Shown in pieces: positions 1-39,218 of a stretch of DNA of 39,218 bases (within the stretch, counting starts at the first letter, position 1; every line of letters begins with the position of its first letter). This stretch comes from BD2-11 clade cluster bacterium bin43. GTDB taxonomy: Bacteria > Gemmatimonadota > Gemmatimonadetes > Longimicrobiales > Gaopeijiaceae. The notes beneath the pieces were generated by a model, which saw only the letters and a program-made list of their open reading frames with translations, had not been told where the DNA came from and did not search any database. Made by a program: the position numbers and the translations under genes. Location: contig MPMR01000034.1 in NCBI GenBank assembly GCA_002238605.1, positions 1 through 39,218 on the forward strand. The letters are read 5' to 3'.

Positions 1-1002
1 GTTCGTGCCAGCGACAAGTCCCACGGTCCTCCGTTCCTCGATCTCGCGACGGCGTTCGAGTATCTCGGCGGCGAACTGGATCTGAAGGGCGGCACCCGCC
101 TCACCGTCATGGATGCCGGCACCCGGGACGCCGAGTTGAGACTCGACCTGGCGCTCGAGCTTGGGTGGGAAGCGGACGCCCTGCTCGACTACTACCTGCC
201 CATTCCCGGATCGACCGTGTTCGTGGCACCCCGCGTCGGCCTGCACAGTGGTCGGCGGCGCGTGGCCATCAACGAGGACCCGGCCGCCGGCTACCGGACC
301 CGGCGCGCCCTGGCCGGGCTCGACCTCGGTGTGGCTCTTGGTCCGAAGAGCGAGCTTCGGGTCGGGTACGAGGGGGCCGCCCTCGGGGCCCGGGTCGAGA
401 GAGGCGCCCCGCTCCTGAGGGATCTCGACGGATGGGAGCACGGCGCGCGGCTCCGGTGGGTGTACGACGGGCACGACCACTGGCTCGTGCCCGGTAGCGG
501 GACCCGGATCGAAACCGAGGCGCGGTGGCTGGCGGCCGCGCCCGGGCAGCCGTCCGGCTTCGCGCAAGCTCAATTGACGAGCAGCACGTTCTTCCCGGTC
601 GGGCAACGCGGCCGAGTCTTCCTTGTGCTGGCCGGCAGTGCGGCGTTCGACGACCGGCTCCCCGCCTTCTATCAGTCCACGCTTGGCGGCCCGTTTCGGC
701 TCGGTGCGTTCGACCGCGACCGGTTCCGGGGCGTAAGGACCGGTTATGCCGGCTCCGGCTATCTTCACCGCATCGGCCGGCTGCCCGACCTGGTCGGCGG
801 CGCGGTCTACGCGGGTGCCTGGCTCGAATCCGGGTGGGTCAGGGCCGGTGCGGCACCGCCCAAGGCCGGCCACGGCGACCCTGGCATCAGTGTATCGGCG
901 GGATTGCTGGTCGACACGGTGCTCGGCGCCGTATTCGTCAGCAGCAGCATCGCCCGCGGCGGCCGGCGGCTCCATGTCGCTCTCGGCCAGCCGCCCTGGT
1001 AA
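1..1002 (+). CDS. Outer-membrane beta-barrel domain, C-terminal part (patatin-like phospholipase or BamA/TamA-type), 5' partial
   Basis: The reading frame is open from base 1 and ends with TAA at 1000-1002, so the start lies outside the window. About 333 residues are visible. They alternate polar and hydrophobic residues as beta-strands do and have Gly/Arg-rich turns. The segment around QSTLGGPFRLGAFDRD resembles the 'lGG...LrGf/y' motif of the bacterial surface antigen (D15/BamA) fold. The last residue is Trp, a usual outer-membrane barrel ending recognised by the BAM machinery. This fold occurs as the C-terminal half of patatin-like phospholipases and in BamA/TamA proteins. The discriminating N-terminus is missing, so the two cannot be told apart here. 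Outer-membrane location is inferred from the barrel. Confidence 0.75.
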   Translation, partial: VRASDKSHGPPFLDLATAFEYLGGELDLKGGTRLTVMDAGTRDAELRLDLALELGWEADALLDYYLPIPGSTVFVAPRVGLHSGRRRVAINEDPAAGYRTRRALAGLDLGVALGPKSELRVGYEGAALGARVERGAPLLRDLDGWEHGARLRWVYDGHDHWLVPGSGTRIETEARWLAAAPGQPSGFAQAQLTSSTFFPVGQRGRVFLVLAGSAAFDDRLPAFYQSTLGGPFRLGAFDRDRFRGVRTGYAGSGYLHRIGRLPDLVGGAVYAGAWLESGWVRAGAAPPKAGHGDPGISVSAGLLVDTVLGAVFVSSSIARGGRRLHVALGQPPW

Positions 1003-1011
1003 GACCCCGGC

Positions 1012-1215
1012 TGCGGTCCGTCGATGCCCCTGGGCGTGTAGTGCTGCGACGGGGTGGCTCGTGAGCGCCGGACGTAGCCCTTGATGGGATCGGGCAAATC
1101 CACCTTGTGCCGCAGCGGCCACGAAGCGTCCGGGGGTGGTGCCGTTTCGAGAACCCGCACCCCTCCTTCGCTTCGTGAAAACGCCTGTCCGCGTCTGGGG
1201 TTCGTCGCTGGTCAT
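1012..1215 (-). pseudogene. Relic of the 5' end of a MalT-like LuxR regulator gene
   Basis: Read on the - strand, this segment matches the first ~75 codons of the intact regulator at 7943-10810. The clearest block is RHKVDLPDPIKGYVRR here against RHKVELPDPIEGYVRR there. The former start codon aligns at 1213-1215 within a shared GGTCATCGCAC context. A degraded P-loop region (HYTPRGIDG against LHAPGGFGK) is still visible. About 25 bases are missing between those blocks, the start codon is out of frame with the conserved block, and everything downstream is gone, ending next to the stop codon of the preceding gene. It is a truncated, frameshifted duplicate and cannot make a working regulator. Confidence 0.8.
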
Positions 1216-1359
1216 CGCACTGTCCGAAGTTCCGTTCCCCTTCCACCCGGTCGCCTCGAAACGAACGACCGCGCACGCTCGAAGCCTTATCCGGGGCTTT
1301 ATCCGCCGCATCCCCTTCATCGTCCGCAGCCCGCCCTCGCAATGAAAGCCGCGTCCGAG

Positions 1360-1520
1360 ACGGACATCCAAAATGCTCGCTCTCTGTAAGTATCTACCAT
1401 ATCGGTAGTTACCAGTAATCTCCCGACTACCTGTACCTGAGATTCTACCGTTGACCCGCACCTCCAGAGCGGTTCGCTTTGGGCTGCCGATTGGAGACGC
1501 CGCGTCCACCGCTCCCCGCA
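1360..1520 (+). promoter_or_regulatory. Upstream control module, copy A (dyad, TTGAC box, GATTGG block)
   Basis: This is one of three diverged copies (the others near 10980 and 15690). In order it holds GAGACGGACATC; the dyad CTACC-ATATC-GGTAG at 1394-1408 followed by TTACC; TTGACC at 1451-1456, a possible -35 element; and GATTGGAGACG...CGTCCACC at about 1489-1509. No good TATAAT-like -10 is visible 16-18 bases after TTGACC, so promoter activity is inferred from conservation and position, 113 bases before the LRR gene start. A MalT-like or LuxR-type activator is the natural candidate to bind the dyad. Confidence 0.6.
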
Positions 1521-1563
1521 GTTGCCAAGTCTTCCCGCAGGCGTCAAGACAGGAGAGCAATCG

Positions 1564-4500
1564 ATGAGGCCACGGGCTTGCCGCGAGAACACCTGGGCCA
1601 ATAGGGATAACTGGCTGAAGCGAGCCAGGGTGTTGTGTGCCGTTGCGGGGTTGGCGGGATGTGCGGACGGCGCGGTGGAGCCCGCACGGGAGCCGGAGCC
1701 CCCGCCGCCCGCGGCCACCGGCACGGTGCGCGGGCAGGTGAGGGTGACCACGGGCCAGGACCACGGCTACGGTCCGGACATGTTCGCCTTCGTGGCCGGG
1801 GCGGACACACCGTGCGAGCCGCGGTCGTGCGAGTCGCTGGCCGTGGCAATTGGAGCCGACACGGCATACACGGACGGGACGGGCCGCTTTGTGTTCGAGC
1901 AGGTGCCCGTGGGCGAGCATCGGCTTCACGTCGTTGAAGGGGACCATCCGCGGCGCACCGCGTTCGAGGCCCCCTCGACGTACTGGCACGCCGCGGTGTT
2001 TGACACGGCGCAAGTCAACGTGTCCGGGCCGGGCGCGAGCGTCGATGTCGTCCTCGAGGCCAGGACGGTTCCGGTCGTGGTCCAGCAGTTCTTCCGGGCG
2101 GTGGGCGGAAACGTGGCGGAGAGGCCGCTGCCGGGGCTTGCGGTCGCGCTGTACGCGCCGGACGGCGCGGCCGAACTGGATCGCGGGACCACGGACGCGC
2201 ATGGCGAAGTCGTGTTCCGCCCTCTGTCGTTCCCGAACGTAGGGGACTACCGGATCCGGGGCGATGCCTGGGTTCTCGGCTCCGACCCGGGCAATGCCCG
2301 CTACGCCTGCAACGGCGATACCACGCGCGCCGGCGCTTACAGCTGGGGTACGTTGAGCTGTGAGGACTGGCGCGAGGGGGTCCGCCTTCCCGCCCTTCTG
2401 GCGCTGTACGAGGCGACCGATGGCGCGAACTGGCGGAACGCCGACGGGTGGTTGACGGACGCGCCGCAGTCGGCATGGCACGGGGTCAGCATCGATGCGA
2501 CGACGGGCGGGCTGACCGGGCTGGACCTTTCCGCAAACGGCCTGACGGGGCGGCTCCCGCCGGGCCTCGCCTCGCTCGACCGGCTGACCGCGTTGCTCAT
2601 CGGGGGCAACGCAGGCCTGGCTGGCCGCTTGCCGCTGTCGCTGACGCGGCTCGAACTTCGGGAACTCAACTACGCCGGCACGGACCTTTGCGTCCCGGCG
2701 ACCGCCGCCTTTCGGTCGTGGCTGGCGGCCATCCCGTCCCACACGGGCACGGGCGTCGATTGCGACGCCGCCTCGACTCAGCGCGACATTCTGTGGGTGC
2801 TCTTCGAGGCGACGGACGGGCGGAACTGGCGCAACTCGGACGGCTGGCTGACGGACGCGCCGCTGGGGGAGTGGCACGGGATCGGGGTCGATTCCGCGGG
2901 CGCGGTGACGGAGTTGACGCTGCCGGCCAACGGCCTGTCGGGCCCGATCCCCGCGGAGCTGGCCGACCTGACCAGCGTCGAATACCTGGACCTGTTCGGC
3001 AACGAACTCACCGGCCCGATTCCCCCGGGCTTCGGTCGCCTCGCCCGCCTGTGGCTGGCGCTGGACCTTGCCGACAACGCCCTCACGGGGCCGATCCCGG
3101 CGGAACTGGGCAACCTCGCCGCGCTCGAGTACCTGGACCTGTCGGCCAACGAACTGACGGGCCCGATCCCCGCCGAACTGGGCAAGCTCACCAGCGTCGA
3201 GCATCTGGATCTGTCGAACAATGAGTTGACGGGCCCTGTCCCGGCGGCCCTGGGGGACCTTGATCGGCTCGCGATACTGAACCTGTCCGACAATTCGCTC
3301 GCAGGCTCGATTCCTCCCGAGGTGGCGGGCTTCGGGAGCCTGGCGGACTCAGTGCCGCCCGTGAGTCTGGACCTGTCGGGCAACGATCTCTCGGGGTCGA
3401 TTCCGCCCGGGCTCGGGAACCACGGCCGCTTGGCCCACCTGTATTTGGCCGACAACGAGCTGTCCGGCACCGTGCCCGGCGAGCTTGGAGGGATGACGGG
3501 CCTGCGGAGCCTCGTGCTCGTGGACAATCGCGAACTGTCGGGCGCGCTCCCCGCCGACCTCACGAGGCTGGCCCGGCTCGAGGCGCTCCATACGGCGGGC
3601 ACCGGGCTCTGCGCGCCGTCGGACCCCGACTTCCTCGCGTGGCTGGAGGGGGTGCACAGCCGACGCGTCCACCCTTGTGATGCCGTTGCGCCCCCGACCG
3701 TGTATCTGACCCAGACCGTGCAATCGCGTGACTGGCCCGTGCCGCTGGTTGCGGGCGAGGAGGCGCTGCTGCGCGTGTTCGCCACGGCCGCGCGGGCGGG
3801 CGGGACCATGCCGGCGGCTCGGGCGCGGTTCTACCTGGGCGGTCGAGAGGTCCACGTAGAAGACATCCCGGCCACGGGCGCGCCGCTCCCGGTCGAGGTG
3901 GACGAGGGCGACTTTGCGGCCTCGCTTAACGCGCGCGTCCGTAGCGACATCGTTCGGCCCGGACTCGAACTGGTGATTGAAGTCGATCCGGACGGGACGC
4001 TGGATCGGTCACTCGGCGTCGCGAGGCGGATTCCCGAAGACGGACGGCTGGCGGTCGAGGTGCGGTCGATGCCGTCCTTTGACCTGACGCTCATCCCATT
4101 CCTGAACAAGGACGCACCGGACTCCTCGATCGTGGAGTTGGTCGCCGCCATGGCGGCCGACCCGACGGGCCACGAGCTGCTCCGGGAGACGCGCACGCTG
4201 CTCCCGATCGCCGATCTGGCCGTGCGGGCGCACGAGCCCGTGCTGACCGACTCGCGAAGTGCCTACGCCATGTTCGAGGCGACTGGCGCGATCCGCGCGA
4301 TGGAGGGCGGAACCCGCCATTACATGGGCATGATGCCGGAGCCCGACGGCCCCGCCGGGTTGGCCCGCCAACCCGGACGGGTGAGTTTTGCCGCGCCTCG
4401 GGGGACTGTCGTGGCGCACGAACTTGGGCACAACCTGAACCTGGGACACACGCCGTGCGGCGATCCCGCGTGGCAAGACCCGGCCTACCCCTACGCGGAC

Positions 4501-5142
4501 GGCTCGATCGGAGCCTGGGGCTGGGACGCACGCGAGGGCGGGGGGCTGGTGCCTCCGGGCACGCCCGATTTGATGGGGTACTGCGATTCGCAATGGATCA
4601 GCGACTACCAATTCACCAACGCGCTGCGCTTCCGGCTGCGCGAGGCGCGCCCGGAGGCGGTGGTCGCGGCGAGAGCACTGCTGGTGTGGGGCGGCGTCGG
4701 CGCCGACGGGTTGCCCTATCTGCGGCCCGCCTTTGCGATCGAAGCCCCGCCAGCGCTGCCCGTATCGGTGGGCGAGTACCGGCTCACGGGCCTGACCGTC
4801 AGCGGCACCGAATTGTTCTCGGTCGCCTTCGCCATGCCTGCCCTTGCCGATGGCGGCGGGCGCGCGAGCTTCGCCTACGCGCTACCGGTCGCACCGGAGT
4901 GGGAGGCCCTGGCGGTCCTCACGCTTTCCGGGCCGGGTGGCTCGGCCACGTTGGACGCTGCCAGCGACCGCCCGATGGTCATCCTGCTCAACCCCCGCAA
5001 CGGGCAGGTGCGCGGCATCCTGCGGGATCCTCCGCTACCGACGCAGGTCGCCGGAGAGACGGCGTCGGCCGCCGCCGGGCCAAGCCTCGAAGTGCTGTTC
5101 AGCCGAGGGGTCCCGGACGCGGCGGCCTGGCGTCGGCGATGA
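1564..5142 (+). CDS. LRR-metalloprotease lipoprotein (M66-like metzincin), paralogue 1
   Basis: The predicted product is 1192 residues. The ATG at 1564 is chosen because AGGAGAG lies at 1551-1557 and the leader and first codons align with those of the gene at 15899; a TTG at 1522 in the same frame is not needed. Residues 18-33 form a lipoprotein signal ending in LAGC (Cys33), so it is probably surface-anchored. Two carboxypeptidase-regulatory-like beta domains (~45-260) precede two LRR modules. Each module has a W-rich N-cap (~277 and ~409), 24-residue repeats of the NxLTGPIPAELGNL type, and a two-Cys C-cap (~372-402, ~679-706). The ~712-1039 region is a zinc protease domain with HELGHNLNLGH at 952-962 and the Met-turn DLMGYC (Met1004). 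This resembles StcE/M66 and other metzincins, but Asn replaces the usual Gly of HExxHxxGxxH. The last ~150 residues are beta-rich and shared with the gene at 20390. Substrate is unknown. It follows control module A and precedes a barrel gene by 89 bases. Confidence 0.8.
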   Translation: MRPRACRENTWANRDNWLKRARVLCAVAGLAGCADGAVEPAREPEPPPPAATGTVRGQVRVTTGQDHGYGPDMFAFVAGADTPCEPRSCESLAVAIGADTAYTDGTGRFVFEQVPVGEHRLHVVEGDHPRRTAFEAPSTYWHAAVFDTAQVNVSGPGASVDVVLEARTVPVVVQQFFRAVGGNVAERPLPGLAVALYAPDGAAELDRGTTDAHGEVVFRPLSFPNVGDYRIRGDAWVLGSDPGNARYACNGDTTRAGAYSWGTLSCEDWREGVRLPALLALYEATDGANWRNADGWLTDAPQSAWHGVSIDATTGGLTGLDLSANGLTGRLPPGLASLDRLTALLIGGNAGLAGRLPLSLTRLELRELNYAGTDLCVPATAAFRSWLAAIPSHTGTGVDCDAASTQRDILWVLFEATDGRNWRNSDGWLTDAPLGEWHGIGVDSAGAVTELTLPANGLSGPIPAELADLTSVEYLDLFGNELTGPIPPGFGRLARLWLALDLADNALTGPIPAELGNLAALEYLDLSANELTGPIPAELGKLTSVEHLDLSNNELTGPVPAALGDLDRLAILNLSDNSLAGSIPPEVAGFGSLADSVPPVSLDLSGNDLSGSIPPGLGNHGRLAHLYLADNELSGTVPGELGGMTGLRSLVLVDNRELSGALPADLTRLARLEALHTAGTGLCAPSDPDFLAWLEGVHSRRVHPCDAVAPPTVYLTQTVQSRDWPVPLVAGEEALLRVFATAARAGGTMPAARARFYLGGREVHVEDIPATGAPLPVEVDEGDFAASLNARVRSDIVRPGLELVIEVDPDGTLDRSLGVARRIPEDGRLAVEVRSMPSFDLTLIPFLNKDAPDSSIVELVAAMAADPTGHELLRETRTLLPIADLAVRAHEPVLTDSRSAYAMFEATGAIRAMEGGTRHYMGMMPEPDGPAGLARQPGRVSFAAPRGTVVAHELGHNLNLGHTPCGDPAWQDPAYPYADGSIGAWGWDAREGGGLVPPGTPDLMGYCDSQWISDYQFTNALRFRLREARPEAVVAARALLVWGGVGADGLPYLRPAFAIEAPPALPVSVGEYRLTGLTVSGTELFSVAFAMPALADGGGRASFAYALPVAPEWEALAVLTLSGPGGSATLDAASDRPMVILLNPRNGQVRGILRDPPLPTQVAGETASAAAGPSLEVLFSRGVPDAAAWRRR

Positions 5143-5231
5143 CCCGTGGCTTGCAACGCTAAGAAAGTGGCCGCGCCCAGCGGGGTCTTCGGCAGACCAC
5201 TGGAAGGCCGAGGCCCAAGGAGGAGGGTCCA

Positions 5232-5999
5232 ATGACTCGGTTCACGACTTCGTGGCAGGAGCCGGGACACCGGGGGATTCCGGCTGCCCTGCTGGCGGGA
5301 TTCGCCATCTGCGCCGCCCTGCCCCATCCGGCTCTCGGCTACGGATGGCGATCGGTCAGAGTCGAGGCCGAGTACCTACACCGGACTGCCATGTACGGCG
5401 ACGCCACTCGGGTGCGCATCGGCGATGTCGTAACGCTGGCCAAAGCCGACCAGGAACTCGAAGCGGTGGACAGCCGGATCGATGGCCTGATCGCACACAA
5501 CGTCTTCGTCAATGCGTATCTGGACCTCTCCCCGGACTCGGAATACTCGCCCTATCTGGGCCTCGGAGCCGGCATCGCGGCCGTCTCGGTGGACTACTTC
5601 AACCGCTGGAAGCGCAACGACGACCCGAACCAGATCGACACCCTCGACGATCCGGGCATGAAGGCGCGGATTGCGGGTACCACCAGCATTGGCGCCGGCC
5701 GCAAGTCCGATGTGGTCTTCGGCTATCAGGCCCTGGCCGGCGTGGATCGTCGTCTGAGTGAAAGCGTGACGCTGGGCGTCAAGCTTCGCTGGACCATGCT
5801 GGCGCATTTTGCGGCCGAGGACGAATACCTCCAGCTGCGGAGTCACGAGTCGAGCGTTGGGCGGGAAGATCGGATTCTCTACCGGCTGGTCACCAATGAC
5901 CTGTCCGCGCTGGGAGCGGTGCTCAGCCTGAAGTACGCGTTTCGACCTGCACCGCGTGAAATGGACGGCCGTCGTCGCGTTCAAAGAGCATCGCGGTGA
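5232..5999 (+). CDS. Probable outer-membrane beta-barrel protein
   Basis: The predicted product is 255 residues with AAGGAGGAGG just upstream of the ATG. Residues 1-36 look like a signal peptide, with a hydrophobic stretch from PAALLAGF and a cleavage site near ALG. The mature part has alternating strands and the motif SPYLGLGAGIAAVSVDY, typical of small porin-like or surface-antigen barrels (OmpW/P44 style). The last clear strand ends LSLKYAF, which looks like a normal barrel C-terminus. It is followed by a charged tail of about 18 residues, which may be a read-through extension after loss of the original stop. It lies 89 bases after the LRR protease gene and is probably cotranscribed with it. 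Function beyond an outer-membrane location is not evident. Confidence 0.65.
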   Translation: MTRFTTSWQEPGHRGIPAALLAGFAICAALPHPALGYGWRSVRVEAEYLHRTAMYGDATRVRIGDVVTLAKADQELEAVDSRIDGLIAHNVFVNAYLDLSPDSEYSPYLGLGAGIAAVSVDYFNRWKRNDDPNQIDTLDDPGMKARIAGTTSIGAGRKSDVVFGYQALAGVDRRLSESVTLGVKLRWTMLAHFAAEDEYLQLRSHESSVGREDRILYRLVTNDLSALGAVLSLKYAFRPAPREMDGRRRVQRASR

Positions 6000-6246
6000 T
6001 GTGGTTCCGTCCGATCTCCCCTGCGAGCTTGGCGAGGTTGGTCACCGTAAAGGGAGCCAACGACGTAGTCAGGCCGAGCCCCGGCCCATGCAACGAGGGA
6101 CCTACACGGAAGGGCGGTAGAACGCCCACTTCGGCCGCGGACCCGTCGCGAAGGGGAACGAGGGCAGGAGGAACGATGCGCGCAATACCGGATGGTGGTT
6201 GGGGCACTAACTTTTCGAGGGATTCCAATACGACCCCAAGGAGGCG

Positions 6247-6750
6247 ATGATGAAACCGGTGGACGCTACTGATCACGGCCGCTCGACGAGCGTGGACAGG
6301 CTGGCCAGGAGGCTGCTGATTTCCGCCCTCGCGCTCTTCCCGCTCAGCGGGTGCTCGCTGGCATTCGTAGACGGGCCTTCCTCCACGCCGTCCCCGTCCA
6401 GGAACGCCTGCACGACATCCTACGCGGCACCGACGCTGGACCTGTTGGGTGTGCCCGCGACGTTCGTGCTCGGTTTCGGGTTCGGAGGCTTCGAGCGGTC
6501 GCTGGAAGCCATCGCGCCTGATGACGACGACACGTTCGGGAATCTGGAGAAGGCCTCGCTGGCGGCTTCCGGGGCGCTGCTCGTCTCAAGCGTGTACGGA
6601 TTGGTCCAAGTCCGGCGGTGTCGGGGTTCACGGGAGGCCGGTGGGGGTGCACCACGGACTGTGGAGCCCGAGGAGAGAACGTGGCTCGACCCGGCGACTG
6701 AAGACTCGCGTTCGTGGAGACGGACCCAGACCCAACGGAGGAGGCAATGA
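6247..6750 (+). CDS. Small lipoprotein of unknown function
   Basis: The predicted product is 167 residues. AAGGAGG at 6238-6244 precedes two consecutive ATG codons (6247 and 6250); spacing slightly favours the second. After a charged N-region, residues ~22-36 are hydrophobic and end in LSGC, a good lipobox. A Gly/Phe-rich segment (VLGFGFGGFERSL) and another hydrophobic stretch (LAASGALLVSSVYGLVQV) follow, and then a charged, probably disordered tail. The stop codon overlaps the start of the next gene (ATGA, 6747-6750), which suggests translational coupling. I do not recognise a family. Confidence 0.6.
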   Translation: MMKPVDATDHGRSTSVDRLARRLLISALALFPLSGCSLAFVDGPSSTPSPSRNACTTSYAAPTLDLLGVPATFVLGFGFGGFERSLEAIAPDDDDTFGNLEKASLAASGALLVSSVYGLVQVRRCRGSREAGGGAPRTVEPEERTWLDPATEDSRSWRRTQTQRRRQ

Positions 6751-7520
6751 CCGAGACACCGAACGGACGATTCTGCTGGGGCGAGTTGCTCACTACGGAC
6801 CCTGCGGCCGCCGCGGACTTCTACACGGCCGTGATCGGCTGGGGCACCAGGGAGTGGGAGGGAAGCGAGACCCCCTACACGGTGTGGATGAACGGTGAGA
6901 TGCCGGTCGGGGGCTTCATGCAGCTGCCGCCCGAGGTCGCCGCGACCGGAGCGCCCCCACATTGGCTGACATACATCTCAACGCCGAATGCGGAAGCCTG
7001 TGCGCAGCAGGCGGAGAGCTTGGGCGGCAACGTGCTGAACATGTTCGAGCTCCCCGAGGTGGGCCGCATGGCCATCATCGCCGACCCGCAAGGGGCCGTC
7101 TTCACGGCGTACCAGCCGTCGGACGCGACGCCTGGCCACGATGGCCCGGCCGCCGTGGGCGAGTTCTCCTGGCACGAACTCGCCACCACGGACTGGGAGG
7201 CGGCGTGTGCGTTCTATTCGGAGCTGTTCGGCTGGCGGGAGGCGAGCCGGATGGACATGGGCGAGGCGGGCATCTATCAGATGTTCGACCGCGGCGCTCA
7301 TCCTCTTGGCGGCATGTTCAACCGTCCGCCGGAGATGCCCGTTTCGGCGTGGCTCCCCTACATTCGCGTGCCGGATGCGCACACCGCGGCCGCCAAGGTC
7401 GTCGAGCGGGGCGGCGGCATCCTGAACGGACCCATGGAGGTGCCCGGAGGAGACTTCATCGCTCAGTGTAAGGACCCGCAAGGAGCCGCCTTCGCGGTCC
7501 ACTCGACGAACGGGGGATAG
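6747..7520 (+). CDS. Two-domain VOC (glyoxalase/bleomycin-resistance fold) protein
   Basis: The predicted product is 257 residues; ATG 6747 has GGAGGAGG just upstream and overlaps the previous stop by four bases. There are two tandem VOC domains, about residues 1-122 and 130-257. Each starts with a matching strand (FCWGELLTTD and FSWHELATTD), continues with AAxFYxxxxGW and ends with DPQGAxF. The layout matches the mycobacterial CFP30B/Rv0577 type of VOC protein. The second domain keeps a His where the first has Gly, so metal or ligand binding may be asymmetric. No signal peptide is seen, so it is cytoplasmic. Its substrate cannot be told from the sequence, and its link to the surface genes is only positional. 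Confidence 0.85.
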   Translation: MTETPNGRFCWGELLTTDPAAAADFYTAVIGWGTREWEGSETPYTVWMNGEMPVGGFMQLPPEVAATGAPPHWLTYISTPNAEACAQQAESLGGNVLNMFELPEVGRMAIIADPQGAVFTAYQPSDATPGHDGPAAVGEFSWHELATTDWEAACAFYSELFGWREASRMDMGEAGIYQMFDRGAHPLGGMFNRPPEMPVSAWLPYIRVPDAHTAAAKVVERGGGILNGPMEVPGGDFIAQCKDPQGAAFAVHSTNGG

Positions 7521-7942
7521 GAGAACGGCGAGCGCGCCAGCCGGGGTGCGGGCTGCAGGACACCGCCGCGGGGGCTCCCGAAAGCCATCCGCAGGGATGA
7601 CGGAGAACCGCTGGGCAGATCGCATACCCGCATCCCCGTCCGGGCGGGGCCGCGGCAGACATCTCAGTCATCTCTAGGACCGGACCCAGTCCGGAGCGAT
7701 GTCGGAGCGGTCCGGCACCGGGGCCGTGACGTTCGGCGATACCGCTCCCGCTTCACAGTCGGTGCCCAGATGGTGCGCACGGTCTCGTGCTGACGTTCAT
7801 CATCCGCAATGGGACCAGACCGAAAACGTTGACCGCGTCGAGGGACGGACCCGCGAGCCGTTCATCGACAACATGCTCGACACGTTCCCCGCGGCGACTC
7901 TCGGCGGCCGCCCGCCCCGGTCATCGACGCTTCGCTGGCCGA
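7521..7942. other. Intergenic region without a recognised feature
   Basis: These 422 bases separate the ends of two convergent genes, the VOC gene (+) and the regulator gene (-). I see no convincing gene, no copy of the control module and no strong hairpin followed by a T-run. The short open frames here have no family resemblance and no ribosome binding site worth noting. Confidence 0.5.
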
Positions 7943-10810
7943 CTACGCCCGGACGCGGCGTCGGGAAGGTGCTGCCGGACCGTCCCTGGATGATGCCCGA
8001 GGTGGCGGAGGCCGCTCTGATCCCGTCTCGTCCGCCTCCGCCGGCAGGATGCCGCGCGCCCGGGCCCGAAGCACGGCGTCGAGCCTGTTTCGCGCCCCGA
8101 GTTTCGCGAAGATGCGGCGCACCCGGTAGCGCACGCCGTCGTAGGAGATTCCCAAGGTCCGGGCGATGTCCTTGTCTTGCCAGTGCTCCAGACGCGCAAG
8201 TACTTCGTTTTCGCGCTCGGTCAGCACCCGGTCGGACGGTTGCCCCTCGGTGCCCGCTTCCCCACACAGGGCCTTGCGCATCGCCCCGGCGGCCGCGGCG
8301 ATGCGCGCATCGGTCCCGGCGACGAACGCGGCATCGTCGAGCACCGCGAGGGCGAGTTCGCGGTCGCGTGCGAACGGGCGCGCGTAGTCCGTTTCGGCGT
8401 ATAGCCCCAAGTAGTCCGCCAAGTGGCCCGTCGCGCGTTCGGACGCCCCCGCCCGGTGCTCCAGCGTCATCGCAAGCGCCAGTCCCCGCATCCGGGTCCG
8501 CACCAGCGCGTGTTCGGACGCGACCGCCACAAGTGCGTCGGCGAACTCGCGGGCCGCGTCGAACTTACCACGGGAGACGAGGAGCCGAAGCCGCACGCAC
8601 GCCAGCATTTCCATCTCCCGCCAGCTCTGGGCCGTGAGGTCCAGGCACTCGGGTCGCCGCTCGGGCAGACAGTCGAGCCGCCACGCGCGCCCCCCCTCTT
8701 CCACCTCCCCGCCGTCGAGCAGCACCGAGACGCGCAGCGCCGAGAGGAACCGCGCCAGCTGCGATCGGTCGGTGCTGCGCGCATACTCGCGGGCGTTCTC
8801 CACCAGTGCGAGCGCGGCCTCCGGGCGGCCGCGCAGCAGCGCCGTCTCGGCTCCGCAGCCGATGCCCGCCGCGTAGATGTCCAGCCAGGCGCCGCACTCA
8901 CCGAGCAACCGCGGCGACACCCGCGGTCCGTTCAACCGCGCCCCGCCCGCCGTGCGCTCGAACTCGAGTTCCGCCGCCAGCACGTCGCCCAGCACCACCG
9001 CGCCAGCATCGCGCAAATGGCTCGCCCGCGCGACTTGGAGCGCCCGGTCGTAGCACTCGCGGGCTTGACGGGTGCGGCCCCTCGCCATCGCCACCGACCC
9101 GGCCTGGAGGTCGACGTGGGCCTGGTACGGCGAGTTCCGCCCCAGCGACGCCCGCGCGCGCCCCGCCCATTCCACCGCCGCGTCGAACTCCGTCATCTGG
9201 TTGTGGGCGAAGCACATTCCGAGGCTGAACATGCCGCGCAGCAGCGGGTCGGTGTCCGGCGCGGCCGCCAGGGCCTCAACCACCACCGCCCCCGCCATGA
9301 TGGCTTCGTCGTACCGTATGCAGCCCAACGTGCTGAGCATGCCCTGGATGAAGAGGTGGTCGATCTGGAGCGCCCGGTCATCGCCCCCCTCCCGGTCTCG
9401 CGTATAGCCGGCCGTCTCCGCGGCGGTCGCGGCGTACAGCCGCTTCGCCCCTTCGATGTCGCCCGACGCCGCGAGCACGCCGCACCGCACCAGCGCCAGG
9501 CGCGGGTGGTCCGACACGACTTCTCCCGTCAGCATGCCGTCGATCGCGCGCACCGCCTCGAAGCCCTGCTCGAACCACAGCCGGACGCCGCCGGCGCGTT
9601 CGGCGATCCGGCCGACCAGCGCCGCGTCGGCCGCCTCCACCGCGTGGCGCAACGCCTCGACCGGACGGCCGCGGCGCGCCAGTTCCTTAGCGATCCCGCG
9701 GTGGATCGCGCGGAACCGCTCCGGCGCCTCCTCGAACCGCCGCTGCTCGCAGTGGCGCTTGATGAGCGGATGCAGCCGCATCGTCGACCCGTGGCCCGTG
9801 GTCGACAACAGCCCGGCCAACGCTCCCATCGACGCGATCCGCCGTCCCGCGTTCCGCGCATCGGTCACCTTGCCGATCAGGCTCGGCTCCAGCCGGTCGA
9901 AGAGTGCGATGTCCAGCACGAAGTCGCGGTCTTCTCCGGAAAGGCCGCGCCACAGGCGCGTCTCGATCCACCCGGCGAGCGCGTCTACGCCGCCTGCGGC
10001 GTCCGGCACCCCGCGCCGGGTGGCATCAAGGTGGATGCGAAGCGCTAGGGGCCAGCCCGCCGATTCGCGGGCCACCGCGGCAAGCTTGCGCCGCGAGAGG
10101 TTTCCGCCGAAGAACCGCGAGATGTCGGATTTCGAGAAGCGCAGGTCCTCCGTGGTCACTGTCACGCCCCGTCCCTCGAGCGCGTACATGTCGAGCCCGA
10201 GCCCGGCTGGCCGTTCCCGGTACGCCATCCCCACGTGCAGGTGCGGCGGGGCGCGTCGTACCAGCCATTTGATCAGTCCGATCCCCGTGCTCTGCAGGCG
10301 TTCCACTTCGTCGAGCGCGAGCACGCACGGAGCGCCGTGGCGCTCCAGCGCCCGGAGCAGCAGGTCGATCCGGTACTCGGCCCGGCTGCCCGCTTCCCGA
10401 TCCGGCACCCGGCCAGGCGACGTGCCGCCGCGCTTCCGGGCCGGATCGAAAGTCCGGACGCCAGCCTGCTCGAAGGCCAGAGCGAGGAGCCTCGCCACCG
10501 ACTCCGGCCCGTCCTCCTCGTCGAGGGAGAGCCATGCGACGGCGCGGCCCCGCTCGCGCAGAGCCCGGCAGCGGTGGGCGAGCAGAGCCGTCTTGCCGAA
10601 TCCCCCGGGGGCGTGCAGCACCGTGACGCGGTGGCCCGTGAGCGCGCACCGCTCCTCCGCTTCGGGTCGCCGAACGTAGCCCTCGATGGGGTCGGGCAGC
10701 TCCACCTTGTGCCGCAGCAGCCACGCGGCGTCCGGGGGTGCCGGTTCCGCAATCCGCCCCGCTCCCGGCTCGTCACTACGTGTCCGCGTGTGTTCCTCTT
10801 CGGTGGTCAT
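7943..10810 (-). CDS. MalT-like STAND ATPase transcription regulator with LuxR-type HTH
   Basis: The predicted product is 955 residues, close to MalT (about 900). The N-terminus has the family block LRHKVELPDPIEGYVRRP. A P-loop APGGFGKT follows at 67-74 and a Walker B VLALDE at 163-168. The long middle is helical and repeat-like (TPR-type), the usual inducer-binding and oligomerisation platform of MalT-family STAND proteins. The C-terminus carries a LuxR helix-turn-helix, LTERENEVLARL...DKDIARTLGISYDGVRYRVRRIFAKLGARNRL, about 862-915. By analogy with MalT it would bind ATP and a small inducer, oligomerise and activate promoters; the inducer is unknown. It is transcribed divergently from the surface-protein cassette at 11253-14995, and a truncated copy of its 5' end lies at 1012-1215 beside control module A. 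Control of the LRR genes is therefore a reasonable inference. Confidence 0.88.
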   Translation of the reverse strand: MTTEEEHTRTRSDEPGAGRIAEPAPPDAAWLLRHKVELPDPIEGYVRRPEAEERCALTGHRVTVLHAPGGFGKTALLAHRCRALRERGRAVAWLSLDEEDGPESVARLLALAFEQAGVRTFDPARKRGGTSPGRVPDREAGSRAEYRIDLLLRALERHGAPCVLALDEVERLQSTGIGLIKWLVRRAPPHLHVGMAYRERPAGLGLDMYALEGRGVTVTTEDLRFSKSDISRFFGGNLSRRKLAAVARESAGWPLALRIHLDATRRGVPDAAGGVDALAGWIETRLWRGLSGEDRDFVLDIALFDRLEPSLIGKVTDARNAGRRIASMGALAGLLSTTGHGSTMRLHPLIKRHCEQRRFEEAPERFRAIHRGIAKELARRGRPVEALRHAVEAADAALVGRIAERAGGVRLWFEQGFEAVRAIDGMLTGEVVSDHPRLALVRCGVLAASGDIEGAKRLYAATAAETAGYTRDREGGDDRALQIDHLFIQGMLSTLGCIRYDEAIMAGAVVVEALAAAPDTDPLLRGMFSLGMCFAHNQMTEFDAAVEWAGRARASLGRNSPYQAHVDLQAGSVAMARGRTRQARECYDRALQVARASHLRDAGAVVLGDVLAAELEFERTAGGARLNGPRVSPRLLGECGAWLDIYAAGIGCGAETALLRGRPEAALALVENAREYARSTDRSQLARFLSALRVSVLLDGGEVEEGGRAWRLDCLPERRPECLDLTAQSWREMEMLACVRLRLLVSRGKFDAAREFADALVAVASEHALVRTRMRGLALAMTLEHRAGASERATGHLADYLGLYAETDYARPFARDRELALAVLDDAAFVAGTDARIAAAAGAMRKALCGEAGTEGQPSDRVLTERENEVLARLEHWQDKDIARTLGISYDGVRYRVRRIFAKLGARNRLDAVLRARARGILPAEADETGSERPPPPRASSRDGPAAPSRRRVRA

Positions 10811-10974
10811 CGCACAATCCGCAGTTCAGTTCGAGTCCGCCCGGTCGCCACGAAACGTACAACCGCGCACCCTGGATGCTCAATTCCGAGCTGATCTGTG
10901 CCGCGTTCTTTCTTGTCCGCCGCCCGGCCCCGGAGAGGAAAGGGCGGAAAGCGTGGACCCCAAAGGTTGGTAGT

Positions 10975-11125
10975 CGATGCAAGGGCCTACCGTATCAGTA
11001 GTTACCGGAATATCCAGAACTACTGCCACATCGACATTCCACCGTTGACGTGCCTCCAGAGCCGCCCTCTCTTGGACCACCATTGGAGACGACGCGTCCA
11101 CTGTTCCCCGCAGGTGAGGGGGGGG
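10975..11125 (+). promoter_or_regulatory. Upstream control module, copy B
   Basis: This second copy lies in the divergent region between the regulator and the cassette at 11253. Its dyad is CTACC-GTATC-AGTAG at 10987-11001, with one arm base changed relative to copies A and C, followed by TTACC. TTGACG is at 11045-11050, then CATTGGAGACG...CGTCCAC at about 11080-11101 and CCCCGCAG. The dyad centre is 51 bases from the TTGAC box, against 50 in copy A. The -10 is not obvious. The leader from here to the first clear gene start is about 200 bases, longer than for copies A and C. Confidence 0.6.
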
Positions 11126-11252
11126 CCGCTGACGTGAGGCGTTGCGCGTGCAGGGGCGAGTTGCCGCCGCGGCGCCGACGACGGTCTGGTTGGTGGTGAC
11201 GACCGAACCAACACTCGCGGCAGCACCAAACGACCTGGAGCCGAAAGACACC

Positions 11253-11687
11253 ATGAAGTACGTCGCACTCATTGCCCTGCTGTTGGTTCCCGCGGTCGCG
11301 GCCGCGCAACAGGAGCGGGAGCCGCCCGAATCCACGAAGAGCGTGCTCGCCGCGTTCGCACTCGAGTTGGCGGTGCCGATGGCCGGGCACATCTACGTCG
11401 GCCGACCCGTCCGCGGCCTGCTTCCGGCTTCGCTCTTTGTTGGTGGGGCCGGGCTGATCGTGTGGGGCGCGCACCTGACGAACGAGTTCGGTGGAGGGGA
11501 CCAGCCCACCGGTGCCGTGGGCCTGTTGCCCATAGTTGGCGGCGTGGCCCTGATGGGCATCGGCAAGGTGTGGGGTGTGACCTCGGCTACCCACGCCGCC
11601 GTGCAGCACAACCGCCGCGTCTCACCGACCCTCGAAATCACACCGGACGGCAGGCTGTCGGCTGGCGTCAAGATACGCACCCGCTGA
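11253..11687 (+). CDS. Small exported or inner-membrane protein of unknown function
   Basis: The predicted product is 144 residues. I chose ATG 11253 because it begins a textbook signal peptide, MKYVALIALLLVPAVAAAQQ, with cleavage expected after AAA. The frame is open back to a TTG at 11142, but that would bury the signal, and the ribosome binding site is weak either way (CTGGAG). Two or three hydrophobic segments follow (VLAAFALELAVPMAGHIYVG, LLPASLFVGGAGLIVWGA, AVGLLPIVGGVALMGIG). This recalls small envelope proteins with a 'PGxGHxYxG' start to the first helix. The next gene begins 32 bases downstream, so the two are probably one operon. Function unknown. Confidence 0.6.
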   Translation: MKYVALIALLLVPAVAAAQQEREPPESTKSVLAAFALELAVPMAGHIYVGRPVRGLLPASLFVGGAGLIVWGAHLTNEFGGGDQPTGAVGLLPIVGGVALMGIGKVWGVTSATHAAVQHNRRVSPTLEITPDGRLSAGVKIRTR

Positions 11688-11719
11688 ATGTCGGCGTGCC
11701 GCGTTGGGGAGAGAAGGCA

Positions 11720-14700
11720 ATGACCCGTCCGCGCATTCCCATGCCGATGCTTGTCTTGCTGGCAGTAGTCGCCTACGCGACCGCCTGCGGCGACGGCGCC
11801 ACGGAACCGCCGGCCGATCCGCCCCGCGCGACGACGCTGACAATCACGCCCGCGACCGTCCAAGTCACCGCCTTGCGCGCGACGGAGCAGTTGACGGCCG
11901 AGGTGCGAGACCAGGACGGCAACGCGATGGCGGGAGCGACGGTGAGTTGGGCGAGCAGCGCCCCCGCCGTGGCGACGGTGGACGCGTCCGGGCTGGTGAC
12001 GGCCGTAGGCAACGGGACGACGACGATCACGGCGACCTCGGGCTCTGCCTCAGGGAGCGCGTCGGTCACGGTCGCGCAGGCGGTGAGCGCGGTTGCGGTG
12101 TCTCCCGCCATGGATACTCTGGTGGCCCGGGGCGACACCGTGCGCCTCACCGCTGAAGCCATCGACGCGAATGGGCACGCCGTGGCTGGAGCTGAGTTCA
12201 CGTGGGCTTCGCGCGACACGGCGGTGGCGGTGGTGGACGCGTCCGGGCGGGTGGCGGCCGTGGGCAACGGGACGGCGACGATCACGGCGACCTCGGGCTC
12301 TGCCTCGGGGAACGCGTCGGTCACGGTGGCCCAGGAGGTCAGCGCCGTCGCGGTCACGCCCGCGGCCAGCACGGTGTTCACGGGCGACACCCTGCGTCTG
12401 GAAGCCGAAGCTGCCGACGCCAACGGGCACCCGGTGGCGGAAGCGGCGGTCGACTGGGCGTCGAGCGACACGCTGGTCGTTGTGGTGAACGATGCGGGCC
12501 TCGTGACCGGGGTCGGCGCGGGGGAGGCGGAGGTGACGGCCACGGCGGCGGGGGTAACGGGCCGCGCCGCACTCACGGTCGTGGCTCCGGCACCCACCGC
12601 CGTAGGGGTCACTCCCGACACGGTTCCGCTGACGGCGCTGGGACAGACCGCGCAACTGGCCGCTGAGGTGCGCGACCAGATTGGGCGTGTGATGGAAAGC
12701 GTCCCGGTGTCCTGGTCGAGCGCCGACACGACCGTCGCGGCAGTCGATTCGGCGGGGTTGGTGACGGCCATTGGCGGAGGCGCGACCACGGTCACCGCCA
12801 CGGCTGGCGAGGTCTCTGGCGCGGCCATGGTGACGGTCACGCAGTCGGCCGGTTCGGTCGTCGTGTCGCCGGCTGCGGACACGATCGCGCCCGGCGACAC
12901 GTTACGGCTGGCGGCGGAGGCGTTTGACGATAACGGACATCTGGTCGAAGGGGCCGAGTTCAGATGGTCGTCGAGCGATGTCTCGGTGGCGAGCCTGGTC
13001 GGGGCCGGATTGGTCACAGGCGTCGCCGAAGGGACGGCCACGGTCACGGCGACGGCCGGCGATGCTTCAGGGACATCCGACATCACGGTCGTAGCTTCGG
13101 CGCCCACCGCCGTAGGGGTCACTCCCGACACGGTTGCGCTGACGGCGCTGGGACAGACCGCGCAACTGGCCGCTGAGGTGCGCGATCAGATTGGGCGTGT
13201 GATGGAAAGCGTCCCGGTGTCCTGGTCGAGCGCCGACACGACCGTCGCGGCAGTCGATTCGGCGGGGTTGGTGACGGCCATTGGCGGAGGCGCGACCACG
13301 GTCGCCGCCACGGCTGGCGAGGTCTCTGGCGCGGCCGTGGTGGCGGTCACGCAGTCGGCCGGTTCGGTCGTTGTGTCGCCGGCTGCGGACACGATCGCGC
13401 CCGGCGACACGTTACGGCTGGCGGCGGAAGCGTTTGACGATAACGGACACCGGGTCGAAGGGGCCGAGTTCAGATGGTCGTCGAGCGATGTCTCAGTGGC
13501 GTGGGTGGCCGGAGCCGGACTGGTCACGGGCGTCGCCGACGGGACGGCCACGGTCACGGCGACGGCCAGGGATGCTTCAGGCACATCCGACATCACGGTC
13601 GAGAACCCCGACCGGGCGGCCCTGGTGGCGCTCTACCACGCGACGGGCGGGCCGAACTGGGTCAATAGCGAAAACTGGCTGACGGACGCGCCGCTCGGAG
13701 CCTGGTACGGAGTGCGTACGAACGCTTCCGGGCGTGTCGTAGTACTGAGGCTCTGGGAGAACCAGTTAACCGGTCCGATCCCGCCGGAGCTCGGCAAGCT
13801 CGCCGCTTTGGAGGAGCTTAGGCTCAGTGTCAACGACCTGACGGGTTCGATCCCGCCGGAGTTGGGCAACCTGACCCGCCTGACCTTCTTGAGCCTAGCA
13901 GGCAACGACCTGACGGGCCCGATCCCGCCCGAACTCGCCAATCTGCCGAACTTGGAGCAGCTACTCTTGCCCGGCGGCGTTTGCGTTCCCGCTGATCTCT
14001 TGGACTGGGCGGTTGGACTACGTGTTTCCGCATACCCATGCGAATCCGAGGGGCGGCTGTTGCCCAGTGCGTTGATGCGCGAGGACGGGAACGGCCTGTC
14101 CCTCGCGTTGCCCAGCGATCTCCTCGAGCCGTCGGCGGTGACTGTCTCCGACCGTTCGGTCGTGGCCGCGACCGTTGCCGCCGGCTGGCTCAAGCTTGTG
14201 CCGCGCGGCCGCGGGTCGGCGGAGGTGGAGGTGGTGCCGTCCGGCGGCGGAGATCCCGCGAGCGCTAGGGTTGTGGTGCGCGCGGCCGTCGGAACGTTCG
14301 GCATCGACATTGTCATGGACCGGCCCGCCCCGGTGAGCTACGAAGAGGGCCTGACGAGGGGAGCGGACTGGTGGTCCGCCGTGCTCGACGGAACGGAGTG
14401 GCCCAACCGTAAGCCGACGTGCTTCAACGAAAGAGCAACCGCGCTGGCGGATGAGCTGCTGATCCATGCCTGGGTCGACTCGGAAACAGACTTCGCCGGG
14501 TACGCCCTTACGTGTTTCAGGGAGTCCGGGAAACAGGGCGGCCTCGATCTCGATCCCGGCGGTGGCGCTGTTGTGGCCGCGCCGCAGAGTGGTAATCCGT
14601 TCTTGGTGCGGCATGAGATAGGCCACCTTCTCGGACTGGTCCTGTGGAGTCCGGAATCGGGGCTGGTAACGGAGGGCGAGGATTACTTGTACTTCGTTGG

Positions 14701-14995
14701 GCAACGGGCGGTGGCGGCGTTCCTCGCGAGCGGCGGAGATTCCGGCCTGCCCGGAGTACCGTTCGATGGCTTTCATTGGGCCTTTGGCGTACGCGATTTC
14801 ATGGGCTGGGGGTCAGACGGGACGATCTCGGCCGCTGCCCTAGCGGACGCGGGCTACGCCGTGGACATGACGAAGGCGAAGGACTGGCCAGCTTGGTCCG
14901 ACAACGCACAAAGGGTCCCGGAGTTCGGAGGGGATGTAGTGCTTGACGGACGGCGCGTGTTCGTGGTGCCCCGCCGGCGGAGCCCAGCTCGCTGA
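11720..14995 (+). CDS. Big2-LRR lipoprotein with leishmanolysin-like metalloprotease domain
   Basis: The predicted product is 1091 residues. ATG 11720 is preceded by GGGGAGAGAAGG; the frame is open further upstream but overlaps the previous gene. The N-terminus is a lipoprotein-like signal (VLLAVVAYATAC). Seven Big2 Ig-like domains of about 84 residues follow (~37-627), then a W-rich LRR N-cap (~631-670), about three LRRs, a short Cys cap and another Ig-like stretch. The C-terminal ~230 residues are a protease domain: HEIGHLLG at 965-972, a third His in FHW (His1019) 46 residues later, and Met-turn DFMGWG (Met1028) before ADAGYAVD. The insertion between the HExxHxxG helix and the third His is the mark of leishmanolysin-type (M8) enzymes, so the active site looks complete. 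It is probably anchored outside the inner membrane, with the Big2 stalk presenting the enzyme. Substrate unknown. Confidence 0.8.
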   Translation: MTRPRIPMPMLVLLAVVAYATACGDGATEPPADPPRATTLTITPATVQVTALRATEQLTAEVRDQDGNAMAGATVSWASSAPAVATVDASGLVTAVGNGTTTITATSGSASGSASVTVAQAVSAVAVSPAMDTLVARGDTVRLTAEAIDANGHAVAGAEFTWASRDTAVAVVDASGRVAAVGNGTATITATSGSASGNASVTVAQEVSAVAVTPAASTVFTGDTLRLEAEAADANGHPVAEAAVDWASSDTLVVVVNDAGLVTGVGAGEAEVTATAAGVTGRAALTVVAPAPTAVGVTPDTVPLTALGQTAQLAAEVRDQIGRVMESVPVSWSSADTTVAAVDSAGLVTAIGGGATTVTATAGEVSGAAMVTVTQSAGSVVVSPAADTIAPGDTLRLAAEAFDDNGHLVEGAEFRWSSSDVSVASLVGAGLVTGVAEGTATVTATAGDASGTSDITVVASAPTAVGVTPDTVALTALGQTAQLAAEVRDQIGRVMESVPVSWSSADTTVAAVDSAGLVTAIGGGATTVAATAGEVSGAAVVAVTQSAGSVVVSPAADTIAPGDTLRLAAEAFDDNGHRVEGAEFRWSSSDVSVAWVAGAGLVTGVADGTATVTATARDASGTSDITVENPDRAALVALYHATGGPNWVNSENWLTDAPLGAWYGVRTNASGRVVVLRLWENQLTGPIPPELGKLAALEELRLSVNDLTGSIPPELGNLTRLTFLSLAGNDLTGPIPPELANLPNLEQLLLPGGVCVPADLLDWAVGLRVSAYPCESEGRLLPSALMREDGNGLSLALPSDLLEPSAVTVSDRSVVAATVAAGWLKLVPRGRGSAEVEVVPSGGGDPASARVVVRAAVGTFGIDIVMDRPAPVSYEEGLTRGADWWSAVLDGTEWPNRKPTCFNERATALADELLIHAWVDSETDFAGYALTCFRESGKQGGLDLDPGGGAVVAAPQSGNPFLVRHEIGHLLGLVLWSPESGLVTEGEDYLYFVGQRAVAAFLASGGDSGLPGVPFDGFHWAFGVRDFMGWGSDGTISAAALADAGYAVDMTKAKDWPAWSDNAQRVPEFGGDVVLDGRRVFVVPRRRSPAR
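12581..13600 (+). repeat. 510-bp tandem duplication encoding two Big2 domains
   Basis: Two head-to-tail copies, 12581-13090 and 13091-13600, are each exactly 510 bases (170 codons, two Big2 domains). They keep the reading frame. Long stretches are identical, including third codon positions, with only scattered changes such as Leu to Arg in NGHLVEG/NGHRVEG. The duplication must be recent compared with the other Big2 domains of the protein, which are much more diverged. Confidence 0.9.
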
Positions 14996-15030
14996 TCCGC
15001 CCTCGTCCAATCACTACCCATGGAGCATGA

Positions 15031-15500
15031 TTTGTACATCGCTCGCGGAGGTTCACCGCCTGCGTCACGCCGACCGGAGCTACTACTTACCACGCTGCCA
15101 CAGAGCAAACTGAACCGGCCGACCAATACCGGCTCAACGCATTCGACATCGCAAAGGCGTTGAAGTCACTCAACGAGCGCGCTGGCGTCAACTCCGAAGA
15201 CATGGCCGCGCTCGAGTTCAGGTACCTCGATGTGATCGACGACGGCGAATGCGGCCTTGCCAACTTGGAGAAGCAGATCGCATCCTCGCCTACGCTCTAC
15301 TTCAGAGCTGTTGGCTCCCACGTTTCGGCGCCACGATCACGGCTAAGATCCGCCGGACTGGCGAATCGACGATCGCGAGCGGGGCCACGGCCGTCGCGTC
15401 CAAAGCCCGCGAGCTGCTGGATCGAGTGAAACGCCTTCCGGGACCATCGCGAGGCGAAATGCACGCCGTTGAAGGAGAGGTGTGCAAGAGGCTGGAATGA
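15031..15500 (+). pseudogene. Decayed gene fragment of unrecognised family
   Basis: A frame open from 15031 reads ...LNAFDIAKALKSLNERAG...EDMAALEFRYLDVIDDGECGLANLEKQI..., which looks like genuine helical protein. It loses sense after LYFRAVG near 15320. Protein-like sequence then resumes in another frame (ASKARELLDRVKRLPGPSRGE) and ends at 15500. There is no convincing start codon or ribosome binding site. I read it as the frameshifted remains of a larger gene, unrelated to the LRR genes on either side. Bases 15501-15640 hold nothing I can identify. Confidence 0.5.
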
Positions 15501-15689
15501 ATGAAGTACGGTGACGCCGGTTGTCGGTAGCACCTCTTGGCGTAGCTCAAGCCAACCTTGCTACTGAACGTTAGCGGGTCACGAGCCAGTTCTCCGAAGC
15601 GGGAAAGGATTCGAGCGATGACCCTTGATGTCGGCATCACAATGTGACCTGTGCTTCGCCCGGCCCCCGCGGTGAATCCGGCGGGAGAC

Positions 15690-15850
15690 GGACATCAGAA
15701 TGCTCAATCGCTGCAAGTGACTACCATAACGGTAGTTACCAGTATTCTACTGACTACTATTCCACCGTTGACACGCGGCGCCAAGGCCCCCCTCTTGGCC
15801 TTTGATTGGCGACACCACGTCCACCGCCACCCCACAGGTGACCCTCCGTT
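15690..15850 (+). promoter_or_regulatory. Upstream control module, copy C
   Basis: This third copy begins with GAGACGGACATC, as copy A does. The dyad is CTACC-ATAAC-GGTAG at 15721-15735 followed by TTACC. TTGACA, the best -35 match of the three, is at 15768-15773, then GATTGGCGACACCACGTCCACC at about 15802-15823. The dyad centre is 40 bases from the TTGAC box, ten fewer than in copies A and B, which is one helical turn and keeps both on the same face of the DNA. It lies 131 bases before the start of the next LRR gene. Confidence 0.65.
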
Positions 15851-15898
15851 GCGAGCGGTCTTCCCGCAGACACAGATGCCACGACAAGAGAGCAATCC

Positions 15899-18800
15899 AT
15901 GAGACGACGGACTTGCAGCGAGAGCGCGATGACCGGATCCGAGGCCGGGTGCGGTGGAGGTCCGGATGACAGGAGGCGGTTGCGCACGAGGGCTCGGGTT
16001 GCCGCCGCGCTCGCCTGCGTCTTGGCGTTCGCCTGTGCCGACGAGCCCACTGGACCTCCGGCTTCGTTTTCCGTATCGGTCGCCGCGCCTCCGGCTTCGT
16101 CGTTCACCGTTGGCGATACGCTCCGGCTCGAGGCGGAGATCCGGGACCATCGGGGGGGGGCGTTGCGTGGCGCTGTCGTCGCGTGGTCGAGCAGCGATGC
16201 GCGGGTGGTGTCGGTCGGCCCGGGCGGGGTCGTCACGGCGGTCAGCCCGGGGACCGCGACGATCACGGCGGCCTCGGGCGGCGCTTTGGGGACCGTTCAA
16301 CTCTCGGTGGCCGATCCCGAGATCGCCGTGCTCAGTTGGCTCTACGGGTATACGGGCGGCAGCCGCTGGACCAACAACGACAACTGGTGGAGCGACGAGG
16401 ACCTGGACGACTGGTACGGGGTCGATGTCGACAGCGCCGGCCGGATCGTGGGGCTGGACCTCCAGGACAACAACCTGACGGGCCACATCCCCGCCGCGCT
16501 GGGCGACTTGAGCGACCTCCGCTACCTCAATCTCTCCGGCAACCTCCTGACCGGGGAGATTCCCCCGGAACTCGGAGGCCTGGAGCAACTGCACGACCTC
16601 TTGTTGCACAGGAACGGCTTGACCGGCTCAATCCCCGCCGAACTCGGCAACCTCCATAGTCTGGAGCGGCTGCGTCTCAACTTCAACCAACTGACGGGCT
16701 CGATCCCCTCCGAACTCGGCGACCTCGAATCGCTGAGAGCCATGTGGGCATACGCCAATGAGCTGACGGGCCCGATTCCCTCCGAACTCGGCGACCTCGA
16801 ATCGCTACGGACCCTCAACCTCAGCGGCAACGACCTGACGGGCCCGATTCCCTCCGAACTCGGCGACCTCGAATCGCTGTTGAATCTAGTGCTCGCTGAC
16901 AACGACCTGACCGGCTCGATTCCGGCGGCTCTGGGCGGGCTCGACAGCCTCGGGGTTCTGCAGCTCAGCCACAACGACCTGACCGGCTCGATTCCAGCGG
17001 CACTCGGAGGGCTTGAGGACCTCAAGACCTTGTGGCTCAGCCACAACCGGCTGACCGGCAACGTTCCTTCGGAACTCGGCGGCCTCTCCGCCTTAGCTTG
17101 GCTCCTGCTCGGAGACAACGACTTGTCGGGACCGTTGCCGCTGGCGCTCAAGGAATTGCCGCTTTTCGTCTTCGGCTACGCAGACACGGAACTGTGCGTC
17201 CCGGTGAACACCTCGTTCCGGGCGTGGCTGGAGTCCATTCCCGAGCACGAGGGCACGGGGGTCGATTGCGGCGGCAGCCCAGCCGGTGACCGCGCGGTGC
17301 TGGAGGCGCTCTACGACTCCACGACCGGCCCGAACTGGACGGACGACGCGAACTGGAAGTCGGACAGGCCCCTGAACGACTGGTACCGGGTGACGGCGAC
17401 CGCGGCCGACGCCGTGACGGGGGTTCGCCTACACGGAAACAACTTGGTTGGCGTGCTACCACCCGAACTGGGCGACCTCGCGCTCTTGGAAGACTTACAA
17501 CTGTACGACAATTCGTTGAGCGGGGCGATCCCCTCCGAACTCGGCAACCTCGAATCGCTGGAGTGGCTGCACCTCCAGGACAACGGTCTGACCGGCTCGA
17601 TCCCACCGCAGCTCGCCAACCTCGAGTCGCTGGAGCTGCTGAACCTCGGTAACAACAAACTGACCGGCTCGATCCCCCGGGAACTCGGCAACCTCGAATC
17701 GCTGGAATATCTGTACCTCCAACACAACGGCCTGACCGGCTTGGGCCTGACCGGCTCGATCCCCCTGGAACTGGGCAACCTCGAATCGCTGACGGACCTG
17801 CGCTTCCAGGACAACGGGCTGACGGGCTCCATCCCCCGGGAACTCGGCGACCTCGAATCGCTGGAGATCCTGTACCTCTACAGCAACGGTTTGACGGGCT
17901 CGATCCCCCGGGAACTCGGCGACCTCGAATCGCTGCGGCAGCTGTATCTCTATGACAACGAGCTGAGCGGGGCCATCCCTGTGGAGTTTGCAAGATTGGA
18001 AAGCCTGGAAGACTTGAGCGTCCGCGGCAATGACCTGTGCGTACCCCGGAGCGATGCCGGGTTCATGGCTTGGCTCGAAGGACTGGACTACCACGACACG
18101 GACGGCCTGCCCTCCTGCCCCTCGACAGCGGGCGACCGGGCCATTCTGGAGATCTTCTACAACTCGACAGGGGGGGACGACTGGACCACCAACACCAACT
18201 GGCTCACGGACGCGCCGCTGAACGACTGGTACGGCGTGACGGCGTACACGGAGGACGAAGTCTCGAAGCTGAGTCTCCTGAACAACGAGCTGACGGGCTC
18301 GATCCCGCCGGAGCTCGGCGACCTCGAATCGCTGGAGTGGCTGCAACTCTCGCTCAACAAGTTGTCGGGCTCGATCCCGCCGGAACTCGGCGACCTCGAA
18401 TCGCTGGAGACCCTGTACCTCGATAACAACGAGTTGACGGGCTCGATCCCGCCGGAACTCGGCGACCTCGCGCACTTGGAGGACCTAGCGCTTTACAACA
18501 ATCCGTTGACCGGGGCCATCCCCTCCGAACTCGGCAACCTCGAGTCGCTGACGCGCCTGCGCCTCCAGAACAACGGGCTGACGGGCTCGATCCCGCCGGA
18601 ACTCGGCGACCTCGGATCGCTGGAGTCGCTGTCCCTCCATAACAACGAGCTGACGGGCTCGATCCCGCCGAAGCTCGGCGACCTCGAATCGCTGACCTAC
18701 CTGGACCTCTATAGGAACAAGTTGACCGGCTCGATCCCACCGGAACTGGGCAACCTCGAATCGCTGACGCGCCTGTTGCTCCATAACAACGAGCTGACGG

Positions 18801-20323
18801 GCTCGATCCCGCCGGAGCTCGGCGACCTCGGATCGCTGGAGTGGCTGGGGCTCACCAGCAACGGGTTGACGGGGTCAATCCCACCGGAGCTCGGCGACCT
18901 CGAATCGCTGACGTACCTGCACCTCCATAACAACGAGCTGGCGGACTCGATCCCACCGGAACTGGGCGACCTCGAATCGCTGAAGGAGCTGTTCCTCGAG
19001 GACAACGGGTTGACGGGACCGATCCCACCGGAACTGGGCGACCTCGAATCGCTGGAGTGGCTGAGCCTCCACAGCAACAAGTTGACGGGCTCGATTCCGT
19101 CCGCGCTCGGCCGTCTGTCCAGCCTGACTCGGCTGCACATCAACGACAACCTTGTAAAGGGACCTTTGCCGCTGGAGTTGTCGGAAGTGCCGCTGCAAAC
19201 GTTCCACTACTACAACACCGACCTTTGCGTGCCGGCAAACGACGCGCTCCGGCAGTGGCTCGACGGCATTGGCGACCACCGGGGCACCGGCGTGGATTGT
19301 GATTCCGGCAACCGCCCGCCGACGACAGTGGCCTCGGTTACGTTGCCAACCTTGCAGGCGGGCGATGTCGTGATCGTGAACGTGGCCTTCGTCTTCCACG
19401 ACCCGGACGGCGATGCGCTGACCTACACGGCGGCGAGTTCGGACACCGCCGTCGCCACCGTCTCCGTTTCGGATAGCATCGTCACCGTCACCGCGGTCGC
19501 CGCGGGCACCGCAGACGTCACCGTCACCGCGACCGATCCCGATGGGCTCTCCGTGTCGTCCAGCATGAGCGTCACGGTCACGGGAGGCTCGGGCGGGTTC
19601 CGCGACAATTTCGACTCCAGCGCCAGCCTCACCGACTGGACGATAGACAACGCCGACGCCGACATCGCCTCTGGCGTCCTGCGTCTGACCAACCGCGTCG
19701 AGGAAATATTGGGATTGGCGGAGCGCCGCGGGCCGCCGTCACTGACGGGCTGGACGATCGCCGCCAGAATGGGTCGGGTTGCAGGGGAGGCGAGCCCCGG
19801 CGTGATCTCGTTCACCGGGCACGACCGGTTTGCCGCCATCAGCTTCGAGCTTGCGACCAGGGACTCGACGAACTACGAGGTCGCCCTGTTCGACGAGGAA
19901 GCGGATCGATGGGTGTCGGTGACGAACATGTCCGGCCATTCGGAGGCCGTGATGGAGGACGCGGCCGCGTTCACCGACGTCACGCTCGGCTCGGAAGGCG
20001 ATGACTTTGTCGCGTACGCGGACAACGACTCGCGGGACGAGCCGGCGGAACTGTTCAGATTCGACATGGACAACACGAGTCTGGACGGCGTGGCGTTGCG
20101 CGAGTTCCTGTACGATCTGACCGGGCTGTGGCTCATCAATTCGGGGCCGGTGGGCCTGACCTCGCTGCACGATTGGGTCGAGGTAACCGGCACGGCGAGC
20201 GGCGCTGCGGCGGTAGCTGCCGCCGCAGTCGGGAGCGGCATCGATCCCGCTTGGACAGCCGACGTTTCGGTCGCGAATCGGGTCCGCGTGGAAGGTGCCG
20301 ACCGCGGTCGGGAGCCGCGCTAG
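15899..20323 (+). CDS. Giant LRR surface lipoprotein with Big2, cadherin-like and lectin-like domains, no protease
   Basis: The predicted product is 1474 residues; ATG 15899 follows AAGAGAG, and its first codons align with those of the genes at 1564 and 20390. A hydrophobic segment ending CVLAFAC (Cys46) is probably a lipoprotein signal with an imperfect lipobox. Domains in order: one Big2 (~55-140); three LRR modules, each with a W-rich N-cap, with about 10, 8 and 13 repeats of the NxLTGSIPPELGDLESL type (~181-421, ~508-704, ~789-1097); two-Cys caps after each; an Ig/cadherin-like domain with FHDPDGDALTYTA (~1140-1238); and a beta-rich ~200-residue domain starting DNFDSSASLTDWTIDN, which resembles concanavalin-A-like lectin folds. 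No HExxH is present, so it is probably a binding partner rather than an enzyme. The next paralogue starts 66 bases downstream without its own control module, so the two are probably one transcript. Confidence 0.8.
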   Translation: MRRRTCSESAMTGSEAGCGGGPDDRRRLRTRARVAAALACVLAFACADEPTGPPASFSVSVAAPPASSFTVGDTLRLEAEIRDHRGGALRGAVVAWSSSDARVVSVGPGGVVTAVSPGTATITAASGGALGTVQLSVADPEIAVLSWLYGYTGGSRWTNNDNWWSDEDLDDWYGVDVDSAGRIVGLDLQDNNLTGHIPAALGDLSDLRYLNLSGNLLTGEIPPELGGLEQLHDLLLHRNGLTGSIPAELGNLHSLERLRLNFNQLTGSIPSELGDLESLRAMWAYANELTGPIPSELGDLESLRTLNLSGNDLTGPIPSELGDLESLLNLVLADNDLTGSIPAALGGLDSLGVLQLSHNDLTGSIPAALGGLEDLKTLWLSHNRLTGNVPSELGGLSALAWLLLGDNDLSGPLPLALKELPLFVFGYADTELCVPVNTSFRAWLESIPEHEGTGVDCGGSPAGDRAVLEALYDSTTGPNWTDDANWKSDRPLNDWYRVTATAADAVTGVRLHGNNLVGVLPPELGDLALLEDLQLYDNSLSGAIPSELGNLESLEWLHLQDNGLTGSIPPQLANLESLELLNLGNNKLTGSIPRELGNLESLEYLYLQHNGLTGLGLTGSIPLELGNLESLTDLRFQDNGLTGSIPRELGDLESLEILYLYSNGLTGSIPRELGDLESLRQLYLYDNELSGAIPVEFARLESLEDLSVRGNDLCVPRSDAGFMAWLEGLDYHDTDGLPSCPSTAGDRAILEIFYNSTGGDDWTTNTNWLTDAPLNDWYGVTAYTEDEVSKLSLLNNELTGSIPPELGDLESLEWLQLSLNKLSGSIPPELGDLESLETLYLDNNELTGSIPPELGDLAHLEDLALYNNPLTGAIPSELGNLESLTRLRLQNNGLTGSIPPELGDLGSLESLSLHNNELTGSIPPKLGDLESLTYLDLYRNKLTGSIPPELGNLESLTRLLLHNNELTGSIPPELGDLGSLEWLGLTSNGLTGSIPPELGDLESLTYLHLHNNELADSIPPELGDLESLKELFLEDNGLTGPIPPELGDLESLEWLSLHSNKLTGSIPSALGRLSSLTRLHINDNLVKGPLPLELSEVPLQTFHYYNTDLCVPANDALRQWLDGIGDHRGTGVDCDSGNRPPTTVASVTLPTLQAGDVVIVNVAFVFHDPDGDALTYTAASSDTAVATVSVSDSIVTVTAVAAGTADVTVTATDPDGLSVSSSMSVTVTGGSGGFRDNFDSSASLTDWTIDNADADIASGVLRLTNRVEEILGLAERRGPPSLTGWTIAARMGRVAGEASPGVISFTGHDRFAAISFELATRDSTNYEVALFDEEADRWVSVTNMSGHSEAVMEDAAAFTDVTLGSEGDDFVAYADNDSRDEPAELFRFDMDNTSLDGVALREFLYDLTGLWLINSGPVGLTSLHDWVEVTGTASGAAAVAAAAVGSGIDPAWTADVSVANRVRVEGADRGREPR
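16440..19140 (+). repeat. 72-bp tandem LRR-coding repeats in three blocks
   Basis: Units of 72 bases (24 codons) recur about thirty times within the LRR gene. The core is CTGACGGGCTCGATCCC followed by a segment encoding PELGDLESL. Neighbouring units are often nearly identical in DNA, most clearly at 18270-19100, so the array is growing or being homogenised by recombination. One unit (17729-17757) contains a 15-base direct repeat, GGCCTGACCGGCT twice, adding five residues and breaking the 24-residue period. Confidence 0.85.
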
Positions 20324-20389
20324 AGCCCGATGCACCCGGGTCAGATGCCGGGGCCCCAAGTGCGCCCAAGACAGGAAAGAATGCAGTCG

Positions 20390-23300
20390 ATGAGAGCACA
20401 AACGTGCACCGAGAACACGATGACCGGATTCAGCGCCGGACGGATTGGGGGGCAGTTGGGCGTTAGAGGCCGGGTTGCTGCCGCGCTCGCCTGCGTCCTG
20501 GCGTTCGCCTGCGCCGACGAACCCACCGGACCGCCGGGGTCGTTTGCAGTATCGGTTGCCGCGCCGCAAACCGAGCCCTTCACTGTGGGCGATACGCTCC
20601 GGCTCGAGGCGGAGGTCCGGGACCGGCGGGGGGAGGCATTCCCCGGCGTGGCCATCACGTGGTCGAGCAGTGATCCGCGGGTGGCGTCGGTGGATCCGGC
20701 CGGGGTTGTCACAGGGGTCGCCCCGGGGACGGCGACCATCACGGCGACCTCCGGCACCGCTTCAGGGACGCTTCAGCTTTCGGTGGCCGATCCCGTCTAC
20801 GCGGTCCTCACGGCGCTCTACGTGAAGACAGGCGGCGGCGACTGGACCAACAGCGACAACTGGCTGAGCGACGAGGACCTGGACACCTGGTACGGGGTCG
20901 ACACCGACAGCACGGGCCGGGTCGTGGGGCTCGACCTCGAGGGCAACAACCTGATCGGTCACATCCCGCCCGAACTGGGCGACTTGGAACACCTGCGCCG
21001 CCTTGACCTCGCCGGCAACCGCCTGAACGGCGAGATTCCGCCGGAGCTGGCGAATCTCGGTCAACTCGAGGACCTTGAGTTGCATACGAACCGCTTGACG
21101 GGCGGCATTCCCCGGGAGCTGGCAACGCTCGAGCACCTGTACAAGCTCGTGCTGCACACGAACGGCCTGACGGGCTCGATTCCGCCTGAGCTGGGAACCC
21201 GCGAGCAGCTGTACGAACTCGAACTCCACTCCAATGCCCTGAGCGGCGGGATTCCGCCGGCGCTCGGCAACCTGGAGAACTTGGGGCTCCTCCACCTCCA
21301 CTCCAACGCCCTGACGGGCGGGATTCCGGCGGAGTTGGGCAACCTCGCGAACCTGCGCGAACTCAACCTCAGCGACAACGCCCTGACCGGCACGATCCCC
21401 CCGGAACTCGGCGGGCTCGCCAGCGTGACGCGGCTGTGGCTCAGCCACAACGAACTCTCCGGCCCCGTGCCCGCCCGTCTGGGCGAACTTGCCGATCTCG
21501 AGTGGCTCCTGATCGGCAACAATCGCCTGTCGGGGCCCTTGCCACTCGCGCTGGGTGGGTTGCCGCTCAAGGTCTTCGGCTATGTCGGCACCGAGCTGTG
21601 CGTCCCGGCCGACGCGTCGTTCCGGGCTTGGCTGGACTCCATTTCCTCGCACCAGGGAACGGGGGTCGATTGCGGCGCTCCATTATCGGACCGCGACGTC
21701 TTGGTGGCGCTCTACCACGCGACCGACGGGCCGAACTGGGTCGACAACGAGAACTGGCTGAGTGACAAGCCGCTTGGGGAATGGTACGGGGTGTACGCCG
21801 ACGCTAACGGGCGGGTGGTAGCGCTCAGCCTGAACCGCAACAAACTGGTCGGACCCATCCCGACCGAACTCGGCCACCTCGCGGCCTTGAAACAACTGTC
21901 ACTCTTTGGCAACGATCTTAGCGGTCGGATTCCGCCCGAAATCGGCAACCTCAACGCTCTGGAGTATCTGACACTCGATGGCAACGACCTTAGCGATCCG
22001 ATTCCAGCCGAGATCGGCCACCTCGCGGCCTTGAAACGACTGTCACTCTATGGCAACGACCTTAACGGCCGGATTCCGCCCGAGATCGGCAACCTCAACG
22101 CTCTGGAGTATCTGGAACTCGCTTGGAACGCGTTCAGCGGCCCGATTCCGTCCGAGATCGGCAACCTCGCCGCCCTGGAATACCTCGGGTTCTACTGCAA
22201 CCGCTACATCGGCAGCTCTCGGGTCTACTGCTCCGGTAACATCAACGGCCCGATCCCACCCGAGATTGGCAATCTCGCGGCCTTGAAACGACTGAACCTT
22301 TTCGGCAACGGGTTTAGCGGCCCGATTCCGTCCGAGATCGGCGACCTTACCGCTTTGGAAAACCTGCAGCTCGGCAATAACAACCTGACCGGTCCCATTC
22401 CGCCGTGGATCGGTCGCCTCTCGGCACTGAAGGAGCTGGACCTCGCCCGCAACCGCTTCAGCGGCCCGCTGCCTCGCCAAATCGGCGACCTTGCCCGCTT
22501 GGAAGCACTGGACCTCCGCCGAAACAACCTCACCGGACCGGTCCCACCCGAGATCGGTCAGCTCGCAAGCCTTGGGGTGCTGAACCTCACCAGTAACAAA
22601 CTCTTGGGACCGGTGCCACCCGAGTTTGCCGGTTTGATCGGGCTGAAGGTTGTCAGCTTCAACGACAACCGTGGCATGGCCGGCACCCTTCCGAACGGCC
22701 TGACCGCCCTCCGGGAACTTGAAGTGCTCCAGGCCTCGGGCACCGGGCTGTGCGCGCCGTCGAACCCCGGCTTCTTGGCGTGGCTGGAGGGAATCGGCAA
22801 CCGCCGGATACGGCCCTGCGTCGAGCAGTTGCCTGCGGCGTACCTGACCCAAGCCGTGCAGTCGCGCGAGTTTCCCGTCCCTCTGGTGGCGGGCGAGCGG
22901 GCTCTGCTGCGCGTGTTCCCGACGACTCGGACGGCCACCAGTGCCGGCATCCCTCCGGTTCGGGCAGGCTTCTGGGTCGATGGCCAAGAGCGCCACGTGG
23001 TGAACATATCGGGCACCTCCTCCCGCATCCCGACCGCGGTGGATCAGGCTTCTCTCGCCAAGTCGGCCAACGCGGAGATTCCGGGCCACGTGGTGCAGCC
23101 CGGCCTCGAGATGGTGATCGAAGTCGACCCGCAGGGCACGCTGGACTCCACGCTCCTGGTTGCGAAGCGGATTCCGGAGGACGGGCGTCTGGCGGTCGAT
23201 GTGCGCGCTATGCCCGCCTTCCGCCTGACCGTCATTCCGTTCCTGTGGAGTACGAGACCGGATTCCCTGGTCTTGGAGACCACCGTGGCGATGGCCGAGG

Positions 23301-24301
23301 ACCCACATGGTCACGAACTTCTCGAGATGACGCGCACTCTATTGCCGGTCGAGGATATCGTAGTCGTCGCACATGAGCCCGTGGTGACGTCGCACAACGA
23401 TGCATTGAAGTTGCTCGGCGAAACGGAAGCGATTCGAGTTCTCGAAGGCGAACGGGGTTACTATATGGGAACCATGACCGGGGCGTTCGCGGGAATCGAC
23501 GGACTCGGTGTGTCAAGCGGTCGGTCGATCTTCTCAAAGGTAGATTTGGGGGAGCGGTCAGAGTATGTCATCGCCCACGAACTGGGACACAACATGAGCC
23601 TCGCTCACGCGCCGTGCGGCACTTCAGGTGACCCCTTCTATCCCTATTCGGATGGATCGATCGGAGCTTGGGGCTACGACTTCGGCAACAGGAGACTGGT
23701 GCATCCGACTACGCAAGACCTCATGTCCTATTGCGCCGGCCCTCTTTGGGTCAGCGACTACCATTTCACCAAGGCGCTGCGGTATCGCCTGGTGGACGAG
23801 AGCCCGCCCGCAGCGGCGGCCGCCGCTGACCGGTCGCTTCTCCTCTGGGGCGGGATGAGCGCCCACGCCGTACCCTACCTAGAACCGGCCTTCATCGTCA
23901 AGGCGCCGCCGGCGCTTCCCGATTCTGCGGGCGAATACCAGATCTCCGGACGGACGGAAACGGGAACGCAACTGTTCGCCCTCCGCTTCGCCATGCCCGC
24001 GACGGCCGACGGCGACGGGAGTTCGTCTTTCGCCTTCGTGCTGCCTGTGCGGACCGAGTGGCAAGGGAACTTGGCCAGCATCAGCCTGACCGGACCCGGC
24101 GGGTCGGCGACCCTCGACGGGGACAGCGACATTCCGGTGGCCATCCTGCGCAACCCGCAAACCGGGAAGGTGCGGGGAATTCTGCGCGACCCGCCGCCTG
24201 TGGCCCAGGCCGCTGCGGACCCAGTGGGGCAAGGCGTCGGAACTGGTGTCGAGGTGCTGTTCAGCCGCGGAATCCCGAGCGGGGACGCTTGGAGACGATG
24301 A
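20390..24301 (+). CDS. Big2-LRR-metalloprotease lipoprotein (M66-like metzincin), paralogue 2
   Basis: The predicted product is 1303 residues. ATG 20390 follows AGGAAAG and its first codons align with those at 15899; an in-frame ATG at 20330 lies only 7 bases after the previous stop and is less likely. The signal segment ends CVLAFAC, as in the upstream paralogue, and one Big2 domain (~50-133) is also shared. Two LRR modules follow (about 10 and 13 repeats, ~178-395 and ~478-782), each with a W-rich N-cap and a two-Cys C-cap; the second contains an inserted loop with two Cys (NRYIGSSRVYCSGNING). The protease region (~817-1137) has HELGHNMSLAH at 1063-1073 and Met-turn DLMSYC (Met1112). Ser replaces the usual Gly of HExxHxxGxxH. 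The C-terminal ~165 residues match the 1564 paralogue, including a closing SRGIPSGDAWRR. It is probably cotranscribed with 15899-20323. It is convergent with druE, 285 bases away. Confidence 0.8.
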   Translation: MRAQTCTENTMTGFSAGRIGGQLGVRGRVAAALACVLAFACADEPTGPPGSFAVSVAAPQTEPFTVGDTLRLEAEVRDRRGEAFPGVAITWSSSDPRVASVDPAGVVTGVAPGTATITATSGTASGTLQLSVADPVYAVLTALYVKTGGGDWTNSDNWLSDEDLDTWYGVDTDSTGRVVGLDLEGNNLIGHIPPELGDLEHLRRLDLAGNRLNGEIPPELANLGQLEDLELHTNRLTGGIPRELATLEHLYKLVLHTNGLTGSIPPELGTREQLYELELHSNALSGGIPPALGNLENLGLLHLHSNALTGGIPAELGNLANLRELNLSDNALTGTIPPELGGLASVTRLWLSHNELSGPVPARLGELADLEWLLIGNNRLSGPLPLALGGLPLKVFGYVGTELCVPADASFRAWLDSISSHQGTGVDCGAPLSDRDVLVALYHATDGPNWVDNENWLSDKPLGEWYGVYADANGRVVALSLNRNKLVGPIPTELGHLAALKQLSLFGNDLSGRIPPEIGNLNALEYLTLDGNDLSDPIPAEIGHLAALKRLSLYGNDLNGRIPPEIGNLNALEYLELAWNAFSGPIPSEIGNLAALEYLGFYCNRYIGSSRVYCSGNINGPIPPEIGNLAALKRLNLFGNGFSGPIPSEIGDLTALENLQLGNNNLTGPIPPWIGRLSALKELDLARNRFSGPLPRQIGDLARLEALDLRRNNLTGPVPPEIGQLASLGVLNLTSNKLLGPVPPEFAGLIGLKVVSFNDNRGMAGTLPNGLTALRELEVLQASGTGLCAPSNPGFLAWLEGIGNRRIRPCVEQLPAAYLTQAVQSREFPVPLVAGERALLRVFPTTRTATSAGIPPVRAGFWVDGQERHVVNISGTSSRIPTAVDQASLAKSANAEIPGHVVQPGLEMVIEVDPQGTLDSTLLVAKRIPEDGRLAVDVRAMPAFRLTVIPFLWSTRPDSLVLETTVAMAEDPHGHELLEMTRTLLPVEDIVVVAHEPVVTSHNDALKLLGETEAIRVLEGERGYYMGTMTGAFAGIDGLGVSSGRSIFSKVDLGERSEYVIAHELGHNMSLAHAPCGTSGDPFYPYSDGSIGAWGYDFGNRRLVHPTTQDLMSYCAGPLWVSDYHFTKALRYRLVDESPPAAAAAADRSLLLWGGMSAHAVPYLEPAFIVKAPPALPDSAGEYQISGRTETGTQLFALRFAMPATADGDGSSSFAFVLPVRTEWQGNLASISLTGPGGSATLDGDSDIPVAILRNPQTGKVRGILRDPPPVAQAAADPVGQGVGTGVEVLFSRGIPSGDAWRR

Positions 24302-24586
24302 CGAGGCGCGCGGCAGGTTCGTGCGGACGGCCCGCATATTCCCGCCATTCGAGTCCGGTTTTCCCGCTTTCACGGCACGGTCCAGCAGGGTCCAGCAAGA
24401 CGGCAGAAAACGCAGATCGTGCAGTCCTGTATGTAGTTAGAAGATCTCCTGCCGCAATTGAGGTCACCCGTGACCCGCCGTTACGTGAGGGTTAGGAGTT
24501 TCGTAGCCAAGTTGGTTTCTCGCCCTGCGCCGCCAGGTGCGCGTCGAGCGCTGCCTAGCTTGATTGTAGTATCGCATCGTAGTGCA

Positions 24587-27500
24587 CTACTCTACCCCAT
24601 ACACATACACAAGCCCCGACCTCTTGGCCGCTATGTTGAACTCAACCCTCGCCAGCGTCGCTCCCTGCTTCTCGGCCGACGCGGTGAACGGATGTGGCAC
24701 TTGCGCGCCCGTCCGCACGAAACCAAGTCCGTGATCTAGGTGACAGCGCCATCTCGCTCCATCCTCCCAGACGATGCGGCATTCGCGTGCGTGCGGAGCT
24801 CGGTTGATCTCACGAAGAGTAACGTCGATCGACATCGACTTGGCGGCAAAGAGTCGTTCGATGGCCCTCTTCCCCTCCTGGCCGGTTGCCCAGTCGTCCT
24901 GCATCCACCGCCTGTTTCTCGCCGGTCTGTCTGGGGGTGTTGTGACGATCCGCAGTCGCGCTCCTGACCTCCCGCCACCTGTGATCGCGACAAGTTCGCC
25001 AAAGATCTCTGAAACGAGCCGAGCCACCAGAGGCGACCGGACGTACCTGTCCTGATAAACCACTTCCTGAATCGGCTGGCCTCGGGCGATTCGCTCCGCG
25101 AGACCCGGTGCAGCGTCCCGCATTTCGCTCCAGAATACTGAGCCAAAAGCACTAACTGAGCCCTGCACGCCTTGATTCAGGAGGACAGGATCTACCTTGC
25201 CGGGGGGAGGGCCGCGCAGGTCGGCGGGTTCGACCGCAGGGAGCGCCGCGGGCTCTGTCGCCAAAAGCCCTCGGACCACATGCGCGCTTTCTCCCGAAAC
25301 GCCCCAGCTATCTCCGGGAATGAGTGCCTCCCAAGACTGCGCGGCAAACGCCAGCGTCCGTCCGCCGCTGTGCAGTTCCGCAAGGAGCGGCCGACCTCGC
25401 CGTGAAGGGTTGCCGCGGAGGAGCCGAACCGGCAACGTGGTGCCCCACATTGCCAGATGAACACGCTCCTCACGGGGTATTGCGTCTAGATCTCGAGGCA
25501 GCACCAACTCGACAGGTCGCTCCTCATTTCTCCACCTCACGATATCTCGCCCGAGGACCCAGTCTTGCAACGACCAACGCGCGGGATCCCCTCCCAGGTG
25601 CAGCCTGACCGTATCAGTTCCCCGGAGCTCTCTCTGAAGAGCCAGTGCGATTTGCTCGAACTCCATCTGCGTCCCCGGTCCGAACAGCCGATCCTCGACT
25701 GGGAGGTCGAGGGCCGCGAGGAATTGGTCGCTCAGAATCTCACGAGCTTGGCGGCGATCCAGCTTATCTGCATGTCGGTGGGTGTCATAAGACAGAAGAC
25801 AAGCGTGGCAAGCTTTATCACACCGCCGAGGGCACTCAAGTGTCTTGCGTGCCCGTCGAAGCAATTCCGGCAGGTGTTCACCGGCCTGTGCGACAAAACC
25901 CGCTCCGCCCGTGGCATGGTCGTACAGCAGGATCGACGTGCCATCCTCCGCTCCTTCCATCCGAGCTGCTCCAATCGACCAGCCGATCTCTCGATCCTCG
26001 ACGCCGATCTTGTCCGCCAAGGCGTGCCGCAAGGCCACGGCAAGCGAAGAGGCTGCTTCAGGGTTCAGAGGCTGCCCGCTTCCCAAGGATCGCAGTTGCA
26101 ACTCGAACACATCGGTTTCTTTTGACACTCCGAGCCACTCCTTGCGCCGGATCGTGTAAGCTCCATCATTGCCGTAGCAGAGTCCGTCTGGACCCGTCGC
26201 TGAGCCACCCCGTAACGACTTGTGGTTCTGCATCAGAGGCGGCAGCTCGCCTTCCTTTTCGGGTTCCGCCACTGCACGCCCACATTGCAAACAGACAGCG
26301 AACCCATGTCCGTGCTCTCCGTCCGTGTAGTGGAAGACTTGACCGTTAGCACTGTAGCGGAAGCGGCCCATAGCAGGTTGTGGGAGACTCTGCCACTGCC
26401 CTCCACCCGCCGATATCCACGGACGCCGCACGGGAAGATACGAGAAACGGCTAAGATCATTGTTCAGCGAGTCACGGAAATCGACTGCGAATCCGGCCGG
26501 TTGCATATAGCTCTGGACCCGCAGGCGCGACTCGTGTCCCACACAGTAGTCGGATTCGCAGAATTCCGGCATTCTCAACGACACGCCAATCGAGCCACAA
26601 TACCGGCAGTACCATGCGTACCGAAGTGCCTGGATTTCACGCAGACCTTCGTCGCTCGCCGGAACTTTCCAGTTCAGAGTAAGACCGGATGACTTCAGGA
26701 CTCTGCCGTCAATTACCACATCCGATCCAGGGGCGTACTCTCGGAGGGCTGCAGCGAGATCGCGGGTTGGGTACGCGCGCGCCCGAGTAAGGTTGTCCTC
26801 TCGACCTCCTGCGGGATCGCCCGCACGCGGCGGACGTCGCAGGTCGTCCTTTGTCGTGGTTACCAACGGCACGACCTGAGTTGGGAACCCGTATCCTGGC
26901 AGAAAATTCCGCAACGCGAGTTCCCGCAGTAGGTACTCTTCACTCAAGCGCTTGAGCTGCAGTTCGACTGCGCGGCGAACCGGGTTATTCCGCGGTTGGC
27001 CATCGAGATCATCTCTCTCTCTGGCCAAGGGAGCAAACTCTGCGGTCCATCCGGTCGCCGCTGCTTCAATCCCACTGTCAACCAGTGACATGAGGCGCTC
27101 AGTGTCGATCCCCTCAAGGGCTGAGCGACGCAAGAGTTGCCTGACGCCCGTCTCAATCCAAGGGTCGTTAGGCGCTTCGTCGGTTAGCCACCGCCGGAAG
27201 TGTTCGCATACGGATGACTCGTCGTCTGTACCCTCGAAGAACCGCCCCGCAAGCAATCGGTGGAATTCCCCGCCAAATTGTCGGACGGTGAAGAAGCGTG
27301 TGAGAGCTAGGGCGTTGACATGGCGTTGTACGATGCGTTCGCTATGTAGGCTCACTTGGGTCACGTGCAGCTTGGTTTGGAACGGCCACAAGGGGTGCTG
27401 GAAAACCCATTCTCCGTGCGGCGAGGTGTTGCAGAGGGTTAGGCCAATCGCACGTGATTCCTGCCGGCGCCCAGAGCGGCCGGCGCGTTGAAGGTAGTTG

Positions 27501-30500
27501 GCGGGGCTCGGAGGGGCGTTATTCATGGCCACGGCCGACAGGCCACCGATGTCCACCCCCATCTCCATCGTCGTTGAGCAGCTTAGGACGTTGACTCGTC
27601 CCTGACGAAACCGGCCCTCGAGTTCACGAAGACGGCTGGCGCCGATTTGGGCCGAATGTTCGGCTACCTGGAAGTAGTCGACCTGAGCGAATATGCGGCG
27701 ACTCCATCCCTGCCATACCCCGACGCGCTCAAGCTCGCCGATGTCCGGGTCGGATCGAAGCACCTCGTCGATCTCCTCCCGACTATACGGTGCATCTGTG
27801 GGTGTCCTCCAGAAGGGAGCCATCAGGCGCGGCATCCGAATGGGCTGAGCCTCTAGCACCTTGCGGTTGAGGCCCGGTGCGACATAGGGCGTAAGACCCT
27901 CCACGGTGGTGTCTAGGACACGACGGGTTATGGGACAGAGCCAAGCCTCACGTATTTCTTGGAGCGCAACCTGTTTCCCCAGGTTTAATTGCCGCCCCTC
28001 CCCTGTGGTGTCCAATATCGGTCGCAATTGGCGCCACGCTCTGAGGAGGCAGGAGTTGATTGCGGATTCTCCTTGTCGATCGGTTGATGGATCTACCCGG
28101 AGAACAAGAGCGAGAAGCTGTACCAGGCGGGACCGGCGCGTTCGAGGTGTTGAAAGCGGCCACGGCACCGATCCCTTGAAGCGCTCGGCGTCGGGACCGA
28201 CCAGAGCCGTTGACCTGTGGGGGATACCCAGCCAGGGAATGAAGACGCCTCGCACTTGGATCGAGCGCCGACCTCGAACCAAGTGGTCCAGCGCAATCTT
28301 GAGGAAGTTCCTCCATTCACCGGCATCCAGTCCGCGACTTTTCCAGGGATCGGGAGCATCGGGGTGCTCGGGGAGACCGACGTAGTCAACCGCAACAAAA
28401 CCGAGCGTCTCCAACGAGTTCTGACGCTTCGGCCGCCGAGCGAACTCCCTAAGGAGGGCAATCTCGGCGAGATCGGCGGCCGGCAAATCGGACAGCGGGA
28501 GGTGGCGCCAGTGCTGTCGTAGCCAAACCGCGATCTCTGTCTCTTGGGACAGCTTGTCGACCGCCGCCCGCCAAGTAAGGCGACCCAGTTTCGGAGTCGT
28601 TAGCCCCGCTAATTCTCGTTGTAACCTAGCCAACGTCCTCTGCATTGCAGGAACCTCCCGAGCCACCGGGGTGAGGTTCCTGATTTCTTGCTTCAGGTTG
28701 GCGATCTCCTCAGGGTCGGTCTCACGGTCCACACGAGCTGCAGCGACCAAGTGGTAAACCAGACTTCGAGTGAAATTACGCTCGGAATCGAGTTGCGCGT
28801 CGAGCGCAAATCGCGCCGTGCCTTGGCGGCTGTCGGTAAACGTTAGAAGACGTCGGCCGCTGGACGGCAACCGCTCGTTGCCGTCCGCCAGCGGAGGCGT
28901 GTAGTCAAGGACAACCGGTATGGTATTGCGCAGGATAAGGGAAGCTCCACCCCGAAAGGGCCTCAACAACCAGTCAGGCCTCCGGCTGCTCCGGCATTCA
29001 GGACACCTCGGCAGCCCCGATCGCGTCACGCTTACTTCGCCAAAGCGCATCGCATCTGCGCTCTCTGGCTGCACCCACCGGCCCGTCCTTCTATCCAGAT
29101 GGACCTCGGTCAGTTTGGGCGTGGCAGGGTGCGCCAGGTATCGAATGAGGGAATTCTCGGCTACATCCACTTCCTCGTCTTCGTCATACTCGTCGGCTCC
29201 GAGATCAACGAGTTCCGGAAAATCTTCACTTTGATCGAGGACTCCGACGGCACGAGGCCTAAGGGCTTGACCCTCGTCGTCACTCTGAAGATGTCCGGTG
29301 AGGTATTCTTTGCCGCACTCGGTGCACAACACCAACGGTAGCACCATAGAGTCGCACTCATTCTCATCGCAGCGCTCGCGGCGCTCAAAAAAAAGCTTGC
29401 CAAAGGCCCACTCGAAGTTATCCAGCGGCGTACCCCTCCGACCCGGACATTGGTTTGACACGCAAGCCCACACCCCCCCTTGCGTGCGGTGAAAGAAGTG
29501 CCCGCGGACACGCAGGAATGGCTCCTCTGCCACAATGGCATCGGTAGCGAGGTCGATGAGTTCAAGCGTTCTCTGGCGCTCGATAAGGGAATCGGCACCT
29601 CGCTTGGAACCTAGGCGTGCCTGGGTGAGCTGCGTCAGGGTGCAGGCCCCGTCGGAATGCAATAGTGTCTGACGTACCCTCCGGGCCGCTCGTGAAGAGG
29701 CCAGTGCGGCTCCGCGCTTGTCGGGTGTCATGCGGCGCAGTTCGTCATCGCCGGGAAGCGACGCGTTGGCCGCGTCAGGGAAGGCCGTCGGCAGCCGCGG
29801 GTGACTTCGCTCACCTCTCACCACGTGAACGTGCTCGCTCGGGATTCCGCCCAAGTCTGCGAGGAATCGCCGTAGCCGGGCTTCGCTCTCCGGGCTCTCG
29901 TCGCCGATCGTTGCGGAGGTGGCGACGAAACGTACTTGTGACGGCTTGACTCCGAAGGCGTAGAGAACCCGTCTGAGCAGCAACGCGATCTCGGCCGATC
30001 GCGAACCTTGGTATGTGTGCGCTTCGTCTAAGACGATCCAGCGAAGGGTGCGTTGGGAGTGATCAATGATCGGCCTGTCCTCCGCCCGGATGAGCATGTA
30101 CTCGAGCATCGTCGCGTTGGTCACGAGGATCGGTGGTGTATCCTCCCTTAGCGTCTTTCGATCGCCCACGAGTTCCGGTCCCAGCCTCTTCTTCTTTGCC
30201 GCGGACATGCTCCTTGGAGTGTCTCCCTTGTAGAGACAAAAGCGAATGTCGCCTTTGAAGGGACGTGACCAAGCACTCAAGCGGTCCCGTTGGCTGTTGA
30301 TCAACGCGTTGAGGGGATAGAGGAACAGCGCTCTGACTCCGTTGAGTCGGCCGGCTCCAGCACACTGTCGCGCCAAATCGTCCAGGATCGGCACCAGAAA
30401 ACCCTCGGTCTTCCCTGATCCAGTGCCGCTGGTGATCAATACCGACTGCGGTCTTTCACGCTTGAGGTGTTTCCAAGCGGCGTACTGGTGGGTATATGGG

Positions 30501-30826
30501 TGCCGCTCCATCGGGAACTGGTATTCCGAAAGCCGTTCATCGTCAGCCTTCTTGTCCATGGCTTCGACCAATTCCTCGGTGAGGAAGCGCTGCTCGGCAA
30601 GATCGAGCATTGAGTGCTCCACCTGCTGCCAGTCGAAGATTGCCTCAAACACTGGATCTGCCAGGAAGCTGTCCGGATGCCCTGCAGGTCGCTGAAGAAC
30701 CTGCGAAAGGAATGCACGTAACGCTTCCGTCCGTGGCCCGTAAATCCCGAGGAGTGAACTCGCTGATCTCTCGATGAGATCGCGGGTAAGGGACTCGAAG
30801 AAACGAGGTGATGCAGACTGTGGCAT
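24587..30826 (-). CDS. druE: Druantia type III DruE: giant DEAH helicase with DUF1998-type C-terminus
   Basis: The predicted product is 2079 residues, the size expected for DruE. Helicase motifs are intact: SGTGSGKT at 133-140, DEAH at 267-270, SAT at 304-306, and a second helicase domain with MEMGVDIGGL and QRAGRSGRR near 1085-1115. Cys-rich zinc-binding patches lie near 455-520 (CVSNQCPGRRG, CTECGKEYL) and 600 (CPECRSSR). The C-terminal YDHATGGAGF...CPRRCDKACHACLLSYD region (~1640-1690) is the DUF1998/MrfA-like signature. Family knowledge: Druantia is an antiphage system whose type III consists only of druH and druE; the mechanism is not settled. The start lies one base after the druH stop, with GAGGAG inside the end of druH, so the two are translated together. 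Confidence 0.87.
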   Translation of the reverse strand: MPQSASPRFFESLTRDLIERSASSLLGIYGPRTEALRAFLSQVLQRPAGHPDSFLADPVFEAIFDWQQVEHSMLDLAEQRFLTEELVEAMDKKADDERLSEYQFPMERHPYTHQYAAWKHLKRERPQSVLITSGTGSGKTEGFLVPILDDLARQCAGAGRLNGVRALFLYPLNALINSQRDRLSAWSRPFKGDIRFCLYKGDTPRSMSAAKKKRLGPELVGDRKTLREDTPPILVTNATMLEYMLIRAEDRPIIDHSQRTLRWIVLDEAHTYQGSRSAEIALLLRRVLYAFGVKPSQVRFVATSATIGDESPESEARLRRFLADLGGIPSEHVHVVRGERSHPRLPTAFPDAANASLPGDDELRRMTPDKRGAALASSRAARRVRQTLLHSDGACTLTQLTQARLGSKRGADSLIERQRTLELIDLATDAIVAEEPFLRVRGHFFHRTQGGVWACVSNQCPGRRGTPLDNFEWAFGKLFFERRERCDENECDSMVLPLVLCTECGKEYLTGHLQSDDEGQALRPRAVGVLDQSEDFPELVDLGADEYDEDEEVDVAENSLIRYLAHPATPKLTEVHLDRRTGRWVQPESADAMRFGEVSVTRSGLPRCPECRSSRRPDWLLRPFRGGASLILRNTIPVVLDYTPPLADGNERLPSSGRRLLTFTDSRQGTARFALDAQLDSERNFTRSLVYHLVAAARVDRETDPEEIANLKQEIRNLTPVAREVPAMQRTLARLQRELAGLTTPKLGRLTWRAAVDKLSQETEIAVWLRQHWRHLPLSDLPAADLAEIALLREFARRPKRQNSLETLGFVAVDYVGLPEHPDAPDPWKSRGLDAGEWRNFLKIALDHLVRGRRSIQVRGVFIPWLGIPHRSTALVGPDAERFKGSVPWPLSTPRTRRSRLVQLLALVLRVDPSTDRQGESAINSCLLRAWRQLRPILDTTGEGRQLNLGKQVALQEIREAWLCPITRRVLDTTVEGLTPYVAPGLNRKVLEAQPIRMPRLMAPFWRTPTDAPYSREEIDEVLRSDPDIGELERVGVWQGWSRRIFAQVDYFQVAEHSAQIGASRLRELEGRFRQGRVNVLSCSTTMEMGVDIGGLSAVAMNNAPPSPANYLQRAGRSGRRQESRAIGLTLCNTSPHGEWVFQHPLWPFQTKLHVTQVSLHSERIVQRHVNALALTRFFTVRQFGGEFHRLLAGRFFEGTDDESSVCEHFRRWLTDEAPNDPWIETGVRQLLRRSALEGIDTERLMSLVDSGIEAAATGWTAEFAPLARERDDLDGQPRNNPVRRAVELQLKRLSEEYLLRELALRNFLPGYGFPTQVVPLVTTTKDDLRRPPRAGDPAGGREDNLTRARAYPTRDLAAALREYAPGSDVVIDGRVLKSSGLTLNWKVPASDEGLREIQALRYAWYCRYCGSIGVSLRMPEFCESDYCVGHESRLRVQSYMQPAGFAVDFRDSLNNDLSRFSYLPVRRPWISAGGGQWQSLPQPAMGRFRYSANGQVFHYTDGEHGHGFAVCLQCGRAVAEPEKEGELPPLMQNHKSLRGGSATGPDGLCYGNDGAYTIRRKEWLGVSKETDVFELQLRSLGSGQPLNPEAASSLAVALRHALADKIGVEDREIGWSIGAARMEGAEDGTSILLYDHATGGAGFVAQAGEHLPELLRRARKTLECPRRCDKACHACLLSYDTHRHADKLDRRQAREILSDQFLAALDLPVEDRLFGPGTQMEFEQIALALQRELRGTDTVRLHLGGDPARWSLQDWVLGRDIVRWRNEERPVELVLPRDLDAIPREERVHLAMWGTTLPVRLLRGNPSRRGRPLLAELHSGGRTLAFAAQSWEALIPGDSWGVSGESAHVVRGLLATEPAALPAVEPADLRGPPPGKVDPVLLNQGVQGSVSAFGSVFWSEMRDAAPGLAERIARGQPIQEVVYQDRYVRSPLVARLVSEIFGELVAITGGGRSGARLRIVTTPPDRPARNRRWMQDDWATGQEGKRAIERLFAAKSMSIDVTLREINRAPHARECRIVWEDGARWRCHLDHGLGFVRTGAQVPHPFTASAEKQGATLARVEFNIAAKRSGLVYVYGVE

Positions 30827-30827
30827 T

Positions 30828-33800
30828 CTAGGACAGGCTCCTCAGTTGTATTGCGATTTTTTCAGCCTCCCGGCGACCAAAGGCGATGAATTGTGCCAGC
30901 CGCAAGGCTTTGTCAAACCAGCTCAGGTGGTTGGTGCGGAGTGCTCGCATGTCGTCCGCGAGTTCGACAGGTCCCTGTTCACCTGCGACGACCAAGGTAG
31001 CCGTCAGGGCAGGGGCATCGGCGAAATCCGCGTGTCTCCGCGCTCCAAAAGGGCCGACTCGCTTGACGAAGAGTGAGGCGCACCAGGGATGTTCGGCGGT
31101 GACCCTCTTGACCTCCCGCCGAAGGCCACGGAGCTCGGCAAGTGCATGCGACGCTATCTCCAATGCTGGGCAGGATTCTCGGTGCTCATCATACTCGTTC
31201 TGCAACTGCTCCAACCTTTCCGATGTCACTATTCTTGATCCCTTGCCTGATAGCGTCCGATTCGCAACACGGTCGCTCAGGAAACGAAATGCGGCACGAA
31301 GGCCTTCCAGTTGCCCTGCCACGCGATCAATACTGCGGTCCGTTTCGTCTCGCAGCAGCTTCCACGCACGCTCCGTGTCTCCTATCAATTCCAATACTTT
31401 GTCCCAGTATTCTCCGTAGGCTTCGAACGCCTCCTCCCAAGTACTCAGCGGGATTTGCCACCAAGCGAAGGGGAATCGCTCCAGCCGCTCCCAGAGCAGT
31501 CGGAAGTCCGCGGCGCTTGCGTGGGCTGCAGCCATCGCACAGGCAACGGGATTTCGAACCAGAGCACGAAGAAGCGGAAAGGTCGCTACTGGAAGCAACG
31601 TTTGTCTCAAGTAACCGAACACCAATGGCCAGTCCGGATGGCCGGGGTCGCTTGCCAGTTGCATGACTACAGGCCCGAATGGTTCATCGCTGGACCGATG
31701 GGTCTGTTCTGATGCTATGCGGTAGGCTTGTGCCACTGTGGCAATGACCGACGAGTTGGCATCACCTGTTTCCTTGGGCCGCTCGAAGTACCAGGGCATC
31801 GGCTGTACTCGCTGCCAGTCCCCGTGGCGCCCCAGAACCAAGTAGGGACCGGGTTCCAACCGGTCCCTCGGGATGTGCCAGGCGTCGCGGTCGCATCGTT
31901 CCAGGGGAATTGGCTCTGAGTCGGGGTCAAGCAGCGGCAGGATCTCCACCGCTAGCGAATCCAAGTCTGCCGGCGAGATCGTCTGCCCGCGTAAATCTAG
32001 CCCTACTACCGTGGCTTCACCACCGCGATGCTCGAACCCGACATCGAACCTACTTACGGAAATGCTGGTGGATGCAAGCAAATCTCCAAGCTCAGCGCTT
32101 ACAATCGTCAAGCGGACGGCCGCATCCGGGCTGTCGCTTAGTTCCAGCCGCTCCGCGATGCTGTGGTCCAGCTCGGCCAAGTCTAGCACATAGTGGCCAA
32201 GACTCACCGCCGGTATCTCGCGAGCGAACTTCCCGGAGCGAGGCCTAACGGCCGCCGCATCTCGGCCGGAATACTGGCCCTCGATTTCAAAGCGTGCGGT
32301 GCCGGGCACGATGACTTCGGCCCGAACGCCTGCTAGAGAACCCTGGGCCACGCTAGCGCCCGGAGGCATAGGGTTGCCGTCTGCCGCAACAAAGACAGCC
32401 CGTCTCGCAGGAAAAGGTAACAGAAACTCGGCTCTCCCCTGCCCATGCCAGTCGGCTACGATGCCGACTTCGCGCGGAGGGTCGCCAACGTTGCTCAATG
32501 CTAAGCGGTATCCGCCGGGTTCGGCTTGGCCTTTGAACTCGAGGCCCGGGGTAGGTCGTGCGATCGCCACGGCGTCACCGAAGCCGGACAGCCTAACTTC
32601 CCCGAGTCGGGGGTCGGACGAGGGTAGGAGTTCTATGTCGGCGCCCTGGGGCAAAATACAGATCGATACGGCATGTTGTATCTCATCATTTTTGACGTAT
32701 CGAAGCCAACCTGTTCCGCGAATCGAGCCAGATTCCACTGCGGCCGAGGAGTAAGTTTGCCACCGTCCCCCTGGGACCTTGGGTTTCCATTGTAGATGCC
32801 GCTCTCGAATGCGTGCGATGGGTTCGCCGTCGCGGCGCAGATACATCGAGGGACTACCCAAGAAAACTGACATCGTGCTAGCGCCAAAACGTTCCTCACG
32901 TCCAAGCAAGTGATATTCGCCGTTGGTGGCATCGGATGCCGCCTCCGTTTCTACAACTGTCCGGGACCCGTCTTCCGCCCGAAAAACTACCCTTCCTCTT
33001 ACCTCGTACACTATGCGCTCACGTTCATTGCGAAGCGACCCGATCCGCCTTGCTTCTCCCGCGTCGCCTTCGGGCAATATTGCGGCGTCCACCGCTACGA
33101 AAGCACAAGACTCCTTTACGTGGACCGTTCCCTGACCAATCAGTCGACAGGTCGGGCGTGCCGAGCCGCGAGACTCTCTGGGCACAAAGACCCATGCAGC
33201 CTCGCCAAGACCCGACGACCCCTGAAACCGATCTGTGGGGCATTTCTTGCTGTGGGTCCGTGCGAGCAGCCTCCGTGGACCCACCAAGCCTGTGGTCTCG
33301 GCATTGTTAGCCGCAGGAAACGGCTCCAGTCGGTAACTTCGCCCATCGCCGTCCGTTCGCCTCTCCGTCCCCAACGCCAGAATGCGAAAACGTCCCGTCG
33401 GAGTCTGAACCCCGAGGTCGAAGCGCCGAGGAGACTGGGTTTGTGACCAGCAATCGAATAGGCGATTGAACGCCCGCCCGCTGATGGTCGCCGGGATGTG
33501 GAACGAGCCTCTGAGTTCCCAATCCCCGTTGGAAACAGGCGCAAGGTCCACATTCCACCGAACATCAATCCGCGCACGTCTTGCCACCTTGACGGCCTCG
33601 ATGAGGAGGTCGTTGAGCAACGTTCGCGCCACGTCGTCGCTGATTCGAACAGGGAATTCGTCACGCCAACCTGGTACCTTGCGGTCAAGATCCTGAACGG
33701 GTGTATCGGTCGGTCCCAGCTCGTGTTGGAGCAACCAAACGGCTTCGATCATCTCGCCCGCAAGTTCGTACACGGGCTCTTGGCGCAGCGCTCTCGGAAG

Positions 33801-34355
33801 GCGGTGGCGGAAGCGTTCAGCCAAGTCGCGAGTGGGAGTCTCGGTCGCGCCAAAATGCTTGAACTCCTCAAGCACGCCCTTCAGGTAGTTGCGAAGAGGC
33901 GTTTGCTCTCGGAGGATGAGCTTCATAGGAAGCCCGCCTTCGCATGCAAGGGTTACCAGATAGCGCCTAGAAGGCCCCACTCTGTAGACGGAGCGGTCCC
34001 ATGCGCCGAGGCCGCGGACGACAAGATCCTGAAGCTCTGCATATCGATGCCCACCAGGGGCGAACTCAGGTGTCCCGAGCGCCTTGACGAGGGGCATCCA
34101 CTTCCATGCTCCCTTCTCGTAGTTGCGATGCCACCATTCCGATGCCCAGAGACAGAACGCCATTGCTCCTTTCGGTCCGATCCGACGGTGGCCATACTCG
34201 CGCACTCGGAGTTCTTTCGTGAGAACCACTCCGAGCTCGTCGAACTCCTCGGCTTCGATGCGGTAGCGGTACAGGGGTTGGCCATTCGGCTTGGGGAGAC
34301 CTCTGGCGGCGAGGAAGTCTCTGATAAAGTCTCCAACGGTATTCAGTTCGGGCAC
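30828..34355 (-). CDS. druH: Druantia type III DruH (STY4851/ECs_5259 family)
   Basis: The predicted product is 1175 residues from a GTG start; no upstream start remains in frame and no clear Shine-Dalgarno is visible. The N-terminal part (FCLWASEWWHRNYEKGAWKW, then RRYLVTLACEGGLPMKLIL) matches my recollection of the STY4851/ECs_5259 family. That family is the DruH component found only beside DruE-type helicases. The middle is beta-rich, and the C-terminal ~250 residues are helical and charged. No nuclease, methylase or ATPase motif is apparent, in line with DruH having no known enzymatic domain. The stop codon at 30828-30830 is one base from the druE start. The pair forms a complete type III system with no obvious damage. 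Confidence 0.83.
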   Translation of the reverse strand: MPELNTVGDFIRDFLAARGLPKPNGQPLYRYRIEAEEFDELGVVLTKELRVREYGHRRIGPKGAMAFCLWASEWWHRNYEKGAWKWMPLVKALGTPEFAPGGHRYAELQDLVVRGLGAWDRSVYRVGPSRRYLVTLACEGGLPMKLILREQTPLRNYLKGVLEEFKHFGATETPTRDLAERFRHRLPRALRQEPVYELAGEMIEAVWLLQHELGPTDTPVQDLDRKVPGWRDEFPVRISDDVARTLLNDLLIEAVKVARRARIDVRWNVDLAPVSNGDWELRGSFHIPATISGRAFNRLFDCWSQTQSPRRFDLGVQTPTGRFRILALGTERRTDGDGRSYRLEPFPAANNAETTGLVGPRRLLARTHSKKCPTDRFQGSSGLGEAAWVFVPRESRGSARPTCRLIGQGTVHVKESCAFVAVDAAILPEGDAGEARRIGSLRNERERIVYEVRGRVVFRAEDGSRTVVETEAASDATNGEYHLLGREERFGASTMSVFLGSPSMYLRRDGEPIARIRERHLQWKPKVPGGRWQTYSSAAVESGSIRGTGWLRYVKNDEIQHAVSICILPQGADIELLPSSDPRLGEVRLSGFGDAVAIARPTPGLEFKGQAEPGGYRLALSNVGDPPREVGIVADWHGQGRAEFLLPFPARRAVFVAADGNPMPPGASVAQGSLAGVRAEVIVPGTARFEIEGQYSGRDAAAVRPRSGKFAREIPAVSLGHYVLDLAELDHSIAERLELSDSPDAAVRLTIVSAELGDLLASTSISVSRFDVGFEHRGGEATVVGLDLRGQTISPADLDSLAVEILPLLDPDSEPIPLERCDRDAWHIPRDRLEPGPYLVLGRHGDWQRVQPMPWYFERPKETGDANSSVIATVAQAYRIASEQTHRSSDEPFGPVVMQLASDPGHPDWPLVFGYLRQTLLPVATFPLLRALVRNPVACAMAAAHASAADFRLLWERLERFPFAWWQIPLSTWEEAFEAYGEYWDKVLELIGDTERAWKLLRDETDRSIDRVAGQLEGLRAAFRFLSDRVANRTLSGKGSRIVTSERLEQLQNEYDEHRESCPALEIASHALAELRGLRREVKRVTAEHPWCASLFVKRVGPFGARRHADFADAPALTATLVVAGEQGPVELADDMRALRTNHLSWFDKALRLAQFIAFGRREAEKIAIQLRSLS

Positions 34356-34920
34356 GGTACGAAGCTCAATGGTCGGGTGATGATGCGGGCACAGACTAGA
34401 CGTTCTGAGCCCGTGTGATAACTTTCAGGGCCCCCACAAATAGGGTGTGGAGGGCTTCGCAAGTAGCAGTGTGTGAAGAGGCTATTCCGTCCGCGTCGGA
34501 GTCCTGCCGCTGTGTCCTCCCGCCACCAGCGGGCCGGCGATTCGGGTGCGTAAGGACCCGAGATCCCACATGGCGCGGGTCTAGATCGGGAATAATGGCG
34601 CGGGGCTCGTGTGTCCGCCAGCCTTGGGCTCGTCTTGGAGGTAAGATACATGGCATATGGTAAATCGCGAGCGGGACGAAGGACTCATCGACAAACGGCA
34701 ACCGCCACCGTAGAAACTGTGCGTCGGCGAGCGGTACCCGATTCGCTTGGAAGGCGAGGGCGATCGATGATCCCGGGGTGCTTCGGCCTCCCCCCCACCC
34801 CTTGCGTCCCCAACCCCAATCCCCGCACCCTCTCCTCCGTTCCTCCCCTCACTGAAACAGGCCACCGTCCCAAGCCACCACCCGTCCTGCCACCCAGGTC
34901 GCCCCCCACCCCCCCCGCCC
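34356..34920. other. Divergent intergenic region between druH and the Hhe-type gene
   Basis: These 565 bases must hold the promoters of both defence units. An imperfect inverted repeat (CCACA-N7-TGTGG core with partly paired flanks) lies at about 34427-34456, upstream of druH, and could be an operator or hairpin. The last ~140 bases before the + strand gene are almost free of G and very rich in C. I cannot point to a confident -35/-10 pair, and I see no gene here: the open frames have no start context and no family resemblance. Confidence 0.5.
34790..34824 (-). other. G-quadruplex (complement i-motif) sequence in the leader of the Hhe-type gene
   Basis: The + strand has five C-runs of at least four bases: C7, C4, C4, C4 and C4, separated by A, TTGCGT, AA and AAT. 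The - strand therefore carries five G-runs of four or more with loops of 1-6 bases, which meets the standard four-tetrad G-quadruplex pattern. It lies about 100 bases before the start codon at 34921. That start has no Shine-Dalgarno, only a second C-rich stretch (C6-A-C8-G-C3). Confidence 0.7.
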
Positions 34921-37900
34921 ATGACCGACCTCTCCTCGATCCGGCAGGAACTCGAGAAATCCCGCCGCGACGTCCTCGATCTCTCCCTCAGGAACCCGCT
35001 GCTCAACTTCCGTCCCACGAAGCGGCGCGGCATCGAGGTCGTGGACGAGCGCTCGCGCGAGCTCTTCCGGATCCTCGTGGGCGGTCACGTGCCCGACGGA
35101 TCCTCGTCCCGGAGCCCGCGGGTCATGTACTTCCTGCCCGCCTCCGCGGAGACGGCGATCCCGGCAACCGGACAACCGGCCACGGACGCCCTCAACGCCA
35201 GGCACGACATCGATGCCACGGACGACCTCAACGACGTCCCCTCCGAGCTCCTCGCCATGCTGGGCGAGCCCGACGACGACCCCGACGGAGCCGCCGCGCG
35301 CCACACCGACAACAAGCTCCAGACCGCGCTTGCCCGCGCCGCGCTCAATCTGCGCCTGCGCGAAACCTTCCGTCAGGCCCGCCTATCGATCGAGGAACAG
35401 GGGGTCAACATCCTCTATCTCGCCCTCGGGATGCTCCGCTGGTACGAGTCCGAGAGCAGCGGCACCGCGCGCCGCGCGCCGCTGATCCTGATCCCGGTGC
35501 AGCTCGACAGGTCCGGCGTGCGGGAGAGCTTCAAGCTCAGGTGGACCGGGGACGACATCGAGGCGAACCTCTCGCTCGAAGCCAAGCTCAAGCAGGATTT
35601 CGGCATCCGGTTGCCGGAGATGCCGGCCGAGGAAGATCTCGACGTGGAGGACTACCTGCGCCGGGTCGGGAAGGCGGTCGCGCGCAGGGAGCGCTGGGCG
35701 GTCGAGCGCGACGAGGTTCACCTGAACTTCTTCTCCTTCAGCAAGCTGCTCATCTACAAGGACCTCGATGCCGAGACCTGGCCGGAAGGAGGCCGGCCGG
35801 CCGATCACCCGCTGGTGCAGCAGCTCTTCGGCGGCGACGGATTCGCGCCGGGGCCGCCCGACATCGGCGAGGACGAGCACATCGACGATGCCGAGGGGGT
35901 GGCGGGTCTCCATCCGGTGATGGACGCGGACAGCTCGCAGACGCTCGCGGTTCTGGACGCGATCCAGGGCCGCAACCTGGTGATCCAGGGGCCTCCGGGC
36001 ACCGGGAAGTCGCAGACCATCACCAACCTGATCGGCGAGGCGCTGGCCGGCGGCCGCACGGTCCTCTTCGTGGCGGAGAAGATGGCCGCCCTGGAGGTCG
36101 TGAAGCGGCGCCTGGACGCGATCCACCTGGGCGACGCCTGTCTGGAGCTGCACAGCCACAAGACCAACAAGCGGGTCGTGCTGGACGAGCTGAAGCGCAC
36201 GCTGGCGATGGGCCGGCCGAAGGTCGAGCGCGGGACCGGGGACGGGGTGCTGCTCGAGGAGGCCCGGAATCGTCTGAACGACTACGCGCGCGCGGTCAAC
36301 TCGCCGGTCGGACGGAGCGGCCTGACCCCGCACGACCTGGTCGGCCGTCTGGCGCAGCTGCGGGAGGATGGGCTGGAAGTCGACGGCCCGGGGCTCCCGA
36401 TCGGGGACTCGGTGTCGTGGAGCGACGAGCAGTTCATTCGCCGGCGCGAGGTGGCGCGCGAGCTCCAGGCGCTGGTGCGCGCGATCGGCGTTCCGTGCAA
36501 ACACGTGTGGTGGCCGTGCGGCCGGCTCCACTTCGTGCCCACCGACGAGCATGCCGTGCGCCACGTCCTGGAGGCCGCATCGGGGGCGTTGCGCCGCCTG
36601 GGAGGGGAGGCGGAGGAGCTGATCGGGCGGCTTGGCCGCGACCGCACGTTCGGGGAGCAGAAGCCCGCGGATGTGGAGCGAATGATCCGCACCGCGCGCA
36701 CGGCCCTGGACGCTCCGGCGCTCGGGGACGCCGATCACCGCAGCCCGGGTTGGGTCGCCGAGGCCGCGCGCATCGAGGAGGTGGCCGAGGCCGCCCGCTC
36801 CTTCGCCGAGCTCCGCTCGCGGCACGATGCCGTCCTCATCCCCGAGGCCTGGGACGAGAACGTGCTCGCGGAGCGTCAGGCCCTGCGCGCCTACGGCGGC
36901 AAGTGGTGGCGCTTCCTGTCCGGTCCGTTCCGCGCCGCGCGCAGGAGGCTCGCGGGGCTCTGCCGAGGGGAGATGCCCGGCGCCGTCCGGGAGCAGCTCG
37001 AGCTGGTGGACGCCATCCTGGAGGCGGGGCGTCTGCGGCGGGAGGTCGAGGAAGCGGGGGACCTGATCGGCCGGTTGTGCCCGGGGCTGAGCCTGGGCGA
37101 CCGGGCCGAGAAGCACCGCGCCTTCGCGGAGGCCGCGGCGTGGCTGGTGCAGCTTCACCGGGACGAGGCCGCAGGGCTCGTGGGCGACGAGGTGCACGAC
37201 CTGCTGGACCGCCTGTATGGACACTCCGGCGGGCCTCGCTCCGGGTACGCGGCGGGCCCGTCCTCCGCTGATCCCTCCGACCCGGCCGAACTCCGCGCCG
37301 CCGCCGACGCCTGCGAACGCGCGATGGAGGCGTTGGCGGAGGCGCTGGACGCCCTCGCCGATGTGATGGAGCTGCGGCGGGAGCGGCTGGAGCCCGGCGA
37401 GTCACTGGAGGAGCGCGCCGGTGGTGCCCTGGATGCCTGGCTCAGGGCCGCCCTCGGGCGCGTCCCCTCCATGCACGACGTGGTGCGTTTCAACCAGCTG
37501 GAGAAGCAGGCCGCCGAAATGCGCATCCCGGAAGTGGCCGGAGCTGCGGCGTCACGCCCGGACGCGGCCCCGCCGGCTCACCGCCCTCTTCGAGCACGCC
37601 TGCTACGCCGCCTGGCTGGACGCGGCCTTCCGCGAACAGGAGGCGCTGGCCCGGTTCGACGGGGCGACCCACGGGGGCCTCATCGACCGCTTCCGCGAGC
37701 TGGACATGGCGCAGTTCCACCGCAACCGGGCGGTCATCGCCGAGCGCCACTGGGAGCAGCTTCCGCGCCAGCACGGCGGTGGTCAGCTGGGCGTCCTCAG
37801 CCGGGAGTTCCAGAAGAAGACCCGCCACCTGGCCGTCCGCCGGCTCATGCGGGAGGCGGGCCGGGCGGTCCAGAGCATCAAGCCGGTCTTCATGATGAGC

Positions 37901-39218
37901 CCGCTCTCGATCGCCAAGTACATTCCGCCCGGGTCGGTCGCCTTCGACCTGGTGGTGTTCGACGAGGCGAGCCAGGTCCGGCCGGTCGAAGCCCTCGGGG
38001 CCATCATCCGGGGCAGGCAGACGATCGTGGTGGGCGACAGCAAACAGTTGCCGCCGACCAGCTTCTTCGACCGCATGGCCGACGGCGGGGAAGAGGAGGC
38101 GAGCCGGACCGCCGACCTGGAGAGCATTCTGGGGATGTTCTGCGCGCAGGGGGCCCGCGAGAGGATGCTCCGCTGGCACTACCGCAGCCGCCACGAGTCG
38201 CTGATCGCGGTGTCGAACCACGAGTTCTACGACAATCGCCTGGTGGTCTTCCCGAGCCCCGACGCCGGCAAGGTCGACACCGGCCTCCTCTTCCGGCACG
38301 ATCCCGACGCCGACTACCAGCGCCGGGGCATCAACACCGCCGAGGCGAAGACGATCGCGCAGGCCGTCGTGAAGCACGCCCGCGAGACCCCCGAGCTCAC
38401 CCTGGGCGTCGCGGCCTTCAGCAACGTCCAGGCGCGCCGCATCGAGGACGAGGTCGACATCCTGCGCCGCCGCGATCCCTCGCACGAGGAGTTCTTCGCC
38501 GCCCATCCCGAGGAGCCCTTCTTCGTCAAGAACCTGGAGAACGTCCAGGGAGACGAGCGCGACGTGATCCTCATCAGCATCGGCTACGGCAAGATCGACG
38601 GCGCCTATCTGCCGATGAACTTCGGACCGCTCAACCGCGACGGGGGCGAGCGGCGCCTGAACGTGCTCATCACCCGGGCCCGCCGGCGCTGCATCGTGTA
38701 CTGCAACTTCGTCGGCGCGGATCTGGACCTGAGGCGCTCCGGCGCGAGGGGCGTGCGGGCGCTCAAGACCTTCTTGGAGTACGCGCAACACGGAGTCATC
38801 GACGTCCCCGAGGCCAGCGGCAAAGAGGCCGATTCCCCGTTCGAGGAAGCGGTCGCCGCCCGGCTGCGCGCCCTGGGCCACGACGTCGACCACCAGGTGG
38901 GATCGGCCGGGTTCTTCGTCGACCTGGCGGTGGTGGACCCCGAGCGGCCCGGACGATACCTCCTGGGCATCGAATGCGACGGCGCCACCTACCACAGCTC
39001 CCGTTCCGCGCGCGACCGGGACCGCCTGAGGCAGCAGGTGCTGGAGGGGCTGGGGTGGCGCATCCACCGCATCTGGAGCACCGATTGGTTCCGCAACCCG
39101 CAGCAGGAACTCGAACGGGTCGCGGCGGCGGTCCGATCCGCGAGAATGAGCGGCGCGCCACGGCCCGCGCCGAAGCCCCCGCCCCCGAAGCCCCTCGAGC
39201 GCGTGCCCGAGCCCGAAC
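34921..39218 (+). CDS. hhe: DUF4011-helicase-nuclease defence protein (Hhe type), frameshifted and 3' partial
   Basis: The N-terminus LEKSRRDVLDLSLRNPLLNFR is the DUF4011 signature and fixes the ATG at 34921; an in-frame stop lies at 34768. A SF1 helicase P-loop GPPGTGKS is at residues 357-364. Protein sense then moves to the next frame near 37534. There it reads FDLVVFDEASQVRP and VVGDSKQLPP (motifs II and III), NVLITRARRRCIVYCNF (motif VI) and a C-terminal PD-(D/E)XK/Vsr-like nuclease of the MTES_1575 type (FEEAVAARL...FFVDLAVV...GIECDGATYH). The end lies outside the window. Family knowledge: a single DUF4011-helicase-Vsr protein is the antiphage gene called Hhe. Removing one G at about 37534 joins the frames as RIPE-WPELRRHA. 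If the shift is real the nuclease is lost; if it is a sequence error the gene is intact. It is divergent from the Druantia operon. Confidence 0.8.
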   Translation, partial: MTDLSSIRQELEKSRRDVLDLSLRNPLLNFRPTKRRGIEVVDERSRELFRILVGGHVPDGSSSRSPRVMYFLPASAETAIPATGQPATDALNARHDIDATDDLNDVPSELLAMLGEPDDDPDGAAARHTDNKLQTALARAALNLRLRETFRQARLSIEEQGVNILYLALGMLRWYESESSGTARRAPLILIPVQLDRSGVRESFKLRWTGDDIEANLSLEAKLKQDFGIRLPEMPAEEDLDVEDYLRRVGKAVARRERWAVERDEVHLNFFSFSKLLIYKDLDAETWPEGGRPADHPLVQQLFGGDGFAPGPPDIGEDEHIDDAEGVAGLHPVMDADSSQTLAVLDAIQGRNLVIQGPPGTGKSQTITNLIGEALAGGRTVLFVAEKMAALEVVKRRLDAIHLGDACLELHSHKTNKRVVLDELKRTLAMGRPKVERGTGDGVLLEEARNRLNDYARAVNSPVGRSGLTPHDLVGRLAQLREDGLEVDGPGLPIGDSVSWSDEQFIRRREVARELQALVRAIGVPCKHVWWPCGRLHFVPTDEHAVRHVLEAASGALRRLGGEAEELIGRLGRDRTFGEQKPADVERMIRTARTALDAPALGDADHRSPGWVAEAARIEEVAEAARSFAELRSRHDAVLIPEAWDENVLAERQALRAYGGKWWRFLSGPFRAARRRLAGLCRGEMPGAVREQLELVDAILEAGRLRREVEEAGDLIGRLCPGLSLGDRAEKHRAFAEAAAWLVQLHRDEAAGLVGDEVHDLLDRLYGHSGGPRSGYAAGPSSADPSDPAELRAAADACERAMEALAEALDALADVMELRRERLEPGESLEERAGGALDAWLRAALGRVPSMHDVVRFNQLEKQAAEMRIPEVAGAAASRPDAAPPAHRPLRARLLRRLAGRGLPRTGGAGPVRRGDPRGPHRPLPRAGHGAVPPQPGGHRRAPLGAASAPARRWSAGRPQPGVPEEDPPPGRPPAHAGGGPGGPEHQAGLHDEPALDRQVHSARVGRLRPGGVRRGEPGPAGRSPRGHHPGQADDRGGRQQTVAADQLLRPHGRRRGRGGEPDRRPGEHSGDVLRAGGPREDAPLALPQPPRVADRGVEPRVLRQSPGGLPEPRRRQGRHRPPLPARSRRRLPAPGHQHRRGEDDRAGRREARPRDPRAHPGRRGLQQRPGAPHRGRGRHPAPPRSLARGVLRRPSRGALLRQEPGERPGRRARRDPHQHRLRQDRRRLSADELRTAQPRRGRAAPERAHHPGPPALHRVLQLRRRGSGPEALRREGRAGAQDLLGVRATRSHRRPRGQRQRGRFPVRGSGRRPAARPGPRRRPPGGIGRVLRRPGGGGPRAARTIPPGHRMRRRHLPQLPFRARPGPPEAAGAGGAGVAHPPHLEHRLVPQPAAGTRTGRGGGPIRENERRATARAEAPAPEAPRARARAR
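37531..37540 (+). other. Apparent +1 frameshift site in the Hhe-type gene
   Basis: Upstream protein sense is in the frame of the ATG (FNQLEKQAAEMRIPE). Downstream it is one base later (WPELRRHARTRPRRLTALFE). One extra G in GAAGTGG at 37531-37537 accounts for the change. Both frames are free of stops to the window end, so a gene caller could miss the shift and report an out-of-sense C-terminus. No slippery heptamer is seen, so programmed shifting is unlikely. Confidence 0.7.

Follow-up and report, generated by a model that had tools for sequence, protein, structure and literature searches.

A complete Druantia type III system, standing as a module of its own beside a helicase-nuclease gene of ProA/PDC-S37-like type whose frame is broken in this assembly, is probably what the right-hand part of the window (the whole analysed stretch, 39,218 bases) encodes, in surroundings rich in LRR/Big_2 surface proteins. 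The window (1-39218) is the whole of contig C14 of a Gemmatimonadota genome (65 contigs, 4.47 Mb, completeness 97%), and its right edge is the contig end. Taken together, the two modules look like an ordinary defence island and not like a new joint system.

The druH-druE pair

The druE gene (24587-30826, minus strand) encodes a protein of 2079 amino acids (aa) that matches the PADLOC profile DruE3 with 2124.6 bits over residues 8-2071, DruE1, DruE2, and DruE4 scoring far lower, and the solved DruE chain 9tu7 with 1104 bits. Pfam recognises a DEAD domain (112-310), Helicase_C (1051-1121), and the MrfA Zn-binding domain MZB (1596-1677), and the protein is predicted to be a YprA-like SF2 helicase of Druantia type III with a DEAH box and an MrfA-type Zn-binding domain. 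Residues were compared using the numbering of PMC13192584, with an Escherichia DruHE (L120) as the ruler; its letters agree with that source at 5 of 5 DruH residues and, at an offset of three, at 21 of 22 DruE residues, N1536 being the exception. The ATP-pocket residues K121, R165, D251, E252, and R1135 of that paper correspond to K139, R182, D267, E268, and R1117 in the window, all of which are invariant in 69 of 69 full-length DruE proteins (window included), and the helicase motifs are thus as intact as a sequence-only reading of this DNA had held them to be. At R1139 (paper numbering), 54 of the 69 have R and 15 have S. The closest named relative of the window's DruE, L067, comes from a Gemmatimonadetes MAG and has 81% identity.

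The C-terminal 390 aa of DruE align with 9tu7 1708-2087 (84 bits), and the Pfam search of DruE returned no PLD profile match. Residues aligned to the PLD part of 9tu7 are Y1924-x-D-R-Y, H2012-x-R2014, D2031, and G2033; across the 69 full-length DruE proteins including the window, the conservation is 1.0 for Y1924, D1926, Y1928, H2012, R2014, and G2033 and 0.99 for D2031. A C-terminal PLD-type nuclease region with conserved residues is predicted on these grounds, and the nearly invariant Y-x-D-R-Y and H-x-R are candidates for its catalytic core. In PMC12458937, DruE is described as having two PLD domains, the last of which is predicted to be active. The PLD nucleotide pocket named in PMC13192584 (R1258, N1987, Q1990, Y1995) is kept at 0 of 4 positions in the window and is not conserved in the 69 DruE proteins, in divergent stretches where misalignment is possible.

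Upstream lies druH (30828-34355, minus strand, GTG start, 1175 aa), the product of which matches PADLOC DruH3 (244.8 bits), the NCBIfam YjiT family NF038336 (490.5 bits; cut-off 150), and the solved DruH 9tud (E 5.5e-48, aligned over 6-987 only). Checked against other families, the 1175-residue protein remained DruH. Among the ATP-site residues N672, Y733, D735, R1064, and K1067 (PMC13192584), only R1064 is the same in the window (1 of 5), and none of the five positions is conserved in an alignment of 68 DruH proteins, again in divergent stretches open to misalignment. When an AlphaFold2 model of DruH (mean pLDDT 83.5, pTM 0.59) was compared with Foldseek, 657 matches had an E of 10 or less; Ig/FN3-like or S-layer chains make up most of the 50 listed, their TM-scores by query length do not exceed 0.10, and 9tud is absent among those listed. 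This result for a predicted model is neutral toward the sequence match, neither supporting nor countering it.

A single base separates the druH stop from the druE ATG, and in three relatives from the phylum the spacing is one base, two bases, or an overlap, with the start taken. Profile matches and the one-base spacing place druH in a predicted operon with druE. Identity to the window in G098, G160, and G239 is 73, 45, and 53% for DruH and 81, 61, and 68% for DruE, DruH diverging faster than DruE; the same is reported for the preprint's own set (PMC13192584). The earlier claim of a complete two-gene Druantia type III system is borne out at the level of prediction by the DruE3, DruH3, YjiT, 9tu7, and 9tud matches. 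Compared with the E. coli system (9tu7, 9tud), the window is alike in both genes, their order, and their tight spacing, in a full-length DruE with helicase, MZB, and PLD-aligned C-terminus, and in a DruH of the YjiT family; chain lengths are 2108 (DruE) and 1119 (DruH) residues in E. coli versus 2079 and 1175 in the window. It differs in host phylum, Gemmatimonadota, and at the preprint-named PLD pocket and DruH ATP site. Druantia III is reported mostly from Proteobacteria (PMC13192584), and a literature search for Gemmatimonadota with Druantia found nothing.

The divergent gene and its family

On the other side of druH, an ORF of 1432 aa (34921-39216, plus strand) had been read as one intact gene of DUF4011-helicase-Vsr-like architecture and assigned to Hhe. 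DUF4011 and the helicase were indeed found, and both the Hhe assignment and the single intact gene had to be given up. The first part of the ORF carries DUF4011 (144 bits), AAA_11 close to its cut-off (27.5 bits; cut-off 27), and the string GPPGTGKS at residue 357, in the first helicase part. According to Pfam, MTES_1575 (PF18741, 132.6 bits) is absent from the 1432-aa ORF and present in an ORF in another frame (37421-39217), which also has a DUF559 match barely above the cut-off (20.8 versus 20.6). A frame change was placed at 37566-37577 by tblastn with three intact relatives, and the DNA alignment shows one length difference there, inside a G+C-rich run. The gene therefore consists of a 5' part (34921-37566, plus strand; PDC-S37 762 bits) and a 3' part in the next frame (37577-39218, plus strand; AAA_12 and MTES_1575; PDC-S37 936.6 bits) that runs off the contig. 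Because the frame changes at this place, the C-terminal ~550 residues read from the long ORF of 1432 aa (37567-39216, plus strand) are out of frame and do not belong to the protein of the gene; the PDC-S37 match to the ORF ends at residue 891. Its residues 5-891 cover profile positions 4-821 of 1550, and the ORF 37421-39217 covers 804-1346, so that no unbroken PDC-S37 frame is found in the window copy.

PDC-S37 is the best PADLOC profile along the gene, exceeding Hhe by 762 to 284 bits in the first part and by 937 to 492 bits in the second; the 3' end comes from tblastn on contig C65. In NCBIfam, ProA (NF058533) likewise outscores Hhe (NF042953) for either part of the gene as well as for the intact relative of G045:C21. 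The ProA scores are 556 and 801 bits for the window parts and 1464 bits over profile 363-1902 for the intact relative, under the cut-off of 1500; those for Hhe are 405, 658, and, for the intact same-genus relative, 1059 bits, under the cut-off of 2000. Since PDC-S37 and ProA outscore Hhe in both parts and the intact relative stays under both equivalog cut-offs, the gene is named PDC-S37/ProA-like; on its profile scores it would be neither Hhe nor ProA proper, and Hhe, tried as an identity, was rejected on these same scores. It has in common with ProA/PDC-S37 the layout of DUF4011, two-part helicase, and MTES_1575, with a C-terminal DUF3320 in the intact relative, and it differs from ProA in the absence of the first ~354 profile positions and in the broken frame of the window copy. 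With Hhe (NF042953, PADLOC Hhe) it has in common the DUF4011-helicase-endonuclease layout, at scores far under the cut-off. In PMC9391042, hhe is one of the ORFs of E. coli ECOR17 that were deleted as defence candidates. Our literature search turned up no description of ProA in an anti-phage role and nothing on PDC-S37.

The frame change and the contig end

The distance from the frame change to the contig end is 1.6 kb, and the change may be an error of assembly. If it were an assembly or sequencing error, a full ProA-like protein would be made and two working systems would stand side by side, a reading that we put at clearly less than even chance. It is favoured by the nature of the change, a single length difference within G+C-rich sequence close to where a repeat has ended the contig, by the five sought motif strings of the ProA-like gene, all of which are present and spread over both sides of the frame change, and by the second frame, which stays open from C14 into C65 up to a stop at the expected place. 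Yet the ProA-like gene is broken elsewhere too: in G045:C23 (L057) and G224:C15 (L058) at a common place different from that of the window, and in G061:C46 (L059) at a third place. Furthermore, judged by the profile matches themselves, no split was seen in the other long window genes that have such matches. The reading preferred here, at the strength given at the outset, is that of a gene broken in this assembly. Matches in G071, G120, and G197 have one stop each.

Contig C65 (5097 bases) carries the 3' end of the ProA-like gene: its reverse complement starts with the last 43 bases of C14. The join of C14 to C65 is likely, with the 43-nt overlap sitting in sequence that occurs twice: past the gene end, C65 carries a further, partial copy (L159, G000:C65) of the gene's 3' part, 97.7% identical to 38579-39218 (640 bases), as well as a DUF433 gene and an LRR gene. 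A partial copy near a longer copy of the ProA-like gene was seen in two genomes (L159 and L064 2522-3445); these copies are taken as signs of repeated duplication or recombination. Housekeeping genes directly to the right had been named as an outcome that would speak against the island; if C65 is the continuation, its scanned ORFs are DUF433, LRR, and one without a match. Further defence genes were also to be looked for to the right: the contig ends at 39218, and the three C65 ORFs scanned have no PADLOC match.

The intergenic region and the origin of the two modules

The intergenic region between the divergent druH and the ProA-like gene (34356-34920) has the length of 565 bases given earlier. 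Its similarity to genus genomes is split: the ~122 bases beside the ProA-like gene resemble G045:C23, similarity to G045 and G224 beginning at ~34799, and the other 443 bases (34356-34798) are unmatched in all ten remaining genus genomes. Similarity to G098 falls inside druH (34257-34329). A simple scan of 34300-35000 for sigma-70-type promoters and terminators, blind to other promoter types, found nothing. The third-position G+C of druE (0.655) and druH (0.634) is lower than that of the ProA-like gene (0.915 and 0.937 for its two parts) and of the measured left-hand genes (0.79-0.87). The relatives of the two modules also have different neighbours. In G098, of the same genus, druHE (81% DruE and 73% DruH identity to the window) occurs without a ProA-like neighbour, with a phage-type integrase gene within 5 kb on one side and a Mu-transposase-type gene 0.6 kb away on the other. 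At the DNA level, the window's ProA-like gene and its counterpart in G045:C23 are 88.7% identical, and DISARM DrmA and DrmB adjoin the latter.

Adjacency was assessed in a sample of 298 Gemmatimonadota genomes, with a DruE3 threshold of E up to 1e-50. DruE3 was matched in 11 genomes, five of them strongly (the window genome G000, G098, G160, G239, and G192), and PDC-S37 in 25. The pair is adjacent only in G000, and in 0 of the 4 other strong DruE3 genomes: DruE3 and PDC-S37 are ~258 kb apart in G160 and on different contigs in G192, and PDC-S37 is unmatched at the sample threshold in G098 and G239. In G192:C39 29901-34821 (L014, L007, L054, L100), the DruE match is split between two frames (profile 4-562 in one, 581-1625 in the other), and the contig end cuts the gene short. 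Because base composition differs, intergenic similarity splits, and the pair is not adjacent in the other strong DruE3 genomes, the best reading is that druHE and the ProA-like gene are two separate modules brought together.

A third possibility, that the DUF4011 gene is no defence gene and serves as a chromosomal landmark for defence-gene insertion, is modelled on the P. aeruginosa hotspot cDHS1, described as having a large DUF4011 gene as its core right flank (PMC10250203). The spread of the gene is patchy, however, with PDC-S37 in 25 of 298 genomes and not matched in 4 of the 7 genus genomes of the sample, and its phylum neighbours at three loci are themselves defence genes (DISARM at L057, Gabija-like at L062, and a type II RM set with Vsr at L059), and we regard the landmark role as very improbable.

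To the left of the island, profile matches indicate a MalT/LuxR-type regulator and four genes with LRR, Big_2, or Peptidase_M66 matches. The four large LRR/Big_2 genes (1522-24301) run in the same direction and are not contiguous; two of them have a Peptidase_M66 match above the cut-off. The N-terminus of the ORF 11462-14995 is unlike the remainder, and another start or a frame change may be the reason. PADLOC gave no match to 15 left-hand ORFs (some unlikely to be genes), and neither a tRNA search nor an Rfam search at the gathering threshold returned anything in the window. Between the LRR gene and druE, outside the defence system, lies a copy of a dispersed intergenic repeat (24339-24478, plus strand) with matches in 11 of 11 genus genomes. 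The repeat measures ~115-140 bases (285-base query), with at least 30 matches in its own genome and at least 2-36 in each of the other ten genus genomes, and it was found in 8 of 58 family genomes and 5 of 39 genera; several copies sit at contig ends. A structured RNA was considered for this repeat and rejected, as covariation is negligible (term -0.4; 1 of 16 pairs changed on both sides; 20 of 23 copies aligned).

Druantia III and DUF4011 helicases beyond the phylum sample

In a wider survey, a DruE alignment was run against one genome for each of 84,980 species, and the best 80 of 551 confirmed candidates were kept. Within these best 80 of 551, Gemmatimonadota, as judged by title, account for 5 loci, and DruH adjoins DruE in 74; in the remaining six, DruE starts less than 540 bases from a contig end. 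A DUF4011 helicase gene adjoins druHE in L078 and L109 and lies 9.5 kb off in L083, counts that are a lower bound as many loci are cut by contig ends. L109 (141-14893, a Gammaproteobacteria MAG) has the divergent layout of the window, with a 1975-aa PDC-S37-like gene, 592 bases, and druH; its DruE is short (1638 aa), and a viral-contig scan with this DruE found no relative. In L078 (5430-20394, another Gemmatimonadetes genome), druH, druE, and the DUF4011 helicase gene share an orientation, the helicase gene has its start inside the druE stop (TAATG), and a three-gene operon is possible from this arrangement. The upstream gene in L078 has weak LmuA and ThsA matches.

Co-regulation across the 565 bases, raised in the sequence-only reading, draws on the same divergent layout in the one unrelated genome (L109) and on the gene directly behind druE in the other (L078), but conservation lends it no support: the pair is adjacent in none of the 4 other strong DruE3 genomes, and 443 of 565 bases are unmatched in the ten other genus genomes. 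More broadly, DruHE and the DUF4011 helicase-nuclease could form a joint, co-regulated, or synergistic unit, the latter acting as an extra DNA-cutting arm on DruE-made intermediates; we consider this unlikely. In its favour are the adjacencies in L109 and L078 and the nearby gene in L083, and DruHE is reported to act in synergy with Zorya II (PMC13192584) and with ARMADA II (PMC12458937). DUF4011 was found in 17 of the 77 genomes searched (13 of 48 and 4 of 29; L112 and L144 left out), and two adjacent among 17 has P = 0.0012 under uniform placement when adjacency is set at 12 kb of 4 Mb. As a null, uniform placement is weak, and because defence genes cluster anyway, this statistic is no proof of a functional link.

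Against the joint unit stands the lack of a link in 14 of the 17 co-occurring genomes, in 13 of which the gene is on another contig and in one ~258 kb away, although different contigs in draft genomes do not exclude nearness and the placement of the second DUF4011 match of G347 was judged solely from its absence at the druHE locus. To this are added the single adjacency in the phylum sample and the broken gene of the window. The linked relatives are also of mixed family: PADLOC bits for PDC-S37 versus Hhe are 1193 versus 549 in L109, 1115 versus 760 in L078, and 1252 versus 1594 in L083, and NCBIfam gives the L078 protein 1190 for Hhe versus 1052 for ProA, under both cut-offs. Relatives of the L078 protein were found in 328 plasmid records, 240 of them Klebsiella, at 54% coverage and ~40-42% identity among the matches listed, most of which are annotated Hhe. 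Lastly, the linked proteins do not cluster on a tree of 21 proteins, in which the four druHE-linked rows need three changes (119 of 500 label shuffles as low) and L109, L078, and L155 have long branches.

Short DruE proteins, defined by length (1600-1759 aa; seven cut or broken DruE left out), have a DUF4011 gene on the druE contig in 2 of 5 loci versus 1 of 68 for full-length DruE (Fisher p 0.011, post hoc, neighbours within the fetched flanks only). No DUF4011 match was found in the genomes of L090, L095, and L127, which carry the remaining three short DruE. That Druantia III has repeatedly and independently recruited Hhe/PDC-S37-type DUF4011 helicase-nucleases as a third arm, replacing the nuclease where a short DruE seems PLD-less, is a doubtful proposal, and the recurrent DUF4011-druHE link is best taken as a lead.

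Implications

For the window strain, druHE would have been acquired as a unit and would be expressed and protective, and the frame break beside it would be real. According to PMC13192584, the E. coli DruE helicase works as a dimer, loading onto DNA with a 3' tail and cleaving long DNA; DruH is the likely sensor and has a nuclease activity enhanced in the dimer. In M. smegmatis, DruH is reported to be toxic by itself and neutralised by DruE, and Druantia to block phage DNA replication and circularisation (PMC13316683); on stable DruH-DruE binding, the two sources disagree. Because the helicase and C-terminal residues are kept, the E. coli division of labour between DruH and DruE is presumed to be the same here, although the limited 9tud alignment of DruH (6-987) and the four of five differing ATP-site residues speak against the part on a working system.

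The new element is a complete, predicted Druantia III from Gemmatimonadota, of a system kind that was already known, and it comes with a correction: a broken ProA-like gene, read through the frame, had been taken for an intact Hhe. Should the druHE-DUF4011 link hold in a larger survey, the possible operon of L078 would offer a direct test of a three-gene Druantia.
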